Position numbers and translations under genes: made by a program | Assembly: GCA_014763715.1 (NCBI GenBank) | Contig: JACXUV010000001.1 | Location: 62,001 to 126,000 of the forward strand | Reading direction: 5' to 3' | DNA from: Rhodobacterales bacterium | GTDB taxonomy: Bacteria; Pseudomonadota; Alphaproteobacteria; Caulobacterales; Hyphomonadaceae | DNA length: 64,000 nt | Part shown: one piece after another, positions 1-64,000 of the stretch | Layout: every line of letters begins with the position of its first letter | Numbering within the stretch: position 1 is the stretch's first letter | The notes under the pieces: generated by a model | The model's input: the letters and a program-made list of their open reading frames with translations, nothing else | Told to the model about the DNA's origin: nothing | The model's database searches: none

Positions 1-1897
1 TGCCGCCCAGAAAGCCGAACACGCCGAACGTGATGACCAGCGGCACGATGAACTGCATCGCGCTGACGCCAAGGTTTCCAAGCCCGGCATTCATGGCCAG
101 CGCATTGCCCTTCTCACGTTTCGGATAGAAGAACCCGATATTGGACATGGAGGATGCGAAGTTCCCGCCTCCGAAGCCGCAGAGCAATGCCAGGGCGAGC
201 ATGATCCAATAAGGCGTTTCGGGGTTCTGCACCGCAAAGCCGATTCCGAGCGCAGGCAACAACAGCGACCAGGTGGTCAGCGTGGTCCACAACCGCCCGC
301 CGAAGACCGGCACCATGAAACTGTAGAATATGCGCAGCGTAGCACCTGACAGACCAGGCAGGGCCGCCAACCAGAAGAGCTCGTCAGTTGAATAATCAAA
401 CCCGATCTGCGGAAGCTTGGCGACAACCACCGACCAGACCATCCAGACGGCGAAAGACAGAAGCAGCGCCGGTATGGAAAGCCAGAGATTGCGGCTGGCG
501 ATCTTCTTGCCGGTCGCCTCCCAGAACTCCGGGTCTTCCGGGCGCCAGTCCTGGATCAGCTTCGGCGCAAGTGCTCGCGCTTCCCGCTCGCCATGAATGG
601 GTCTCATCTCCGGCAATTGCGGCAGCGCGTCGAGTGTCTCGCCAACCGCTTCACGTTCCATATGACGGATGGCGAGGTGCATCCAGATCAGAGAGGCTGA
701 GACGATCAGGAACAAAAGCATGAAGCAGCTCGTCCAGATCCCGGTCAGGTCGTTCAGCAATCCGAACATTATGGGCAGAATGAAGCCGCCAAGTCCGCCC
801 ATCAGGCCGACAAGACCACCAACCGCTCCCACATCCTTCGGATAATAGACAGGGATATGCTTGTAGACGGCGGCTTTGCCAAGGCTCATGAAAAAGCCCA
901 GAACGAAAATCGCAATGACGAAAGTGACCGGTCCGGTGGCGAGGCGGAAGCTGATTGGCCCCCTGACACCGTCGACAACATAGGAGGTTGGCGGATAGGC
1001 CAGGAAGAAGGTGACTGCGACCGCGACCAGAAATGTCCAGTACATGACAGTGCGCGCGCCAACCCGGTCAGACAGTTGCCCTCCATAGATGCGGAAGACC
1101 GAAGCCGGGATTGAATAGGCGGCGGCCAGCATTCCCGCGGTCTTTATATCAAAACCGTACACACCGATGAGGTAACGCGGCAGCCAGAGTGCCAGAGCGA
1201 CAAACGCGCCGAATACGAAGAAATAATAGAGCGAAAAGCGCCAGACCTGCACATTGCGCAGCGGCTCGAACTGAGAGGCAAAACTGCGCGGCTTCACGCC
1301 GCTGCGCCGGCGTTCAGCGAGTTCCGGATCGTCCGAAGTCAGAAAGAAGAAAACGAGCGCAACAACGACCAAGGCGATGGCCCAGACATTGGCGACGCCT
1401 TGCCACCCAAGGGAAGCCATAACGATGGGAGCAGCAAATTTTGTCACCGCCGCGCCGACATTACCTGCCCCGACTATGCCAAGCGCCGAACCCTGCTTCT
1501 CCGGTGGGAAGAATTTCGAAACATAGGTGATAGAGACCGAAAATGACCCGCCCGCGATTCCGATGCCGAGCGCAGCAACAAGGAACTGAGGATAGGTCGT
1601 CGCAAAGGTCAGAAGCCATGTCGCCAATGCCGACAACAACATGACCGCAAGATTGACGATACGCCCCCCATACTGGTCGGCCCAGATACCCAAAAACAGT
1701 CGCGACAAGGATCCTGTGAGGATCGGTGTGCCGACGAGCAGTCCGAACTGGGTTTCAGAGAGCCCGAGTTCCTTCTGAATCTGCAATCCGAGGATGGCAA
1801 ATATGGTCCAGACGGCAAAACATGCTGTGAAGGCAACAGTGGTGAGCCCCAACGCACGATTGGCGCCTTTTGCAGGCATTGAGATCGAAAGTGGCAT
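1..1897 (-). CDS. narK: NarK1-NarK2 fused nitrate/nitrite transporter (3' part outside window)
   Basis: An open leftward frame runs from the ATG at 1897 off the left edge, giving the first ~632 residues. The first ~430 residues are a complete major-facilitator domain of the NarK1 type (nitrate/proton symport): it begins MPLSISMPAKGANRALGL and has the nitrate signature GIAGGSFSVSITY, later GIVGAGNVGAA. After a hydrophilic linker (around IQDWRPEDPEFWE) a second MFS domain starts. It contains GGGNFASSMSNIGFFYPKR and NAGLGNLGVS, typical of NarK2 nitrate/nitrite exchangers. Two domains in one frame match the NarK1-NarK2 fusions known in Paracoccus and relatives. The start could also be the in-frame ATG at 1879. 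narGHJI may lie just beyond the left edge, but this cannot be seen. Confidence 0.9.
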   Translation of the reverse strand, partial: MPLSISMPAKGANRALGLTTVAFTACFAVWTIFAILGLQIQKELGLSETQFGLLVGTPILTGSLSRLFLGIWADQYGGRIVNLAVMLLSALATWLLTFATTYPQFLVAALGIGIAGGSFSVSITYVSKFFPPEKQGSALGIVGAGNVGAAVTKFAAPIVMASLGWQGVANVWAIALVVVALVFFFLTSDDPELAERRRSGVKPRSFASQFEPLRNVQVWRFSLYYFFVFGAFVALALWLPRYLIGVYGFDIKTAGMLAAAYSIPASVFRIYGGQLSDRVGARTVMYWTFLVAVAVTFFLAYPPTSYVVDGVRGPISFRLATGPVTFVIAIFVLGFFMSLGKAAVYKHIPVYYPKDVGAVGGLVGLMGGLGGFILPIMFGLLNDLTGIWTSCFMLLFLIVSASLIWMHLAIRHMEREAVGETLDALPQLPEMRPIHGEREARALAPKLIQDWRPEDPEFWEATGKKIASRNLWLSIPALLLSFAVWMVWSVVVAKLPQIGFDYSTDELFWLAALPGLSGATLRIFYSFMVPVFGGRLWTTLTTWSLLLPALGIGFAVQNPETPYWIMLALALLCGFGGGNFASSMSNIGFFYPKREKGNALAMNAGLGNLGVSAMQFIVPLVITFGVFGFLGG

Positions 1898-1970
1898 TAG
1901 ATGGCCCCCCGTTCGGGCGAAAGTTCTCTGCTAGGAGATCCACGCTTGTCATTTGGGGAGCAGACGCGCC

Positions 1971-2120
1971 TTGATATTTGTAAAGCAATGTCTTGCCGGA
2001 TGTTCGTTGGTGCGCGCGCTTTGAAATCAATCTGCGACCGATTGACGAAGCTGAGGGCCCGGCATGACACAGTCACAATCAGGAACTGATATAAACTCGC
2101 CGCAACTTGACATTTATCAA
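1971..2120. promoter_or_regulatory. narK/crp-fnr divergent promoter region with FNR/Dnr-type box
   Basis: The 307-base gap between the divergent narK and crp/fnr genes contains TTGACATTTATCAA at 2107-2120, one mismatch from TTGAT-N4-ATCAA. Its centre is ~91 bases upstream of the regulator start. A weaker site, TTGATATTTGTAAA at 1971-1984, has one perfect half-site and a degenerate partner and lies ~80 bases upstream of narK. That spacing suits class II activation of narK. The boxes are seen directly; binding by the neighbouring regulator is inferred. Confidence 0.55.
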
Positions 2121-2204
2121 GTTCCCGTTATGTCCTGACAGAGGAACAAAAACAGCGAATGAAGCTGGAATTGTAACTGAAGACTCTGCGCCCCTGGAGG
2201 CCGT

Positions 2205-2972
2205 ATGCCGATCAAGAACACTGACGCCGAACGTGTACGAAATGTTTCGTTTTTCCGGAACGCGGACGATGCGACATTCGATACGGCGATGAATGGTGCA
2301 TTCCTTCAGCGTTTTCCGGCCAATACAACATTGTTGATGGAAGGAGATTCAGTCGATTTCCTCTACATCCTGCTGGAAGGCTCCGTTGAACTGGGCGCCG
2401 GCTGGAAGTCCAAGGACACAACGCTAGCCATCCTCCGGCCGGTCTCGACGTTCATTCTTGCGGCCGTGGTGCTCGAGTCCGATGCTCTGATGAGCGCTGT
2501 CACACTGGAACGCTCGGAAATCCTTATGGTGCCGGGCGATTCGCTTCGGCGCGGCATGAAAGAGAATGCGGTTTTCGGATTCGCAGTTTCGGAGGAACTC
2601 GCAGGTTGCTACCGCGGACTGGTCCGGTCGATCAAGAATCACAAACTGCGCGATTCAACAGAGCGCCTTGCCAATTACCTCCTCACGCAGCGAGCCCGGC
2701 AGGGCGGCAAGGACGAAATTGTGCTCCCCCATGAAAAGCGGGTACTCGCTGCCCTTCTCGGCATGACCCCGGAAAACCTGTCCCGCGCCTTTTCGAAACT
2801 GTCCGATAAAGGGGTCAGCGTGGACGGGGCCCGGGTCGCATTCAGCAATGTCACCGTTCTTGAACGTCTGGCACGCCCAAGCCCCCTGATCGACAACCAC
2901 TATGCGCAGGACCGCAACACCCTCGGCAAGGCCTATACCGAGCGCCAGCAAGGTGTGCTCGACCAGAGCTAG
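2205..2972 (+). CDS. Crp/Fnr-family transcriptional regulator (Dnr/NarR-like)
   Basis: A 255-residue regulator with a cyclic-nucleotide-binding-like beta-roll (about residues 25-130), a dimerisation helix and a C-terminal winged helix. The recognition-helix motif is PENLSRAFSKL, with the E-x-x-S-R pattern that reads TTGAT half-sites. Only one cysteine is visible (ELAGC), so it lacks the N-terminal 4Fe-4S cysteines of true FNR. This fits Dnr/NnrR/NarR proteins, which sense NO or nitrate/nitrite. The start is well set by GGAGG six bases upstream. It is divergent from narK and convergent with moaA, whose stop codon is two bases away. It is the likely controller of the TTGAT-type boxes here; the ligand cannot be told from sequence. 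Confidence 0.85.
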   Translation: MPIKNTDAERVRNVSFFRNADDATFDTAMNGAFLQRFPANTTLLMEGDSVDFLYILLEGSVELGAGWKSKDTTLAILRPVSTFILAAVVLESDALMSAVTLERSEILMVPGDSLRRGMKENAVFGFAVSEELAGCYRGLVRSIKNHKLRDSTERLANYLLTQRARQGGKDEIVLPHEKRVLAALLGMTPENLSRAFSKLSDKGVSVDGARVAFSNVTVLERLARPSPLIDNHYAQDRNTLGKAYTERQQGVLDQS

Positions 2973-2973
2973 A

Positions 2974-3966
2974 TCAGCCACCCATCTCGGCCAGATTTCT
3001 GATGTCACCAGGATCTGCATTGTGCAACCCATGCGCGGCGGGTTTGAAAGCCAGGGCGTCAATGATACGGTCTTTTAGCATCCCGATCTGATCATCAGAA
3101 CTGAGCAGGTCACGCAGCGGGCGTCCGCCTTGCCCGAACAGGCAAAGCCTCAATTGCCCGCGCGCAGTCACACGCAGGCGATTGCAACCCTCGCAAAAAC
3201 CCGGCGCATAAGGCGCGATCAAACCGATACGGCCCATATAATCAGGATGCCTGAACTCGACTGCCGGGCCATCATCTGCTCCCCGCTCTGCCGGTGTCCA
3301 GCCTTTTGCTTCCAGCCACTGCCGCAACACCTGCCCACTGACGTGTTGAGCGTCGAAGAACCCTTTATTGTCGCCGGTCCGCATCAGTTCGATGAAGCGC
3401 ACAGAAATCACACGCTCACGGACGAAATTAGTCCAGGACGAGAAATCTTCGTCCAGCCCGTCGCGCAGCAGGACCGCATTTACCTTCACGGCATTGAGCG
3501 GAAGCGCCTGGGCCCGGTCCAACCCGGCCAGGACATCATTGAGGCGGTCGTGACCGGTGATGCGATGGAAAACCTCCCGGTCCAGGGCATCCACGCTGAC
3601 ATTGAGATTGGTCAATCCGGCATCGACCCACTCATCCACATGACGCGACAAATTCCAGCCATTCGTTGTCAGGGCGACCTTGTCGATTCCTGGTTGTGCT
3701 GAAACACATGCAATCAATCGGGCAAGGTCCTTGCGGACTGTTGGCTCTCCGCCTGTCAGCCGGACCTTACGGATCCCCAGCTGCGCGAACGCTCGCACGA
3801 GCCGGTCCACCTCGTCAGGCGCCAGAAAATCCATTGGTCCGGATTTACGATAGCCATCAGGCAGGCAATAGGTGCAGCGGAAATTACAGACTTCAGTGAC
3901 CGATAGCCGCAAATAGCGGAACCTGCGCCCAAAATTATCCGCCACGGCAGCGCCGTGATTAGTCAT
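2974..3966 (-). CDS. moaA: GTP 3',8-cyclase MoaA
   Basis: A radical-SAM enzyme that rearranges GTP to 3',8-cyclo-GTP, the first step of molybdopterin synthesis. The N-terminal cluster motif is CNFRCTYC. The MoaA-specific second cluster near the C-terminus appears as CEGCNRLRVTARGQLRLC. LTGGEPTVRKDL is the SAM-binding GGEP motif. It is 330 residues from the ATG at 3966, which has GGAG seven bases upstream; the longer frame to 3984 begins with TTG and is less likely. The last residues are atypical: no Gly-Gly tail is visible (it ends with an NLAEMGG-type tail). It is separate from the other moa genes and sits behind its own leader carrying a probable Moco riboswitch. Confidence 0.95.
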   Translation of the reverse strand: MTNHGAAVADNFGRRFRYLRLSVTEVCNFRCTYCLPDGYRKSGPMDFLAPDEVDRLVRAFAQLGIRKVRLTGGEPTVRKDLARLIACVSAQPGIDKVALTTNGWNLSRHVDEWVDAGLTNLNVSVDALDREVFHRITGHDRLNDVLAGLDRAQALPLNAVKVNAVLLRDGLDEDFSSWTNFVRERVISVRFIELMRTGDNKGFFDAQHVSGQVLRQWLEAKGWTPAERGADDGPAVEFRHPDYMGRIGLIAPYAPGFCEGCNRLRVTARGQLRLCLFGQGGRPLRDLLSSDDQIGMLKDRIIDALAFKPAAHGLHNADPGDIRNLAEMGG

Positions 3967-3969
3967 CGC

Positions 3970-4082
3970 ATGGCTCCTTTCCAAGCACGGGAGGCGACAG
4001 GGTTTCCCCTGTCACCCTTCGGCCGGACCGCCATGGCGCTTGGGGGAAAGGCGCGCTTTAGGCGAGACGGCTCGGAGCGAAT
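3970..4082 (-). ncRNA. Probable molybdenum-cofactor (Moco) riboswitch upstream of moaA
   Basis: Read leftwards, the moaA leader contains CTCCGAGCC, a hairpin GACAGGGGAAACCCTGTC, then TCGCCTCCCGT followed four bases later by TGGAAAGGAG. As I recall the E. coli moaA Moco riboswitch, its leader ends in the same way: a hairpin, GCCTCCCGT, then TGGAAAGG overlapping the ribosome site. Here CCAAGC before the hairpin can pair with GCTTGG after it, matching the CCAG/CTGG pairing in E. coli. The GGAG ribosome site is inside the final conserved block, so cofactor binding would be expected to block moaA translation. This was identified by eye, not with a covariance model. Confidence 0.65.
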
Positions 4083-4138
4083 TGTGTCAGCCTATGCCCA
4101 ATGGGCCTGCCCGTCTTTGATGTGCGCGCCGCCAACGA

Positions 4139-4152
4139 TTGATTGGGGTCAA
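4139..4152. promoter_or_regulatory. FNR/Dnr-type box upstream of the moaA leader
   Basis: TTGATTGGGGTCAA is one mismatch from TTGAT-N4-ATCAA. It lies between the nnrS stop codon and the moaA leader. A class II promoter with its start ~41 bases downstream would begin transcription near 4104, leaving a leader of ~138 bases. That is just long enough to include the whole proposed Moco riboswitch. The match is seen; function is inferred. Confidence 0.55.
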
Positions 4153-4170
4153 GTCCCTGGCATCAACCGG

Positions 4171-5367
4171 TCAAGAGCCGCGTCCTGGCCTCGGCGCCCA
4201 CAATCTCGGGCCATAGATGATCGCAAAGAGCGCAAAGGCGCCCGACCAGAGAGCGCTCGCCACATGATTGACATGCATCTGGACCGGCGCCTCAAGAAAC
4301 GGGGCTGCGACACGCGCGAATGCGCCGGAATTCACAAGGATGTAGATCAGTACAGTTCCCAACCCCGCTTTCAGCACAAGCCCTGTGTGGCCAAGACTTG
4401 CGCGTGTCATGACGGCGAGGGTCATCACTCCAATTGCCCCCGCTCCAGCCGCGTGAATACCTGAAACGCGTGGAACCACGGCTGGAAACAGACCACTCAG
4501 ACCGAGCAGAAGAAGTGCCAGCGCTGCCCATGCATAGCCCACATGCAAAATGGTGACGAGCGGTTCGGAAAGCGTGCGCTGCACCTGCCACCTCGCAACA
4601 CGAGCCAAATTCAGAAGTCCCGCTCCCGCAAGCAGTCCGGAGGCGGCAGACGTATCGGCAAATATCGACCATGCCACCAGTGCAGCGAGAGACACGATCA
4701 GAGTTGCGCCATCATATCGCCCGAAAGGCACCGGCATCGCTCCGCCCTGCTTGCCAAGCCAGTTGCGCGTAAAACTGGGAGTAATTCTGCCTCCAATGAC
4801 CAGAATGAGGAATATTAGCGCCGCAAGCCCAGTCCGAATAGCGACTTGCGGCAAGCCTCCCACTGTAATGTTCGCCCAGTGAAAGCCGATGTTGGCAAAT
4901 GCCAGTACACTGACCGCCCCTGCGACCTTCAGATTGCGAGTATTCTTGCCTGCGATCACCTCACGCCACACTAGGCTGGCAAAGGCAACAAGGAATGCGC
5001 TTTCAATCGCACCCGGCAGCCAGACAGGACCCGGCTGGAACAGCATGGCGGCCCGCCCGGTGATCCAGAGTGCCACAAGGAGCATAAGCGGCAGGCCACA
5101 AACGGGGAGACGTCCTGTCCAGTTTGGTACTGCCGTGAGCAGGAAGCCGGCGACAATGGCCGAGCCGTAACCGAAAACCATTTCATGGATATGGAAGACG
5201 AGCCCCGCCTCCACAGGCAGCGCACCCGGTCCGACCGTATAGGTGACGATCCAGAGCGGCACAGCAATTGCCGCCCAGATCGCCCCCAGCAGGAAGAAAG
5301 GGCGAAGGCCAAGACTGAACAGGGCTGGTCCCCTATAGGCACGTATTCTTTCAGCACTTGATACCAT
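4171..5367 (-). CDS. nnrS: NnrS family haem/copper membrane protein
   Basis: A 398-residue, very hydrophobic protein with about twelve predicted membrane segments. The N-terminal GLRPFFLLGAIWAA and the HIHEMVFGYGSAIVAGFLLTA stretch are hallmarks of NnrS, with histidines thought to bind haem. NnrS proteins accompany denitrification genes and protect against nitrosative stress, in part by limiting dinitrosyl-iron complex formation. It lies 21 bases downstream of the class II ribonucleotide reductase and probably shares its FNR/Dnr-controlled transcript. Confidence 0.93.
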   Translation of the reverse strand: MVSSAERIRAYRGPALFSLGLRPFFLLGAIWAAIAVPLWIVTYTVGPGALPVEAGLVFHIHEMVFGYGSAIVAGFLLTAVPNWTGRLPVCGLPLMLLVALWITGRAAMLFQPGPVWLPGAIESAFLVAFASLVWREVIAGKNTRNLKVAGAVSVLAFANIGFHWANITVGGLPQVAIRTGLAALIFLILVIGGRITPSFTRNWLGKQGGAMPVPFGRYDGATLIVSLAALVAWSIFADTSAASGLLAGAGLLNLARVARWQVQRTLSEPLVTILHVGYAWAALALLLLGLSGLFPAVVPRVSGIHAAGAGAIGVMTLAVMTRASLGHTGLVLKAGLGTVLIYILVNSGAFARVAAPFLEAPVQMHVNHVASALWSGAFALFAIIYGPRLWAPRPGRGS

Positions 5368-5388
5368 GGCTCTCGTCTTTCCTGTTTC

Positions 5389-7584
5389 CTAACCGCATTT
5401 GGAATGACCGCAATCAAGACAGGTATCACAACCTTCCTTGCGGATCAGCGCCTTGTGACCGCACTTCGGACAACACGCCGCATCGGAACGGCTGGTTGAT
5501 TTGACGTCCGTGTTTCCAGAATCGCCAAGATGCTCGGCCACAATCCGCCCGATGGCAGCGGGCAATGAGGGCACGTAACGCCCGTCCATGAACGCACCGC
5601 CCTGAGGATCGAACACCGCCTGAAGCTCTTCTGCAACGAAACTGACATCGCCGCCGCGCCGGAAGACAGCCGAGATCATACGTGTCAGCGCCAGTGTCCA
5701 GGCATAATGATCCATGTTTTTTGAATTGACAAAGATCTCGAAAGGCTGCGGCCCCAGGCCCTCATCGGTATCGTTGATCGTGACATAGACCGCATGGGCA
5801 CTCGGCGGCCATTTCAGTTTATACGTCGCCCCTTCAAGCCTGCGCGCGCGCGGTATCAGCGGTGTCTCTCCCGGTCCGCCCGTGTCTGGTGCTGCATCTA
5901 CCGAAAGGACCGAACCCGTGATCGCATTCGGCCGGTAGGTGGTCAGCCCCTTGCACTCCAGCTTATAGCCTTCCCGGTAAACATTCTTGAAGTCTTCAAA
6001 ATCGATATCGGCCGGGCAATTCACCGTCTTGGAGATCGAGCTGTCTATGAAGCGTTGTGCGCATGCCTGCATCCTCAGATGGTCCTGTGGCGCCAGTGTC
6101 TGTGCACTGACAAACACATCTTCTGGCGGCATGGCGTCACCGTAAAGGCGTTGCCAGACCCGAAGTGCATAGTCTGTAACAGGCTCTTCGAGACTGGTAC
6201 CATCCGCCTGACGCACTTTCCGGGAATAGGAGAACGCAAAGACCGGCTCGACGCCGGAAGAGACATTGTCGGCAAGCAAGGAGGTCGTGCCGGTCGGGGC
6301 GATTGAGGTCAGGCAGCCATTGCGCAAGCCATGTGTCTCGATCAATGTACGCGTATCTTCGTCGAGTCCCTTGAGATTGGGGCGTTCGAGAATGGCCTTG
6401 TCATAGAGGGGATAAGGCCCCTTCTCTGCCGCAAGACCGGCCGAGGCCCGATACGCCGCACGCTTGATTGCGGCCATCCACCGCTCAGTCAAAGAAACCG
6501 CAGCGTCGGACCCGTATGCGGCACCGCAGAAAATGAGTGCGTCTGCCAGCCCCGTGATCCCGAGACCGATCCGGCGTTTGGCTCGTGCCTCTTCCGCCTG
6601 AGCCTTGAGTGGGAAGCGGGATATGTCGATGACATTATCAAGAAAGCGAATTGCGGTTTCGGTGAGCGTTTCAATTTCGCCCTCGTCGATTCCAGCCCCC
6701 TCTTCGAACGGGGACCTGACCAATCGTGCCAGATTGATCGAGCCCAGGAGGCAAGCGCCATATGGCGGCAGCATCTGCTCACCGCAGGGGTTGGATGCAG
6801 CTATCGTCTCGATATCTGCCAGGTTGTTAAGCGCATTGACCCGGTCGATGAAGATCACGCCTGGTTCGGCAGCATCATACGTGGCCTGCATCAACCGGTC
6901 CCAGAGCTCACATGCCGGAATTGTGCGATAGGGCTGCCCGTCGAAGGTGAGCACCCAGTCATTCCCGGCTTCCAGCGCTTCCATGAAGGCGTCCGTCACC
7001 AGCACGGAAAGATTGAAATTGCGGAACCGTGCGCCATCTCGCTTGGCATCGATGAAAGCTTCGATGTCGGGATGATCGATCCGGAGGCACCCCATCATCG
7101 CCCCCCGCCTTTGACCGGCCGACATGATGGTCCGGCACATCGCATCCCAGGTGTCCATAAAGGAGAGTGGCCCGGAGGCCTGCGCGCCCACGCCCATGAC
7201 CGGAGCGCCTGACGGGCGGATCGTGGAAAAATCCATACCGACCCCGCCGCCCTGCTGCATGGTTATGGCGGCTTCCCGGAGATGGTCAAAAATGCCCGGC
7301 AGGCTGTCGGGGACAGTTCCCATGACGAAACAATTGAACAGGGTAACATTGCGTGCCGTACCGGCTCCGGCAAGGATCCGACCGGCCGGAATGAAACGGA
7401 AATCGGTTAGCGCCTCACGGAACCGGGTACGCCAGATCTTGCGGTTCCTTGGCTTTTCAGCCTTGGCCACTGCGTCTGCAACACGGTCGAACGTGGCGGC
7501 AAGGTCGGCGTCTTCGCTGGCCTCGGAGCGGAAACGATACTTCTTGTCCCAGATTTCTTCAGCGAGCGGCGTGTCAAAGGGCAT
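5389..7584 (-). CDS. nrdJ: Adenosylcobalamin-dependent (class II) ribonucleotide reductase
   Basis: Reduces ribonucleotides with a B12-generated thiyl radical and works with or without oxygen. The protein is 731 residues from the ATG at 7584, preferred because AGGA lies eight bases upstream; an ATG nine bases earlier is nearly on top of the same AGGA. Active-site features include the NCFVMGTVPDS region with the first redox cysteine and SNPCGEQMLPPYGACLLGS with the N-x-C-x-E radical loop. A TSCPD-like region (residues ~580-670) comes next, then a C-terminal zinc-ribbon-like tail with CCPKCGHK and CDTCLDCGHSKCG. No cobalamin riboswitch was seen in its leader. An FNR/Dnr box upstream suggests anaerobic induction, and nnrS follows. 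Confidence 0.94.
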   Translation of the reverse strand: MPFDTPLAEEIWDKKYRFRSEASEDADLAATFDRVADAVAKAEKPRNRKIWRTRFREALTDFRFIPAGRILAGAGTARNVTLFNCFVMGTVPDSLPGIFDHLREAAITMQQGGGVGMDFSTIRPSGAPVMGVGAQASGPLSFMDTWDAMCRTIMSAGQRRGAMMGCLRIDHPDIEAFIDAKRDGARFRNFNLSVLVTDAFMEALEAGNDWVLTFDGQPYRTIPACELWDRLMQATYDAAEPGVIFIDRVNALNNLADIETIAASNPCGEQMLPPYGACLLGSINLARLVRSPFEEGAGIDEGEIETLTETAIRFLDNVIDISRFPLKAQAEEARAKRRIGLGITGLADALIFCGAAYGSDAAVSLTERWMAAIKRAAYRASAGLAAEKGPYPLYDKAILERPNLKGLDEDTRTLIETHGLRNGCLTSIAPTGTTSLLADNVSSGVEPVFAFSYSRKVRQADGTSLEEPVTDYALRVWQRLYGDAMPPEDVFVSAQTLAPQDHLRMQACAQRFIDSSISKTVNCPADIDFEDFKNVYREGYKLECKGLTTYRPNAITGSVLSVDAAPDTGGPGETPLIPRARRLEGATYKLKWPPSAHAVYVTINDTDEGLGPQPFEIFVNSKNMDHYAWTLALTRMISAVFRRGGDVSFVAEELQAVFDPQGGAFMDGRYVPSLPAAIGRIVAEHLGDSGNTDVKSTSRSDAACCPKCGHKALIRKEGCDTCLDCGHSKCG

Positions 7585-7698
7585 GGCAATCATCCTTGTC
7601 GTTTGTGTTCGGAAGGACGGTCAGGTTCTGTGATTCGGTGCGGCATGACGCAGGGTGCGCAGTATTCCCGGGTGTTCCGACATCTGCCGCATCCGGAT

Positions 7699-7712
7699 TT
7701 GACAAGGATCAA
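7699..7712. promoter_or_regulatory. FNR/Dnr-type box upstream of nrdJ
   Basis: TTGACAAGGATCAA is one mismatch from TTGAT-N4-ATCAA. It is centred ~121 bases upstream of the nrdJ start, just past the stop codon of the NTF2-like gene. A class II start site would give a leader of ~80 bases. This separates the nrdJ-nnrS transcript from the Moco/ubiquinone operon upstream. Confidence 0.6.
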
Positions 7713-7723
7713 TCAGCAGCCGT

Positions 7724-8101
7724 TCACGAAGCCTTCGATACGCCGCTTGTATAGGTCGCCAAATCGAAATAATCCCGCCAGAGACTAATCTTGCCGTCAC
7801 GCATTTCGAAGATACCGCAACAGGGCAGATCAACGGCACGATCTCCAAGTTTCGTTCGGTCCAGCCGCTCTGCCACCACGACATCTCCAGCGCTGACCAG
7901 GGTCAGGATATCCCACTCGGTTCCTGTCCAGTCCCTTATGAAATTCGAAATGAAGTCTTTCAGGGCCGCATGTCCCCTGACCGGTTTGAACGGCATATTG
8001 TGATAAACGCCATCTGCCGCAAAATAACTGACGATTTCACCGACATCGAGCCGCGACCAGGCAGCTATAAAGTTCCGTATGGTCCGTTCATTTTCTGTCA
8101 T
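7724..8101 (-). CDS. NTF2-like protein, limonene-1,2-epoxide hydrolase type
   Basis: A 125-residue single-domain protein of the SnoaL/NTF2 fold: MTENERTIRNFIAAWSRLD, YFAADGVYHNMPF, then DGKISLWRDYFDLATY. These resemble the limonene-1,2-epoxide hydrolase family, whose members catalyse varied hydrolase or isomerase reactions or only bind ligands. AAGGAG lies six bases before the ATG. It begins 24 bases after moeA stops, so it is probably the last gene of the Moco operon. Its substrate is unknown, and no link of this family to molybdopterin is established. Confidence 0.75.
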   Translation of the reverse strand: MTENERTIRNFIAAWSRLDVGEIVSYFAADGVYHNMPFKPVRGHAALKDFISNFIRDWTGTEWDILTLVSAGDVVVAERLDRTKLGDRAVDLPCCGIFEMRDGKISLWRDYFDLATYTSGVSKAS

Positions 8102-8125
8102 CGGAATCTCCTTGTTTTGAAAATC

Positions 8126-9310
8126 TCAGAACACCATGAACGCGACCATTGCACCGGCTGGCTCCGCTTTTGCGCCCGGCCGTCTGCGAATAAGCGCATC
8201 TGAGACGGCCAGTGACCTCTGGCTGCTGGAGTCCTGCGAATCTGCCAGGACGAGACCATGGTCAGCCCGTCGCGCACGCAGGAAGGTCTCACGATCCCCA
8301 CAAGCCGGGAGCGGATCTGCGCAAATGCCTTGCTTGAACGTCATGGCTTTCGTCACATCGCCGCCGCCAAGTCCCCGAAGCAGTGGCGCAAGAAACAATC
8401 GCGCGGTCACAAGCGCCGAAGTCGGGTTTCCCGGCAGTCCCATCACCAGGCGATCGCTCACATGGGCCAGCCAGACAGGCTTGCCCGGTTTGATCGCAAC
8501 TTTCGGGAACACATAATCAGGCGGCGCGGCAAAAACGGAACGGGAAAAATCACGTTCTCCGACAGACGCGCCGCCGATCATGACAACAAGGTCAGCCTCC
8601 TCCAGCGCGCGTGCGGCAGCTTTTGCCAAGACATCCGGCTCATCCGGCAATCGTTCACGGCGGACGAGGTGACCACCTTGCTGGCGCACGAAGGCGGCGA
8701 TGCCCGGCGAAACGCTCTCCGGAATGGCACCTGCACGGGCATGGGCCTCTCCCGGAGCGGCGAGTTCATCGCCCGTGGCGAGGATGACAACACGCGGTTG
8801 GCGATACACGCACAGTTCCGCCCGATCGGCCGCGGCCGCCGTCGTCAGCGCCCGCCAATCGAGCTCCACACCCGCCGGAACAAGCACATCTCCGGCCTGG
8901 AAATCTGAACCGGCTGTCCGAATGTTCCGGCCGCGTCCGTGAGGGCGGACAAATGTCACACGTTCAGCGTCTCGCTCGGTGTTCTCCTGAACGATGACGC
9001 GATCTGCCCCTTCTGGCACCGGCGCACCAGTAAAAATGCGATATGCGCTGCCCTCCGGCAGAGCCTGCCCGGGCGGGGCGCCCGCTGCGCTCTCCCCTGC
9101 AACCGGCAGACTGAACGGAAGGTCCCCGAGATCGCTCTCCCGAACGGCATATCCATCCATCGCGGATACATTTGTGCGCGGCATACGAAAGCGGGCGGTG
9201 ACCGGCTCGGCCAGAATCCGCCCCGGCGCCTGCCCGAATGGAACGATCTCGGAACCCAGTGGACGCGCAGCTGCTTTGACCCTGGCCAGGGCCTCCTCGA
9301 ACCCAATCAT
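8126..9310 (-). CDS. moeA: Molybdopterin molybdotransferase MoeA
   Basis: Inserts molybdate into adenylated molybdopterin to form the mature cofactor. The 394-residue length is normal. Visible family motifs are [48 protein letters not shown] and [23 protein letters not shown]. The start codon overlaps the moaC stop codon by four bases (ATGA), indicating translational coupling. Confidence 0.96.
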
Positions 9311-9795
9311 GAGACTGTGCCTCCTGCAGCCCAGTCGCCGGACTTGCCGCCACTCTTCTCTTCCAGACGGATCGCCTCGATGACGATCTCCTTATCGACC
9401 GCTTTCAACATGTCGTAGAGTGTCAGTGCCGCGACACTGACAGCTGTCAGCGCCTCCATCTCGACACCTGTTGGCCCGGTCAGGCGCGCCTCAGCTGTCA
9501 GCCGAAATCCTGGCAAGTCATCATTCATTTCGATGATGACCGCGACCTTGCTAAGCGCGAGCGGGTGGCAGAGCGGGATCAGCTCATGCGTACGTTTCGC
9601 TGCCATGATGCCTGCAAGTTCGGCTGTTGTGATCACCGCGCCCTTGGGCGTGCGCCCCTCACGGACCATTGCGAGGGTCGCAGCCTGACACCGCACGCGT
9701 CCGCTTGCGACAGCGCGGCGTACGCTTGCGGCCTTGTTGCCGACATCTACCATTTGCACCCGTCCTTCTGCGTCAAGATGAGTCAGCTCAGTCAT
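9307..9795 (-). CDS. moaC: Cyclic pyranopterin monophosphate synthase MoaC
   Basis: Converts 3',8-cyclo-GTP, the MoaA product, to cyclic pyranopterin monophosphate. The 162-residue protein has [31 protein letters not shown] and [20 protein letters not shown] with the catalytic lysine segment KAVDK. The ATG at 9795 gives the usual MTELTHLD start, and its codon overlaps the moaB stop by four bases. The 102 bases of open frame upstream encode no family sequence and lie over moaB. Confidence 0.96.
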
Positions 9796-10337
9796 GGGCA
9801 GATCCCCCGATAACGTTCGATCTGGCCAACCAGTGAACACGGCCTGAACCGGCTGTCGAACTCCAGCGCGAACACGTTGTCCCAGGCGTCCCGGCAAGCC
9901 CCTGTTGAGCCCGGCACACAGAAAATGAAGGTCTCTCCTGCCTGTCCGGCGAAAGCGCGCGACTGCAATGTTGATACGCCGACAGTGCCAAGACTGACCT
10001 GGTGGAAAACGATCGAGAAGCCGTCCATTTCGCGCCGGAAAAGAGGCCGGATCGCTTCCGGCGTCACATCCCGTGGGGAGAATCCAGTTCCGCCGGTCGT
10101 CAACACCACATCGATCCCCGGATCAGCGATCCATCGCGTGACGACCGCACGAATGTCGGAGACCTCGTCTTTCACAATGGCCCGGTCAACAAGGGTGTGA
10201 CCGGACTCTTTGGCGCGCTCGATCAGCAGCCCACCGGACGTGTCGGTCTCTTCAGTCCGCGAATCTGACACCGTCAATACGGCAATGTTCAACGGGTAAA
10301 ATTCAAGGCTTTCATCAATGCCCGGTTTTCTCTTCAT
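9792..10337 (-). CDS. moaB: Molybdenum cofactor biosynthesis protein MoaB
   Basis: A MogA/MoaB-fold protein that adenylates molybdopterin before MoeA inserts molybdate. Motifs are [37 protein letters not shown], and a C-terminal segment [19 protein letters not shown]. The start at 10337 is chosen for GGAG seven bases upstream and gives 181 residues. The start lies within the 3' end of moaE (stop at 10315). No separate mogA is present here, so MoaB probably serves that role. Confidence 0.93.
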
Positions 10338-10812
10338 TCCATCTCTCCCGGTCTTCGGTGTCTCTTTGTGTCGGTTCAATCCAGCGCTCTCCGAACGGGC
10401 CCTGTTCGCGCTTCCAGAAAACGGCCTCGGTTTTCAGCCGGTCCATCAGGTAATCGGCACACTGGAACGCAGCCCGGCGATGATCACTTGCTACGGCGAC
10501 CAGCACGATAATCTCGCCGGGCGCCATGGCTCCGGCCCGGTGCACCACCGAGAGCGCACATATATCGAACCGCGCTGCCCCTTCCCTCGCAATCCTTTCG
10601 AGCGAAGACACGGTCATACGCGGATGGTGGTCCAGAATCAGCCGGTCCAGCGGCTCGCCCTGCTTGGTGACCGGCCGCACAACGCCCTCAAAGGAAACCA
10701 GCGCACCATACCCCATCGCGCGTTGACGTAACTCCTGCAACCGGGCTGCAGACTCTATGCTTGTGAAGGCAAGTTCGGCGCAAACCACCGCCCCTGTCGG
10801 AATGTCATTCAT
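10315..10812 (-). CDS. moaE: Molybdopterin synthase catalytic subunit MoaE
   Basis: The large subunit of MPT synthase, which transfers sulfur from MoaD thiocarboxylate to cyclic pyranopterin monophosphate. The 165-residue protein contains GALVSFEGVVRP, LDHHPRM, VVHRAGAMAPGEIIVLVAV and DRLKTEAVFWKRE, the last with the two catalytic lysines. The ATG at 10812 follows AAAGGAG with good spacing. The longer frame upstream overlaps the membrane-protein gene. Its start overlaps the upstream stop codon by four bases. Confidence 0.95.
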   Translation of the reverse strand: MNDIPTGAVVCAELAFTSIESAARLQELRQRAMGYGALVSFEGVVRPVTKQGEPLDRLILDHHPRMTVSSLERIAREGAARFDICALSVVHRAGAMAPGEIIVLVAVASDHRRAAFQCADYLMDRLKTEAVFWKREQGPFGERWIEPTQRDTEDRERWNEEKTGH

Positions 10813-11297
10813 GCGTGGCTCCTTTGATAGAGTGCGCCATGGGCGCCCAGAACCGATGCCATCACTGTGACCAGGCTGAGTGCCAGCAGGACAAGGTGAC
10901 CGCGCCAGACAAGCTTCATCGCTTCTGCGGGCCTGCGCCGCGCCTGCTCGGCAAACCAGCGATGCAGGAAAAGCGGTTCGAACATAAACAGAACCAATGT
11001 AAATATAAGCCAGACCGCGACCATTGAATGCATCCACCAGAAGGCAGGATCAAGAAAGCGGTTCCATGCCGCGAGGCGGTGGGTCATGTAAAAGCCTGAC
11101 AGCCCGGCAAGTGTTACGGAGATCTTCGCCTGCCAGGAAAACGCGCCTTCGATCTGTTCGAACAGAACCGCTCTCTCCTCCGGCGCCGCCAGCTTGCGCA
11201 CACCCGGCAAAAGCACCAGCGTCACGAAGGACACGCCTCCGATCCAGTGGACAATCGCGGTCACATGTATCGCACGAGCAAGGGTCAGATCATCCAT
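10809..11297 (-). CDS. Four-helix integral membrane protein in the Moco operon, CopD-like
   Basis: About 162 residues with four predicted membrane segments: AIHVTAIVHWIGGVSFVTLV near the N-terminus, SVTLAGLSGFYMTH, SMVAVWLIFTLVLFMFEPLF, and GHLVLLALSLVTVMASVLGA. The histidines in the first helix (RAIHV...IVHW) recall CopD/DUF2269-like membrane proteins that may bind haem or copper. It lies between moaD and moaE, overlapping moaE by four bases, so it is made with the MPT synthase subunits. The start is uncertain: ATG at 11297, or an in-frame TTG at 11309 that overlaps the moaD stop. The specific function is unknown. Confidence 0.75.
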   Translation of the reverse strand: MDDLTLARAIHVTAIVHWIGGVSFVTLVLLPGVRKLAAPEERAVLFEQIEGAFSWQAKISVTLAGLSGFYMTHRLAAWNRFLDPAFWWMHSMVAVWLIFTLVLFMFEPLFLHRWFAEQARRRPAEAMKLVWRGHLVLLALSLVTVMASVLGAHGALYQRSHA

Positions 11298-11305
11298 GGG
11301 GTGTC

Positions 11306-11545
11306 TCAACCGCCCGAAACGGGGCTCATGAACTCAACCGTATCAACCGGATACACCATATGTGTATCAAGAACGATTTCGTCATTCACGGCAGCTCGCA
11401 CCGTTCGCTCAAGGATCGCTTCGGCTTCATAGCGCGCCGCCAGGAGGCGACGCAGCGTCGTGACGCTCACGCCCTCCTCCGGAACGGAAATTTCTGCCGG
11501 ACCGCCAAACGGTCTTTCAATCTGTCCGTAAAATGCAATTTTCAT
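11306..11545 (-). CDS. moaD: Molybdopterin synthase sulfur carrier subunit MoaD
   Basis: A 79-residue ubiquitin-like sulfur carrier. It ends in SPVSGG, the Gly-Gly tail that is adenylated and thiocarboxylated, preceded by a VYPVDTVEFM strand. GGAGG lies six bases before the ATG. It is the first Moco gene after ubiV, with a 108-base gap containing no recognised signal, so it is probably read from the ubiT promoter. Confidence 0.93.
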   Translation of the reverse strand: MKIAFYGQIERPFGGPAEISVPEEGVSVTTLRRLLAARYEAEAILERTVRAAVNDEIVLDTHMVYPVDTVEFMSPVSGG

Positions 11546-11653
11546 GACTTCCTCCGATATATGGTTCAGGCTGGCAAACGCGCATTGTTGCGAGGTGACG
11601 GTAAATCACCCGGAACGCCTCCTCGCAGAATAGCCTGGCAAATAGCCTCCAGT

Positions 11654-12559
11654 TCAGCGAACCTCGGCGACGAACTCATGACCGGCCGTTCCATGATAGA
11701 ATCCATTGCTGAAAGGCGCCGTACCACAAAGATCCCGCAAAGACGCGCCTGCCTCTTCCGCCGGCATGGCGCCATCGAGGACAGCCCGGAACGCCTGCGC
11801 CACCGCTACCATATCGATCGCTTGCGGCATGAGCCGAAGGTGAGAGACGCCGTCTGCCGCGAGCTGCCCTGTCTCGGCCAGCAGGCAGACATAACTCTCT
11901 GACTGGGTCTGAATGCCATTCACCCTCAGGATTGGTTTCCCGTCCACTGTGCCCAATGGCATACCGTCCATATCAAGCTCGCAAACAAACTGGCAATTGT
12001 CCTTGGTGCGGCCATGCGCGCGTGCGTGATAACAGCGCGCCGACACCGCGAGCGAGGCGCGGCCAAACACTTGAACTTCAACACCAAGCCCAAGTTCGCG
12101 AGCCACCTGCGCCGCAATCCGGATGGACTGGACAGGTAATTCAGTAGGCAGACAGATATGCCTCGCTCCTCTCCCGGCCATCCAGGTGATCGCCGCCTCA
12201 TTATAAGCGTTCATGAATGGCCCGATACGGTGAGGACACTTACCCCGTGCGAGCAGGCCTGCCGCATTGTTGATTTCAACTTCGTGACTTTCCAGTGCCA
12301 CCAGGTCCTCAGTCGCCTTGCGCTCACGCTTCAGCATGACCTCCGCAAGCGAAGAGAGTACGACTTTCTTGCCGCCCCGCTCCAGGCGTGCGATCGTATC
12401 TGGCAGGTCAGGCTCGTGGAACGGTGCACGTTTTGAACAGATCACCTCTCCAAGATAGACCTCGTCCAGCGGCGCCTCATCGGCAATGCGCGCATAGAAA
12501 TCACGGCGCGTTTCGGCAGACCAGTGATAAGCGATCGGGCCAAGTGTCAGTTTCGTCAT
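11654..12559 (-). CDS. ubiV: Oxygen-independent ubiquinone hydroxylation protein UbiV
   Basis: A U32-peptidase-fold protein of ~301 residues. Its iron-sulfur ligands are visible as EVICSKR near the N-terminus and RCYHARAHGRTKDNCQFVC in the second half, as in E. coli UbiV. With UbiU and UbiT it supports ubiquinone hydroxylations without oxygen. The ATG at 12559 (MTKLTLGPIAYHW) matches the usual family start and has GGTGA upstream. An earlier in-frame ATG at 12574 lies inside the end of ubiU. Confidence 0.93.
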   Translation of the reverse strand: MTKLTLGPIAYHWSAETRRDFYARIADEAPLDEVYLGEVICSKRAPFHEPDLPDTIARLERGGKKVVLSSLAEVMLKRERKATEDLVALESHEVEINNAAGLLARGKCPHRIGPFMNAYNEAAITWMAGRGARHICLPTELPVQSIRIAAQVARELGLGVEVQVFGRASLAVSARCYHARAHGRTKDNCQFVCELDMDGMPLGTVDGKPILRVNGIQTQSESYVCLLAETGQLAADGVSHLRLMPQAIDMVAVAQAFRAVLDGAMPAEEAGASLRDLCGTAPFSNGFYHGTAGHEFVAEVR

Positions 12560-12564
12560 GCTGC

Positions 12565-13563
12565 TCACCGCCATTTCTTTGATGCGAATGCGCCCTGGGT
12601 CTGTTTCTGCCCCTCCGTCAAGGCGACAAGGTCGGTGATGTTCGCAGGCCGTCCCGCACGAATGTCATCCACCGCAGTGCGGAATGCCGATACCACACTA
12701 CGCACATAACTCTTCGATCTCTGCCGGCCTTCGATCTTGAAAGCATGCACGCCTGCATCGATCAATTCAGGCAGGAGCCGCGCAAGATTGAGACTCACCG
12801 GTTCCTCAAAGGCGTAATAGGGATCGGAACGATGTGGTGCCGTGTATCGGCCCTTGCAGATAGTCGGGTAGCCAGCCTTTTCACCGCAGCCGAAACAATC
12901 AATCGAAAATCCCGCAAGCCTGGATGACATGGTCCCATCACCGTGGCGAATAAATTCCACATCGGAGGCCGGCGAGCAGACCCCGTCCATATTTGTCGAC
13001 TGTCCGGTCAGGTAATTGGTGAGGCTGCACCTTCCCTCAACCATCAGGCCGTGATTTCCGAAGATGAATGTCTCGATCTCGCAGGGGATTTCTTTGCGGA
13101 TTGCCCGGATCTCGGGAATTGTCAGAATACGGGGGAGCACAACCCGCTTCACTCCGAAATTTTCACAATAGTAGCGGATCGCCTCCGGACTCGAAGCGGC
13201 CGCCTGCACCGAAAGATGTAACCTCATATCTGGATATGTACGTGCAATATAATCGGCCACCCCCATGTCGGCGACAATGAAGGCATCAACACCCAACCGT
13301 GCGCCAGTATCGGCCGCCGACCGCCACAGATCCACCTTCCCCGCGGGCGGATAGGTGTTGAGCGCCAGAAGCACCTTGGCAGCTTTTGAGTGGGCATAGG
13401 CCACCGCACTGGCCAATTCGTCAGGCGTGAAGTTCAGGCCCGGAAAGTTTCGCGCATTCGTGGCATTCTGGAAGCCGCAGTAGACTGCGTCAGCGCCTGC
13501 ATCCACGGCGGTGCGCAATGCTGCAGGTGTACCTGCAGGACAGATCAGTTCTCCGGGACTCAT
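12565..13563 (-). CDS. ubiU: Oxygen-independent ubiquinone hydroxylation protein UbiU
   Basis: A U32-family protein of 332 residues starting MSPGELICPAGTPAALRTAV. Cysteines consistent with the UbiU 4Fe-4S cluster occur in EGRCSLTNYLTG, GVCSPASD and TICKGRY; the radical/peptidase-fold signature EIETFIFGNHGLMVEGRC is intact. UbiU and UbiV act as a heterodimer in anaerobic ubiquinone synthesis. The start overlaps the ubiT stop by four bases. Confidence 0.95.
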   Translation of the reverse strand: MSPGELICPAGTPAALRTAVDAGADAVYCGFQNATNARNFPGLNFTPDELASAVAYAHSKAAKVLLALNTYPPAGKVDLWRSAADTGARLGVDAFIVADMGVADYIARTYPDMRLHLSVQAAASSPEAIRYYCENFGVKRVVLPRILTIPEIRAIRKEIPCEIETFIFGNHGLMVEGRCSLTNYLTGQSTNMDGVCSPASDVEFIRHGDGTMSSRLAGFSIDCFGCGEKAGYPTICKGRYTAPHRSDPYYAFEEPVSLNLARLLPELIDAGVHAFKIEGRQRSKSYVRSVVSAFRTAVDDIRAGRPANITDLVALTEGQKQTQGAFASKKWR

Positions 13564-14090
13564 GCCTGCTGTCCCCCCTTTGCTTCACTTTTATAAGCGC
13601 GCCTGAGCCGGGCCAGAATCGCGCGGCCTGGCGCCCCCAGAACTCCAGCTGCTTCTTCCGCGATCGACCCTTCAACATCATCGAGTGCATTTCGGAGGCG
13701 CACCACGGCTTCAGTATCGCCGGAGACATCCAGATCGCGCGAGAAGAAAGCGGCGTCACCATCCCGTTCGGAGTCCACCAGTTCCAGCAGCAGCATGAAC
13801 CGGCCCCGGATCCTGGCTTCAGCATGGGGCGCGCGATCACGTGGGACAGCCCGGAATGCGAGGGCTTTTGGATCGGGGCACAAATGAAGTGCGAATGGCA
13901 ACTCAACCGCATCGATCAGGAAGGCACTCTGTTTGTACGACCCGAGCCGCGCGAAGACAGACGGGTGTCTGTCGCCAATCCGCCGGACAACATAAGAAAG
14001 AAGCGGCTGAATAAGCACGCAGGATAAACGCGAACCCGCGCCGCGGACGAACTTCGCCCCCTTCGGATCAAGATTGGCCCTCCAGTGCAT
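13560..14090 (-). CDS. ubiT: SCP2-domain ubiquinone accessory protein UbiT
   Basis: About 176 residues with an SCP2 sterol-carrier-like domain (LPFALHLCPDPKALAFRAV, then AEARIRGRFMLLLELVDSERDGDAAFFSRDLDVSGDTEAVVRLRNALD-type sequence). UbiT binds isoprenoid quinone intermediates and is encoded with ubiUV in anaerobes. The ATG at 14090 has an AAAGAG site seven bases upstream; a GTG 15 bases earlier is possible. It heads the long ubiTUV-moa operon and has an FNR-like box in front. Confidence 0.9.
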   Translation of the reverse strand: MHWRANLDPKGAKFVRGAGSRLSCVLIQPLLSYVVRRIGDRHPSVFARLGSYKQSAFLIDAVELPFALHLCPDPKALAFRAVPRDRAPHAEARIRGRFMLLLELVDSERDGDAAFFSRDLDVSGDTEAVVRLRNALDDVEGSIAEEAAGVLGAPGRAILARLRRAYKSEAKGGQQA

Positions 14091-14166
14091 GGTCGGCTCT
14101 TTCACTCTGTTCGTGCCGGATCTCCACCGGCGGAATAGTGTTTAGAACCCAAGCGCTTTGGAACGC

Positions 14167-14180
14167 ATGATATTGATCAG
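14167..14180. promoter_or_regulatory. FNR/Dnr-like box upstream of ubiT
   Basis: ATGATATTGATCAG keeps the core TGAT-N4-ATCA of the FNR/Dnr site, with one mismatch in each outer base. It is centred ~83 bases upstream of the ubiT start, so a class II start would leave a leader of ~42 bases. It also lies upstream of tauE on the other strand. This is weaker than the other three boxes. Confidence 0.45.
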
Positions 14181-14288
14181 GCCAGGTGCAGGTATTTTTA
14201 GACCGCCGGTGCAATTTTTTTCGTATGAAACGACTGAGGGCGCATCTAACATTCGGCTCTTGCCAGAAAAATCGAAGCTTTTGGTGTT

Positions 14289-15059
14289 ATGCCCCCGCTC
14301 CTGATCGCCGCCTTCCTGATCACGGCCCTTCTTTATGCAAGCGTCGGCTTTGGCGGCGGCTCCACGTACAACGCCTTGCTGGTCTTGAGTGGAGCAGATT
14401 ACCGCGTCATGCCGTTGATTGCATTGGTCTGCAATATGATCGTCGTCTGCGGCGGCATCTGGCGTTTTGCGCGCACCGGCGATCTCTCAGCAAGGCGGCT
14501 GCTGCCCTTCCTGGCCGCATCTGTCCCTGCTGCATGGATCGGCGGCCGTACCCCAATCAGTGAGACCTTTTTTGTCGGTGTTCTCGGCGGAGCGCTTCTG
14601 TTGTCAGGAATACGCCTCACCTTCCAGAAACGTGAAAGCGAGCCGGTACCGCGGCATGACAGCACACGCCGGATCCATCCGATCCTTTCGACCAGTCTTG
14701 GCGGCGCAATCGGCCTGCTCTCAGGCCTTGTCGGAATTGGTGGTGGAATCTTTCTCGCCCCGGTTCTCTATTTCATGCGTTGGGGAACACCTCGCCAGAT
14801 TGCGGCCGCAAGCAGCCTGTTCATTCTGGTAAACTCGTTCTCCGGGCTCGCAGGCCAACTCATGAAGCTGCAGGATATGGCACTATTATCCGAAGCCGCA
14901 CCGTACTGGAGCTTACCCATCGCAGTCCTTATCGGCGGCCAGGCAGGTTCCTGGCTTGCGAGCTATAAACTCAAACCCGACCTGATCCGGCGGCTGACGG
15001 CTCTGCTCATACTCTATGTGGCCGCACGTCTCCTCTGGAGATGGACCGGGATGATCTGA
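14289..15059 (+). CDS. TauE/SafE family sulfite/anion exporter
   Basis: A 256-residue membrane protein with about eight predicted helices and the duplicated TauE/SafE glycine motifs: YASVGFGGGSTYNALL in the first half and GLVGIGGGIFLAPVLYF in the second. Family members export sulfite, sulfoacetate or other organosulfur anions. It is divergent from the ubiT operon and has no enzyme-coding neighbour that would fix the substrate. Confidence 0.88.
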   Translation: MPPLLIAAFLITALLYASVGFGGGSTYNALLVLSGADYRVMPLIALVCNMIVVCGGIWRFARTGDLSARRLLPFLAASVPAAWIGGRTPISETFFVGVLGGALLLSGIRLTFQKRESEPVPRHDSTRRIHPILSTSLGGAIGLLSGLVGIGGGIFLAPVLYFMRWGTPRQIAAASSLFILVNSFSGLAGQLMKLQDMALLSEAAPYWSLPIAVLIGGQAGSWLASYKLKPDLIRRLTALLILYVAARLLWRWTGMI

Positions 15060-15103
15060 GCAATGGCACGAGCCAGGTTCTTGATGGTTCGTATACCACC
15101 TGA

Positions 15104-15135
15104 TTACTATTCCGACGTTTTACTATTCCGATGTT
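15104..15135. repeat. 16-bp tandem repeat downstream of tauE
   Basis: TTACTATTCCGACGTT is followed at once by TTACTATTCCGATGTT, a 16-base direct repeat with one difference. It lies in the 274-base gap between the tauE stop and the end of the tetR gene. Apart from this repeat, no gene, terminator or RNA could be supported in that gap. Confidence 0.7.
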
Positions 15136-15333
15136 GGAAGGACTCGAACGAACACTCGGCCTTGCGGAAACGGTCCCTGAGCCAATCGCAAATAGTACCA
15201 TCCTGTAAAATTTGTGCGGCGCTTTGGCAGCGAGCTTGTCTCCGCGCCTGACACTTCGTTACATCTGGGTGCTTATCTTCAATACCAGGCATGCACCTGC
15301 GAAGGTTTCCGAAGACAGCCTCTGACGCAGAGG

Positions 15334-16002
15334 TCATACCGGCACATTGAGGCCTGAAACGCCATCATAACCCACTCCGCGGCCCGACGCCTTTGATGAA
15401 TATGCGCGGCGCAAAAACTCCATCGCGCCGTCATATGAACTCGGGAAGGTGCACAATCCTCCACCAGACTGGCATTCGAGAGCAATCCCGCACAAAAGAG
15501 CTCGGATCGTTGCCGCCGCGCTCTTGATATCGGTTCCGGAGCGAAGCGAACCATCTGCGCTCGCCTGGCTCAATAATGCAGTGATTTCGTCCAGATATAC
15601 CTGTCTCGCCGTCAGCACCGCCGTCTCGAGATCCGGCATGGAAGGAAGCGGTCCGGATGCAAATCGGAAGAATGCTCTCATCTTCACATGATGAGCGAGC
15701 GCATCGAGATGCAGGCGGCAATGTGAAACCAGCCTGTCGACCCCATTGGCTCCACGCCGACGCAAAGACCGGGCAAACCGGGCCCGCTCGGCGGACACAT
15801 GTCTGACGGCCGCCACAAGTAACCCCTCCTTCGAGCCAAACCGCTGATAGGTCTGCCCCCGGCTATACCCTGCACGTTTTCCGACATCCTCGCAGGTGAG
15901 CGCTGATATTCCACTTTCTGATATGATCCGGTAGGCCGCCGTCAGAAGCTTGCGATCCGCCGTCGCGCGCCGCTCCGCCTGGGATTTTCTGACCACATAC
16001 AT
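15334..16002 (-). CDS. TetR/AcrR family regulator
   Basis: About 222 residues from the ATG at 16002 (MYVVRKSQAERR), chosen because GGAGG lies eight bases upstream; the open frame further upstream has no family sequence. The N-terminal helix-turn-helix is SALTCEDVGKRAGYSRGQTY followed by QRFGSKEGLL. The C-terminal ligand domain (~residues 70-200) is TetR-like. It is divergent from a ferritin-like diiron protein, with a perfect inverted repeat between them that is a good operator candidate. Confidence 0.88.
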   Translation of the reverse strand: MYVVRKSQAERRATADRKLLTAAYRIISESGISALTCEDVGKRAGYSRGQTYQRFGSKEGLLVAAVRHVSAERARFARSLRRRGANGVDRLVSHCRLHLDALAHHVKMRAFFRFASGPLPSMPDLETAVLTARQVYLDEITALLSQASADGSLRSGTDIKSAAATIRALLCGIALECQSGGGLCTFPSSYDGAMEFLRRAYSSKASGRGVGYDGVSGLNVPV

Positions 16003-16226
16003 ACCGGTCCCCTCCGAGACGCCGTTACGGATGTACCCGCTGGCACCGCCGCCCTGAAGACAGCTGGCTGACATTACGAGTCGCCGCCAAAGCGAAGCAC
16101 TCCTGCAACAGGAAGTGTTCGCAATGCATGCCCTTAAGCAAACGCGCACTTTCCGCTCGTTAATTCATTGCTGCTCCTTATACGGATTCTTACGGTACTT
16201 CCATCTCCCCGGCTTTGCACTATGCA

Positions 16227-16248
16227 AAAATGACGCATCCGTCATTTT
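16227..16248. promoter_or_regulatory. Perfect 9-bp inverted repeat, candidate TetR operator
   Basis: AAAATGACG, a 4-base spacer CATC, then CGTCATTTT form a perfect palindrome in the 343-base tetR/diiron intergenic region. TATATA lies just downstream at 16252-16257 and could be the -10 element of the rightward gene, so the palindrome would cover its -35 region. The repeat is seen directly; its use by this TetR is inferred. Confidence 0.55.
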
Positions 16249-16345
16249 CCGTATATATCGCCCTCCCGCCAGATGCTATTCGTGTATGAACCAAGACCTG
16301 CGCGTACAGGCTCGCAGGCTGGCGATGCATAGGGAGGAAAACCAA

Positions 16346-17461
16346 ATGAAAGTACGTCTCGTCGATAGTCCGCCAACACAGCCCCGTACGTTCGAAGACC
16401 CCGGTGAACTGGCCGACAGGCTGACGCCCGAAGACGTCGAAATCGTCCGGGAAATCTTCAACACACCACTGACCGGCTCCTACAATTGGGATTATGAAAG
16501 CGCGAACGTCAAAATCCGGCGGCTCTATGAACTCGGAAAGCGGTTCAATTGGAATGCTGAACTGGACGTCGACTGGGACGTGTATTTCGACAAGTCGGAA
16601 GGCCCCTCGCAAGCCGGTCTGAACCCATTCCACGATCACCCGATCTATCTCGCCATGAGCGAGGAACAGCGCAACGAGTATGCCTGGCGCTCGCTGGCAC
16701 AGGTGCTGTCGCAGTTCCTGCATGGCGAACAAGGTGCAATGATGGTCGCTTCGCAACTCGTTTCCTGCGCGCCGACCTATGACGCCAAGCTCTACGCCGC
16801 CTCGCAGACCTTCGATGAGGCGCGCCATGTGGAAGTGTTCAACAAATACCTGCGCACACGCTGCAATGTCGAATACCCGGTCAATCCCAGCCTCAAACTG
16901 TTGCTGGACAAGATCCTGACCGATCCGCGCTGGGACCTGAAATTCATCGGCATGCAGGTTTTGATCGAAGGGCTGGCACTCGCCGCCTTCCAGACGATGT
17001 CGCAGACAACGCGCGACCCGCTTCTGCGCCAGATCCTGCACCTGGTCATGCGCGACGAGGGCCGGCATGTCGCCTTCGGCGTCAATTACCTGGAAGACTG
17101 GATCAAGGCGCTGAGCGAAGAAGAAATCGAGGAACGCGCCCAGTTCGCCTATGAGGCCTGCGCCATCATGCGCGAACGCCTGTTCTCAACCGTGGTGGAA
17201 GAGGAGTTCGGCTTCGACGGCGAGGAAGCCCGCCGCATGTCGATCGACTCAAGTGGCGGACAGGCTTTCCGAAACTTCCTCTTTGAACGGATGATTCCGA
17301 ACCTGAAACGCGTTGGCCTGCTGACCGAAAGCGTGAAGCCGAAATTCGAGGCGCTGGGCGTGCTGCAGTACGAACACGCGGCAACTGACGCCGAAATAGA
17401 TTGGGCAGCCCTGGAGCGGCCCCTCGAGACAGGACAGATTGATCTTGCTGCAGCGGAATAA
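16346..17461 (+). CDS. Ferritin-like diiron-carboxylate protein (R2-like fold)
   Basis: A 371-residue acidic, helical protein. The start at 16346 is set by AGGGAGG seven bases upstream; the open frame before it is leader. Diiron ligands are visible in four helices: FLHGEQGAM, FDEARHVEVF, LIEGLALAAF and RDEGRHVAFGV. Two E-x-x-H motifs plus two single glutamates match the ribonucleotide-reductase R2/AurF/fatty-acid-oxygenase superfamily. No radical-tyrosine context, partner reductase or ferredoxin is adjacent, so it could be an oxygenase or a peroxide/iron-handling protein. Divergence from a TetR regulator suggests induction by a small ligand. Confidence 0.8.
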   Translation: MKVRLVDSPPTQPRTFEDPGELADRLTPEDVEIVREIFNTPLTGSYNWDYESANVKIRRLYELGKRFNWNAELDVDWDVYFDKSEGPSQAGLNPFHDHPIYLAMSEEQRNEYAWRSLAQVLSQFLHGEQGAMMVASQLVSCAPTYDAKLYAASQTFDEARHVEVFNKYLRTRCNVEYPVNPSLKLLLDKILTDPRWDLKFIGMQVLIEGLALAAFQTMSQTTRDPLLRQILHLVMRDEGRHVAFGVNYLEDWIKALSEEEIEERAQFAYEACAIMRERLFSTVVEEEFGFDGEEARRMSIDSSGGQAFRNFLFERMIPNLKRVGLLTESVKPKFEALGVLQYEHAATDAEIDWAALERPLETGQIDLAAAE

Positions 17462-17476
17462 CCGCGTCTGTCCTTC

Positions 17477-17521
17477 AGGAGCGCCGGTCCGCTTTTCCCC
17501 CAAAAGGTGACCGGTGCTCCT
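17477..17521 (+). terminator. Stem-loop after the diiron gene
   Basis: AGGAGCGCCGGTC and GACCGGTGCTCCT form a 13-bp stem (one G-U pair) around a loop that itself contains CTTTT/AAAAG. It begins 16 bases after the stop codon. There is no strong T-tract, so it may be a processing or attenuating hairpin rather than a classical terminator. Confidence 0.5.
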
Positions 17522-17953
17522 ACCGCCCCTCCAGGAGGTGAATCCTCGCTTTGAAACGGGACTTTCCGAATTCCCGTGACAGGATGCATGGCCGGTTCAG
17601 GCAGTCTGGCACCGTCCAGTGTTGCCGTCACATTCTGCTTTCCTCGCATACGGGTCGATGGCTTGGTTTGACCGCCGAGCCGAACTTCTTTCTACGCGAT
17701 TCAGGCGCTTTTGTTCACTTCGCAAAGAGACCATCACCCCATTGACGGAATTGCCACAAGACGTGTGTCACTATCTGGTTCGAGAGAACCAATCGTACCG
17801 AATGCCTCACAAGTAGTGGCCGCCCCGGAGCGCAAATGACCGCACGGATGCCCCGCATTCCTGTGGATCCGCACACTTCAAACCAACACACTTTCAGAAG
17901 TCTGGTCCCTCACGCAGGACAGTTCCGAAGCGTTGGAAATCATCGTGTCGTGG
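17522..17953. other. Intergenic region, no supported gene
   Basis: About 430 bases between the stem-loop and a small leftward membrane gene. Short open frames exist in both directions, but none has a convincing ribosome site or a recognisable product. No RNA gene was recognised. Confidence 0.5.
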
Positions 17954-18136
17954 TCACAGCCCGATGCCTCTCCGCGCAAAGGCAATCGTGAACGGTACCA
18001 GGATCGTCCCCCAGAACAACATGTTGATCAAAGACCGGAAGATACCCCCATCCTCCTCAAGCGTAATGCCAACCATTCGAATGGCGGTATCCCCTGGTAG
18101 TAGGAAAACATAGAGTAAAAACTTCAAAATCTTCAT
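17954..18136 (-). CDS. Small membrane protein, 60 residues
   Basis: A short protein beginning MKILKFLLYVFLLPG with a second hydrophobic stretch (SLINMLFWGTILVPFTIAFA) and a short acidic loop (EEDGG) between. It has the composition of a real two-helix membrane peptide rather than a random frame. The ribosome site is poor, which lowers confidence. No function is recognised. Confidence 0.45.
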   Translation of the reverse strand: MKILKFLLYVFLLPGDTAIRMVGITLEEDGGIFRSLINMLFWGTILVPFTIAFARRGIGL

Positions 18137-18471
18137 GGAGGCACCCCGGTATCCAGTACGTGCCCTTCATGGAGAGATCACGCTTTCTAAAGGAGATGAT
18201 CTATATTAGGCGCGGCTGTCCAAATCAATATTTAAAATATATATTTAGACACTCGCAAGATACCGGCTCGCACACCGGGCCGCCCGGCACCCATATGAAG
18301 ACCGTCCCTTTATCTGCGACAACCGCCTACTGACGACCTCCGAAATGGTCATTCGTCGCCAATTTCAGAAAAGCCCTGATGAAACTCATGGACATGCCAT
18401 GCAGCCGGCTTCGACCTCAAGAGACCGTGCCTGCATGGCACTTCACGTCGTTGAACACCCCGGGTTCACAG
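18137..18471. other. Intergenic region with AT-rich segment
   Basis: A 335-base gap between the small membrane gene and the end of the beta-CASP gene. The stretch around 18220-18250 (AATATTTAAAATATATATTT) is strikingly AT-rich for this sequence and could be a promoter or an H-NS-like protein target. No gene is supported. Confidence 0.4.
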
Positions 18472-19878
18472 TCAGACCAGATCGAAGGTTTCACCAGGAT
18501 CGGGTACACAGACACCGGATTCCCATTTCCCCCCAAGGCTGCGCCGCATGGCTTCAGCAGCAGCAGGCTCACCATGGGTTATAAAAGTACGCTTCGGGCA
18601 CTCCCTGAATCCATCGGCCCACCCCAACAAGGCGGTTCTGTCCGCATGAGCCGAAAATCCGCTGATACTCCGGATATCTGCATTCACAGGCACCCTGTCC
18701 CCAAATATGTTCACATTCGAAGCCCCCTCGACCAAACGCCGCCCCAGCGTGCCGCTCGCCTGATACCCGGCAATCAGCACCGTATTTTGTGGTTTTGGTA
18801 ACCCATGCCGCAAATGGTGAAGAATACGGCCTGCAGTACACATACCACTTGCAGAAAGTATGATCGCGCCCGACCTTATCAGATTGAGACTCATCGAGTC
18901 TTCGACTGACTCAGTGAATTTCAGCAGGACCGAAGACTTGCCTGCAGCATGCCAATTGGCAAGCTTTCTCGCCTCGGCATCAAAGAGATCGAGATGGCGC
19001 ATGGTCAGCCGTGTGACAGCCTGGGCCATTGGCGAGTCAAGGAAGATGTTGAGATTCTTCAAGTGCCCCTGACAGGTCAGATGCTGGAAATAGTAGATCA
19101 GCTCCTGCGACCGGCCGAGCGCAAAGGCCGGAATGATCAAATTACCTCTCTTCTCCTCCAGCGTATGCCGTGCAATTTCGAGCAGATCGTACAGAGAAGG
19201 CTCAAGCGCTTTATGGTCCCTGTCTCCATAAGTCGATTCAATTACCAGATAGTCTGCCGTTTCGACTTTCTGAGGATCGCGAATGATTGGGCGGCCAGGT
19301 TGTCCCAGATCCCCGGAGAACACGAGCTTGCGTTCGATGCCTGCCTCTATCACCCAGATTTCGAGTATCGCCGATCCCAGAATATGTCCGGCGTCACGCA
19401 ACCTGATGCGCACGTTTTCAGCCGGAGAAAATGCCTCATCATATTCATGGCCGACAGTTTGACTGATCGCCGTGTCGGCGTCTTCGATTGTATAGAGCGG
19501 CGTCACTTGCCCCCTTTGTTTTCTGCGTACTTTCCCGTTGGAACGGTTGGCACGCTCAGCGTCTCGCTCATGAATATGTGCGCTGTCCTTGAGCATGATT
19601 TCCAGAAGTTCGGTGGTCGCAGTGCTGGTGTGTATCGGGCCGGAAAATCCGTCTCGGCAGAGCTTTGGCAACAGTCCGCTATGGTCGATATGCGCATGGG
19701 TCAGAACAACAAAATCCAGCGACGCCGGATCAAACGGAAACGCTCGGCGGTTCTTCTCGTCAGCCTCCCGCCCTCCCTGAAACATGCCGCAATCAACGAG
19801 AAAACGAACGCCATCAGCTTCAACAAGATAGGCTGAGCCGGTCACTTCACCGGCAGCTCCGTGGAATGTCAGCTTCAC
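18472..19878 (-). CDS. Beta-CASP metallo-beta-lactamase-fold RNase-like protein
   Basis: A 468-residue protein of the metallo-beta-lactamase/beta-CASP (CPSF-like) group, which cut RNA. The metal-binding motif is LTHAHIDHSG; AGHILGSA and FSGDLGQPGRP supply further ligands. The beta-CASP insertion carries DSPMAQAVTRL, SASGMCTAGRILHHL and ISGFSAHADR, with HGEP near the C-terminus. It lies 33 bases after the LOG-family gene, so the two are probably cotranscribed. A second copy of the family occurs at 51.4-52.8 kb, also beside nucleotide enzymes. Confidence 0.92.
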   Translation of the reverse strand: MKLTFHGAAGEVTGSAYLVEADGVRFLVDCGMFQGGREADEKNRRAFPFDPASLDFVVLTHAHIDHSGLLPKLCRDGFSGPIHTSTATTELLEIMLKDSAHIHERDAERANRSNGKVRRKQRGQVTPLYTIEDADTAISQTVGHEYDEAFSPAENVRIRLRDAGHILGSAILEIWVIEAGIERKLVFSGDLGQPGRPIIRDPQKVETADYLVIESTYGDRDHKALEPSLYDLLEIARHTLEEKRGNLIIPAFALGRSQELIYYFQHLTCQGHLKNLNIFLDSPMAQAVTRLTMRHLDLFDAEARKLANWHAAGKSSVLLKFTESVEDSMSLNLIRSGAIILSASGMCTAGRILHHLRHGLPKPQNTVLIAGYQASGTLGRRLVEGASNVNIFGDRVPVNADIRSISGFSAHADRTALLGWADGFRECPKRTFITHGEPAAAEAMRRSLGGKWESGVCVPDPGETFDLV

Positions 19879-19911
19879 GTCAATCTTCCTTTCGTATCGC
19901 CGGCGCTTTCC

Positions 19912-20769
19912 TCAGACTGGCGGCGTCTCATTGTAGAACTCGCAGATGACATGAATGGCTTCGGCTGCGGTATCGACGATCCGGAACAGCTCGACATCAC
20001 CTGGGTCAACGAATCCTTCGTCAACCAGGAACCTGAAATCCACCACACGCTGCCAATAGGATTGGCCAATGAGGATGATCGGAATGGGATTGATCTTGCC
20101 AGTCTGAACGAGGGTCAACACATCGAACACTTCGTCGAGCGTCCCAAAACCACCCGGGAACGCAACGAGGGCTTTGGCGCGCAGCAGAAAGTGCATCTTT
20201 CGAATGCCGAAATAGCGGAACTGGAAACAGAGTTCGGGAGAGATGTAGGGGTTCGGCAGCTGCTCCATTGGCAGCTGAATATTGAGGCCAATCGAGCGCG
20301 CCCCCGCTTCATCTGCACCGCGATTCGCAGCTTCCATGATGCCAGGTCCTCCGCCCGTCACCACAACAAAGTCTGTCCGTCCCTCCGCTTGAAATCTCCG
20401 CGATACGATTCCCGAAAATCGCCGGGCTTCCTCATAGTAGGCAGACTGACGTTGCTGGTTTTCCAGATGCTCTTGAGCGGCGGCTGAGCGATCCTCCGCA
20501 CTCCCGGATGCAAGTTCGGCTTCGACTTCCGCCGCAGGCCTCACACGCGCACTGCCAAAAACGACAACCGTCGACTGAATACCTTCGTCCTGTTGTAGCA
20601 GGTCGGGCTTTAGAAATTCCAGTTGCAGGCGGACCGCACGTAGCGTGTCCCGCTCAAGCAAATCGGGGTCCTTCGATGCCAACCGATAGGCCGGGCTGTT
20701 AGCGAGACGATCGATACGCCCCTCTGAATCGGACCGAGATTCAGCGTCTAATCTACCACCCTTTATCAC
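19912..20769 (-). CDS. LOG-family (TIGR00730) nucleotide 5'-monophosphate phosphoribohydrolase-like protein
   Basis: A 285-residue Rossmann-fold protein, longer than simple LOG enzymes (~190) because of an N-terminal helical extension. VTGGGPGIMEAANRGA and FPGGFGTLDEVFDVLTL are the conserved G-G-G-x-G-I-M and P-G-G-x-G-T-x-x-E motifs. Characterised LOG enzymes release a free base and ribose 5-phosphate from nucleoside monophosphates; many are misannotated as lysine decarboxylases. It heads a two-gene unit with the beta-CASP hydrolase, which may supply its nucleotides. Confidence 0.88.
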   Translation of the reverse strand: MIKGGRLDAESRSDSEGRIDRLANSPAYRLASKDPDLLERDTLRAVRLQLEFLKPDLLQQDEGIQSTVVVFGSARVRPAAEVEAELASGSAEDRSAAAQEHLENQQRQSAYYEEARRFSGIVSRRFQAEGRTDFVVVTGGGPGIMEAANRGADEAGARSIGLNIQLPMEQLPNPYISPELCFQFRYFGIRKMHFLLRAKALVAFPGGFGTLDEVFDVLTLVQTGKINPIPIILIGQSYWQRVVDFRFLVDEGFVDPGDVELFRIVDTAAEAIHVICEFYNETPPV

Positions 20770-20908
20770 AGACAGTCCTCGCCATTAAGAGAAAGCTACT
20801 CACACCAGATCTAATACACTCGTATCATTTTCCAATACATAAATGACATCTGATAAGGATCCTTTGCCGATAATCCGATAGAGACCCAAAATTCCCCCAA
20901 TGTTGTCG

Positions 20909-20957
20909 GTACAATAGGTACAATTACCCCTTGAAAGATAATTTGTACACTTGTATT
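20909..20957. promoter_or_regulatory. Clustered TTGTAC/GTACAA half-sites upstream of the ABC exporter
   Basis: The LOG/hlyD intergenic region has GTACAAT at 20909-20915 and 20918-20924, TTGTAC at 20943-20948 and TTGTAT at 20951-20956. These are two half-sites in each orientation, symmetric around ~20933. The arrangement suggests a paired operator, perhaps for the TetR regulator at the end of the exporter operon. Binding is inferred. Confidence 0.4.
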
Positions 20958-21021
20958 ATTTTTATGTGATCAACACCACTCCCGCTTGGGAACACCAATA
21001 CGTCATCTTGAAAGTTGCCGC

Positions 21022-22029
21022 ATGAAACGGTTCGTCATTTTCGCTGCAATTTTGTTTGCCCTCCTCATCGCAGGGCGCTTCGTTGTATGGCCGCGCGTCA
21101 ACCCGGCCGGAAGCGACACCGACGGCGCACTAACGCTCTATGGCAATGTCGAAATCCGTCAGGTGGAACTGGCTTTCCGAGTCTCTGGCCGTCTCGAAGC
21201 AGTCAATTTTGAAGAAGGTGATGCAATTTCAGCAGGCGATGAAATTGCGAGTCTGGACACAGCTCCGCTGCGTGATGCCGTCACACAAGCCAGGGCCGAA
21301 GCGTCTGTGCGTCAGGCCGAACTGGCACGATTGAAGGCGGGAAGCCGGTCTCAGGAGATCGACAGGGCCCGCGCTCGCGTCGAAGAACTTGAAGCGACGG
21401 TTTTGGCAGCCCAGCAGGTTTTTGACCGGCAGGCAAACCTGCTCAAACAAGGGTTTGCGACCCAGCAAGTCGTTGATACAGCACGCGCCGCGCTCGACAC
21501 TGCGGAAAAGCGACTTGTTGCCGGGCAAAAGGAACTGGCACTCGTGCAAATCGGGCCGCGCGCTGAAGAGATCGCTGCAAGCATGGCCGGGGTTGAGGCG
21601 GCCGAAGCATCTGTTGCACAAGCTGAATTGAGGCTCGATGACACAATCCTCCGTGCGCCTTCAGATGGGGTTTTGCTGGCACGCGTGCGCGAACCAGGCT
21701 CCATCGTCAATGCTGGTATACCCGTGGCAACACTGGCTCTGACCCGGCCGGTTTGGGTGCGTGCCTATGTAGATGAGACCGACCTCGGGGTCGTCGCTCC
21801 CGGCAAGCTCGCTCAGGTTTTTACCGACAGCGCGCCGGATCGCGCCTATTCGGGACAGGTCGGTTTTGTTTCTCCTGTTGCAGAATTCACTCCCCGGACT
21901 GTTCAGACCCCCGACTTGCGCACCGATCTCGTTTATCAAGTCCGTATCATTGTCGACACGCCAGACAGCGGTTTGCGCCAGGGTATGCCGGCAACCGTGA
22001 AGCTCAGCCGATCAGCTCCAGCAGAGTGA
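21022..22029 (+). CDS. HlyD-family periplasmic adaptor (YbhG-like)
   Basis: A 335-residue membrane-fusion protein with an N-terminal anchor (KRFVIFAAILFALLIAGRFV). A lipoyl half-motif (YGNVEIRQVELAFRVSGRLE), a long alpha-helical hairpin (residues ~75-200, with LKAGSRSQEIDRARARVEEL) and the second lipoyl/barrel region (DDTILRAPSDGVLL) follow. The layout is that of E. coli YbhG. The start at 21022 gives a proper signal anchor. It opens a five-gene operon: adaptor, fused ATPase, two permeases, TetR. Confidence 0.9.
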   Translation: MKRFVIFAAILFALLIAGRFVVWPRVNPAGSDTDGALTLYGNVEIRQVELAFRVSGRLEAVNFEEGDAISAGDEIASLDTAPLRDAVTQARAEASVRQAELARLKAGSRSQEIDRARARVEELEATVLAAQQVFDRQANLLKQGFATQQVVDTARAALDTAEKRLVAGQKELALVQIGPRAEEIAASMAGVEAAEASVAQAELRLDDTILRAPSDGVLLARVREPGSIVNAGIPVATLALTRPVWVRAYVDETDLGVVAPGKLAQVFTDSAPDRAYSGQVGFVSPVAEFTPRTVQTPDLRTDLVYQVRIIVDTPDSGLRQGMPATVKLSRSAPAE

Positions 22030-23795
22030 GACAGGTGATGCTTGACAAGCCGACCCATCAGTCCGGGGGGCAGCTGTTCGTTCAGATAAGGGAGGTCACC
22101 AAACACTTCAGCGCGAAAGGCCCACCAGCGCTGGAGACCGTTTCAGGCACGATAGAAACCGGAAAAATCACAGGCCTGGTCGGACCCGATGGAGCGGGCA
22201 AGACAACATTGATCCGTTTGCTGACGGGCCTGAGCCGCCCAAGCAAGGGAGCCGTGCTCATTGAAGGTGAGGACGCATACGCATCCCAGCATTATCTACA
22301 CCAGATGCTTGGCTATATGCCGCAACGTTTTGGCCTGTATGAGGACCTCAGCGTTATGGAAAACCTGGTTTTGTTTGCAGACCTCAAAGGCCTGTCAGGG
22401 CCCGAGCGAGACGAAACGTTCTCTCACCTTCTGAAGTTTACCGATCTGGCCCGTTTTACCGAACGTCTGGCCGGAGCCTTATCCGGAGGGATGAAGCAGA
22501 AACTTGGCCTCGCCTGCGCCCTGCTCACACGTCCGCGACTGCTTTTGCTTGATGAGCCTTCCGTGGGCGTCGATCCGATATCACGCCGGGAGTTGTGGTC
22601 CATGGTAAGCGAGCTTGTTGATAAAAGCATGGCAGTCGTTTGGGCGACAGCCTACCTCGACGAGGCTGAAAAATGCGACGAAGTCCTGCTACTCAGTGAT
22701 GGGAAGCTATTGTACTCCGGCTCGCCCGCCAACCTGACAGACACCATGACAGGCCGTGTCTACCTGGCTCGTTTGCCGCAGGCAAAGCGGCGTGAGACAA
22801 TCGCACCGCTACTGGCAGACGCGTCGGTCGCCGACGCGATCCTGCATGGAGATGCTATACGTCTGCTGACACAGAAGAGTGCAGATCTTGCGCATATACA
22901 GGGTCTCGTCGACGGAGAGCTGGTTCCTGCCGCGCCGCGCTTCGAGGATGCCTTTGTCGACCGGTTAGGCGGCGGACCCGACGGGCGTTCGCCCCTGGTT
23001 GATGCGATGAAGGCCCATACCGATACAGGTGAGGCCGTCGTCGAAGCGCGCGGTCTCACAAAACGCTACGGCAGCTTTGCTGCAGCCTCGAACATCACCT
23101 TCAGCCAGAAGCGCGGGGAAATCCTTGGGCTGCTTGGTCCCAATGGCGCGGGCAAATCGACGACGTTCAAAATGCTTTGTGGTCTGACTGCGCCAAGCGA
23201 AGGCGAAGGACGGGTTGCCGGGTATGATTTGCGGACCGCAGCAGCCGATGCGCGCGGGCGACTCGGTTATATGGCGCAGAAATTTTCCCTGTATGGGGAC
23301 ATTTCTGTTGCACAAAATCTTTCCTTCTTTGCAGGCGTGTATGGTCTTGGTCACCGCCGCGCGAAAGAGCGAATCGACGCCATGCTCGAAGCCTTTGATC
23401 TGACGGCTTATCGAGGCACGACTGCCGGGCAATTGCCGCTTGGCTTCAAGCAGCGCCTTGCGCTCGCTGCCGCGCTCCTGCATGAGCCTGAAGTCCTGTT
23501 TCTCGACGAACCAACGTCCGGGGTCGATCCCATTACCCGGCGAGAGTTTTGGTCGCACATCAATGCCCTCACCGCGAAAAATGTTGCCGTCCTGGTTACT
23601 ACCCATTTCATGGAGGAAGCCGAGTATTGTGATCGGATCAATCTGATCTATCGCGGCAAGACGATTGCCGAAGGAACCCCGGACGCACTCAAGGCAAGTT
23701 GTGCAGGGGCTGACAAATCCGCCGTCACCATGGAAGACGCGTTTATTGCGCTCGTGGCACGATCTGAACAGGCGGAGAAGGAGACCGCCGCATGA
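22026..23795 (+). CDS. Tandem ABC transporter ATPase (YbhF-like)
   Basis: A 589-residue protein with two ABC domains. The first has GPDGAGKTTL, ALSGGMKQKL and LLLLDEPSVGVD; the second has GPNGAGKSTTF, QLPLGFKQRL in place of the LSGGQ signature, and LFLDEPTSGVD. This degenerate second signature is, as I recall, normal for YbhF. It starts at a GTG overlapping the adaptor stop, or at the ATG at 22038. It powers the two permeases downstream. Confidence 0.92.
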   Translation: MRQVMLDKPTHQSGGQLFVQIREVTKHFSAKGPPALETVSGTIETGKITGLVGPDGAGKTTLIRLLTGLSRPSKGAVLIEGEDAYASQHYLHQMLGYMPQRFGLYEDLSVMENLVLFADLKGLSGPERDETFSHLLKFTDLARFTERLAGALSGGMKQKLGLACALLTRPRLLLLDEPSVGVDPISRRELWSMVSELVDKSMAVVWATAYLDEAEKCDEVLLLSDGKLLYSGSPANLTDTMTGRVYLARLPQAKRRETIAPLLADASVADAILHGDAIRLLTQKSADLAHIQGLVDGELVPAAPRFEDAFVDRLGGGPDGRSPLVDAMKAHTDTGEAVVEARGLTKRYGSFAAASNITFSQKRGEILGLLGPNGAGKSTTFKMLCGLTAPSEGEGRVAGYDLRTAAADARGRLGYMAQKFSLYGDISVAQNLSFFAGVYGLGHRRAKERIDAMLEAFDLTAYRGTTAGQLPLGFKQRLALAAALLHEPEVLFLDEPTSGVDPITRREFWSHINALTAKNVAVLVTTHFMEEAEYCDRINLIYRGKTIAEGTPDALKASCAGADKSAVTMEDAFIALVARSEQAEKETAA

Positions 23796-24928
23796 CCGGG
23801 CCGATTCTTCCCGCGCCCGTCCGGCGGACCCTTTCGCTTGCGCGCAAGGAAACCTTTCAGATCATCCGCGATCCGTCATCCATCCTGATCGCGTTCATTC
23901 TACCTTTGATCCTGCTCTTCTTGTTCGGGTTCGGTATCTCGCTCGATGCCAACTCTATCCGCATTGGTATTGTGGTCCAGGACGGACGCGCGGATGCACG
24001 CAGTCTCATACAGGCATTCGAGGCCTCCAGCTATTTTGACGTCGTCACGGCATTTGACCAGGCCGAGCTGGAGCCGGTTTTGGTGTCCGGAAAATTGCGC
24101 GGCCTTGTCATCATTCCATCCGACTTCTCCGAGCGCCTGCGTGCGCGCGATCCGACCCCGATTGAAATCCTGACGGATGGGTCTCAACCGAATACAGCGC
24201 AGTTTGTCACAAACTATGCACAGGGAGTCTTCGGCGTATGGCAGGCAAGGCTGTTCGGCGACGCTGCTGCTAAACCATCCGCGGCAATCACGCCGCAACC
24301 GCGATTCTGGTTCAACGCCGAACTGACCAGTCGCTACAATCTTGTACCAGGCTCGACGGCCGTCGTGATGACGATCATCGGGACGTTGCTGACCGCACTG
24401 GTGATAGCGCGCGAATGGGAACGCGGCACGATGGAGGCTGTGTTGGCCACACCGGTCAGCCGCATAGAATTGTTGTTATCGAAGATCCTGCCCTATTTTC
24501 TTCTCGGCATGAGTTCGCTTGTGCTGTGCGCCATTGCAGCGGTCTTTGTATTTGATGTTCCATTCCGGGGATCCGTATTTGCCCTCGTTGCGGTCGCAGC
24601 TGCTTTCCTGGTGCCCGCCCTCGGTCAGGGTTTGCTGATTTCTGCCGTGACAAAAAACCAGTTTGTGGCAGCCCAGCTTGCGCTCTTCACTGGCTTCCTT
24701 CCCGCAACGCTGCTGTCTGGGTTTATCTTCGAAATCAGCGCCATGCCTTTGCCGATCCGCACCGTCACCACGGTGATCCCGGCACGCTATTTCGTAACGA
24801 GTTTGCAAACACTCTTTCTGGCGGGCGATGTCTGGTCCGTGCTCTTGCCCGCGATAACCAGAATGTTGGCTGTCGGAACCTTCTTTCTGACATTTACCTG
24901 GCTTGCCACACCGAAGCGGATCGCCTGA
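23792..24928 (+). CDS. ABC-2 type exporter permease (YbhS-like)
   Basis: A 378-residue ABC-2 membrane protein with one N-terminal helix (DPSSILIAFILPLILLFLFG), a large extracytoplasmic domain (residues ~50-175) and five C-terminal helices, including the ARYFVTSLQTLFLAGD motif before the last. The start overlaps the ATPase stop codon. It pairs with the next gene to form the membrane part of a YbhFSR-type exporter. Confidence 0.92.
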   Translation: MTGPILPAPVRRTLSLARKETFQIIRDPSSILIAFILPLILLFLFGFGISLDANSIRIGIVVQDGRADARSLIQAFEASSYFDVVTAFDQAELEPVLVSGKLRGLVIIPSDFSERLRARDPTPIEILTDGSQPNTAQFVTNYAQGVFGVWQARLFGDAAAKPSAAITPQPRFWFNAELTSRYNLVPGSTAVVMTIIGTLLTALVIAREWERGTMEAVLATPVSRIELLLSKILPYFLLGMSSLVLCAIAAVFVFDVPFRGSVFALVAVAAAFLVPALGQGLLISAVTKNQFVAAQLALFTGFLPATLLSGFIFEISAMPLPIRTVTTVIPARYFVTSLQTLFLAGDVWSVLLPAITRMLAVGTFFLTFTWLATPKRIA

Positions 24929-24929
24929 C

Positions 24930-26030
24930 ATGTGGCGCCGCATCGTGTCTCTCATCATCAAGGAAATGCTTGCTATCTGGCGCGACCCCAAGGGACGGGC
25001 TGTGATTCTGGTTCCACCCCTTCTGCAACTCGTGATCTTTGCATTCGCAATGACGATGGAAGTCCGCAATCTCGATATCGCTGTTCTCAATCTCGACACC
25101 GGGAACCGGGGCAGAGAGGTCGAAGCTGGCATTCTCGGCGCGTCGCCTTTTGATGACGTAATTCGCTTGCAATCGGTTAACCAGATCAGGGAGATGATCG
25201 ACGGTCAGCGCGTCATTGCCGTTGTTCATATTGGCCAGGACTTCACCCGTCGGATAGAGGCCGGCGAGTCGGCAGACGTACAGATCATTCTGGACGGCAG
25301 AAAGTCCAATGCGTCGCAGATTGTGAATTCATACCTTTCATCGATTATTTCGCGAGTATCGGCGGCGGCGTATGCGGGACATGAAACGCCTGACGTCTTG
25401 CGCGTCCGGCACTGGTTCAATCCCAATCTTGAATATACATGGTTCACACTCCCCGGACTGGTCGCGACCATTACGCTGCTGACCACGATCATTGTGACGG
25501 CCCTGTCGGTCGCTCGGGAGCGCGAGCTTGGAACCTTCGACCAGTTGCTGGTCTCCCCCCTCAGGCCGCTTGAGATCGTCGTAGGTAAGTCTGCCCCGGG
25601 CCTGATCTTCGGCTATCTGCACGGGACTTTCTTTATCCTTGTTGCAATATTCGGATTCAAAATCCCTTTTGCGGGGTCATTGTTTGCGCTCTATGGGTCG
25701 ATGTTCTTCTATTTGCTCGCAGTGATCGGAATTGGACTTTTCATCTCGGCGATTTCTGCCACGCAACAACAGGCGATATTGGGCGCATTTGTTTTCGCGT
25801 CGCCCGCCGTCCTGCTGTCAGGCTTCATGTCTCCAGTTGAAAACATGCCGGACTGGATGCAACTGGCGACGCAGATAAATCCGCTCCGTCATTTTCTTGT
25901 CGTCGCACAGGGCGTCTTCCTGAAAGACCTTCCTCTCTTTGAAGTGGCTCGCAACACATTTCCACTTGTGCTGATAGCAACCATAACGCTTCCGGCATCG
26001 GCTTGGCTGCTCAGAAAAAAGGTTTCATGA
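24930..26030 (+). CDS. ABC-2 type exporter permease (YbhR-like)
   Basis: A 366-residue paralogue of the preceding permease: one N-terminal helix (GRAVILVPPLLQLVIFAFAM), an extracytoplasmic domain and a five-helix C-terminal bundle with MSPVENMPDWMQ and NPLRHFLVVAQGVFLKD. The ATG at 24930 lies one base after the previous stop; the longer frame starts at a TTG. In E. coli the equivalent exporter contributes to tolerance of cefoperazone and chloramphenicol. Confidence 0.92.
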   Translation: MWRRIVSLIIKEMLAIWRDPKGRAVILVPPLLQLVIFAFAMTMEVRNLDIAVLNLDTGNRGREVEAGILGASPFDDVIRLQSVNQIREMIDGQRVIAVVHIGQDFTRRIEAGESADVQIILDGRKSNASQIVNSYLSSIISRVSAAAYAGHETPDVLRVRHWFNPNLEYTWFTLPGLVATITLLTTIIVTALSVARERELGTFDQLLVSPLRPLEIVVGKSAPGLIFGYLHGTFFILVAIFGFKIPFAGSLFALYGSMFFYLLAVIGIGLFISAISATQQQAILGAFVFASPAVLLSGFMSPVENMPDWMQLATQINPLRHFLVVAQGVFLKDLPLFEVARNTFPLVLIATITLPASAWLLRKKVS

Positions 26031-26684
26031 ATGTCCAAACCCGACGACTCCAGAAGCATCGAAACACGCGACCAGCTAGTTCAGGCCGCCATCGAATTAT
26101 TCGGTCTTGCAGGCTATGATGGAACGTCCACGCGCGCCATTTCAAGCAAGGCAGGCGCATCGCTCGGCGCAATTCCATACCATTTCAAGACCAAGGAAAA
26201 TCTCTATCTCGCCGCTGCAGAAACAATTGCAGAGCAAGTGTCCAGGAAACTTGGCCCGGCACTCGATGCTTTCGAAACCCAAATCTACAGCGACAAACTT
26301 TCCCGCAAACGCGCCATCTCGCTGCTCGAAGAGATATTCACGCCCTTTGTCATGATGCTCGCCAGCAATGATAGTGAAACCTGGGCCCGTTTTACATTAC
26401 GCGAGCAGGCCGCCCCAACCAAAGCATTTGAGATCCTGTACGCCAGCGATATTGGTCGCTTCTTCCGGGCGGTAGTTCATCTAACGGCAATCGCGAGCGG
26501 TGACGACGCTGCGTCCCAAACCGCGCGCATCAGAGGACTGACTCTGGTTGGCCAGGCGCTGGCTTTTCGCGCGGCCAGGGCGCTCTCCCTGCGAACACTT
26601 GAACGGGAAGACCTGGGTGCTCAGGAGATAGCCCTGATCACGACTGCAATCCGTGAAAATATCCGTTTACTGCAATATCTGTAG
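26031..26684 (+). CDS. TetR family regulator, CecR-like
   Basis: A 217-residue TetR protein with helix-turn-helix GTSTRAISSKAGASLGAIPYHF and a C-terminal domain like CecR/DUF1956 (ETWARFTLREQAAPTKAFEILY). It starts directly after the permease stop. CecR (YbiH) represses the ybh exporter in E. coli, so this gene probably controls its own operon, perhaps through the TTGTAC repeats at 20.9 kb. Placing the regulator last, instead of first, differs from E. coli. Confidence 0.9.
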   Translation: MSKPDDSRSIETRDQLVQAAIELFGLAGYDGTSTRAISSKAGASLGAIPYHFKTKENLYLAAAETIAEQVSRKLGPALDAFETQIYSDKLSRKRAISLLEEIFTPFVMMLASNDSETWARFTLREQAAPTKAFEILYASDIGRFFRAVVHLTAIASGDDAASQTARIRGLTLVGQALAFRAARALSLRTLEREDLGAQEIALITTAIRENIRLLQYL

Positions 26685-27130
26685 TCACTCGTGCATCACA
26701 CTTTTCCGCGGTTCGGCATTATTCGCTCTACGAACCATTTCACTCCAAAAGATCACGCCATCGCAAGAACCTCGCAAATCACCAGGGTCGGAAAAATATT
26801 TCGGCACCCACCACATTGTCTGCCCGCACACTGCCGATGACCGGTCCTGCAAGTTTGAGGGCCTTTGGTTGAACGCGAGGCGAGTGTCCGGGAAGACCTG
26901 TCATTCTTCACCAACGCCAGTCTGAACAAATCGTTCATGACACACACCCCGTTCATATGTCGGCCCCCACCGGACTGCCAAATGTCAATAGCTCCCCGAT
27001 CGGCTATTCCGGTCCTACTCCAATGTTCAAGTGGAATTTGATCGCTTTTGACGATATGAGGGAGATCAGTATCTGGCACGTATTTAGCCGATATCAATCT
27101 AATTTGGTCCGGGTCGCCTAGGATGGCCGG
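26685..27130. other. Intergenic region at the join between exporter operon and copper island
   Basis: A 446-base gap. An open leftward frame (26753-27169) has no recognised product and overlaps the next gene's start. AT-rich tracts near 27030-27115 could hold the promoter for the copper genes. No insertion-sequence end, attachment repeat or RNA gene was recognised. Confidence 0.45.
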
Positions 27131-27571
27131 ATGAAGCAACGGGGGGGTAAAATTCAAGTGATCAAACATGCCTTTTTTGTTGGAGCACTGGCGCTTGCTC
27201 CTTTCAGTCTTACGTCTTGTGCGCCAGCCGCACCTGTTTCACAGGAAGACATGGCAAGTCCGGACACGCTCGGCCCGAGGGTCGCACCAGCCTTTGGGTC
27301 GATCCTTTCGCTGGATTCCGCAAACCGAACCATAGAGATCACTCACACTCCGGTCAACGAAACCGGCTGGCCGATCATGCAGATGAACTTTTCCGTCGCG
27401 CACCATGTCGATGTCAGCGGATTTGCACCTGGCGACCCGGTCGAGTTCATTTTCGATTACTCGAATGAAGATGTTCCCGAGATTGTTGCCATAAGGCGCG
27501 TCAGCGCTCGCGAAGTAATCGAGGCACTGGTCCCCGACGACGAAGAGTCCTCCGGCAATGAGCCGAACTGA
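27131..27571 (+). CDS. CusF-like copper-binding lipoprotein
   Basis: A 146-residue protein with a lipoprotein signal (FFVGALALAPFSLTSC, cysteine as lipid site) and a CusF beta-barrel domain. The copper-site residues are in ITHTPVNETGWPIMQMNF: the histidine, the cation-pi tryptophan and the two methionines all match CusF. It would bind Cu(I) at the periplasmic face and pass it to a transporter or oxidase. The ATG at 27131 gives extra residues before the signal; a GTG at 27158 (VIKHAFF) would give a more typical signal peptide. Confidence 0.83.
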   Translation: MKQRGGKIQVIKHAFFVGALALAPFSLTSCAPAAPVSQEDMASPDTLGPRVAPAFGSILSLDSANRTIEITHTPVNETGWPIMQMNFSVAHHVDVSGFAPGDPVEFIFDYSNEDVPEIVAIRRVSAREVIEALVPDDEESSGNEPN

Positions 27572-27637
27572 GTCAGACCTGAGGGTCTTGCTGCGCGAAT
27601 GCGTAACAGTAGCCAACACGAATTGTTGGATACCGAT

Positions 27638-29554
27638 ATGCTTTCAAGACGACATCTGCTGCACTACACGCTGGGAGCAGGCGCTGCTCTCGGGGTAGCT
27701 GGTATGCTTCCAGCGTGGGCCCGCTCCTCCAGTGACGGAAACCTGGGAATTACTTCGGCCTCAGGTACCGCCTTCGATCTGGAGATTGCAGAGTTTCCGG
27801 TACGCATCAACGGTAAGACCGGAAAGGCCGTCGGCATCAATGGACAGCTGCCGGGCCCGCTGCTTCGCTTTCGCGAAGGCGAGACGGTGACGTTGAATGT
27901 CACCAACAAGCTTCAGGAAGACACGTCTGTTCATTGGCACGGCCTGCTTGTCCCGTTCCAGATGGATGGTGTACCGGGTGTTACGTTTCCAGGCATAAAA
28001 CCTGGCAAGACATTCCGCTACCAGTTTCCGGTCCGACAGAATGGCACGTACTGGTATCATTCCCATTCCGGCCTGCAGGAACAACTAGGGCATTATGGCC
28101 CGATCATCATCGAACCGTCAGAGAGGGATCCCATCGGCTACGACCGGGAATACGTTCTGGTGCTCAGTGACTGGTCCTTCACAGACCCGCACCGGATTTA
28201 TGCAAAGCTCAAGAATAATGCCGAAAGCCTGAACTTCCAGCGCAGGACCCTTCCCGACTTTTTGAGGGATGCCGCCAATAGCGGATTCAGTGACACGCTG
28301 GAAGATCGCGCCATGTGGGGCAAAATGCGTATGTCCCCGCGCGATCTCGCAGACGTTGGGGCACCGACCTACACCTATCTCATAAACGGTCATTCCACCG
28401 CTGAGAATTTCAATATGGTGTTCCAGCCCGGCGAGCGCGTCAGACTGCGGATTATCAATGCATCAGCCATGTCGCTCTTCAATGTGCGCATTCCGGGTCT
28501 TCCAATGACCGTTGTGCAATCCGACGGTCTGAATATTCAGCCAATCGAGACGGACGAGTTCCAGATGGGCGTCGCAGAGACTTATGATGTTATCGTTGCT
28601 CCTGAAGATGATCAGACCTACGCCTTCGTCGCCGAGTCAATTGACCGTTCTGGTCAAGCCGTCGCCACCCTCGGCCCTCGACCCGGCCTGCGTGCGGCGG
28701 TTCCGGACCTGCGGCCTGTCCCATCACTGACGATGAAGGACATGGGCATGAGCCATAAGAGCATGGCCGGCATGAGCGATATGGAAAACAGGCCCACCAT
28801 GTCCGACATGTCTGGTATGTCGAGCATGGATCACATGACACATGGGGATATGCCACTTACGGCTATGGGCCCGGATCCGCACGGCCCTCCAACGCAACTG
28901 GCGAGTGTTGAAGCGTCTCTCAAAAAGGGACCTGGCGTTGCAAACATTGCGGCCATGCCCTCAAGCCGGCTTAATGAGCCGGGCATTGGATTATCCGATC
29001 AGCCGCACCGTACACTGACCTATTCTCAGCTTCGCAGCCTCGAGCCGAATCCCGACTCCCGATCACCGCAGAGAGAAGTCGTCATACACCTCACCTCCAA
29101 TATGGAACGCTATATGTGGTCATTCGACGGCGTGAAGTTTTCAGAAGTCACGCAGTCCATCCGGTTTCGCGAAGGCGAACGTGTCCGATTGACCCTCATC
29201 AACGATACAATGATGCCACACCCGATCCATCTCCATGGGATGTTCTTCGACCTCGTCAACGGAGGAGGAGATCATAAGCCGCGCAAGCATACCGTGGTCG
29301 TCAAACCCGCAGAAAAGCTGAGCGTTGACGTTTCGGCAGAACATGTCGGCGACTGGGCCTTTCACTGCCACCTGCTCTACCACATGCATGCCGGCATGAT
29401 GCAGGTCGTGTCCGTCCTGCCGTCCACGGACAAGATGCCAATGGACCATGACATGATGGGGCATGACATGCCTATGGAGCACGAAATGCCGATGGATCAC
29501 GATATGATGGACCACTCCGCCATGGGCCATGACAAGCCTGAGGAGATGAAGTGA
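27638..29554 (+). CDS. copA: CopA-family multicopper oxidase
   Basis: A 638-residue periplasmic oxidase exported by Tat (SRRHLLHYTLGAGAALG). It oxidises Cu(I), and its extra methionines sequester copper. Copper ligands appear as VHWHGLLVP, YWYHSHSG, HPIHLHGMFF and HCHLLYHMHAGMM. Two Met-rich inserts are visible: residues ~367-407 (MSHKSMAGMSDMENR and beyond) and the C-terminal ~597-638 (MDHDMMGHDMPMEHEM and beyond). The start at 27638 places the twin arginines correctly. Its stop overlaps the copB start. Confidence 0.95.
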   Translation: MLSRRHLLHYTLGAGAALGVAGMLPAWARSSSDGNLGITSASGTAFDLEIAEFPVRINGKTGKAVGINGQLPGPLLRFREGETVTLNVTNKLQEDTSVHWHGLLVPFQMDGVPGVTFPGIKPGKTFRYQFPVRQNGTYWYHSHSGLQEQLGHYGPIIIEPSERDPIGYDREYVLVLSDWSFTDPHRIYAKLKNNAESLNFQRRTLPDFLRDAANSGFSDTLEDRAMWGKMRMSPRDLADVGAPTYTYLINGHSTAENFNMVFQPGERVRLRIINASAMSLFNVRIPGLPMTVVQSDGLNIQPIETDEFQMGVAETYDVIVAPEDDQTYAFVAESIDRSGQAVATLGPRPGLRAAVPDLRPVPSLTMKDMGMSHKSMAGMSDMENRPTMSDMSGMSSMDHMTHGDMPLTAMGPDPHGPPTQLASVEASLKKGPGVANIAAMPSSRLNEPGIGLSDQPHRTLTYSQLRSLEPNPDSRSPQREVVIHLTSNMERYMWSFDGVKFSEVTQSIRFREGERVRLTLINDTMMPHPIHLHGMFFDLVNGGGDHKPRKHTVVVKPAEKLSVDVSAEHVGDWAFHCHLLYHMHAGMMQVVSVLPSTDKMPMDHDMMGHDMPMEHEMPMDHDMMDHSAMGHDKPEEMK

Positions 29555-30363
29555 TGCGCAAGGTGATGTTCGCAGCGCTCGCCGCAATCGCCGTTACGAC
29601 AAGCGCATCAGCGCAAGCACATGATGATCAGCCGCCGTCTTCTTCTGAAAAGCCCTGGTCACAGGCCGACGCCTATTTCGGAAAGGAAACAATGGCTGAT
29701 GCCCGCAGGGCGGTTCAGGCCGGAGGCGGCGCACAGAATTCCTTTTATGTTCTGTTCAACCAGCTCGAAGCGCAGTTTTCTGACGAATCGGAATCCCTGT
29801 ACTGGAACGGCCAGGCCAGTTGGGGCGATGATATCAACAAGCTCTGGATAAAGTCCGAGGGACGTACTTCCCTGAATGGCGACGGTACCGAAGACGCCGA
29901 GCTCCAGGCGCTGTATTCCCGCGCAATCTCTCCCTATTGGAACCTTCAAGCCGGCGTGCGGCATGATTTCGAACCCCATGGCCTGACCCATGGCGTACTG
30001 GCGCTCCAAGGATTGGCACCCTACTGGTTCGAGATCGATGCCTCGGCTTTTCTCAGTGAAAAAGGTGACCTGACAGCCCGCTTCGAAGCAGAATACGAGT
30101 TTCTGCTGACGCAGCGTCTGATTCTGCAGCCCCGCATCGAGGCGAACTTCTCCGCGCAGGACATTGCCGAACGCGAGACCGGCTCGGGCCTGAATTCGAT
30201 CGATGCAGGCCTGAGGTTACGATATGAATTCGTCCGGGAACTGGCGCCTTATGTAGGCGTCGAGTGGCAATCTGAATTTGGCGGTTCCCGAGACTATACC
30301 AGAGTAGCTGGCGGAGACCCGGACCAGGTGGTCGTGGTGGGCGGTATCCGCACTTGGTTCTGA
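29554..30363 (+). CDS. copB: Copper resistance outer-membrane protein CopB
   Basis: A 269-residue beta-barrel protein with a signal peptide (FAALAAIAVTTSASAQA) and the CopB core (SFYVLFNQLEAQFSDESESL, YSRAISPYWNLQAGVRHDFE, WFEIDASAFLSEKGD), ending in aromatic GGIRTWF. It lacks the very Met-rich N-terminus of Pseudomonas CopB; only a short His/acidic segment is present. AGGAG and the TGATG junction with copA show coupling. Confidence 0.93.
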   Translation: MRKVMFAALAAIAVTTSASAQAHDDQPPSSSEKPWSQADAYFGKETMADARRAVQAGGGAQNSFYVLFNQLEAQFSDESESLYWNGQASWGDDINKLWIKSEGRTSLNGDGTEDAELQALYSRAISPYWNLQAGVRHDFEPHGLTHGVLALQGLAPYWFEIDASAFLSEKGDLTARFEAEYEFLLTQRLILQPRIEANFSAQDIAERETGSGLNSIDAGLRLRYEFVRELAPYVGVEWQSEFGGSRDYTRVAGGDPDQVVVVGGIRTWF

Positions 30364-30381
30364 AGCAGACCGGAGGATCGG

Positions 30382-30609
30382 ATGGCAAACATGAATCACT
30401 GGATGCCCGGCGGTGTCGGCGGCCTCATCGTCTGGGGCGGAATCATTCTTTTTGCCGGTCTCCTGCTTCGCTCGCTCCCAGGCCGGAGGCGCGATCCCCC
30501 GTCTGATCCGGAAACACCGCTTGAAATTCTCAAACGCCGTTACGCCAGGGGCGAGATCGACCAGGACGAGTTCGAAAGGCGCAAACGCGAGCTCGATGAT
30601 GCCGGGTGA
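30382..30609 (+). CDS. SHOCT-domain small membrane protein
   Basis: A 75-residue protein with one membrane helix (GGLIVWGGIILFAGLLL) and a C-terminal SHOCT motif (LEILKRRYARGEIDQDEFE). SHOCT proteins are common in metal-resistance clusters, but their role is not established. It follows copB by 18 bases. Confidence 0.8.
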   Translation: MANMNHWMPGGVGGLIVWGGIILFAGLLLRSLPGRRRDPPSDPETPLEILKRRYARGEIDQDEFERRKRELDDAG

Positions 30610-30719
30610 GCCGGTTTCGAGGGACATGTGCATCCGGCGCGTATCACCTGCCAGAATGAATGGGTTGCCGGCCGCATGCCGAAAGCCCTGACGACCCGGC
30701 AACAAGACAGGAGCCCTTC

Positions 30720-31772
30720 TTGGACGGCCTCATAGAACCGAATATTCACCCCATCCTGGTCCATTTTGCCTACGCCCTCAGCATGACGGCCGCCGCATCC
30801 TACCTCCTGTGTCGCGTGTTCCCTTCCGGCCGCTGGACCCAATCCTTGCGGCCCGCGGCAGACTGGTTGCTGGCTTTTGCGGCCGCTTCGATCGTGGTGA
30901 CCATCGCCGCGGGCTTCCAGGCCTATTATTCGGTCGATCATGATGAGCCGTCGCACATTGCCATGACGACACACCGCAACTGGGCGGTGCCGTCGGGATC
31001 GGCCATTCTGCTCCTTGCGGTATGGCGCTGGCGAACCCGCGCAAAATCTGCGTCGGTCCTGTTTGTCGGCGCACTTTCTGCCGCCGCCCTCGCGCTGACC
31101 GCGACAGCCTGGTGGGGCGGGAAGATCGTTTACGGATATGGACTTGGCGTGAGGAGTCTGCCCGAGGTCACAGGCCAAGGCCACGATCATCATCATGGTG
31201 GCAAGACAGATGAGGCGGCCATCGCTGCCGGGCATGATGAAATGGCGTCTGCGCCAGGCCATGAGCACTCCGATGACGAGATGGACGACGGGCACCATGA
31301 CGAGATGGCGGAAGGCGGCCACATGGACGGTCCCGGCAGCAATCATGAGGCAGATGCCGGGAGGGTGTCCGGGGCAGCCCAGACCGGCACGCCCGAATTC
31401 GTGGCCGATGCCTTCTCGGCCGCCTTGCGGTCAGGTGATGAAGATGGCTTGCGCGCCATGATGGCACCGGACGCGGTCATCGCGGAGGGCGGACAGGCCG
31501 AGCTGTCCTTCGAGGAATATGCCGGCCATCACATGAAATCCGACATGTCCTTCATGACCATGATGAATGTTCAGCTACAGGACCGGAAAGTCTTCCAGGC
31601 AGGCGACATGGCGACCGTCATTTCGCAATCGGAGATGAACGGTACATACAAGGGTGAGGCCGTCCACCTCCGGTCCATGGAAACCATGGTTCTCATGCGG
31701 AATGAGGACGGTTGGAAAATCACGCATATCCATTGGTCTTCCAGCCCCCTGGATGAAAGCCATGCACACTGA
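30720..31772 (+). CDS. DUF2231 membrane domain fused through a His/Met-rich linker to a SnoaL-like domain
   Basis: About 350 residues from a TTG at 30720, chosen because AGGAG lies seven bases upstream and the protein then begins DGLIEPNIHPILVHFAYAL, the DUF2231 start. Four helices follow to residue ~150. Residues ~154-204 form a linker rich in His, Met, Asp and Glu (GHDHHHGG, HDEMASAPGHEHSDDEMDD), likely to bind metal outside the membrane. Residues ~220-350 are a SnoaL/DUF4440-like domain (EFVADAFSAALRSGDEDGLR to WKITHIHWSSSP). The domain combination is unusual. It may sense or buffer copper; the activity is unknown. Confidence 0.75.
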   Translation: MDGLIEPNIHPILVHFAYALSMTAAASYLLCRVFPSGRWTQSLRPAADWLLAFAAASIVVTIAAGFQAYYSVDHDEPSHIAMTTHRNWAVPSGSAILLLAVWRWRTRAKSASVLFVGALSAAALALTATAWWGGKIVYGYGLGVRSLPEVTGQGHDHHHGGKTDEAAIAAGHDEMASAPGHEHSDDEMDDGHHDEMAEGGHMDGPGSNHEADAGRVSGAAQTGTPEFVADAFSAALRSGDEDGLRAMMAPDAVIAEGGQAELSFEEYAGHHMKSDMSFMTMMNVQLQDRKVFQAGDMATVISQSEMNGTYKGEAVHLRSMETMVLMRNEDGWKITHIHWSSSPLDESHAH

Positions 31773-31905
31773 CAGGAACTCAACTCGGGGCAACCTGCCG
31801 TATCACAAGAGCTGACCCCGGAAAACTCCCATTGGGAACGGGACGAGGGCCACACGTCATGGAAGGAATGCCACAGGTGTTCCAAAGAAAGAGAAGGAGA
31901 CAACC

Positions 31906-32166
31906 ATGAAAATCAAACCACTGGGGCATGCCCTATCCATATTCCTGGCCATGACATTTACCCTATGTATTGCCTGGGGCCTCGTCACACCTGCAAGCCT
32001 TCACATGCATGCTGCATGGGAATCCCTGCTGCCCGATTTTTCCTTTATTTCCGTTCCGAGTTTCTTCCTTGGACTGATCGAGTCCTATCTCTATGGCTGG
32101 TATATCGCGCTGGTTTTTGTCCCGCTCTACAATTATTTCAATCGCGGCAATGTGCGTTCCGGCTGA
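31906..32166 (+). CDS. DUF5676 family membrane protein
   Basis: An 86-residue protein with two membrane helices (ALSIFLAMTFTLCIAWGLV and GLIESYLYGWYIALVFVPLY) joined by LHMHAAWESLLPDF. This is the DUF5676 pattern. The family occurs mostly in copper/silver resistance clusters and has no known function. The GAAGGAG ribosome site is strong. Confidence 0.85.
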   Translation: MKIKPLGHALSIFLAMTFTLCIAWGLVTPASLHMHAAWESLLPDFSFISVPSFFLGLIESYLYGWYIALVFVPLYNYFNRGNVRSG

Positions 32167-32308
32167 GAACAACTGCGGAGACCGGAAAGATACGACACCC
32201 GTATTGCTTCCCGGTTCGAAAGACAGAGCGTGGCCATTCGCCGCCGCCTCGATTTTCTTTGGGAACACTGTAGTGTTGCGCCAAGAGAGGGTTTGAAAGG
32301 ATGACGTC

Positions 32309-32806
32309 ATGAAAAAATGGATGGGGGGCCTGTTGGGCGCCACGCTGGTTGCGCTGATTTCGGGACTGGCATGGCTGGCCATTAGCACCGGGACCGCCAG
32401 GGCCGAAACGATGACCGTCTACAAGACACCCTGGTGCGGCTGCTGCACAGCCTGGGTCAAACATCTCCAGCGGGACGGATTCGAAGTGCGTGTAATCGAG
32501 CGGGAAGATCTCGCCCCCGTCCGCGCGTCGCTGAGCGTGCCGGACCGGCTTGCCTCCTGCCATACGGCGGAAGTTGCCGGATATGCGATCGAAGGACATG
32601 TGCCGGCTGCGGACATCAGGCGCCTGATGTCAGAGCGCCCCGATGCAGCCGGCCTGTCGGTTCCCGGTATGCCTCTGGGCTCTCCCGGCATGGAAATGCA
32701 GGGCCCTCCAGATGCCTATGATGTTATTCTGTTCGGAAGCGGAACTACCCGCACCTATTCGAGCTATGTCGGACGATTCCCGGCCAGCGAGGCCAGCGAG
32801 CCATGA
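32309..32806 (+). CDS. DUF411 periplasmic metal-binding protein
   Basis: A 165-residue protein with an N-terminal signal/anchor (GGLLGATLVALISGLAWLAI) and a thioredoxin-like DUF411 domain. The CxCC site is TPWCGCCTAWVKHL; LASCHTAEVAGYAIEGHVPA is the second conserved block. A Met-rich tail segment (PGMPLGSPGMEMQG) follows. DUF411 proteins are copper-cluster proteins thought to carry or reduce metal in the periplasm. The stop overlaps the next start by four bases. Confidence 0.88.
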   Translation: MKKWMGGLLGATLVALISGLAWLAISTGTARAETMTVYKTPWCGCCTAWVKHLQRDGFEVRVIEREDLAPVRASLSVPDRLASCHTAEVAGYAIEGHVPAADIRRLMSERPDAAGLSVPGMPLGSPGMEMQGPPDAYDVILFGSGTTRTYSSYVGRFPASEASEP

Positions 32807-34137
32807 CACCGGAGACTTATAAGGAAGGGTCGCTCAGCCTGGCCGGAACCGTTGCCATGGGCACCGGTGTGATGATCGGCGCAGGCATATTTGCCCTGAC
32901 CGGACAGGTCGCCCAATATTCCGGCCCGGCCTTTCCGCTCGCCTTCCTCCTTGCGGCGGTCATCAGCGGGTTCAGCGCTTACACTTATATCAAGATGTCG
33001 GACAAATATCCCTCGTCCGGCGGCATCGCCATGATCCTGCAGAAGGCCTACGGGCCTACAACGGTCGCGGCCGCCAGCGCGCTCCTCATGACGATGTCGA
33101 TGATCATCAATGAAAGCCTTGTCGCCCGGACCTTCGGCGCCTATTCGCTGCAATTGTTCGACATCGAAAATACGGACACGCTCGTCCCGGTCCTTGCCGT
33201 CGGGTTGATCGCGGTTGCATTTCTCGTCAATATTGCCGGAAATAGGATCATTGGCGGCGTCTCGAAGATTGCAGCCGTCCTGAAGGTTGGCGGCATACTG
33301 ATATTTTCCGGTGCCGCCCTCTGGGCGTCTGGATTTTCCTTCGAAGCCGCGAGCTCTGCGACGGAAGACGGGACCGGTCCCGCCGGCTTCCTCGCCGGTG
33401 TCGCACTGGCGGTCCTTGCCTTCAAGGGATTTACGACAATCACCAATAGCGGTGCGGAAGTCAGGAACCCCGGCAGGAATGTCGGGCACGCCATCATGTG
33501 GTCTCTGGCGATTTGTCTTGTCGTCTATATGTCCGTCGCCTTTGCTGTGGGGTCGTCGCTGACGCTGGAAGAAATCGTCGCCGCAAAAGATTTCTCGCTC
33601 GCCGAAGCCTCACGTCCCGCCTTTGGTGATCTCGGGGTGGGTTTCACCGTGATTATCGCAATTATCGCGACGGCATCGGGCCTGCTCGCCAGCGTGTTCG
33701 CGGTTTCCCGCATGCTGGCAATGCTGACCGACATGAAACTCATTCCTCACAGGCACTTCGGCATGCCGGGCGGGATTCAGAAACACATGCTGGTCTACAC
33801 CGTTGTTATCGCGGCCATTCTTGCCGCCTTCTTCGACCTCGGCCGGATCGCATCACTTGGGGCGATCTATTATCTTGTCATGGACATTATTATTCACTTT
33901 GGCGTGTTGCGCCATCTGCGCGCGGATGTTGGTGCGCGGGCCTGGATCCTTGTCTCGGCAATCCTGTTCGATGCGGCAGCGCTCGGCGCTTTCATCTTTA
34001 TAAAGGCGACAAGTGATCCCGCGATTATCCTCATTGCCATCGGATCCATGACGGCGATCTTTGCCCTGGAGGCTCTCTATCTTGGCAAGGTCCGCAACAA
34101 GGAAGTATCAGGTCATGAAAGTTCGCATGCCCATTAA
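32803..34137 (+). CDS. APC superfamily permease
   Basis: A 444-residue transporter with about twelve helices; GVMIGAGIFALTGQVAQYSGP is the family's first-helix substrate motif. The central region has SGAEVRNPGRNVGHAI, as in amino-acid/cation permeases, and the tail is His-rich (GHESSHAH). It is translationally coupled to the DUF411 protein, which suggests a metal-related role. The substrate is not known; family members move amino acids, polyamines or metals. Confidence 0.85.
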   Translation: MTPETYKEGSLSLAGTVAMGTGVMIGAGIFALTGQVAQYSGPAFPLAFLLAAVISGFSAYTYIKMSDKYPSSGGIAMILQKAYGPTTVAAASALLMTMSMIINESLVARTFGAYSLQLFDIENTDTLVPVLAVGLIAVAFLVNIAGNRIIGGVSKIAAVLKVGGILIFSGAALWASGFSFEAASSATEDGTGPAGFLAGVALAVLAFKGFTTITNSGAEVRNPGRNVGHAIMWSLAICLVVYMSVAFAVGSSLTLEEIVAAKDFSLAEASRPAFGDLGVGFTVIIAIIATASGLLASVFAVSRMLAMLTDMKLIPHRHFGMPGGIQKHMLVYTVVIAAILAAFFDLGRIASLGAIYYLVMDIIIHFGVLRHLRADVGARAWILVSAILFDAAALGAFIFIKATSDPAIILIAIGSMTAIFALEALYLGKVRNKEVSGHESSHAH

Positions 34138-34167
34138 GCCAGCCTGCCTTTTTGATGTATTCTCCCC

Positions 34168-34596
34168 ATGATGTTGGCCATCTTTCTTACGGCCGCAACA
34201 TTTATCCTGTCCGGCGCCCTTCACTACTGGATCATGTCCCGCTCCATCCGGCATGCTGACCGCATAACGCTTTTTCCTGGCGGCAGGCTCGTGCTCGTGC
34301 TCTGTATCTCGGGAATTGCACATCTTTCAGTCGTTGCACTTTATGCGGCCACCTATGGGGCTGGACTGGCGCTGCACCTTGGCAGCTTTGCCGAACTCAA
34401 GCCCTTGCGCGCGATGGATGTGTTCTATTTTTCACTCGTCAGCTATACCTCACTCGGTCTTGGCGACATCGTCCCAACCGGTCACCTTCGGCTGGTAGCC
34501 GGCGTAGAGGCCTTGAACGGCTTTCTACTGATCAGTTGCTCGGCCGCCTACCTGTTCCTGTTCATGAGCCATCAGGGCAAGGATGGCGCCAGATGA
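34168..34596 (+). CDS. Two-pore-helix ion channel protein (potassium channel family)
   Basis: A 142-residue membrane protein with a pore loop SYTSLGLGDIVPTG, matching the T-x-G-x-G-D filter of potassium channels except that the first glycine position carries leucine. Helices precede (IAHLSVVALYAATYGAG) and follow (ALNGFLLISCSAAYLFLF). No regulatory nucleotide-binding domain is attached. The ribosome site is weak, so it may be expressed by readthrough from the permease gene 30 bases upstream. Confidence 0.78.
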   Translation: MMLAIFLTAATFILSGALHYWIMSRSIRHADRITLFPGGRLVLVLCISGIAHLSVVALYAATYGAGLALHLGSFAELKPLRAMDVFYFSLVSYTSLGLGDIVPTGHLRLVAGVEALNGFLLISCSAAYLFLFMSHQGKDGAR

Positions 34597-34872
34597 TATC
34601 CGGGATTTCATCCGCCCTGACCACGGATAAGGAAAAAATGGTCGCAGCCCGGTCTTTCCGTCTGGGGCCGCAATTGCCCCCGGATCGTACCAGGCTTGCA
34701 CAGGTTTCAGGATGCCTCGTTGTCGTGAGGACGATCCAGTACCCGTTCACTCCCCAGGCGTACAGCAATCGCCGTAGGCGCTGATGGCAGATACAGTCGA
34801 AATTCGAGTAACGGCTTTTGTCAATGACGATGTGGATCGCAGTTCGCGAAGAGTTGTAAGGAAGAGTTAGAT

Positions 34873-35562
34873 ATGTGCCTGTCACCAGAAGTCAGTTTCG
34901 TCGCCGCAGCCGGCCTGATTCCCGCAGGCATGGTCAGTATGCGTCAGGCGTGGCGCACGGACCGCCATTATCTTCCGCTTGCAACCTTGCCGCTCCTCTT
35001 TGGTATTCAGCAATTGGCTGAAGGGGTAGTCTGGGTTGCCGGCGCTGGCCAGAACACGGACCTTATCCTGAACGCCTCACTCGTCTACATGTTCTTTTCC
35101 TGGCTCGCCTGGCCTGTCTGGATTCCCGTGTCGACGTTCACACTGGAGCCGCCGCGCCGGAAGCCCTTGTTCCTCATCTTCGTCATTGTCGGCGCAATGC
35201 TCGGAGCATTGCAATATGTGCCTTACTTCGCACATGATGGCTGGCTCCACACACGCTTCCTGCCACATGTGATCGTTTATGAAGGCACCGAACTTCTGGA
35301 TTTTGTCGGGCGGCGCGAATTCACTTATGTTGTCTATATTTCCGTCGTCATCCTGCCGCTTCTGATCTCGTCCATCCGCGGTGTCCGGATCTTCGGTCTA
35401 CTGGCGCTCGGTGTCCTGATTACGACGTATACCTTCTTCTCCTACGCCTATGTGTCGGTGTTCTGCTTCGGCGGCGCCGTCATGTCGGCCTACCTGGTCT
35501 GGATGATGTTCAAGGGCGATGGGTCCCGGCCATGGCCTCCCGCACTCCATCCGGTATCGTAG
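34873..35562 (+). CDS. DUF6629 family membrane protein
   Basis: A 229-residue protein with about seven helices. The start MCLSPEVSFVAAAGLIPAG and IQQLAEGVVWVA are typical of DUF6629, whose function is unknown. AAGGAAGAG precedes the ATG. It is followed 14 bases later by an FAD oxidoreductase and may form a membrane-redox pair with it. Confidence 0.78.
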   Translation: MCLSPEVSFVAAAGLIPAGMVSMRQAWRTDRHYLPLATLPLLFGIQQLAEGVVWVAGAGQNTDLILNASLVYMFFSWLAWPVWIPVSTFTLEPPRRKPLFLIFVIVGAMLGALQYVPYFAHDGWLHTRFLPHVIVYEGTELLDFVGRREFTYVVYISVVILPLLISSIRGVRIFGLLALGVLITTYTFFSYAYVSVFCFGGAVMSAYLVWMMFKGDGSRPWPPALHPVS

Positions 35563-35576
35563 ACAAGGGACCGGCC

Positions 35577-36692
35577 GTGGAAGACCCACCTGTGATCATC
35601 GCGGGGGCCGGGATTGCCGGCCTGACCTGCGCGATCATCCTTGCCCGGGCGGGCCGCCAGGTAATCGTCCGGGAGTGGCACAATTCTGTCGGCCATCGCT
35701 TCCACGGGGACTTCCAGGGGCTCGAAAACTGGAGTCGCAGCGAGGACGCGATCGACTGGTTCGCGCAGACAGGGATTGAACGGAATTTCAGCACCCACGC
35801 AGTTCATGAAGGTGTAGCATTCGACGCCCAGGCAACGGCCTATCCCATTCGAAGCGCCCGCCCGCTTTACTATCTGGTTCGGCGCGGAAGCGAGCCGGGC
35901 TGTCTTGATCATGGACTGTTGCAACAGGCCCTGATGGCGGGTGTGGATGTCCGGTTTGGCGACCGGGTCACGGATGCCGGCGGCCAGGACGTGCTTGCGA
36001 TCGGACCGCGGCGCGCCGATGTCATCGCTGCCGGCTATGTTTTCGAAACCGATTGCCCGGATGGCAACTACATTGCGCTCAACAATTCCCTCGCACCCGG
36101 CGGATACGCCTATCTCCTGATACGTCAGGGTCGCGGCACGCTCGCCAGTTGCATGTTTAGCGGGTTCAAGCAGCAGGCTGAATATGTTGCGCGAACGGCA
36201 GCGTTCTTTGCCGAAGCCACCGGCCTTGATATGCGCAATGCCCGCCCGTTTGGCGGGTTCGGCAATATAAGGGTTGCGCGCACCGCGATGCAGGGCAAGC
36301 GCCCCGTTATTGGCGAGCAAGCCGGATTCCAGGACGCGTTGGCCGGATTCGGCATGGGATATGCGCTTCGCTCCGGACAACTCGCCGCTCAAAGCATCCT
36401 CACCGGAGCTACTTATCGGACGCTCTGGCGCCGCGACCTTCGGCCCATGCTGCGAACAGGTATCTCCAATCGCTGCCTGTACGAACTGGCAAACGAGCGC
36501 CTGCGCCGCTGGGCCCTGAACCGGCTCAGCAGGACAGACGCCGGGCGCAAACTCGGATCGCTCTACAGGCCCTCCCTCCTGACACAGCTTGTCTATCCCG
36601 TCGCAAGATGGCGGCTCGGCAAAGCACTGAACGATCCGAGCTGCGATCACGAGAACTGCACTTGTGTCTGGTGCCAGCATGGGCTGGGTTAG
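35577..36692 (+). CDS. FAD-dependent oxidoreductase, geranylgeranyl-reductase-like
   Basis: About 371 residues. The FAD-binding motif VIIAGAGIAGLTCAIILARAG starts the protein and the second FAD region is IGEQAGFQDALAGFGMGYALRSG. The overall shape is that of geranylgeranyl-reductase/halogenase-type flavoproteins. The extreme C-terminus has a metal-like cysteine cluster, CDHENCTCVWCQHG. The start is chosen at GTG 35577 because AAGGGA lies six bases upstream; an in-frame ATG at 35532 would overlap the DUF6629 gene. Substrate unknown. Confidence 0.8.
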   Translation: MEDPPVIIAGAGIAGLTCAIILARAGRQVIVREWHNSVGHRFHGDFQGLENWSRSEDAIDWFAQTGIERNFSTHAVHEGVAFDAQATAYPIRSARPLYYLVRRGSEPGCLDHGLLQQALMAGVDVRFGDRVTDAGGQDVLAIGPRRADVIAAGYVFETDCPDGNYIALNNSLAPGGYAYLLIRQGRGTLASCMFSGFKQQAEYVARTAAFFAEATGLDMRNARPFGGFGNIRVARTAMQGKRPVIGEQAGFQDALAGFGMGYALRSGQLAAQSILTGATYRTLWRRDLRPMLRTGISNRCLYELANERLRRWALNRLSRTDAGRKLGSLYRPSLLTQLVYPVARWRLGKALNDPSCDHENCTCVWCQHGLG

Positions 36693-36817
36693 CGTTCCGG
36701 CAGATTGCAGGCTGGCCAATTGAACGCACCGCCCGGCGGTCGGCGACGCGAGTACAGCGATCCCTGTCGCAATCACGCCGCAGACAAGGTTTCATTCAGC
36801 TCCCCCTGGGGGCTGAC

Positions 36818-37615
36818 TTAATGTCTGCGCCGTAAAATGTGATCGTGCGCCTCGGCTGCATTGAGCTCCCGCGTTGAATTACCCAGACGGACGAAATATT
36901 TCGATGTATCCGACAGAAGCAGGAAGACCGGCGTGTCCGAACGCTCAACCAGAACCCAGCAGATCGTCTTTCCGTCGATCGTCAGAAACCTGCTGCGCAC
37001 GAGTGGACAGACAGCGCTGCCGAGATAGGTCCTGACGATCCCGATCAGGGCACGTTCGAATTCATCCGCCGTAGGGTTCCGAAGTGTATTCAGATCCGGA
37101 TCAATCCCGAGAAGTTCGCCGTCATCCGCAACACCTATGAGCAAACGTCCGCCTTCATGATTCATGAAGCCCGCAATGGTTTTGGCGATCACCTGCTCGA
37201 GGCTTCTGTTCGTTCGCGATTCCCGGATATCCCAGCGCAAGGTCGACTTGAATTCCGTCCGTTCGTTCTCGCCTCCGGCAATCACACCGGGCAGAGCCAT
37301 CTGAAGGTCTTCCAGCAAGGCTTCGGTCGTGCGCGCCTGCCGTGAAAGCGCAAGGGTCAGCACCGAAAATACGAGCCCCATAATTGCGCCCAGGGCAGCA
37401 AAAATGACATTCATGGCCATGAGGTGGAGCAAGGGCGCGCCGCTGACACGTTCCCAGGCGAACTGGCCGAACCCGGAATACCTGCCTGAAAACAGGGAAG
37501 CATACTCCATCCAGACCACGAGCGAGTTTACCGGATGCAGGACCAGAACACCGATGATCCCGCCAAGGGCGGCATAGATCACCAGGTGACGGATTTGCCG
37601 GGCTTTCTGGCTCAT
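36818..37615 (-). CDS. Membrane-anchored AlbA_2 (Schlafen-like) domain protein
   Basis: A 265-residue protein with two N-terminal membrane helices (HLVIYAALGGIIGVLVLHPV and VIFAALGAIMGLVFSVLTLA). They are followed by a cytoplasmic AlbA_2 domain at residues ~113-230 (ENERTEFKSTLRWD; FMNHEGGRLLIGVADDGELLG). AlbA_2 domains occur in Schlafen proteins and in phage-defence or regulatory proteins and may bind nucleic acid or nucleotides. AAGGACGAGAGG precedes the ATG. It is transcribed against its neighbours. Confidence 0.82.
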   Translation of the reverse strand: MSQKARQIRHLVIYAALGGIIGVLVLHPVNSLVVWMEYASLFSGRYSGFGQFAWERVSGAPLLHLMAMNVIFAALGAIMGLVFSVLTLALSRQARTTEALLEDLQMALPGVIAGGENERTEFKSTLRWDIRESRTNRSLEQVIAKTIAGFMNHEGGRLLIGVADDGELLGIDPDLNTLRNPTADEFERALIGIVRTYLGSAVCPLVRSRFLTIDGKTICWVLVERSDTPVFLLLSDTSKYFVRLGNSTRELNAAEAHDHILRRRH

Positions 37616-37976
37616 CCTCTCGTCCTTGAGTGATAGCGGTTCATGCGTCCTCCTTGCCGAAACAGGGATGAGGTTCCTGCAGCATGAAACTGCCGCCTGT
37701 GTGTTCCCGGACCCGGGCGCGCAACCGCCTCAATCGGAACATGCGAGGATGGCAGGCTGGCTGTGTTTTCCATGCACACCCCCGGCTTCCAGGTGAATGT
37801 CTGGCGTTGCCTGCTGATACGGCCCTGACCGCGCGCGCCCTCAATAGAAACTCCAAGCCGGTGAATTTCATGCAGGCGTGTAACGTCTCGGCATCATTCC
37901 CGTCTGTTGACCTGGCACGTACCGGGGCGACCAGGCCTGGCCTTGCCGAAAGGGTCATCGAGCAATGAGGGAACAG
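37616..37976. other. Intergenic region, no supported gene
   Basis: About 360 bases with overlapping open frames on both strands (37684-37968 and 37641-37958). Neither has a recognisable product or clear ribosome site. It probably holds the divergent promoters of the AlbA_2 gene and the small membrane gene. Confidence 0.4.
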
Positions 37977-38288
37977 ATGAACGAACGTCCGGATCGCACG
38001 CCCGCCCCTGCGCGGAATACACCGGAAGGCCGCAAGGGGCCTCCCCCGCCCTTCTTCGGGATATTGTCCACAGTCACCGCATTCGGACTCGGCATGGGTG
38101 TCGCCAGCTATCTCAGGGACATCGCGCTCCTGGTCGTCCTGCTCGCCCTGACCGCGACCGTCATCGCGCTGGCGAGAATCACTCGCAGGAGCTCTCCGCG
38201 CCCCTTGTGGATGGACGGGATCTACTGGACGAGCTGGCTCATACTGGCGGGCCTCGTCATTCTGATCGCAAGAAGTATCCTGACCTGA
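37977..38288 (+). CDS. Small membrane protein of unknown function
   Basis: A 103-residue protein with a proline-rich cytoplasmic N-terminus (RTPAPARNTPEG) and three hydrophobic stretches (FFGILSTVTAFGLGMGV, IALLVVLLALTATVIALA, SWLILAGLVILIARSIL). GAGG lies six bases upstream of the ATG at 37977; an ATG 12 bases earlier is also in frame. It is convergent with ppk2, 15 bases away. No family recognised. Confidence 0.65.
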   Translation: MNERPDRTPAPARNTPEGRKGPPPPFFGILSTVTAFGLGMGVASYLRDIALLVVLLALTATVIALARITRRSSPRPLWMDGIYWTSWLILAGLVILIARSILT

Positions 38289-38303
38289 TCCGTTTGCGGT
38301 GCA

Positions 38304-39086
38304 CTACCGGGCCAGTCGGTCGAGCCTCTGTCCCGGATTATCGATCACGACGGCCGGGTCGACCGCAGCGACTGTCTTGTCCGTCTCCGGACAGTCGATG
38401 GACCGGATAATATGTCCGAGGACGTTCAGCCTTGCTGCACGCTTGTCATCTGTACGGACCACATACCATGGCGCATGCTCGAAATCCGTCTTCAGGAACA
38501 TCTCGTCGCGCGCGTTCGTATATTCATCCCATTTTTGCAGGGCCACCGCGTCGATCGGACTCTTCTTCCATTGTTTGAGCGGGTCCCGGTCGCGGTCTTC
38601 CAGCCGGGTCTCCTGCTCGGTCCGGCTTATGTCGAGATAGTATTTGAGGATTTGCATCCCGTCATGAACGAGCATCTGCTCGAACGCGCCGACCGTCTCC
38701 AGAAACGCAGCCACCTCGGCCTTCCGCGCGAATTTCATCACGCGTTCCACACCCGCTCTGTTGTACCAGGAGCGGTTGAACAAGGCGATCTCTCCATCGG
38801 CCGGCAGATGCGGCACATAGCGTTGGAAATACCAGCTCCTCGTGTCCCGGTCGGAGGGCTTGCCAAGGGCAACAACCCGCGTATCCCGCGGGCTGAGATG
38901 CTCTGAAATCCGCTTGATGACGCCATCCTTGCCGGCTGCATCGCGCCCTTCGAAAAGAATGAGGATACGATGCCCGTGCCGGATCGCCCGCCTCTGGATC
39001 TTGACCAGCTCTACTTGCAACGCCCGGAGATCATGCTTGTAGGCTTTTTTTGACACGCCCCTGGCGTCCTGTTCGTCATCGGACAT
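38304..39086 (-). CDS. ppk2: Polyphosphate kinase 2 family protein
   Basis: A 260-residue PPK2 enzyme, which uses polyphosphate to phosphorylate nucleotides. The Walker A motif is FEGRDAAGKDGVIKRI; the arginine-rich loop is FNRSWYNRAGVERVMKF and the lid region follows. The overall match is to the PPK2 family with a single domain, which phosphorylates NDPs (class I) or NMPs; the class cannot be fixed by eye. The ATG at 39086 lies inside the end of the cfa gene, so the two are coupled. Confidence 0.92.
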   Translation of the reverse strand: MSDDEQDARGVSKKAYKHDLRALQVELVKIQRRAIRHGHRILILFEGRDAAGKDGVIKRISEHLSPRDTRVVALGKPSDRDTRSWYFQRYVPHLPADGEIALFNRSWYNRAGVERVMKFARKAEVAAFLETVGAFEQMLVHDGMQILKYYLDISRTEQETRLEDRDRDPLKQWKKSPIDAVALQKWDEYTNARDEMFLKTDFEHAPWYVVRTDDKRAARLNVLGHIIRSIDCPETDKTVAAVDPAVVIDNPGQRLDRLAR

Positions 39087-40347
39087 TCTGGTGGCGCCTT
39101 TCCTCATTCAGGCAGGATTTCGTTCGCTTTGAAACAGGTATCGGATCTGGCTGATACAGGTAATCCCGCGTCAGCGGAACCGACTCCTGTCGCTTGCCGA
39201 GCTGGAGCTGAAACACATTGTGGACACCGTGCCGGAATGAAAGCTCGCTGCATACCAGGTAGAATTCCCACATCCGTACAAAGCGCGCATCGTGCAAGGC
39301 TTCGGCCTCAGCAGCGCGCGCCAGAAAGCGCGCCCGCCAGGCTTTCAGCGTTTCGGCATAGTGAAGGCGGAGGACTTCGATGTCGAGCACCGTCAGACCC
39401 GCTTGCTCGATTGCCGGCAGGATCTCCGACAGGGCCGGAATGTAACCGCCCGGAAAGATGTGCCTTGCGATCCAGGGATTGGTTGCACCCGGCCTGCCCG
39501 CTCGGCCGATCGTATGGACAAGGGCAACCCCGTCCGGGCTCAGGCGCGCTGCAATCTGTCTGAAATATTCCTGATAGTGGGGCACTCCGACATGCTCGAA
39601 CATTCCCACCGAGACGATCCTGTCATACTCATCCGTAAGAGACCGGTAATCCTCGATCCGGAACGTGGCCTGGTCGCCGAGCCCTTGATCCGCTGCACGC
39701 TTGCGAGCTAACTCGTATTGCTCGCAGGAAAGCGTCACGCCTTCCACGCGAACGTCCTCCGACCGGCAAAGATGCAGGGCCAGGCCGCCCCAGCCGCAAC
39801 CGATGTCCAGCACCCGGTCGCCAGGTCTGAGGCAAAGCTTGCGGGCGATATGTTCTTTCTTGAGTTCCTGGGCCTGCTCCAGCGTGACCTCAGCATCCGG
39901 GAAATAGGCGCAGGAATATTGCATGTCCTCATCCAGGAAGAGGCGATAGAGATCATTCCCGATGTCATAGTGATGAGCTACATTGCGCGCGGATCGCTCT
40001 TGCGGATTGAATTGCGCAATCAATCGGGCGCTCTTCCTGAACAGCGCCGGCAACCGTGCTGCCGGAAGTCCGTCTGCCAGGAAGTTCACCCAGAAGAGAT
40101 CCAGCAGGTCGTAAAGGTCGCCGAATTCAATGGTCAGGCCGCCTGCCATGTAAGCCTCGCCGACCTGCAGTTCCGGATCCAGAAGGATCCGCCGAAGCCA
40201 GGCATTCGAGGCGATAGCGATCCGGACCGGCCGGACGCGATAGGATCCGTATCTCGCTGTTTTTCCATCCGGAAACCTGACCTCGATGCATCCCTTGCGG
40301 ATCGCCCGTTCCAGCCTGTTTCTTGCGATCGCGCCTATGAGTGCCAT
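39076..40347 (-). CDS. cfa: Cyclopropane-fatty-acyl-phospholipid synthase
   Basis: A 423-residue SAM-dependent enzyme that adds a methylene bridge to unsaturated membrane lipids. It has the N-terminal lipid-binding region (QVGEAYMAGGLTIEFGDLYD), ARNVAHHYDIGNDLYRLFLD, the SAM motif VLDIGCGWGGLALH and EHVGVPHYQEYF with the catalytic glutamate region. Cyclopropane lipids resist acid and oxidative stress, which fits the metal-stress setting. It begins a two-gene unit with ppk2, divergent from a sigma-factor gene. Confidence 0.95.
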   Translation of the reverse strand: MALIGAIARNRLERAIRKGCIEVRFPDGKTARYGSYRVRPVRIAIASNAWLRRILLDPELQVGEAYMAGGLTIEFGDLYDLLDLFWVNFLADGLPAARLPALFRKSARLIAQFNPQERSARNVAHHYDIGNDLYRLFLDEDMQYSCAYFPDAEVTLEQAQELKKEHIARKLCLRPGDRVLDIGCGWGGLALHLCRSEDVRVEGVTLSCEQYELARKRAADQGLGDQATFRIEDYRSLTDEYDRIVSVGMFEHVGVPHYQEYFRQIAARLSPDGVALVHTIGRAGRPGATNPWIARHIFPGGYIPALSEILPAIEQAGLTVLDIEVLRLHYAETLKAWRARFLARAAEAEALHDARFVRMWEFYLVCSELSFRHGVHNVFQLQLGKRQESVPLTRDYLYQPDPIPVSKRTKSCLNEERRHQNVR

Positions 40348-40533
40348 GCCAGATCTCCGTTGGAGTCCACCTGCCGGTCGCCAGGCGGAACTTATTGACT
40401 GATACGGAGAAGACGCCCCGCTCCCTCAACCGTTACAGTCGGGCGGGCGCCACGGACGCCCGATAAGGGGCATGCCGGCCGGATGCGTATGAATATGCAG
40501 ACTGCCCGCCGATCCCGCGAAAGGAACCAAGGG

Positions 40534-41118
40534 ATGACATCTGACAAGGCGCCATCAAGGCAGCGCAGGCGGGCCGTTGAAGCCGCTCTGACCGAGTCGC
40601 ACCAGGACCTTTACCGCTTCCTGAAACGGAAGATCGGCAATGACGCGGATGCCAGGGACGTGTTGCAGGACTTCTACGTGAAAGCCCTGACGCGCTTTTC
40701 CGACCTGAAGGATGAAGACCGCTTGCGCGGCTGGCTCTCTCAGGTTCTGCGCTCGACAATCGCGGACCATTTCCGTGACAGGAAACGTACCAGCGATTTG
40801 CTGGCCAGCTATGCTGCCAATGCGGAGCTTCTCTTCGGCGAAGAGGAACTGGACTTCGTGATCTGTGCCTGTCTCTATAAGATGCTTCCGACGCTCAGTC
40901 CCGGCTATGCAGACCTAATCTGGCGGGCAGATCTCATCGGAGAAGAAAGATCCGCCATCGCTGAAGACCTCGGCCTCAGCGAAGCCGCCCTTCGGGTGAA
41001 GCTGCACCGGGCCCGCCGGGCTATGCGCGAACGCCTTGAACAGACCTGCCATACCTGCCTCGAACACGGATACTTCCAGTGCGCCTGTCAGGGATCCGGC
41101 AGCAAGGTGCACAGGTAG
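40534..41118 (+). CDS. ECF-type sigma factor with cysteine-rich C-terminal tail
   Basis: A 194-residue sigma-70-family protein with region 2 (LYRFLKRKIGNDADARDVLQ, LRGWLSQVLRSTIADHFRD) and region 4 (ERSAIAEDLGLSEAALRVKL). After region 4 comes CHTCLEHGYFQCACQG, four cysteines and a histidine, suggestive of a zinc- or copper-binding tail. No anti-sigma gene is adjacent, so the tail may itself sense metal or redox state. AAAGGA precedes the ATG at 40534 by eight bases. It lies between cfa (divergent) and the copper ATPase (downstream, same strand). Confidence 0.87.
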   Translation: MTSDKAPSRQRRRAVEAALTESHQDLYRFLKRKIGNDADARDVLQDFYVKALTRFSDLKDEDRLRGWLSQVLRSTIADHFRDRKRTSDLLASYAANAELLFGEEELDFVICACLYKMLPTLSPGYADLIWRADLIGEERSAIAEDLGLSEAALRVKLHRARRAMRERLEQTCHTCLEHGYFQCACQGSGSKVHR

Positions 41119-41383
41119 GGCCTCGACGCCTGGACCGATCATGCGCCTCCCGGTGCTGGCAACCGCCCACAAGTCCGGGCAATCGGCTTTTGAGGGGTCA
41201 GCATCGCCGACACGTATTTCTGAAAAGCAATCCGGCAACCGCCCTGCACGGGGAAACAAAGCGCATGCAGCGAAGGAAGACCATGATCATTGATCCTGAG
41301 ATGTCCACACGCACCAAGCCAGGATGCAGGATTGCAACCCGCGCCTGCCGACCCTGTCCCATTACGGAAAAATAGTCAGAATC

Positions 41384-43450
41384 ATGGACCACTCGACCCA
41401 CACGCATCAGGCAGCCGCCTCTCCCGAAACGGCTAATCCTCACAGCCATCACGCTCACAATGGCGCAGGGCATGCCCATGAGGGTCACAATCACGAGGGC
41501 ATGATCGCCGATTACCGCCGCAGGTTCTGGATCGTCCTGATCCTGACCGTGCCGATACTGGCTCTGGCTCCGATGATACAGACCTGGCTCGGTCTTCAGG
41601 ACAGTTTACGCTTTTCCGGTGACCGGATCCTTCTCGCCGCGCTCTCAAGCCTTGTCTTCTTCATCGGCGGCTGGCCCTTCCTGAAAGGATTCTGGCAGGA
41701 AATAACCGGGCGCGGGATCGGAATGATGACCCTGATTTCGGTCGCGATCACCACCGCTTATGCCTATTCAGTCGGCATGGTCGCGATCGGCAGCGACGAG
41801 ACCTTTTTCTGGGAACTTGCCACGCTGATCGCTGTCATGCTGCTGGGGCACTGGATCGAAATGAAATCGGTTCTCGGTGCCGGGCGCGCGCTCGAGAAGC
41901 TCGCCAGCCTCATGCCGGATGAAGCCCACCTCCTCGCCGACGACGGCTCTGTCAGGGACGTATCCGTGTCGACACTGCGCGGCGGCGAACAGCTGCTGAT
42001 CAAGCCTGGCGAAAAGGTTCCGGCGGACGGCATCATCGTTCATGGCGACTCTTCGCTGAACGAATCCATGCTGACGGGCGAATCGAAGCCTGTATCCAAG
42101 AGCATTGATGACCGGGTGATTGGCGGGTCCATCAATGGAGAAGGCTCGCTGACCATCCGGGTCGACAAGACCGGAGACGAGACATTCCTGTCGAGCGTGA
42201 TCAAGCTCGTCAAGGAAGCCCAGGCCAGCAAGTCCCGGACACAGGACCTCGCCAACTCGGCAGCGAAATGGCTCACCTTCATCGCACTCGGCGGAGGCCT
42301 GTCGACCTTCCTGTTCTGGACATTTTTTACCGGACAGGGTTTCGGGTTCGCCATGGCCCGCGCTGTCACGGTCATGGTGATTGCCTGTCCGCACGCGCTC
42401 GGCCTTGCTGTGCCGCTGGTCGTTGCGCGCTCGACGGCCATCGCCGCAGGCAATGGGCTGCTCATCCGTGACCGGACGGCGTTCGAGGAGGCCCGCAACA
42501 TAGATGCCATCATATTCGACAAGACAGGCACACTGACCCGGGGCGAGTTCGGAATCACCGATACGCTCGTCTTCGATACCACCCATTCCGAAGAAGAAAT
42601 CGTCGCCTATGCCGCTTCGATCGAGGCGCATTCCGAGCACCCGATCGCCCAGGGGATTGTCCGCGACTCAAAACAGGCCTGGCCGGTCGAAAAATTCCGG
42701 GCGATCCCCGGCAAGGGGGCCTCCGGCGAGGTGAAAGGACACGAGGTAAAAGTCGTCAGTCCCGGCTACCTGCGTGACCAGGGCATCGGCATGGAAGACC
42801 CGCGCTTTGAGGAACTGAGCCGGCAGGGAAAGACCGTCGTCTTTGTCCTGATTGACGACCGGCTCGCCGGGGCCATCGCGCTGGCCGATATCGTTCGCGA
42901 GGAATCCCGCGAGGCCATCCGGCACCTTCGGGACATGGGCATCAGATGTATCATGCTGACAGGGGACAACCGGCAGGTGGCTGAATGGGTTGGCCGCGAG
43001 ATCGGGCTGGACGAAGTCATTGCCGAAGTCCTGCCGGAAGAAAAAGCCGCAAAGGTCCGGGAAGTTCAGTCGCGTGGCCTGATCGTGGCCATGACGGGTG
43101 ATGGGGTCAACGACGCCCCTGCCCTCGCTCAGGCAAATGTCGGCATTGCAATCGGCGCCGGAACAGACGTTGCCATCGAGACGGCAGACATCATTCTCGT
43201 GCGTTCAAGTCCTGCAGACGTCGTCGCCATCATCGAACTTGCACGGGCGACCTACAGGAAAATGATGCAGAACCTCGCCTGGGCAACCGGATACAATACG
43301 TTCGCCATTCCGGCAGCCGCAGGCCTTTTCTTCCCGTGGGGCGTGATCCTGACCCCAGCAATCGGCGCCGTGTTCATGTCCGCCAGCACGGTAATCTGCG
43401 CCGTCAATGCCCAGCTCCTCAAACTGAACCGGCAGCGGGCAGGCACATGA
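41384..43450 (+). CDS. copB: CopB-type (CPH) copper/silver-exporting P-type ATPase
   Basis: A 688-residue P1B-ATPase. Instead of a ferredoxin-like metal domain it has a His-rich N-terminus (residues ~1-40, HSTHTHQ and [15 protein letters not shown]). The membrane metal site is [15 protein letters not shown], the CPH form of CopB-type (P1B-3) pumps, associated with Cu(II)/Cu(I)/Ag(I) export. Catalytic motifs are [28 protein letters not shown] and [16 protein letters not shown]. The start follows a weak ribosome site; an in-frame ATG 60 bases upstream seems unlikely. Confidence 0.95.
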
Positions 43451-43530
43451 CCCAATTATTCCAGGCGATATCGCGTCGAACCGGCCGCACGCGGTCCAGT
43501 GCGCAGTCCTGATGGCAGAGGAGAAACGCC

Positions 43531-43809
43531 ATGCAGAAGGATAATAGATCATTTCGGAACCATCACCCCCGGGGCGGACGCCTCTGGTTGCCGATTATCG
43601 CCTTTGGCGGCCTGATCGCCTTCTTCCTGCTCTATGAACACCGGGCGCACATCCCGGCCAACGCGGTCTTCTTTCTGGGGTTCCTGCTCTTCTGCGGCGT
43701 GATGCACATGTTCATGCATGGCGGACACGCCGGGCACGGAGCCGGCCATGGCCGGCATGAAGATCGTTTCCTGCCCCCATCAGACAACCAGGAAGGACCC
43801 GGCCAATGA
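43531..43809 (+). CDS. DUF2933 domain small membrane protein
   Basis: A 92-residue protein with two helices (LPIIAFGGLIAFFLLYEH and NAVFFLGFLLFCGVMHMF) followed by a Met/His/Gly-rich stretch (MHMFMHGGHAGHGAGHG) likely to bind copper. DUF2933 proteins sit in copper clusters. The stop overlaps the next start by four bases. Confidence 0.85.
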   Translation: MQKDNRSFRNHHPRGGRLWLPIIAFGGLIAFFLLYEHRAHIPANAVFFLGFLLFCGVMHMFMHGGHAGHGAGHGRHEDRFLPPSDNQEGPGQ

Positions 43810-44477
43810 ACCCGTCCATGGCACAGTCCGAATACGGGCTCTGGTTTCTCGCCGTCCTGAACTCTTTGGTCTTCATTATCTTCGCTTTCAGTTTCGCCAA
43901 ACCGTCGAGATCCAGGGACTGGACCTCTTTCGGCGCCTTCAGTGCCTTCATCATCGCGCTGTTTACGGAAATGTACGGCTTCCCGCTTTCGATCTACTTT
44001 CTTGCGCCCTGGCTTGAATCGAAATTTCCCGACATCAACTGGTTCGCCCACGAGTCCGGACATTTCTGGGAGATGATATTTGGCTGGAAGAGCAATCCGC
44101 ACTTCGGCCCATTCCACTGGGCGAGCCTCGGTCTCATATTTCTGGGCTTTAGCGTCCTGTCTGCCGCATGGCCTGTCCTGCACGGCGCGCTGCGCTCTGG
44201 CACACTCGCGCAAACAGGTATCTATGCCCGTATGCGGCACCCGCAATATGCAGGCTTCGTGCTGATCATGTTCGGTTTCCTCCTGCAGTGGCCAACCGTC
44301 CTGACCCTGATCATGTTCCCCATTCTCGTATTCATGTATGTCCGCCTGGCACTGAGGGAAGAACGCGATGCCGAAGCGCAATTCGGAGAGATGTACAGCG
44401 CCTATGCGGCTGTTACACCCCGCTTCTGGCCACGCTGGGGACACCTGCAGGACATCGAGCGTGCCCGGCACGAATAA
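43806..44477 (+). CDS. Isoprenylcysteine carboxyl methyltransferase (ICMT/PEMT)-like membrane protein
   Basis: A 223-residue membrane protein with about five helices. The C-terminal half has the ICMT-like SAM/lipid motif (GIYARMRHPQYAGFVLIMFG and ALREERDAEAQFGEMYSAY). Members next to copper ATPases are widespread but uncharacterised; they may methylate lipids or small molecules. It is translationally coupled to the DUF2933 gene. Confidence 0.85.
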   Translation: MNPSMAQSEYGLWFLAVLNSLVFIIFAFSFAKPSRSRDWTSFGAFSAFIIALFTEMYGFPLSIYFLAPWLESKFPDINWFAHESGHFWEMIFGWKSNPHFGPFHWASLGLIFLGFSVLSAAWPVLHGALRSGTLAQTGIYARMRHPQYAGFVLIMFGFLLQWPTVLTLIMFPILVFMYVRLALREERDAEAQFGEMYSAYAAVTPRFWPRWGHLQDIERARHE

Positions 44478-44528
44478 GTGTTGATCACGGCAGGCGCGAA
44501 TTCATGCTTTTCGCGAAGGGACGGCGTA

Positions 44529-45083
44529 TCAAATGGAAATCGTGACGATATTGCCGTTTTGATAGATATATTCCGGAACGGGAAGGTTGAGAGGCGCCGG
44601 TCCCTTCCGGATTCGGCCGGACGTATCATAATGTGACCCATGACAGGGACAATACCATCCGCCATAGTCTCCGACATTTCCCTGATTGGGACCAAGCGGA
44701 ACGCAGCCAAGATGTGTGCAGACGCCAGAAGTTATCAGAATGGCGGGATTGAGGCCCCCATCCTGATTGGGACGCAGGCGCTCTTCGTCGGTCTCCGGGT
44801 CGCGAAGCCGCGAAATATTGACCGCACGGGCTTCGGCGATTTCAACTTCCGTCCTGTGCCGGACGAAAAATGGCTTGCCGCCGATCAGGACCCTCAGCTC
44901 GCTACCGACCCTTATCTTTGAAATATCGACATCCAGGGAACTGGAGGCTCGCGTATCCCCGGCGGGGTTCATCTGGTCGACCAGCGGCCAGGCCGCCATC
45001 GCGGCCCCACCAAACGCGACAGCACCGGTCGCCACAAAAATGAAGTTCCGCCGCTCGTCGCTTGCAGGCATCTCGTCGGTCAT
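44529..45083 (-). CDS. petA: Rieske iron-sulfur protein (PetA-like), orphan
   Basis: A 184-residue protein with a Tat/membrane N-terminus (DERRNFIFVATGAVAFGGAA) and both Rieske cluster boxes, GVCTHLGCVPLG and YCPCHGSHYDTSG. Linker and basal domain match the bc1-complex subunit. GGGAG lies eight bases before the ATG at 45083. No cytochrome b or c1 gene lies nearby, so it is separate from a bc1 operon. It is either a second subunit used under copper stress or a protein with another redox partner. Confidence 0.92.
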   Translation of the reverse strand: MTDEMPASDERRNFIFVATGAVAFGGAAMAAWPLVDQMNPAGDTRASSSLDVDISKIRVGSELRVLIGGKPFFVRHRTEVEIAEARAVNISRLRDPETDEERLRPNQDGGLNPAILITSGVCTHLGCVPLGPNQGNVGDYGGWYCPCHGSHYDTSGRIRKGPAPLNLPVPEYIYQNGNIVTISI

Positions 45084-45351
45084 TCGGACCACTCCCTTAT
45101 CCGGCCCGCAGACCCCTTTGCGGTGGCAGGCCTCAGGTCTTCACGATCCCGATCTCGGTTATGCTTTGCCCCGGAGGGGACGGTCCTGCAATGCACCGGG
45201 ATCGTGGGGGGAAGGACGCACGGGAACATTGCAGGACCTGACGGCAATGTGTGGGACCATTGCCGCTGTCTCTGTTTTTGCGCCAAACGGTGCCTCATCT
45301 CTTGAGGACGAGGTCCGGAGCGGACGCAAGATTGCGGTCTGTTGGCCGGGC

Positions 45352-45792
45352 CTATTGAGTCCCGTCACCGCCCCCCTGACCCTCAGTCTTCGGACAGTGA
45401 TCGGCGGGGTCATGTTCCTTTGCTTCATGCTTGGCATCGCAATCATCGGCGCCCATCTGGTTCATCTTCGTACCATCCTGGCCCATCATCATGCCATCGC
45501 CGTCCATTTTCATGCCGTCATGGTCCATCATCATGCCGTCGCCGCCCATTTTCATGGCGCCGTGATCCATCATGTTGCCGCCTTGCGTCATCATCTGGCC
45601 ACCGGTCATCTGGCTCTCCATACCGGCCTTGCAATCAGGCATGCCTTCATGGCCTGTCATGCAGGAAGCTCCGCCAGCAACACCGGATTCGGCGGCGGGC
45701 TTGTCGCCATGATCGTGAGAATCGTGACCGCCCTGAGCCAGTGCCACGGGCGATAGGGCGAGCATTGCAGCCGCTATCCAGACAGGTTTCAT
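45352..45792 (-). CDS. Met/His-rich repeat periplasmic protein, likely copper-binding
   Basis: A 146-residue secreted protein with a signal peptide ending VALAQ and AAAAGGAG before the ATG at 45792. The mature part is dominated by Met, Asp, Gly and His. Residues 74-115 are three tandem 14-residue units, MMDHGAMKMGGDGM, MMDHDGMKMDGDGM and MMGQDGTKMNQMGA. Four cysteines flank them (GASCMTG, MPDCKAG, DDCDA, DHCPK). No known fold is recognised. Composition and place suggest periplasmic copper storage or chelation. Confidence 0.8.
   Translation of the reverse strand: MKPVWIAAAMLALSPVALAQGGHDSHDHGDKPAAESGVAGGASCMTGHEGMPDCKAGMESQMTGGQMMTQGGNMMDHGAMKMGGDGMMMDHDGMKMDGDGMMMGQDGTKMNQMGADDCDAKHEAKEHDPADHCPKTEGQGGGDGTQ
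45448..45573. repeat. 42-bp coding tandem repeat (three units)
   Basis: The DNA for residues 74-115 of the Met/His-rich protein repeats with a 42-base period, the third copy being divergent. It explains why long open frames appear on the opposite strand here; those are not genes. Confidence 0.75.
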
Positions 45793-45929
45793 GAGTAAAC
45801 TCCTTTTCAAACCTCGGGAACGCAAGGGGATGTGCGCTCCTGAAACGTATTACGTCGCATCTGCGTGCGCCCCTCAGGCAGACAGCCTTGCGCACTGCAA
45901 ATATGTTTCCTGACCGAGCAAGGGGTTCC

Positions 45930-46832
45930 ATGACCGGCCCGCACGCGCTTGCCATCCTCGTTATGCTCCTCTGGGCCGGTTGTTATCCGTTTATCGCAAT
46001 GGGCCTGTCTGATGCGCCTCATCTGACGTTCGCCGCCTTGCGCGCCCTTCTTGCAGGAGGCGGCCTTCTTGCCATTGCCGGTGCACGGAAATGCCGCCTT
46101 CCTTCCAGCGCGGCGGAATGGGGGTGGATCTGCCTGACGGGGCTCAGCATGACCAGTCTTGGCTATTTCGGCATGTTCCACGCCTCCGAATTCGTGTCTC
46201 CGGGGCTGGCCACCATGATCGAAAGCCTGCAGCCCATGATGGCGGCTATACTCGCCTTCCTGTTTCTCGGGGAGCGCCCCCGCCTCGTGAACTGGACGGG
46301 CCTTGTTCTGGGGGCTGTCGGTGTTTCCCTGGTCGCTGCCCCGAAAATCCTTGCTGCAGGGGGTGACCAGGCCCTGAACGGCATGGGCTTCGTCATGATT
46401 GCCACAGGCGGTGTGGCGGCAGGCAATATCGCGATCAAGAATGTGTCCGCCAGCGTCGATGCATCCATGGCCATGGGATTGCAGCTCGTGATTGGCGCCG
46501 TGCCTCTGGCCCTGCTTGCAGCATTCGGCCCGGACCCGCTCGCCATCACCTGGTCCGCACGCTTTGCGCTCTCCCTGACAGTCCTGGCACTTCCCGGTAC
46601 CGCACTGGCCTACTGGCTCTGGCACAAGGTCCTGCAATCGCTGGACGTCTCAGAAGCGGCCAGTTTCAGCTTCCTGGTACCGCTGATCGGCGTCAGCGCC
46701 GGCGCAGCCTTCTTCGGGGAAACCATCGGAGGAAATGTCGCGCTTGGTGCGATGCTGGCCGCGCTTGGACTATATCTCGCGTCCAGCCGGAACCCACGGA
46801 CGTCACCGTTACCTGGGCGGCGCGATCACTGA
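45930..46832 (+). CDS. EamA/DMT family transporter
   Basis: A 300-residue membrane protein with ten predicted helices in two EamA repeats (ALAILVMLLWAGCYPFIAMG; ASFSFLVPLIGVSAGAAFFG with the GE motif). Members usually export amino acids or metabolites. The start at 45930 is chosen for AAGGGG just upstream. The 3' end overlaps the end of the convergent sigma-factor gene by seven bases. Confidence 0.9.
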   Translation: MTGPHALAILVMLLWAGCYPFIAMGLSDAPHLTFAALRALLAGGGLLAIAGARKCRLPSSAAEWGWICLTGLSMTSLGYFGMFHASEFVSPGLATMIESLQPMMAAILAFLFLGERPRLVNWTGLVLGAVGVSLVAAPKILAAGGDQALNGMGFVMIATGGVAAGNIAIKNVSASVDASMAMGLQLVIGAVPLALLAAFGPDPLAITWSARFALSLTVLALPGTALAYWLWHKVLQSLDVSEAASFSFLVPLIGVSAGAAFFGETIGGNVALGAMLAALGLYLASSRNPRTSPLPGRRDH

Positions 46833-47398
46833 TCGGCGGACTCGACCTGCGCCTGGAGGATTTTTCTTGCCCGGTAGACGCGCGTCTCGACGGTTTTGAC
46901 CGATACGCCGAGAATATCTGCGACCTCGATCTGCGGCAGGTCCTGCAGGACCTGCAGCGTGAACGCCACCCTCAGCTTCTCCGGCAATTCGTCGATCATG
47001 GCGGACACGCGTCTCAGCTCATCGTGAATTTCAAAACCGCCCGGGATGTCCGCCCCGTGGTCCGCGATATCCGGACGGTCCGGAACGTCGAGCGGCGCGG
47101 CCTGGAAGAAGAAACTCCTTACCGCACGTTTCCTTCCGTGATCGCGCACCTTGTTGAGGGCGATATGATAGATCCATGTCGAAAACTTGCGTGACGGATC
47201 ATAGCGGTCGATTGACCGCCAGGCGGCCGTGAATGCGTCCTGGAGCACGTCATACGCGTCCTCATCCCCACGCATGGACCGGTGAATATAGCGATAGAGC
47301 GGCTCCTTGTAGCGGCGCATAAGCTCGGTGAAGGCGCGCTCCTCGCCTCCCGCCGCCGCAACGGCAAGTTCCGCGTCTGTTCGCTCATTATGGGCCAC
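46826..47398 (-). CDS. ECF sigma factor, CnrH-like
   Basis: A 190-residue sigma factor with region 2 (EPLYRYIHRSMRGDEDAYDV, FSTWIYHIALNKVRDHGRKR) and region 4 (LPQIEVADILGVSVKTVETR). It begins at a GTG (47398). It follows a CnrX-like sensor and CnrY-like anti-sigma in the order Y-X-H, the arrangement of the cobalt/nickel-responsive cnrYXH system of Cupriavidus. Its target promoters probably include its own operon. Confidence 0.9.
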   Translation of the reverse strand: MAHNERTDAELAVAAAGGEERAFTELMRRYKEPLYRYIHRSMRGDEDAYDVLQDAFTAAWRSIDRYDPSRKFSTWIYHIALNKVRDHGRKRAVRSFFFQAAPLDVPDRPDIADHGADIPGGFEIHDELRRVSAMIDELPEKLRVAFTLQVLQDLPQIEVADILGVSVKTVETRVYRARKILQAQVESADQ

Positions 47399-47408
47399 GC
47401 GACTATGT

Positions 47409-47843
47409 CTATTGCTCCTTCAGTGCCCGAACGATTTCCTTGTCGAACGCCTTAGCCTGCTCCTCATCCAGTATCTCGCGCATCTCGAACACATGCTCGA
47501 TGGTGAGCTTCTGCAGCTCCCCCATGGCCTCGTGAAAATCATCAATCGCCGCCTGGACAGCGGGGGAATTCGCCTTGTCGGTCTCGATCGCGTCGGCGAG
47601 CGCGAGATTGGCCGCTCGCAACCTTGCTTCAAGCTCCTTCTTGCGCGCCGCGAACTTGCGTTCAACGACTTCAAGGCGCTGCTCCTGTGCGTCGGAGAGC
47701 TCGAGGTCCTTGTGGATCAGATCATGTAGACCTGAAGCCCGCTGGACCTCCGGCGCCGGGGACCAGTTTCCGGCAAGAAAAACGCCGGTCATGCCTGCAC
47801 ACAGCGCAACAAAGGCAACGATGATCCAGTGTTCAAGCCGCAT
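47409..47843 (-). CDS. CnrX/ZraP-like periplasmic heavy-metal sensor
   Basis: A 144-residue protein with one N-terminal membrane anchor (HWIIVAFVALCAGMTGVFLA) and a helical periplasmic domain with HDLIHKDLELSDAQEQRLEV and the CnrX/RsxA-type LTIEHVFEMREIL. The histidines and the methionine match positions used by CnrX to bind Ni/Co. It sits between the CnrY-like anti-sigma and the CnrH-like sigma gene. The actual metal here is unknown. Confidence 0.85.
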   Translation of the reverse strand: MRLEHWIIVAFVALCAGMTGVFLAGNWSPAPEVQRASGLHDLIHKDLELSDAQEQRLEVVERKFAARKKELEARLRAANLALADAIETDKANSPAVQAAIDDFHEAMGELQKLTIEHVFEMREILDEEQAKAFDKEIVRALKEQ

Positions 47844-47851
47844 AAGCTTTC

Positions 47852-48163
47852 CTAGCGCAATAATCCGGAAGGTCCGTACGACGCCTCAACCGAAAACACC
47901 GAAAGCTCGTTCGGTCCGGAAGTTCTGGGAACAGAGATCACCCCGACGAAGAGACCGACCGCAAGCGCAACGGCAATGCTGCGGGAGAGCACAGGCATGG
48001 CGGAAACCTGGCCATTGGTTGCAACGCCGAAAAGGCCTCCCCTTTGTGTTCCCGTGGCCCGTGCATCGACCCGGGCCCAGACTTCGGGCTCGATATGGCT
48101 GAGGTCGCGATCGGCCGGCAGGGCCTTGATCCCCGCGATGAGGGCGTCGAGATCCTTGTTCAT
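47852..48163 (-). CDS. CnrY-like anti-sigma factor
   Basis: A 103-residue protein with a cytoplasmic N-terminal segment (MNKDLDALIAGIKALPADRD; SHIEPEVWARVDARA) like the sigma-binding arm of CnrY, followed by one membrane helix (SIAVALAVGLFVGVISV) and a short periplasmic tail. It is first in the Y-X-H operon, with AAAGGAG upstream and an ECF-type promoter in front. Confidence 0.8.
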   Translation of the reverse strand: MNKDLDALIAGIKALPADRDLSHIEPEVWARVDARATGTQRGGLFGVATNGQVSAMPVLSRSIAVALAVGLFVGVISVPRTSGPNELSVFSVEASYGPSGLLR

Positions 48164-48199
48164 GGCGCTCTCCTTTCAGATAGCAAGATTAGGGAGGAT

Positions 48200-48228
48200 T
48201 ACGTATTGCCCTGTACGCGGCAGTTTCA
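48200..48228 (-). promoter_or_regulatory. Candidate ECF-type promoter of the cnrYXH-like operon
   Basis: Read leftwards, TGAAAC (48228-48223) is followed after 17 bases by TACGTA (48205-48200). The spacing and the AAC -35 core are like ECF sigma promoters. The predicted transcript starts ~30 bases before the CnrY-like start codon, suggesting autoregulation. This is a pattern match only. Confidence 0.4.
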
Positions 48229-48363
48229 ACACCCCCTCATGAATCTACTGCTAATAATTGGTATGCATCGACAAGCGTCCTTGCAATCAGCTGACTGCAC
48301 GGGCTGTACCGAACCGCCAGATTGCCTGTTTGCAGGAATTTCGTCGCTTGGCGAGAGGGAGAC

Positions 48364-48840
48364 ATGACGCAAATAAGGAAAAAAATCACAGAACTCGACC
48401 CGGCCCGCAGGCCACTGCGATTTGCCCTCTCCTATGTCCTCGTCCTGACTGTCGTCAATCTCGTCTGGGAAATCGCGCAATTGCCGCTTTATACCCTCTG
48501 GACCGAAGCCTCGTTGGCCGAAAAGACTTTCGCGATCCTTCATTGCACGATCGGGGACGGGCTGATCGGATCAGCAACGCTTGCCCTGGCTCGGCTTGCC
48601 TTCGGCGGGCGGCGCTGGCCCGCGCAGCACTACTGGCGCGTTGCGCTGGCAGCGACGCTTCTGGGGATTGCCTATCTCATTTTTAGTGAGTGGCTGAATG
48701 TCAGCCTGCGCGGCAGCTGGGCCTATCGGGACGCCATGCCGACGGTCGGTCCCCTGGCCACAGGCCTTGCCCCGCTCCTGCAATGGGTCATCCTGCCACC
48801 ATTGGTTTTCCTGCTGACGCGCAAGGCGCGGCTTTTCTGA
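48364..48840 (+). CDS. Membrane protein of unknown function
   Basis: A 158-residue protein with four hydrophobic helices (FALSYVLVLTVVNLVWEIAQ, TIGDGLIGSATLALARLAF, ALAATLLGIAYLIFSEWLNV, PLLQWVILPPLVFLLT). GAGGGAG precedes the ATG at 48364. It is divergent from the cnrYXH-like operon. No family was recognised with confidence. Confidence 0.72.
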   Translation: MTQIRKKITELDPARRPLRFALSYVLVLTVVNLVWEIAQLPLYTLWTEASLAEKTFAILHCTIGDGLIGSATLALARLAFGGRRWPAQHYWRVALAATLLGIAYLIFSEWLNVSLRGSWAYRDAMPTVGPLATGLAPLLQWVILPPLVFLLTRKARLF

Positions 48841-49019
48841 ACGACTGACGGTCTGCACAAGCGGCTGTTGCCTGGGAATTGCCCTGTTTTGGACCGGTAC
48901 GGGCGGGATCTGGTCCGGAAGCCTTTTGCTACCCGGCATGAGGGGAAGAGGGAGACACGGCGTATGTGTGATTGTTGGCGGCGCATGAGGCGCACAAGGC
49001 AACCGGAGCCCGGTAAATC

Positions 49020-51407
49020 ATGACAGCACATTGGCAGGACGGATATGGCCTGATCGTCCACACGGACGAAACCCGTCAGCGCCTTGCAGACATTCTGCAT
49101 TCGGCCCGGCGCGGCGAGCTGGCCCTGACCGAGCCGCAGGCAGAAAGCGTGCTGGCAGCAACTGACCGCCTGGCAAATGCGGCGATGTGGCTCGTCGCGC
49201 ACATGACTTACGCCTGCCGGGTCGATCTGTCCGGAACCCCTCTTTCTGCCGAGGACTTCAAGCCGTCTCCCGAAGGCCACACCGGCGGCTCCCTGAACAT
49301 GGCGATCGCCTTTGCGGGCTACCTTGCAGCCAACGCCCTGAGCGGACACACACGTGCCTGGACACTTGGCCAGGGCCATTGCGTGGCCGCGATCGAAGCG
49401 GTCAACACACTCACGGGCAATGTATCCGCTTCGCAGCGCGGCCGGTATGACCGCAGCGAAGCCGGACTGACCCGGCTCGTCCGCGATTTTTACAGCTATG
49501 CCATGACGTCCGATGGAAAGCCGGCCGTTCCCCTTGGAAGCCACGTTAATCCAAATACGGCCGGCGGCCTCTCGGAAGGCGGGTACCTCGGCTTTGCAAG
49601 CCTGCAATATATCCATATGCCGTTGCCTGGGGAACGCCTGGTGGCCTTTCTGAGCGATGGCGCGTTCGAGGAGCAGCGCGGATCCGACTGGGCACCGAGA
49701 TGGTGGCGCGCCTCCGACAGCGGCTTTGCCATTCCGGCGATGGTCCTCAATGGGAGGCGGATCGAACAACGAACGGAAATCTCCCAGGAAGGCGGTCTCG
49801 ACTGGCTGGTTCGCCACCTTGAACTGGGCGGGTTTGACCCGATCATCCTGGATGGTCACGATCCCCTGTCCTATGCCTGGGGCATCCTTGAAGCCGAAAA
49901 GCGGCTGGTCGGACTCTCAGAGGCTGACGGCCCCTATCCGGCAAGGCTCCCCTATCTCATTGCGCCGTGCGTAAAGGGCTACGGTTTCCCGGGCGCTGGG
50001 ACCAACCGGGCCCATAACCTCCCTCTCGCCGGCAACCCCCATACCGACCCCGCAGCGCGAGCGGCCTTCAATGAAGGGGCAAGGGCACTCTTCACACCAC
50101 ATGACGTTCTGGATAACGCAATCCGTTCACTGAGCACCCACAAGGCGCAAGGGCGAGTGCTGGAAAGCCGGAACGCCTGCGCCGTTCGGAATGTACCGGG
50201 CCCGCACCTTCCTCCACACGCGGCGGCAGGGTCTGGAAGCGAGCCCCCGGCCTGCGCCATGGACGGCATCGACCGGTGTTTCGCCGGCATTGCGCGCGCC
50301 AATCCGCACCTGCGCATCCGGGTTGCGAACCCCGACGAGCTTCGCTCGAATCACATGCCGCTCACGCTGGAACTGCTGAAACACCGGGTCAACGTCCCCG
50401 AACCCGGCACGCCGGAAGACATCAATGGCTCGATCATTACCGCGTTGAACGAAGAAGCCGTCATCTCGGCTGTGCTCGGCAACAAGGCCGGACTGAACCT
50501 GGCGGTCAGTTATGAAGCCTTCGCCATGAAAATGCTTGGCGCCCTGCGGCAGGAAATCATCTTTGCGCGCCGCCAGAAGGAACTCGGCCAGCCCCCCGGC
50601 TGGATCAGTGTCCCCCTGATCGCGACATCCCACACCTGGGAGAACGCCAAGAACGAGCAATCTCATCAGGATCCGACCCTGCCCGAAGCCCTGCTCGGCG
50701 AGATGTCCGATACGGCGCGCGTCATCTTTCCGGTCGACGCAAACAGCGCCGCGGAAGCCCTCCACAGTGTCTATCGCGGACGTGGCGAAATCGCCTGTCT
50801 TGTCATTCCCAAACGACAGGTCGGCGAGCTCCTAACCCAGGAAGAGGCCGCCGATGCTCTCAGGATCGGCGCCATCCGGATTGCCGGAGACCTCGAATCC
50901 GCACGCGTCCAGTTCGTCGCCATCGGCGCCTACCAGGCGGTCGAGGCGCTTGCGGCCCATGACCGGCTGGCCGGGCGCGGCGTGGCCTCCTGCGTCACCC
51001 TGGTGCTTGAACCCGGTCGGTTCCGTTCCGGCCGGGACCCGATCGAAACGGCCAGCACCGCACCGGATCATATTGTCCGCGCCCTGTTCCCGGCCGGCCT
51101 GCCCCGCATACTCCTGACCCATACCCGGCCGGAACCCATGACCGGCCTGCTCAGACGTATCGACGAAGGCCCCGGCCGGCTGCGGGCGCTCGGATATATC
51201 TCACGAGGCGGTACACTGGATGTACCAGGAATGCTGTTTGCCAATCGCTGTACCTGGGCCCACGCGGTCGACGCGGCCATGACGATCGCCGGTCTCCGGC
51301 AGACCGGCCTGCTCACGGAAGATGAGCGCCGCGCCATTGAAGGTAACGGCGACCCGTCCGTGCTGAAACAGGTTTTACCCATCCACCGAACGGAGACCGT
51401 GCAATGA
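49020..51407 (+). CDS. Divergent phosphoketolase-family (XFP-like) TPP enzyme
   Basis: A 795-residue protein with the length and order of xylulose-5-phosphate/fructose-6-phosphate phosphoketolases. EGHTGGSLNMAIAFAG replaces the usual GHWGTxPG block. GQGHCVAAIEA, LSEGGYLGFASLQY, LSDGAFEEQRG and MVLNGRRIEQ correspond to the XFP E-G-G-x-L-G-Y, G-D-G and N-G-x-K-I sites, so TPP binding looks kept. VIFPVDANSAAEAL is a C-terminal XFP block. Sequences of this sort are often labelled xylulose 5-phosphate 3-epimerase. Classical members yield acetyl phosphate plus glyceraldehyde 3-phosphate. It is first in a four-gene overlapped operon. Confidence 0.8.
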   Translation: MTAHWQDGYGLIVHTDETRQRLADILHSARRGELALTEPQAESVLAATDRLANAAMWLVAHMTYACRVDLSGTPLSAEDFKPSPEGHTGGSLNMAIAFAGYLAANALSGHTRAWTLGQGHCVAAIEAVNTLTGNVSASQRGRYDRSEAGLTRLVRDFYSYAMTSDGKPAVPLGSHVNPNTAGGLSEGGYLGFASLQYIHMPLPGERLVAFLSDGAFEEQRGSDWAPRWWRASDSGFAIPAMVLNGRRIEQRTEISQEGGLDWLVRHLELGGFDPIILDGHDPLSYAWGILEAEKRLVGLSEADGPYPARLPYLIAPCVKGYGFPGAGTNRAHNLPLAGNPHTDPAARAAFNEGARALFTPHDVLDNAIRSLSTHKAQGRVLESRNACAVRNVPGPHLPPHAAAGSGSEPPACAMDGIDRCFAGIARANPHLRIRVANPDELRSNHMPLTLELLKHRVNVPEPGTPEDINGSIITALNEEAVISAVLGNKAGLNLAVSYEAFAMKMLGALRQEIIFARRQKELGQPPGWISVPLIATSHTWENAKNEQSHQDPTLPEALLGEMSDTARVIFPVDANSAAEALHSVYRGRGEIACLVIPKRQVGELLTQEEAADALRIGAIRIAGDLESARVQFVAIGAYQAVEALAAHDRLAGRGVASCVTLVLEPGRFRSGRDPIETASTAPDHIVRALFPAGLPRILLTHTRPEPMTGLLRRIDEGPGRLRALGYISRGGTLDVPGMLFANRCTWAHAVDAAMTIAGLRQTGLLTEDERRAIEGNGDPSVLKQVLPIHRTETVQ

Positions 51408-52777
51408 CTCTGACCCTGACGAGCCTTGGGGGAGCGGGAACCGTTACAGGTTCGCGCCACCTTCTCGAACATGACGGACAGCGCCTGCTGATCGATTGCG
51501 GCCTGTTCCAGGGATTCAAGGGCTTGCGGGAGCGCAACTGGGCGCCCTTCCCCGTCGACCCGTCCTCGATCGACGCCATTGTCCTGACGCACGCCCATAT
51601 CGACCATAGCGGCTATCTGCCAAAACTGGTCAGGGAAGGCTATCGTGGCCCGATCTACTGTTCCGGGGCGACGAAGGACCTTTGCGAAATTCTTCTGCGC
51701 GACAGCGCATATATATCCGAGCGGGACGCCGAACGCGCAAACCGCTATCGCTACACAAAGCATGAGCCGGCAAAGCCGCTTTACACGGTGGCGGATGCCG
51801 AAGCTGCAATCGCGCAATTGGTGCCGGTTGCGTTCCATACAGATATCGCGCTCGACATCGGAGCCCGCGTCTACATGCGGCGCGCAGGCCATATTCTCGG
51901 CGCCTCCACGCTGGAAGTGAAATGGGGCGGGAAGACGATTGTCTTTTCCGGGGACCTCGGACGATATGATGACCCGTTCATGTTCGATCCCGAACCCGTC
52001 CGCAAGGCCGACTATGTCGTTATCGAGTCCACCTATGGGGACCGGACCCACCCGAAGACCGACCCCATGGAGCAGCTTGGCGAGGTCATCGGCCGTACCG
52101 TCAGCCGCGGCGGGACGGTCGTCATTCCGGCTTTTGCCGTCGGACGCGCCCAGCTGCTTCTCTATCATATCTGGATGCTGAAGAAGGCCGGACGCTTTGC
52201 AAACGTCGCGATCTATCTCGACAGCCCCATGGCCATCAACGCGACCGAGCTTCTTTGCGCCCACCTCGATGATCACAGATTTACACCCGATGTGTGCATG
52301 GAGACCTGCAACATTGCCAGTTATGCGCGTGACGTCGAAGCCTCCAAGGCGATCACAAGCGACCGCATGCCAAAGGTGGTGATCGCAGCGAGCGGCATGA
52401 TGACCGGCGGCCGGGTCCTGCATCATGTCGAAGCCTTTGGCGGGGACCGGAAGAACACGATCCTGTTCGCGGGCTACCAGGCGGCCGGGACGCGCGGCGC
52501 AAAGATCCTCGAAGGTGCCAGGTCAGTTCGCATGTTCGGCAAGGAAGTTGAGATCAGAGCGGAAATCGCCAGCCTCCCCGCCTTGTCAGCCCATGCCGAT
52601 GCCGATGAACTGATGAAATGGCTGGATGGCTTTGCGGCCCCGCCAGCCAGGACATTTATCGTTCACGGGGAACCGGAAGCCTCCAGCCATTTCCATGACA
52701 GGATACAGGAGGACCTGGGCTGGCCCAGCGATGTTGTCCGCATAGATCATACCTACGATCTCGCAGGAGGCGCTTGA
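51404..52777 (+). CDS. Beta-CASP metallo-beta-lactamase-fold RNase-like protein
   Basis: A 457-residue beta-CASP protein similar to the one at 18.5-19.9 kb. Motifs are LTHAHIDHSGYLPKL, RRAGHILGAST, FSGDLGRYDDP, ESTYGDRTH, DSPMAINATELL, AASGMMTGGRVLHHV and ALSAHADADEL, with HGEPEAS near the end. It probably cleaves RNA in the cytoplasm. The start overlaps the phosphoketolase stop and the stop overlaps the next gene's ribosome-site region, so it is made together with nucleotide enzymes. Confidence 0.92.
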   Translation: MTLTLTSLGGAGTVTGSRHLLEHDGQRLLIDCGLFQGFKGLRERNWAPFPVDPSSIDAIVLTHAHIDHSGYLPKLVREGYRGPIYCSGATKDLCEILLRDSAYISERDAERANRYRYTKHEPAKPLYTVADAEAAIAQLVPVAFHTDIALDIGARVYMRRAGHILGASTLEVKWGGKTIVFSGDLGRYDDPFMFDPEPVRKADYVVIESTYGDRTHPKTDPMEQLGEVIGRTVSRGGTVVIPAFAVGRAQLLLYHIWMLKKAGRFANVAIYLDSPMAINATELLCAHLDDHRFTPDVCMETCNIASYARDVEASKAITSDRMPKVVIAASGMMTGGRVLHHVEAFGGDRKNTILFAGYQAAGTRGAKILEGARSVRMFGKEVEIRAEIASLPALSAHADADELMKWLDGFAAPPARTFIVHGEPEASSHFHDRIQEDLGWPSDVVRIDHTYDLAGGA

Positions 52778-52779
52778 TC

Positions 52780-54306
52780 GTGCCCGGCGATCATGTTCCC
52801 GGCGGCCAGCCCCTGAAGGCCCGGCGCCTGAAATGGCACACCCAGGACGATGCCATCATCCTCATGCGCACCGACTGTCCGGTCTGCCGCGCCGAGGGCC
52901 TGACATCACGTTCCAGAATCCTTGTCACCTGTGGCACAAGATCGGTGATCGCCACGCTGCACCAGATCGAGGACGACTGGCTACCTATTTCTGAGGCGGG
53001 GCTTTCGGAAGCCGCCTGGAAGCGGCTCGGCGCTGTCCCGGGTGCAGACCTCAGCATTGCCCACGCACCGACGCTCCCATCCCTGTCCGATGTCCGCCAG
53101 CGGATGACCGGAAGACGGCTTGGCGCGGACGCTTTCGACAGGATCATCTCGGATATCGCATCGGGGAAATATTCCGATGTGCACCTAGCCGCTTTCATAT
53201 CCGCCTGCTCCACCCTGAAGCTCGATCTCGGGGAAATGAAAGCCCTGACACATGCCATGGTCGGGGCGGGCGAACGGCTGAGCTGGGATGCGGACCTGGT
53301 AATCGACAAGCATTGCATCGGAGGCCTGCCCGGCAATCGGACAACGCCGATCGTTGTGGCGATCCTTGCCAGTCAGGGCCTGACAATACCGAAGACCTCG
53401 TCGAGAGCCATCACGTCTCCAGCCGGAACCGCCGACACAATGGAAACTCTCACTCGCGTCGATCTGTCGATGTCCGAGATCCGCCGGGTTGTCGAAGCAG
53501 AGGGTGGATGCCTTGCCTGGGGCGGCGCCGTCCAGCTGAGCCCCGCCGACGACGTGCTTATCCGGATCGAGAGAGCTCTCGATATCGATGCCGAAGGCCA
53601 GCTGATCGCGTCCGTCCTGTCGAAGAAGATCGCTGCGGGCGCAACCCATGTCGTACTCGACCTGCCGGTTGGGCCGACCGCCAAATTGAGAAGCCGGCCG
53701 GATGCTGAAGCATTGATCGAACACATGACGGCGGTCGCCGGGGGGTTCGGCCTGCAGACCCGGTTTGTATTGAGCGACGGCAACCAGCCCGTCGGCCGCG
53801 GGATCGGTCCGGCCTTGGAAGCATGGGATGTCCTGCACGTCCTCCAGCGGCAACCGGCCGCGCCTCTCGACCTGCGGGCGCGCGCGATTACCCTTGCCGG
53901 GGCAGCGCTTGAACTTGCAGGCCGCGTGGCGGAAGGCCAGGGCGGAGACGTAGCCCGCGAGGCGCTTGATGACGGATCGGCCTGGTCGAAATTCCAGGCC
54001 ATATGCGAAGCGCAGGGCGGGCTTCGGGTCCCCCCTGTCGCGGACCACTCAGCCCCTCTCCTCCCCCGCCTTGCTGGCAGGCTGACGCGCATCGACAACC
54101 GCAAGCTTGCAAGACTCGCAAAACTTGCCGGCGCGCCGGAACGTCCTGCCGCCGGCGTTACCCTTCACAAGCGCCTTGGAGACTGGCTGAACCGGGACGA
54201 ACCCATTGCCACCATCCATGCCGAGGCGCCGGGCGAACTTGCCTATGCCAGGGATTATGCCCGCAGCCACACCGACATGTTCACCATTGAAAGCTCTCCA
54301 GAATGA
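52780..54306 (+). CDS. AMP phosphorylase-like enzyme (thymidine phosphorylase family)
   Basis: A 508-residue protein with an ~85-residue N-terminal extension followed by the nucleoside-phosphorylase core. DKHCIGGLPGNRTTPIVV and IPKTSSRAITSPAGTADTME are the signatures of archaeal AMP phosphorylases rather than DeoA (KHSTGGVGD type). Those enzymes turn NMP plus phosphate into ribose 1,5-bisphosphate and free base. CPVCRAEGL near the N-terminus is a possible metal-binding CxxC. GTG at 52780 is favoured by AGGAGG nine bases upstream; a TTG at 52774 is too close. No R15P isomerase or RuBisCO gene is present. Confidence 0.85.
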   Translation: MPGDHVPGGQPLKARRLKWHTQDDAIILMRTDCPVCRAEGLTSRSRILVTCGTRSVIATLHQIEDDWLPISEAGLSEAAWKRLGAVPGADLSIAHAPTLPSLSDVRQRMTGRRLGADAFDRIISDIASGKYSDVHLAAFISACSTLKLDLGEMKALTHAMVGAGERLSWDADLVIDKHCIGGLPGNRTTPIVVAILASQGLTIPKTSSRAITSPAGTADTMETLTRVDLSMSEIRRVVEAEGGCLAWGGAVQLSPADDVLIRIERALDIDAEGQLIASVLSKKIAAGATHVVLDLPVGPTAKLRSRPDAEALIEHMTAVAGGFGLQTRFVLSDGNQPVGRGIGPALEAWDVLHVLQRQPAAPLDLRARAITLAGAALELAGRVAEGQGGDVAREALDDGSAWSKFQAICEAQGGLRVPPVADHSAPLLPRLAGRLTRIDNRKLARLAKLAGAPERPAAGVTLHKRLGDWLNRDEPIATIHAEAPGELAYARDYARSHTDMFTIESSPE

Positions 54307-55199
54307 CGCTCTATATTCCCCTTCCAGGCAACACCGCCATGGCCAGCGAGCTCGCCCGGCTGACGGGGGGTGAACTGGGCACTCTTGCGGTCCGCCGGTT
54401 TCCCGATGAAGAAACCTATGTCCGCATTGAAACCGATGTCAGAGGAAAGCATGTCGATCTGGTCTGCACGCTTGCGCGCCCCGACCCTCAGTTGACCGGG
54501 CTCCTCTTTGCCGCCGCGACGGCCCGCGAGCTCGGCGCAGAATCCGTCGGACTGATTGCCCCCTATCTCGCTTACATGCGCCAGGACCGGCGATTTTCCG
54601 AAGGAGAGTCCGTGTCAGCACGGCATTTTGCCCGGATGCTGTCGAGCGTTTTCGACCGGCTGGTCACCGTGGATCCGCATTTGCACCGGATACATGATCT
54701 GGGAGAAATCTTCCCGATCGCCACACGGGTTGTCCATGCAGCACCTGCCCTTGCCGACTGGATCTGGCAGAATGTTGAACCCCCCCTCGTGATCGGACCC
54801 GATTCCGAAAGCGAGCAATGGGTATCCGATGTGGCCTCCCGGGCGGGCGCGCCTTACCTGGTCCTTTCCAAGACACGCCACGGCGACCGTGATGTCGAAA
54901 TCGCGGCGCCTGGCCTCGCCGATTGGGCCGGACGGCAACCAGTCCTGATCGATGACATCGTCTCTTCCGGACGGACGATGATCGAGGCTGCCCGGCATTT
55001 CCAGTCAGCTGGCTTCCCGAAGCCCGTCTGCGTCGTGGTACATGCAATCTTCGCCGATCAATCCTATGCGAGCCTTCAAACCGTCGCCTCCCGGATCGTC
55101 TCCACCAACAGCGTCCGTCATCCGTCTGCTGAAATATCCATCGCGCCCCTCCTGGTTGAGACTGGCAAGGCAAACACAGGCGCCTTCGGGTCGCACTGA
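54303..55199 (+). CDS. prs: Ribose-phosphate diphosphokinase (PRPP synthetase) family
   Basis: A 298-residue protein, slightly shorter than housekeeping Prs (~310). RRFPDEETYVRIETDVRG, LIAPYLAYMRQDRRFSEGES and VTVDPHLHRIHD are the ATP-binding and flexible-loop blocks; VLIDDIVSSGRTMIEAA is the PRPP loop. It would make PRPP and AMP from ribose 5-phosphate and ATP. It is the last gene of the operon, overlapping the phosphorylase stop by four bases, and is followed by a terminator-like hairpin. Confidence 0.92.
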   Translation: MTLYIPLPGNTAMASELARLTGGELGTLAVRRFPDEETYVRIETDVRGKHVDLVCTLARPDPQLTGLLFAAATARELGAESVGLIAPYLAYMRQDRRFSEGESVSARHFARMLSSVFDRLVTVDPHLHRIHDLGEIFPIATRVVHAAPALADWIWQNVEPPLVIGPDSESEQWVSDVASRAGAPYLVLSKTRHGDRDVEIAAPGLADWAGRQPVLIDDIVSSGRTMIEAARHFQSAGFPKPVCVVVHAIFADQSYASLQTVASRIVSTNSVRHPSAEISIAPLLVETGKANTGAFGSH

Positions 55200-55336
55200 A
55201 GACCGGCAGGAATTGCTGGCGGTGTCCCCCAAGGGAACGAAGCCTCGCATATGTGGAAGATCCAGAGAGGGCGAGACGGTCCGCCTGAACTACAAGGCGG
55301 ATCCTACCCGCCATCCCGGCCGTTCGGCCTCCGCGG

Positions 55337-55375
55337 GCCGGGCTCTTCCGGTGGAAGGCTCTCGGCACTTTTTTT
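55337..55375 (+). terminator. Rho-independent terminator-like hairpin
   Basis: GCCGGGCTCTTCC and GGAAGGCTCTCGGC can fold into an imperfect stem with a tight CTTCC-GGT-GGAAG tip, followed by CAC and seven T. It lies ~140 bases after the PRPP synthetase gene and separates that operon from the porin gene. Confidence 0.55.
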
Positions 55376-55441
55376 GAGGGGTCATGCTACCAAGTGCGTA
55401 GTGGAGGCAGATGATAAATACCTGAATCGAGGGGGTGAACC

Positions 55442-56785
55442 ATGACCTGCGCCAAATATCGATCTGTGGCCCTTGCGACAGTGGCCCTGATCGGACTGCC
55501 GGCACTTGCCCAGGAGACACAGGAACAATCCCCTCCCGATCCGCAGACAGCCGCGCTTCTGGAACGGATCGAACAGCTGGAGGCCGAACTGGCGGATCTT
55601 CGCGGTGTGGTCCTGCAATCGACCGAAACGGCCAGCAAGGCGGAAGCCGCGGCCCAGGACGCAGTCGACCGGATTGCCGAGGTACAGGATCAGACATCTC
55701 CCGCTCCGTCCTATGCCGTCTCGCCCGGCATGCCCGACACGAAGTGGCACCTTGCCGGTTATGCCGATGTCGGGTTCGTCGGCGGTGACACGCCCGGACC
55801 GGATAGCTTCGTCAGCGGCAAGTTCAATCCCGCCCTACATTTCCAGTACAAGGATTTCCTCCTCTTTGAAGGAGAATTCGAATACGCGACGACTGGTGAT
55901 GGCGAAACGGAATCGGAACTCGAGTACTCTCAGATCGATCTTGTATTGAATGACCATACTGTCTTGGTCGTTGGGAAATATCTAAGCCCGATCGGCCAGT
56001 TTCAGGAACGGCTTCATCCGAGCTGGATCAACAAGGTACAGGGCGCACCTGCCGGGTTCGGGCATGATGGCGTTCAGCCGACGAGTGATACCGGTGTCCA
56101 GCTGCGGGGCTCGATCCCGGCCGGCGTCACCCGCCTGACTTACGCTCTGGCTGTCGGCAACGGGCCCCGCACAACGTCTGAGGGCGGTGTCGAACTCATG
56201 GGGATGGGGAGCGACGACAATTCAAACAAATCGGTCGGTGGACGGATTGGATTTTTCCCGATGCCGGCCCTGGAGGTCGGTGGCTCCTACCTGACCTCAC
56301 GTGTCGACGGCATCATGAACCCTGACATGCCGGTTCCTGCCGGCTCAGGACTTCCGCTTGATGCCCGCTTTCAATTGTGGGGCGTTGACGCGGCCTATAC
56401 GAAGGGACCGGTTGCGGCTCGGTTCGAATACCTGAAATCCGAACGCGGCAAACTCTTCACGGCAACAGATGAAGAGCCTGATGGTGTCCTGTTGCCGGAT
56501 CTTAAAATGGAGGCCTGGTATGGACAATTGTCATACCGCCTGTCCGGTTTCAGCGACTCCGAATTCATCCACAGGCTTGAGCCCGTTGTCCGGTACGGGG
56601 AGTTCAGTATCAGCGGGCACCCCGAACTTGAGGAAGAAAACGCCCAGAACCGCCTGAATGCCGGACTGAACTACTGGCTGGCACCGACCATTGTCGCCAA
56701 AGCGGGCCTGGAGTGGCGGGATTACACAGTGCCCGGCGTCCCGGACGAAACGCTCATCCAGTTCCAGCTTGGTTACGGGTTCTGA
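55442..56785 (+). CDS. Outer-membrane porin with N-terminal coiled coil
   Basis: A 447-residue protein with a signal peptide (ALATVALIGLPALAQE), a short coiled coil (residues ~30-75, LERIEQLEAELADLRG) and a beta-barrel ending in the aromatic YGF that guides outer-membrane insertion. Alternating hydrophobic strands (WHLAGYADVGFVGG; FLLFEGEFEYA) are typical of phosphate-porin-like barrels. GAGGGGG precedes the ATG. The position before cytochromes and CusCBA suggests a role in the resistance unit; the solute is unknown. Confidence 0.83.
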   Translation: MTCAKYRSVALATVALIGLPALAQETQEQSPPDPQTAALLERIEQLEAELADLRGVVLQSTETASKAEAAAQDAVDRIAEVQDQTSPAPSYAVSPGMPDTKWHLAGYADVGFVGGDTPGPDSFVSGKFNPALHFQYKDFLLFEGEFEYATTGDGETESELEYSQIDLVLNDHTVLVVGKYLSPIGQFQERLHPSWINKVQGAPAGFGHDGVQPTSDTGVQLRGSIPAGVTRLTYALAVGNGPRTTSEGGVELMGMGSDDNSNKSVGGRIGFFPMPALEVGGSYLTSRVDGIMNPDMPVPAGSGLPLDARFQLWGVDAAYTKGPVAARFEYLKSERGKLFTATDEEPDGVLLPDLKMEAWYGQLSYRLSGFSDSEFIHRLEPVVRYGEFSISGHPELEEENAQNRLNAGLNYWLAPTIVAKAGLEWRDYTVPGVPDETLIQFQLGYGF

Positions 56786-56806
56786 TCCCGAAGAAAGGAG
56801 GACATG

Positions 56807-57133
56807 ATGAAGTCCTGCATATTTCCCGCCTTTACCCTGGCAACCATCCTCCTGACAGGTGGGCCAGCGGCGATCGCCCAGTCAGGGCCCGAAGAAACGC
56901 CCGCGGCGGAGAGCGAGGCCGACACCGATCCAATGCAGGATCCGATGCAGGTCGTACGCGGAGCGAAAGCCTGGAACGAAACCTGTTCGCGTTGCCACAA
57001 TCTCCGCTCACCCAGTGAGCTGACCGACGAGGAATGGGACGTTTCGGTCACGCATATGCGGGTGCGCGGCAACCTTCCCGCCTCCGACGTGCGGGACATC
57101 CTGGCCTTTCTGCAAGCCAGCAACAATCAATAA
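56807..57133 (+). CDS. Small periplasmic c-type cytochrome
   Basis: A 108-residue secreted protein (signal ends AAIAQ) with one haem site CSRCH, a Met/Asp-rich spacer (DTDPMQDPMQ) before it, and the axial methionine candidate in VTHMRVRGNLP. The fold resembles short cytochromes annotated as thiosulfate- or quinohemoprotein-like subunits. AGGAGG is five bases before the second of two adjacent ATGs, taken as start. It is followed 25 bases later by a second cytochrome. Confidence 0.85.
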   Translation: MKSCIFPAFTLATILLTGGPAAIAQSGPEETPAAESEADTDPMQDPMQVVRGAKAWNETCSRCHNLRSPSELTDEEWDVSVTHMRVRGNLPASDVRDILAFLQASNNQ

Positions 57134-57158
57134 TCCCTTCTCTTAAAGGATGCGTCTC

Positions 57159-57527
57159 ATGCCTTTCCCCAAAAAGACCGCACGTTTCGGCCTGTCCGCC
57201 CTGATGGCTGTCATGGTCCTTGCGGCGCAAGCAAGCGCGCAGGAAGACCCCGATCCCGCGCGTGGCAAGAGGGTCTATCGCGGGACATGTATTGCCTGCC
57301 ACGGCCCGACGGGCAAGGGCGGCATCCCGGGAACCCCCGACTTCACGAAGGGCAATGGCGTCCTGTCACAGGATGACAGTGTTCTGACCGATCACATCCG
57401 GAACGGATTCCGGAGCAAGGGGTCGACCATGCCCATGCCGGCAAAGGGCGGAAATCCGAAACTGACCGATCAGGATATCCAGAATGTCCTGGCTTACCTG
57501 CACGAGGAGTTCGGCGAGGAGAATTGA
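57159..57527 (+). CDS. Small periplasmic c-type cytochrome
   Basis: A 122-residue secreted protein (signal ends AAQASAQE) with haem site CIACHGPTGKGG and axial methionine in GSTMPMPAKGG. It is a class I cytochrome of the c5/cbb3-associated type. AAAGGA lies eight bases before the ATG at 57159; another ATG nine bases earlier sits on the ribosome site. Together with the preceding cytochrome it could form a short electron chain. Confidence 0.9.
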   Translation: MPFPKKTARFGLSALMAVMVLAAQASAQEDPDPARGKRVYRGTCIACHGPTGKGGIPGTPDFTKGNGVLSQDDSVLTDHIRNGFRSKGSTMPMPAKGGNPKLTDQDIQNVLAYLHEEFGEEN

Positions 57528-57672
57528 TATGCGCCGGCGCGGCCTTTCCAGCGGCAAGCCGATCGCATCCGCGGCCCCGGATCTCCGGGTCCTGTCGCCG
57601 ACCGGACCCATCCTCTGCCTCTGACGCTCGAGATCGTCCGTACAGAAACCCGAAAAGCGGAGAAAAGGCCCC

Positions 57673-58920
57673 GTGAAATATAGACACCTGCTTGCAGCGC
57701 TCCTTCTGGGCAGTGCGATAGCCTTTCCATCGGGCGGCCTTGCACTTGCGCAAGCGCCCCTGACCCTGCCGGAAGCTGTCGACATCGCGCTCGGTGCCGA
57801 TGATCCGAGCGTCGCAAGGCTGGAACAGGAAGCGCTTGCCTTTGACGACAAGGCGGTCGCCGAGAGCCAGTTGCCCGATCCGGTTGTCAGCGCCCAGATC
57901 GCCAATGTCCCGTTTCCCAGCCTCGACTATGACCGGGAACCGATGACGCAGCTGAAATTCGGCGTGCGCCAGGCGCTTCCAAAAGGTGAGACGCTTGCCC
58001 TGGCGCGTGAAAAACAGACGGCTCAGGCACAAAGCGCACGGTTTCACAAATCCCTGCAGGAACAGCAAATTGCTCTTGAAGCGCGCCAGACCTGGCTTGA
58101 GCTCTCCTATTGGCGCGATGCGCGAAGGCTCACGCTTGAAAGTCAGCGCAAGGTCAGTGAACTTGGCGGCGTCGCCCAGGCCGACTATGCCAGCGGCCGG
58201 TCTTCCCTGCAGAATGTCCTGCGCATTGATCTGGAAACCTCTTCGCTGGACGCGCGGCTTGTCGACATCCAGCGCAATGAGGACCGGGCCAGGGCAGACC
58301 TGATCCGGCTGATCGGCCCCCTGGAAGGGGCGAGGCCGCTTGCATCAGGCGCCCCCATTCTCCCCCCGGTCACCGGTGAAGATCTCATTCGGGAACGCCT
58401 TGCCAGCCATCCCTCGCTCCGGGCTCTTGATGCCAGCGTCACATCGAAGAGCCGGGACGTCGACATTGCTGCGGAACAATACAAGCCGGGTATCAGTTTC
58501 GATGCCCAATACGGCATCCGGGACTCGCGGTCGGACTTCGGATCCGTCGGGGTCGCCGTCTCGCTCCCCCTCTTTTCGAAAAAGAACAAGGATTATGCCC
58601 TGCGCGCGACAAAGCGGCTGCGCGAAGCGGAGAGACTGGCGCGGGACACACAGGCCCTGGAACTCGAACGTGCGCTGCGCCGGGACTGGGCGCAATATAC
58701 GCGCCTGGGCGAACAGATAGAGGTCTATGAAACCGATGTCCTCGATCGTGCCCGGGACACCCGCGAAGCAGCCATGGCCGCCTACGGCAACAATCTTGCC
58801 GATTTTGCCGAACTCGTCCGCGCAGAACTCGCCGTTCTGGATACGGAACTGACTCTCAGCCGGCTGAGAGTCGACCGGCTGCAGGCGCAGGCAAACCTTC
58901 TGTTCCTGAGTGGAGACTAG
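57673..58920 (+). CDS. cusC: TolC-family outer-membrane channel (CusC-like)
   Basis: A 415-residue outer-membrane efflux protein starting at GTG, with signal peptide (GLALAQ) and two OEP repeats of long helices (YWRDARRLTLESQRKVSELG; LERALRRDWAQYTRLGEQIE). It is the first gene of the RND efflux set; the stop codon is one base before the adaptor start. Confidence 0.9.
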   Translation: MKYRHLLAALLLGSAIAFPSGGLALAQAPLTLPEAVDIALGADDPSVARLEQEALAFDDKAVAESQLPDPVVSAQIANVPFPSLDYDREPMTQLKFGVRQALPKGETLALAREKQTAQAQSARFHKSLQEQQIALEARQTWLELSYWRDARRLTLESQRKVSELGGVAQADYASGRSSLQNVLRIDLETSSLDARLVDIQRNEDRARADLIRLIGPLEGARPLASGAPILPPVTGEDLIRERLASHPSLRALDASVTSKSRDVDIAAEQYKPGISFDAQYGIRDSRSDFGSVGVAVSLPLFSKKNKDYALRATKRLREAERLARDTQALELERALRRDWAQYTRLGEQIEVYETDVLDRARDTREAAMAAYGNNLADFAELVRAELAVLDTELTLSRLRVDRLQAQANLLFLSGD

Positions 58921-58921
58921 C

Positions 58922-60490
58922 ATGCGTAACACAAAGCTTATCCTGCTCGCGGCCGCATTCGGTCTCGGGCTTGGCGCCGGGGCCGTGGTCATGAGCCTGG
59001 TCAGCGGTAGCGCCGATCAGGCATCCGGGAAGCAGCCTTCAGCAGAAAGGAAGCCCCTCTACTGGGCCGCGCCAATGGACAAGAGTTACCGCAGCGACTC
59101 TCCCGGCCTGTCGCCCATGGGGATGGAGCTTATTCCGGTTTATGCCGATGACGAGAGTGAGGGCGACGATCGCAACCTCGTCAGGATCAATCCGGCAGTC
59201 GAGAACAATATCGGGGTCAGGACAGCGATTGTCGCCACCAGCGAAGCGCTTCCCGCCGTCGAAACCGTCGGCACGGTCCAGATCGACGACGACAATACCT
59301 CGGTTGTGGACGTTCGGACCGAAGGCTGGATCGAAAACATGCCCGTCAAGGCGATCGGCGACGAGGTGAGAAAGGGACAATTGCTGTTCCAGATCTATTC
59401 GCGCCCCCTCGTCAGTGCGCAGGACGAGTATCTGCAGGCGACGCGCATGGGCAACCAGAACCTGATCACGGCCACAAAATCACGGCTGGTTTCCCTCGGC
59501 ATGAGTAACCGCGCCATCGAGAGCCTGAAGGAGAGCGGCCAGTCCGAGCGCCTGCTGAATGTCTATTCTCCGAGAAGCGGCATCGTCACGCAGATGGGCG
59601 CTGGCGAAGGTGGGTTCGTCAAACCCGGCATGAACGTGCTCAAGATCGCCGACCTCAGAACGGTCTGGGCAATTGCCGATGTCTATGAAGACCAGGTCCA
59701 CCAGGTCCGTCCCGGTCAGGAAGTCACCATGCGGATGAGTGGGATGCCCGGCCGCGAATGGAAAGGCCTCGTTGAATATATTTACCCGACCGTCAACGCC
59801 CGGGCGCGGACCGTTCAGGTCCGGATCAGCTTTGACAACAAGGACGGGCTGCTGAGACCGGACATGTTTGTGCGTCTCAGGATCGAAACCAGCTCCGACG
59901 TTCCGTCCGCAGACGCATCGGACAAGGTCGTCATTCCGCGCGAAGCGCTCATCCGGACCGGACGCACCGAACGCGTCATCCTGGCGCTGGGAGATGGCAG
60001 GTACCAACCGGCCCAGGTGGTGTCCGGCCGTGAAATCGGGGACGATATCGAAATCTTGTCCGGTCTGGCCGCCGGGGAAAGAATTGTCGTCTCATCGCAA
60101 TTCCTGCTCGACTCCGAAGCGAGCCTGCGCGGAACCATGCTGAGGCTGACGGCCGGCCAGGACGAAGATGCGCCCATGAATATGGGTTCGTCATCCGAAA
60201 TGCGGCAGGAAGGCGCGCCAGAAACACAGCCCGCCGATACGGCGCAGACTCGCGGCATGGTCGTATCTGTCATGCAGGCGCATGGCATGGTGACCATCGA
60301 GCACGCCCCGGTCGAAGCCCTCGGCTGGCCATCCATGACCATGGCGTTTGTGACGGATCCGGCTCTGCTGAAAGACATCGGCAAGGGAGACAATGTCGAC
60401 ATTACAGTCAGGGCCGCGCCGGACGACAATGGAAATTACGTCCTCTCGGACATCCGCAAGATCTCGCCGGCCCGGGTGGACGCACAATGA
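58922..60490 (+). CDS. cusB: CusB-like RND adaptor with heavy-metal-binding and CusF domains
   Basis: A 522-residue membrane-fusion protein. After the anchor (LAAAFGLGLGAGAVVM) comes a heavy-metal-binding domain (YWAAPMDKSYRSDSPG, SPMGMELIPVY). The lipoyl/barrel core follows (residues ~95-420). A C-terminal CusF-like domain (GMVVSVMQAHGMVTIEH, GWPSMTMAF) has the H, W, M, M copper-site pattern. The chaperone is thus covalently attached to the pump. GGAG is six bases upstream of the ATG; the stop overlaps cusA. Confidence 0.95.
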   Translation: MRNTKLILLAAAFGLGLGAGAVVMSLVSGSADQASGKQPSAERKPLYWAAPMDKSYRSDSPGLSPMGMELIPVYADDESEGDDRNLVRINPAVENNIGVRTAIVATSEALPAVETVGTVQIDDDNTSVVDVRTEGWIENMPVKAIGDEVRKGQLLFQIYSRPLVSAQDEYLQATRMGNQNLITATKSRLVSLGMSNRAIESLKESGQSERLLNVYSPRSGIVTQMGAGEGGFVKPGMNVLKIADLRTVWAIADVYEDQVHQVRPGQEVTMRMSGMPGREWKGLVEYIYPTVNARARTVQVRISFDNKDGLLRPDMFVRLRIETSSDVPSADASDKVVIPREALIRTGRTERVILALGDGRYQPAQVVSGREIGDDIEILSGLAAGERIVVSSQFLLDSEASLRGTMLRLTAGQDEDAPMNMGSSSEMRQEGAPETQPADTAQTRGMVVSVMQAHGMVTIEHAPVEALGWPSMTMAFVTDPALLKDIGKGDNVDITVRAAPDDNGNYVLSDIRKISPARVDAQ

Positions 60491-63400
60491 TTGCAAGTCT
60501 TGTCCGCTGGTCCATCGGGAACCGGGTCCTGATCCTCCTGCTCGCCGCACTCCTGGCCGTCTGGGGCGGGTACACCCTTAAAAAGACGCCCCTGGATGCC
60601 ATTCCGGACCTCTCTGATGTTCAGGTCATTATCAAGACCACCTATCCGGGCCAGGCGCCCCAGGTCGTGGAAGACCAGGTGACCTATCCGCTGACGACGG
60701 CCATGCTGGCCGTGCCCGGCGCGGTCACGGTCCGCGGGTACTCGTTCTTCAATGACAGTTTCGTCTATGTCATCTTCGAGGACGGAACCGATCTCTACTG
60801 GGCCCGCTCGCGGGTTCTTGAATACCTCTCCCAGGTCGCACCGACATTGCCAGCGGCCTCCCGCTCCGCGCTGGGTCCGGACGCAACCGGGGTCGGCTGG
60901 GTCTATCAGTATGCGCTGGTCGACCGGACCGGCCGGCACGACCTCTCCCAGCTCCGCTCCATACAGGACTGGTTCCTGAAATACGAATTGCAGACGATCG
61001 ACGGGGTATCCGAAGTCGCAACGATCGGGGGCATGGTCAAACAATACCAAGTCGTCGTTGACCCGGAAAAACTCCGCACGTACGGCATTCCGCTGGACAA
61101 GGTCCGTTCCGAGATCGTACGCGGCAACCAGGAAACGGGTGGCCGCGTCATCGAAATGGCCGAAGCCGAGTACATGGTTCGCGCGTCCGGCTACATCAAG
61201 GGCATCAAGGACCTCGAATCCATTCCCCTGTCGGTGACTGACAAGGGCACGCCGATCCTTCTGCGGGATGTTGCCCAGATCCGCCTCGGCCCGGAACTCA
61301 GGCGCGGAATCGGCGAACTCAATGGTGAGGGCGAAGCGGTCGGCGGCGTGATAATCATGCGCTACGGCGAAAACGCCATGCGCACGATCGACCTCGTGAA
61401 AGAGAAACTGGAAACCCTGAAGGAGAGCCTGCCTGAAGGTGTCGAGATCGTGACGACCTATGACCGGTCTTCCCTGATCGAGCGGGCGGTCGATACGTTG
61501 AAGGAGAAGCTCGTCGAGGAATTTATCGTCGTGCTCCTGGTCTGCGCCCTGTTCCTGTTCCACGTTCGCAGCGCGGTTGTCATCCTGCTCAGCCTGCCGC
61601 TCGGAATACTGGCGGCGTTCATCGTGATGGACGCTCAGGGCATTAATGCCAACATCATGTCGCTCGGAGGGATCGCCATCGCCATCGGTGCTATGGTCGA
61701 TGCCGCGATCGTCATGATCGAGAACATGCACAAGCACATCGAGCGAACGCCTCTGACGAATGAAAACCGCTGGGCGGTCGTGACCCAGGCGGCAATCGAG
61801 GTCGGCCCTGCGCTTTTCTTCTCCCTGCTGATCATTACATTCAGCTTTCTCCCGATCTTTGCACTGGAGGCTCAGGAAGGACGGCTCTTCCATCCACTGG
61901 CTTTCACAAAGACCTATGCGATGGCCGGCGCGGCGATCCTGTCCGTTACGCTTGTGCCGGTACTCATGGGTTACTTCATCCGGGGCCGGGTTCTGCCCGA
62001 ACACAAGAACCCGGTGAACCGTCTGTTGATGGGGATCTACCAGCCCTTCATCAACATGGTTCTCAGAGCGCCGGTTCTGATGATCGTGATCGCATTCGCG
62101 GTCATGGCCAGCGCGATCATCCCCCTCAGCCGGATGGGGTCGGAGTTCATGCCGGATCTCGACGAAGGCGATCTGCTCTATATGCCGAGCGCATTCCCGG
62201 CGGTCTCGGCCGGGAAAATGTCCCAGATATTACAGCAAACCGACAAGCTGATCATGACTGTTCCGGAAGTCGAGACAGTCTACGCCAAGGCGGGACGGGC
62301 AGAGACGGCGACCGACCCTGCACCGCTCACCATGGTCGAGACCACGATCCGCCTGAAGCCAAAGGAAGACTGGCGTCCCGGCATGACAACCGCCAAGCTG
62401 AAAAAGGAGCTGGATTCGATCGTCCAGGTTCCCAGTCTCACCAATGTCTGGATCATGCCGATCAAGAACCGGATCGACATGCTTGCCACCGGCATCAAGA
62501 CCCCGATCGGGATCAAGGTTGCCGGTCCTGATCTCCAGGTCATCGGCGATGTCGCCCAGCAGATTGAAACGGTGATCAAGGACGTTCCCGGAACATCTTC
62601 GGTTTATGCCGAACGGGTGACCGGCGGACGCTTCGTGGATGTTGATATTGAGCGTGAGGAAGCGGCCCGGTTCGGGCTGAATGTGGCAGATGTGCAGGAC
62701 CTGGTGAAGACCGCCATCGGCGGCATGACCGTCACCCAGTCCGTCGAGGGACTGGAGCGCTATCCTGTGAATGTGCGCTATCCCCGGGAATATCGTGACT
62801 CTCTGGAACGGCTGGAAAACCTCCCGGTCGTGACGAAGACCGGAGCACAGATACCCCTCTCGCGCCTTGTCGACATTTCCATTTCCGGCGGGCCGGGCGT
62901 CATCAGGAGCGAGAATGCCCGCCTGAACGGATGGATCTATGTGGACATATCCGATGTCGACATCGGAACCTATGTCAGGAATGCCAAGAAGGCGGTCGAA
63001 CAAATCGACCTGCCCGCAGGTTATTCCCTGTCCTGGTCGGGCCAGTATGAATACATGCAGCGCGCCAAGCAGCGCCTCAGCCTCGTCGTTCCGCTGACCC
63101 TGGTCATTATCCTTCTGCTGCTCTTCCTCAATTTCAGGCGGCTTGTGCCAGTCTTCATCATCATGGGGACCCTGCCCCTGGCGCTCGTCGGCGGGCTCTG
63201 GTTCCTGGACATGCTGGGTTACAACATGTCGGTTGCAGTCGGTGTCGGATTCATTGCGCTCGCCGGGGTATCCGTCGAGATCGGCGTTCTGATGATGGTG
63301 TATCTGGAGCATGCTCTGGAGGCCAGAATCGAGCAGGCGCGGGCCGAAAAGCGCGATCTGACCAGGTCTGACCTTCGCGCGGCGGTCATTGAGGGAGCAT

Positions 63401-63630
63401 TGCTTCGCGTCCGCCCCATCATGATGACGGTCGCGGTCGTGATTGCCGGCCTCCTCCCGATCATGCTGGGTTCCGGAACCGGCTCTGAAGTCATGCGCCG
63501 CATTGCCGCCCCGATGGTCGGCGGAATGACCAGCGCAACCGTACTGACATTGCTCGTCATCCCCGCCGCATTCCTGATCTGGCAGACACTTGCCCTTAAA
63601 CTCCCGAAAGAGACATTGGGGACAGAATGA
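60487..63630 (+). CDS. cusA: CusA-type heavy-metal RND efflux pump
   Basis: A 1047-residue inner-membrane proton antiporter with twelve helices. Family motifs include KKTPLDAIPDLSDVQVII, IAIGAMVDAAIVMIENMHK (helix 4 aspartate), the periplasmic WIMPIKNRIDMLATGIKTPI near the metal methionines and GVEIGVLMMVYL-like helix 10 residues. The combination of CusF, CusB and CusC homologues points to Cu(I)/Ag(I) extrusion. The start overlaps the cusB stop. Confidence 0.97.
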   Translation: MIASLVRWSIGNRVLILLLAALLAVWGGYTLKKTPLDAIPDLSDVQVIIKTTYPGQAPQVVEDQVTYPLTTAMLAVPGAVTVRGYSFFNDSFVYVIFEDGTDLYWARSRVLEYLSQVAPTLPAASRSALGPDATGVGWVYQYALVDRTGRHDLSQLRSIQDWFLKYELQTIDGVSEVATIGGMVKQYQVVVDPEKLRTYGIPLDKVRSEIVRGNQETGGRVIEMAEAEYMVRASGYIKGIKDLESIPLSVTDKGTPILLRDVAQIRLGPELRRGIGELNGEGEAVGGVIIMRYGENAMRTIDLVKEKLETLKESLPEGVEIVTTYDRSSLIERAVDTLKEKLVEEFIVVLLVCALFLFHVRSAVVILLSLPLGILAAFIVMDAQGINANIMSLGGIAIAIGAMVDAAIVMIENMHKHIERTPLTNENRWAVVTQAAIEVGPALFFSLLIITFSFLPIFALEAQEGRLFHPLAFTKTYAMAGAAILSVTLVPVLMGYFIRGRVLPEHKNPVNRLLMGIYQPFINMVLRAPVLMIVIAFAVMASAIIPLSRMGSEFMPDLDEGDLLYMPSAFPAVSAGKMSQILQQTDKLIMTVPEVETVYAKAGRAETATDPAPLTMVETTIRLKPKEDWRPGMTTAKLKKELDSIVQVPSLTNVWIMPIKNRIDMLATGIKTPIGIKVAGPDLQVIGDVAQQIETVIKDVPGTSSVYAERVTGGRFVDVDIEREEAARFGLNVADVQDLVKTAIGGMTVTQSVEGLERYPVNVRYPREYRDSLERLENLPVVTKTGAQIPLSRLVDISISGGPGVIRSENARLNGWIYVDISDVDIGTYVRNAKKAVEQIDLPAGYSLSWSGQYEYMQRAKQRLSLVVPLTLVIILLLLFLNFRRLVPVFIIMGTLPLALVGGLWFLDMLGYNMSVAVGVGFIALAGVSVEIGVLMMVYLEHALEARIEQARAEKRDLTRSDLRAAVIEGALLRVRPIMMTVAVVIAGLLPIMLGSGTGSEVMRRIAAPMVGGMTSATVLTLLVIPAAFLIWQTLALKLPKETLGTE

Positions 63631-64000
63631 ACCTGGGCCATCTGCCACATTGGCCGGTCAAAGGCCTGGAAGAGGTTCTGGGCGGCCACCTTGAGCTCCC
63701 GGCCCTCGCCGTCGGTCATATCGCCCTGCACCTGCGAGGGAGGCGCCAGCAGACATAATCTTCTCGCCCCTCCGGCCTCGCCGCGCATTCTCGCCGCTAC
63801 TGCGCCCTCATGCGCAATATATTGCCATGACAAGCAGCGTTCCGGGTTTGTCCGTGCCCAGATGTATGGTCAGCCCGATACCTGGCCGTTCGTGGTCGTT
63901 TTGACCTTGAGCCATCCGGCCCTGAACGCCCTTCTGCGCTGAATTCTTGGGCAATTCGCACGGCGCAGCGCACCAGTTTTTGGCAGGGACAATTTCGAGA
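63631..64000. other. Right-edge region with a possible gene remnant
   Basis: A 370-base stretch after cusA. Read leftwards, about 63640-63765 encodes a plausible coding-like fragment (LAPPSQVQGDMTDGEG, RELKVAAQNLFQAFDRPMW) in a frame that runs antisense into cusA, without its own clean stop or start. This may be a broken gene marking the end of the island, but no family was recognised. The rest shows no supported gene. Confidence 0.3.

Follow-up and report, generated by a model that had tools for sequence, protein, structure and literature searches.

Four overlapping genes in a Hyphomonadaceae copper island look like a portable kit leading from RNA building blocks to acetyl phosphate

Introduction

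The archaeal NMP shunt, or pentose bisphosphate pathway, consists of an NMP phosphorylase, ribose 1,5-bisphosphate (R15P) isomerase and RuBisCO III, and bifidobacteria use a phosphoketolase-acetate kinase pathway. The accessible text of the works cited here describes a non-carboxylating pentose bisphosphate pathway in halophilic archaea, in which R15P isomerase is used and the end products are DHAP and ethylene glycol, and identifies PhnN as ribose 1,5-bisphosphokinase (PMC9700705). It also describes clustered phosphoketolase and acetate kinase genes in Methylococcus (PMC8527097), proposed micro-oxic nucleoside use in Burkholderia cenocepacia H111, with ribose as energy source and induced phosphorylases (PMC3759415), and the low-oxygen-activated lxa locus of B. 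cenocepacia with its six universal stress proteins (USPs) (PMC6127331, PMC9104464).

Here we describe four overlapping genes in a 64,000-nucleotide stretch of a Hyphomonadaceae draft genome (the window), encoding a divergent phosphoketolase (XFP), a beta-CASP RNase, an AMP/NMP-phosphorylase-like protein (TP) and a PRPP-synthetase-like protein (PRS). Judged by their sequences, they look like a portable kit taking RNA building blocks through sugar phosphates to acetyl phosphate; a two-gene TP-PRS core recurs in many bacteria. With the archaeal shunt the locus shares a phosphorylase family and, probably, R15P as the node, but its partner enzyme is PRPP-synthetase-like, its TP scores below the archaeal equivalog cut-off and its host genome matches neither RuBisCO nor the R15P isomerase model. 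Like the haloarchaeal pathway it would break down nucleosides via R15P without RuBisCO, whereas the operon holds a PRS-like enzyme and a phosphoketolase instead of the R15P isomerase route (PMC9700705, accessible text). PhnN is likewise an R15P enzyme and occurs as a fusion with TP at loci that lack PRS, yet it is guanylate-kinase-like in sequence, is no relative of PRPP synthetases and was not found over its cut-off in the host's draft genome. The phosphoketolase-acetate kinase pathway offers a homologous enzyme with matching active-site residues and, in relatives, acetate kinase coupling; the XFP described here, however, belongs to a very divergent clade and lies within a putative nucleotide-salvage operon. 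In strain H111 the physiological idea is the same, nucleoside ribose for energy at low oxygen, but the nucleoside phosphorylases there yield ribose 1-phosphate, and phosphoketolase and pyrophosphokinase go unmentioned in the accessible text of PMC3759415. Neither a proteobacterial TP-PRS module nor a PhnN-TP fusion turned up among the open-access papers searched, mostly as titles and abstracts.

Results

Operon layout and surrounding genes

ORF calling places four plus-strand genes at 49020-55199 of the window, in the order XFP (49020..51407, 795 aa), beta-CASP metallo-RNase of the CPSF/TTHA0252 type (51404..52777, 457 aa), TP (52774..54306, 510 aa from a TTG start) and PRS, of PRK07199 type (54303..55199, 298 aa). 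The junctions read ATGA, TTGA and ATGA, each a 4-nt overlap. A plausible alternative start for TP is the in-frame GTG at 52780, which lies at a more favourable distance from AGGAGG and would turn the beta-CASP/TP junction into a 2-nt gap. The four-gene operon with start/stop overlaps, proposed earlier from the sequence alone, is borne out by ORF coordinates, junction letters and the Pfam and NCBIfam matches given below. Promoter and terminator scans gave counts at chance level.

The term "copper island" also holds for the window, which carries genes for a multicopper oxidase and for CopB at 27.6-30.4 kb, a heavy-metal P-type ATPase (41324..43450, plus strand) and TolC and CusB/CusF-like genes at 57.7-60.5 kb. 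Such ATPases, and genes like the ICMT/PEMT-like methyltransferase at 43806..44477 (plus strand), lie near some other TP-PRS clusters. A copper-transporting ATPase occurs in 9 of 49 TP loci against 1 of 20 control regions (p=0.26), the controls being taken from 20 genomes that carry TP and have long contigs. In the window itself the ATPase lies 9.3 kb from TP, beyond the slice, and is not among the nine. At 9 of 13 annotated bacterial plasmid TP loci, hand-picked rather than random, a heavy-metal P-type ATPase, DUF2933 or ICMT gene is present, with four loci lacking all of these. The copper link is therefore suggestive only, and we rejected copper as the defining context. A PPK2 polyphosphate kinase (38304..39107, minus strand; Pfam PPK2, 6.4e-94), which the sequence-only reading had seen as fitting its pathway idea, is loosely associated in the same island; it lies about 10 kb away, outside the operon, and with a match in just 4 of 100 scanned sequences, window included, it was dropped as a member of the system.

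Families and active sites

TP falls in the thymidine-phosphorylase family, over the cut-offs of NF003338 (645.7 bits against 434) and TIGR02645 (557.5 against 434.6), both from NCBIfam, and matches the archaeal structure 4ga5 (5.8e-90). On the AMP phosphorylase equivalog TIGR03327 it scores 451.5 against a cut-off of 535; three unfused bacterial relatives (484-504) and four PhnN-TP fusions (354-404) also fall below, and two haloarchaeal relatives (610-616) above. We regard TP as AMP/NMP-phosphorylase-like and predict that it makes R15P from NMP. The phosphorylase or its PhnN fusion is carried by 45 of 398 sampled genomes; a nucleotide search of E. coli genomes gave no match. Plasmid annotations name TP "thymidine phosphorylase family" and PRS "ribose-phosphate pyrophosphokinase".

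PRS belongs to the ribose-phosphate diphosphokinase subfamily (NF005537, 416.7 against a cut-off of 322, NCBIfam), carries the Pfam PRPP-synthetase domains and has 1u9y as its best solved relative (1.8e-38). The catalytic residues FPDxE, RQD, H126, D167, K190/R192 and D217-D218 are kept in at least 90% of 46 rows, the Lys/Arg pair K190/R192 presumably being catalytic as in the E. coli counterpart. Roles for most of these residues in E. coli PRPP synthetase appear in the accessible text of PMC9232217 and PMC6332680. PRS also keeps the residues with which PRPP synthetases bind adenine, ribose and metal. What is missing from the window protein is the canonical PD-x-G-[GA] loop after the catalytic Asp, replaced by GPDSES; we take this loop to have a diphosphate role. 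All 75 evaluable TP-partner PRS proteins carry PD-x-E-[SA] (76 proteins, one truncated; 72 distinct sequences), and the host's own canonical PRS, elsewhere in its genome, carries PDVGG. The PRPP synthetase named by the sequence-only reading thus stands as a family assignment and fails as a housekeeping enzyme, because the genome has a canonical copy elsewhere and the TP-partnered family has a different loop. The group, which may be among the new bacterial classes described in PMC13252144, is singled out here as an uncharacterised PRPP-synthetase subfamily.

XFP exceeds the Pfam cut-offs for XFP (131.5 against 22 bits, 3.7e-38) and XFP_N (45.6 against 23.7 bits, 5.4e-12), stays far below the NCBIfam phosphoketolase subfamily cut-offs (best 118.5 bits against 962) and is only distantly related to the solved phosphoketolases 8io6 and 3ai7 (E 1e-20). 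Aligned to these, it holds His87, His120, His332, His549, Glu499, Lys598 and the SDG and NG motifs, which we take to be catalytic residues and TPP motifs; the key residues are kept in 16 of 18 aligned rows, window included, and lost in two gammaproteobacterial proteins (L048, L052). Plasmid annotations call this XFP "xylulose 5-phosphate 3-epimerase", a name that we rejected; among the papers listed for it, none concerns this protein by title or abstract. The beta-CASP protein, a relative of TTHA0252 (1.4e-80), matches Pfam Beta-Casp, RMMBL and Lactamase_B and keeps H63, H65, D67, H68, H163, D184, E208, H341 and H397 in at least 90% of 34 rows; with these domains and metal ligands it is a CPSF-type member.

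Gene neighbourhoods

TP and PRS match the identical 18 of 120 sampled Pseudomonadota genomes, so their pairing goes beyond chance. In TP locus slices of about 9 kb on each side, several of which ended early at contig ends, PRS is in the cluster at 42 of 49 loci, a beta-CASP gene is near 22 and XFP near 5; the conserved unit is TP-PRS, with beta-CASP and XFP as accessories. The coherent four-gene set of the sequence-only reading is therefore rarely complete, which by that reading's own criterion counts against it, but it turns up again in several orders, and this recurrence shows that the grouping is selected. Four TP loci also carry a type II GAPDH gene, offering an outlet for GAP.

Where XFP is present, acetate kinase tends to be near: it lies within 10 kb at 3 of 5 XFP-bearing TP loci, two of these three from one genome, against 1 of 44 other TP loci (p=0.002). 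The acetate kinase and XFP genes overlap in Alteromonas, and in Phenylobacterium XFP adjoins gnd, with fixJ 3 kb away. On plasmids, this XFP comes together with TP in at least 14 of 15 records, an overlap whose significance is inflated by near-clonal Rhizobiaceae plasmids; of five sampled genomes that carry this XFP, three have no TP.

Seven TP loci lack PRS. At four of them TP is fused to PhnN, all over the PhnN cut-off, and a fifth PhnN-TP frame, on a Paraburkholderia plasmid, is recognised by P-loop motif and TP match only. PhnN exceeds its cut-off in only 2 of 18 TP-PRS genomes. Fusions to PhnN in place of PRS make R15P the likely product of TP, and PRS the likely partner enzyme for R15P. 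The same exchange weighs on a plainer explanation, in which PRS makes PRPP in the usual way, as a class III-like synthetase, TP recycles its AMP by-product, and XFP and the RNase are just co-regulated stress genes. The retained adenine-, ribose- and metal-binding residues would suit this, as would the TP loci with no beta-CASP (27 of 49) or XFP (44 of 49) nearby, but we consider it improbable given the canonical PRS already in the genome, the Glu-Ser/Ala in place of Gly-Gly/Ala in every evaluable partner, and the trading of PRS for an R15P enzyme.

Nucleoside phosphorylase equilibria favour synthesis, which raises the converse idea of anabolic salvage. PRS would then make R15P (e.g., R5P + ADP -> R15P + AMP) and TP would run in reverse, from base and R15P to NMP, so that bases could be salvaged without PRPP and at lower cost when energy is scarce. 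The TP-PRS partnership and a dedicated PRS besides the canonical one fit this too. However, at the one fusion locus whose neighbour was scanned (L120) the gene before the PhnN-TP fusion is nadC, which stands for a use of PRPP and fits NMP -> R15P -> PRPP, and the RNase, XFP and acetate kinase genes found nearby speak for catabolism; we think anabolic salvage unlikely.

Absence of RuBisCO and R15P isomerase had been claimed from the window; in agreement, neither RuBisCO nor the R15P isomerase model found a match in the host's draft genome, and both were rejected as R15P outlets. Elsewhere that genome encodes, besides the canonical PRS, an acetate kinase on another contig.

Low oxygen and regulation

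In the accessible text of PMC6515984, Bradyrhizobium bll3115-3117 (MBL, PRS, TP) and the phosphoketolase bll2518 rise in microoxia; all four are listed in the wider group (log2 FC of at least 1), outside the p<=0.2 core, bear no mark as FixK2 targets and show no change in bacteroids. Within 350 bases upstream of the window operon, the best FNR-type box (TTGAT-N4-ATCAA) reaches 6/10 and none with at most one mismatch is near, so FNR/FixK control of this operon was rejected. Among 50 upstream stretches, window included, 8 score at least 9/10 (L031, L032, L033, L043, L046, L051, L053, L071), compared with 289 among 9800 stretches drawn at random from these loci; four of the eight are Henriciella with one identical site, and the enrichment upstream of operon relatives is a trend at best.

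By gene number, an MBL protein and a phosphate acetyl/butyryl transferase of Burkholderia presumably belong to the low-oxygen lxa locus, a likeness to the operon. Both rise together in the accessible text of PMC6127331, where phosphoketolase, phosphorylase and pyrophosphokinase go unmentioned, a difference from it. This co-rise, and the USP (6 of 49), NO and metal-defence genes near several TP loci, would agree with a general low-oxygen or metal-stress island serving no single pathway, the RNase acting in mRNA turnover, the phosphoketolase in carbon overflow and TP-PRS in nucleotide balance. We hold this to be very unlikely in view of the gene overlaps in the window operon, the tight spacing in several gene orders and the XFP-TP linkage on plasmids.

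Discussion

We give roughly even odds (about 0.5) to the reading of the operon as a RuBisCO-free module from NMP through pentose phosphate to acetyl phosphate, used in respiratory stress. The beta-CASP RNase, along with other RNases, would supply NMPs out of RNA. From these, judging by its family, the PhnN fusions and the absence of other outlets, TP would release free base and R15P at the expense of Pi. The PRS-like enzyme, whose partnering with TP is observed, would act at the R15P/PRPP/R5P node and return the pentose to the pentose-phosphate pool, the C1 phosphoryl group probably being conserved on a nucleotide. Housekeeping isomerase and epimerase are assumed to provide xylulose 5-phosphate, which XFP, with its conserved active site, would split with Pi into acetyl phosphate and glyceraldehyde 3-phosphate, and acetate kinase would then make ATP. 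Deployment would follow impaired respiration, through low oxygen, as shown for counterparts in another bacterium, or possibly copper.

The salvage or emergency-energy idea of the sequence-only reading gains support from the PhnN-TP fusions, from XFP next to acetate kinase or gnd and from the Bradyrhizobium microoxic induction, and is the best reading we have; it needs correcting in that the conserved unit is just TP-PRS and PRS is not the housekeeping enzyme. Moving a phosphoryl group from R15P onto AMP or ADP may be thermodynamically unfavourable, which counts against it, and to this we add the presence of XFP at only 5 of 49 loci, the XFP genomes that lack TP, the TP score under the equivalog cut-off, the residue losses in L048 and L052, the lack of an FNR box and the place of the Bradyrhizobium rows outside the core.

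A bolder and, on balance, doubtful proposal is that the PD-x-E-[SA] PRS is a new enzyme catalysing R15P + AMP -> R5P + ADP, the transfer of a single phosphoryl group by PRPP-synthetase chemistry, its distal phosphate site blocked. TP and PRS together would then yield ADP from 2 AMP + Pi without ATP, as an RNA-fed, plasmid-spread kit for respiratory failure; XFP and acetate kinase would add further ATP, amounting to substrate-level phosphorylation from the cell's own RNA.

If the module operates as we propose, R15P metabolism would not be limited to archaea, certain uncultivated bacteria and organisms that use phosphonates, but would also be part of a proteobacterial module that is widespread. 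The module would then offer a testable explanation of how bacteria that live by respiration might tap RNA for energy once oxygen runs short.

An overlapping operon with a two-gene core

An ORF scan of the window found four consecutive open reading frames, all on the forward strand, whose junctions (ATGA, TTGA, ATGA) bear out the sequence-only reading of four joined genes. Pfam and NCBIfam models identify the first, XFP (49020-51407, +), as a divergent phosphoketolase, matching solved phosphoketolases at 1e-20 by sequence, and the second (51404-52777, +) as a beta-CASP hydrolase, closest to the solved ribonuclease TTHA0252 (1.4e-80), then to Cas14 and archaeal CPSF. TP (52774-54306, +), an AMP/NMP-phosphorylase-like protein of the thymidine-phosphorylase family, matched full-length archaeal models and the archaeal phosphorylase 4ga5 (5.8e-90), and PRS (54303-55199, +), a PRK07199-type ribose-phosphate diphosphokinase, matched the PRPP synthetase 1u9y (1.8e-38). 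The TP start is in doubt; an in-frame GTG at 52780 seems better positioned behind AGGAGG. This TP shows 100% identity over its matched length with its counterparts in Hyphomonas jannaschiana VP2 and in a Hyphomonas MAG, which places the host in Hyphomonas, near H. jannaschiana. The host assembly searched is a 3.55-Mb draft genome of 128 contigs, in which the window is C37:62001-126000. A second beta-CASP-TP-PRS copy lies on contig C74 (locus L055, 10511-14252), in the neighbourhood of a ribonucleotide-reductase-like gene and one for a universal stress protein, and a further beta-CASP RNase in the window (18472-19878, -) is of the type adjoining TP-PRS elsewhere (e.g. L071, L087, L112).

Among 120 evenly drawn Pseudomonadota genomes, one of them the host's, matches to TP (E<=1e-40) and PRS (E<=1e-30) fell in the identical 18 genomes and neither in the remaining 102, the 18 not being independent, with 8 from one family (f19). 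The host's canonical PRS (contig C100) was not picked up at E<=1e-30, so the search isolates the PRS subfamily. A larger draw of 398 genomes yielded 49 TP loci in 45 of them, and the neighbourhood of each locus was retrieved. PRS lay within 500 bases of TP at 40 of these and in the same cluster, beyond XFP, at L095 and L097, a total of 42/49. Among the seven loci lacking PRS (L102, L114, L118 and L119-L122), L102 is a second TP copy, PRS accompanying the other copy of that genome, the TP of L114 is cut by a contig end and the L118 match is partial. The conserved core of the operon is two genes, TP and PRS.

PhnN fusions and a probable ribose 1,5-bisphosphate node

At the other four PRS-less loci a PhnN domain precedes a fused TP domain (L119:9059-11377, -; L120:8531-10633, +; L121:9119-11275, -; L122:8549-10480, +), with TIGR02322 at 164-186 bits against a cut-off of 156 in all four. 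Upstream of the fusion L120 has nadC, and L122 has, by eye, an ORF resembling nadC in the matching place. A fifth such frame, on a Paraburkholderia plasmid (L143:4251-6246), shows a P-loop motif and a TP match only. According to excerpts of PMC9700705, E. coli PhnN phosphorylates ribose 1,5-bisphosphate (R15P) to PRPP, and the title of a work cited there ties PhnN to NAD synthesis. A phosphorylase joined to an R15P kinase in one protein argues that TP makes, or uses, R15P; the second option, in which TP would run in reverse and join base and R15P into NMP, we consider less probable.

Where PhnN is unfused, PRS occupies its place beside TP. Searches of the host draft genome returned no PhnN over cut-off, no R15P-isomerase-model match and no RuBisCO, the last two absences as originally claimed, and of the 18 TP-PRS genomes just two (G035, G111) have a PhnN that passes the cut-off. 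Given fusions where PRS is missing and a host in which none of these three was matched, the economical inference is that PRS has a dedicated role at the R15P node.

The loop behind the catalytic Asp, which we take to bind the transferred diphosphate, reads PD-x-G-[GA] in the host canonical PRS and the two archaeal sequences compared, and PD-x-E-[SA] in 75/75 evaluable TP-partnered PRS (ES 72, EA 3; 76 sequences, 72 distinct, 1 truncated). The alignment shows that the subfamily retains the adenine-, ribose 5-phosphate- and metal-binding residues of E. coli PRPS, whose roles are described in parts of PMC9232217 and PMC6332680; the position we equate with Arg99, which in E. coli touches the nucleotide beta-phosphate (same excerpts), varies among partners. 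Excerpts of a preprint (PMC13252144) describe several new bacterial PRPS classes; of the classes treated there, II and IV were assayed and both were active. That PRS is an ordinary PRPP supply we consider less probable than the dedicated role.

XFP and the RNase as accessories

TP has a beta-CASP gene, of either of two types, no more than 4.5 kb away at 22/49 loci against 0/20 control regions (p=0.0001), and XFP within 10 kb at 5/49 against 0/20 (p=0.31, alone not significant). The four-gene set proposed at the outset thus holds in that full clusters recur, but not as a fixed unit. Complete clusters, whose gene order differs, are seen in Hyphomonas/Henriciella and in a Stagnimonas MAG, on plasmids of Agrobacterium, Novosphingobium, Paracoccus and Sulfitobacter, and at L095, L097 and L098; on an Acidovorax plasmid XFP is ~8 kb away from the other three genes. 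TP accompanies this XFP clade in at least 14 of the 15 plasmid records that carry it; in the Alteromonas record none lies within 9 kb of XFP. Counting against an XFP-TP link, 3/5 sampled XFP genomes have no TP, although in these (L077, L078, L079) XFP and a beta-CASP gene are arranged head to head, separated by ~200 bases.

By alignment XFP retains the phosphoketolase histidines, glutamate and lysine, presumably catalytic, and the cofactor motifs. Acetate kinase overlaps XFP by one base in the Alteromonas record and occurs at 3/5 XFP-bearing TP loci against 1/44 others (p=0.002; two of the three are one genome); in Phenylobacterium gnd lies 28 bases downstream of XFP, with fixJ ~3 kb off, and four TP loci (L023, L025, L094, L145) carry type II GAPDH. 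These neighbours fit a phosphoketolase role. Excerpts of PMC8527097 describe phosphoketolase and acetate kinase genes clustered in Methylococcus. Counter to that role, two gammaproteobacterial XFPs (L048:6398-8752, L052:7632-9986) have lost the catalytic histidines, SDG motif and lysine, still precede TP-PRS, and are likely pseudoenzymes retained in the operon. The clade is labelled 'xylulose 5-phosphate 3-epimerase' in 14/15 plasmid records (e.g. NZ_CP009293.1 165607-167994), a name unsupported by its sequence.

Conditions of use and proposed route

Excerpts of a Bradyrhizobium diazoefficiens study at 0.5% O2 (PMC6515984) report increases in protein (log2) and transcript for bll3115, an MBL hydrolase (2.9; 15.4-fold), bll3116, a ribose-phosphate pyrophosphokinase (4.4; 7.7-fold), bll3117, of the thymidine phosphorylase family (2.1; 5.1-fold), and the phosphoketolase bll2518 (4.3; 8.2-fold), a possible member of the window's XFP clade. 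All four belong to the wider set of 71 (log2 FC>=1 at both levels), outside the p<=0.2 core of 62, and in those excerpts none is flagged as a FixK2 target or bacteroid-changed. On a related Bradyrhizobium plasmid the genes run USP-TP-PRS-MBL. No FNR box was found in the 350 bases upstream of the window operon. Elsewhere in the window, 2000-14100 holds anaerobic-looking genes (NnrS, a ribonucleotide reductase with Ribonuc_red_lgC and TSCPD, MoeA, U32 peptidase) and FNR-like sites with one mismatch at 2107, 4139 and 7699.

The copper setting claimed for this island holds within the window, but across loci the link is only suggestive: genes for an ATPase, DUF2933 or ICMT neighbour TP at 9/13 annotated plasmid loci, which were hand-picked, whereas in the unbiased set Cu-ATPase occurs at 9/49 TP loci against 1/20 control regions (p=0.26). 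Two ECF-type sigma factors (40483-41118 and 46826-47843), one adjoining a Metal_resist protein, may possibly give metal-responsive control of the island.

We propose that beta-CASP would degrade RNA to NMP, TP would convert NMP and Pi to base and R15P, and PRS would channel R15P into the pool of pentose phosphates, a nucleotide retaining the phosphoryl group; XFP would then split pentose phosphate with Pi into acetyl phosphate and GAP, and acetate kinase (contig C45) would yield ATP. Each reaction and the direction of flux are inferred; the gene set, the TP-PRS partnership, the fusions, the conserved residues and the missing archaeal-outlet matches are observed. An earlier form of the ribose-to-energy idea, with nucleoside phosphorylases as its enzymes, was proposed for Burkholderia cenocepacia H111 as a low-oxygen energy feed from nucleoside ribose (excerpts of PMC3759415). 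As far as the open-access literature, mostly titles and abstracts, reaches, the new elements are the pairing of TP with PRS, the exchange of PRS for PhnN and the PD-x-E-[SA] loop. We conjecture that copper poisoning of iron-sulphur respiration may be the motive for such a route to ATP without iron-sulphur enzymes.
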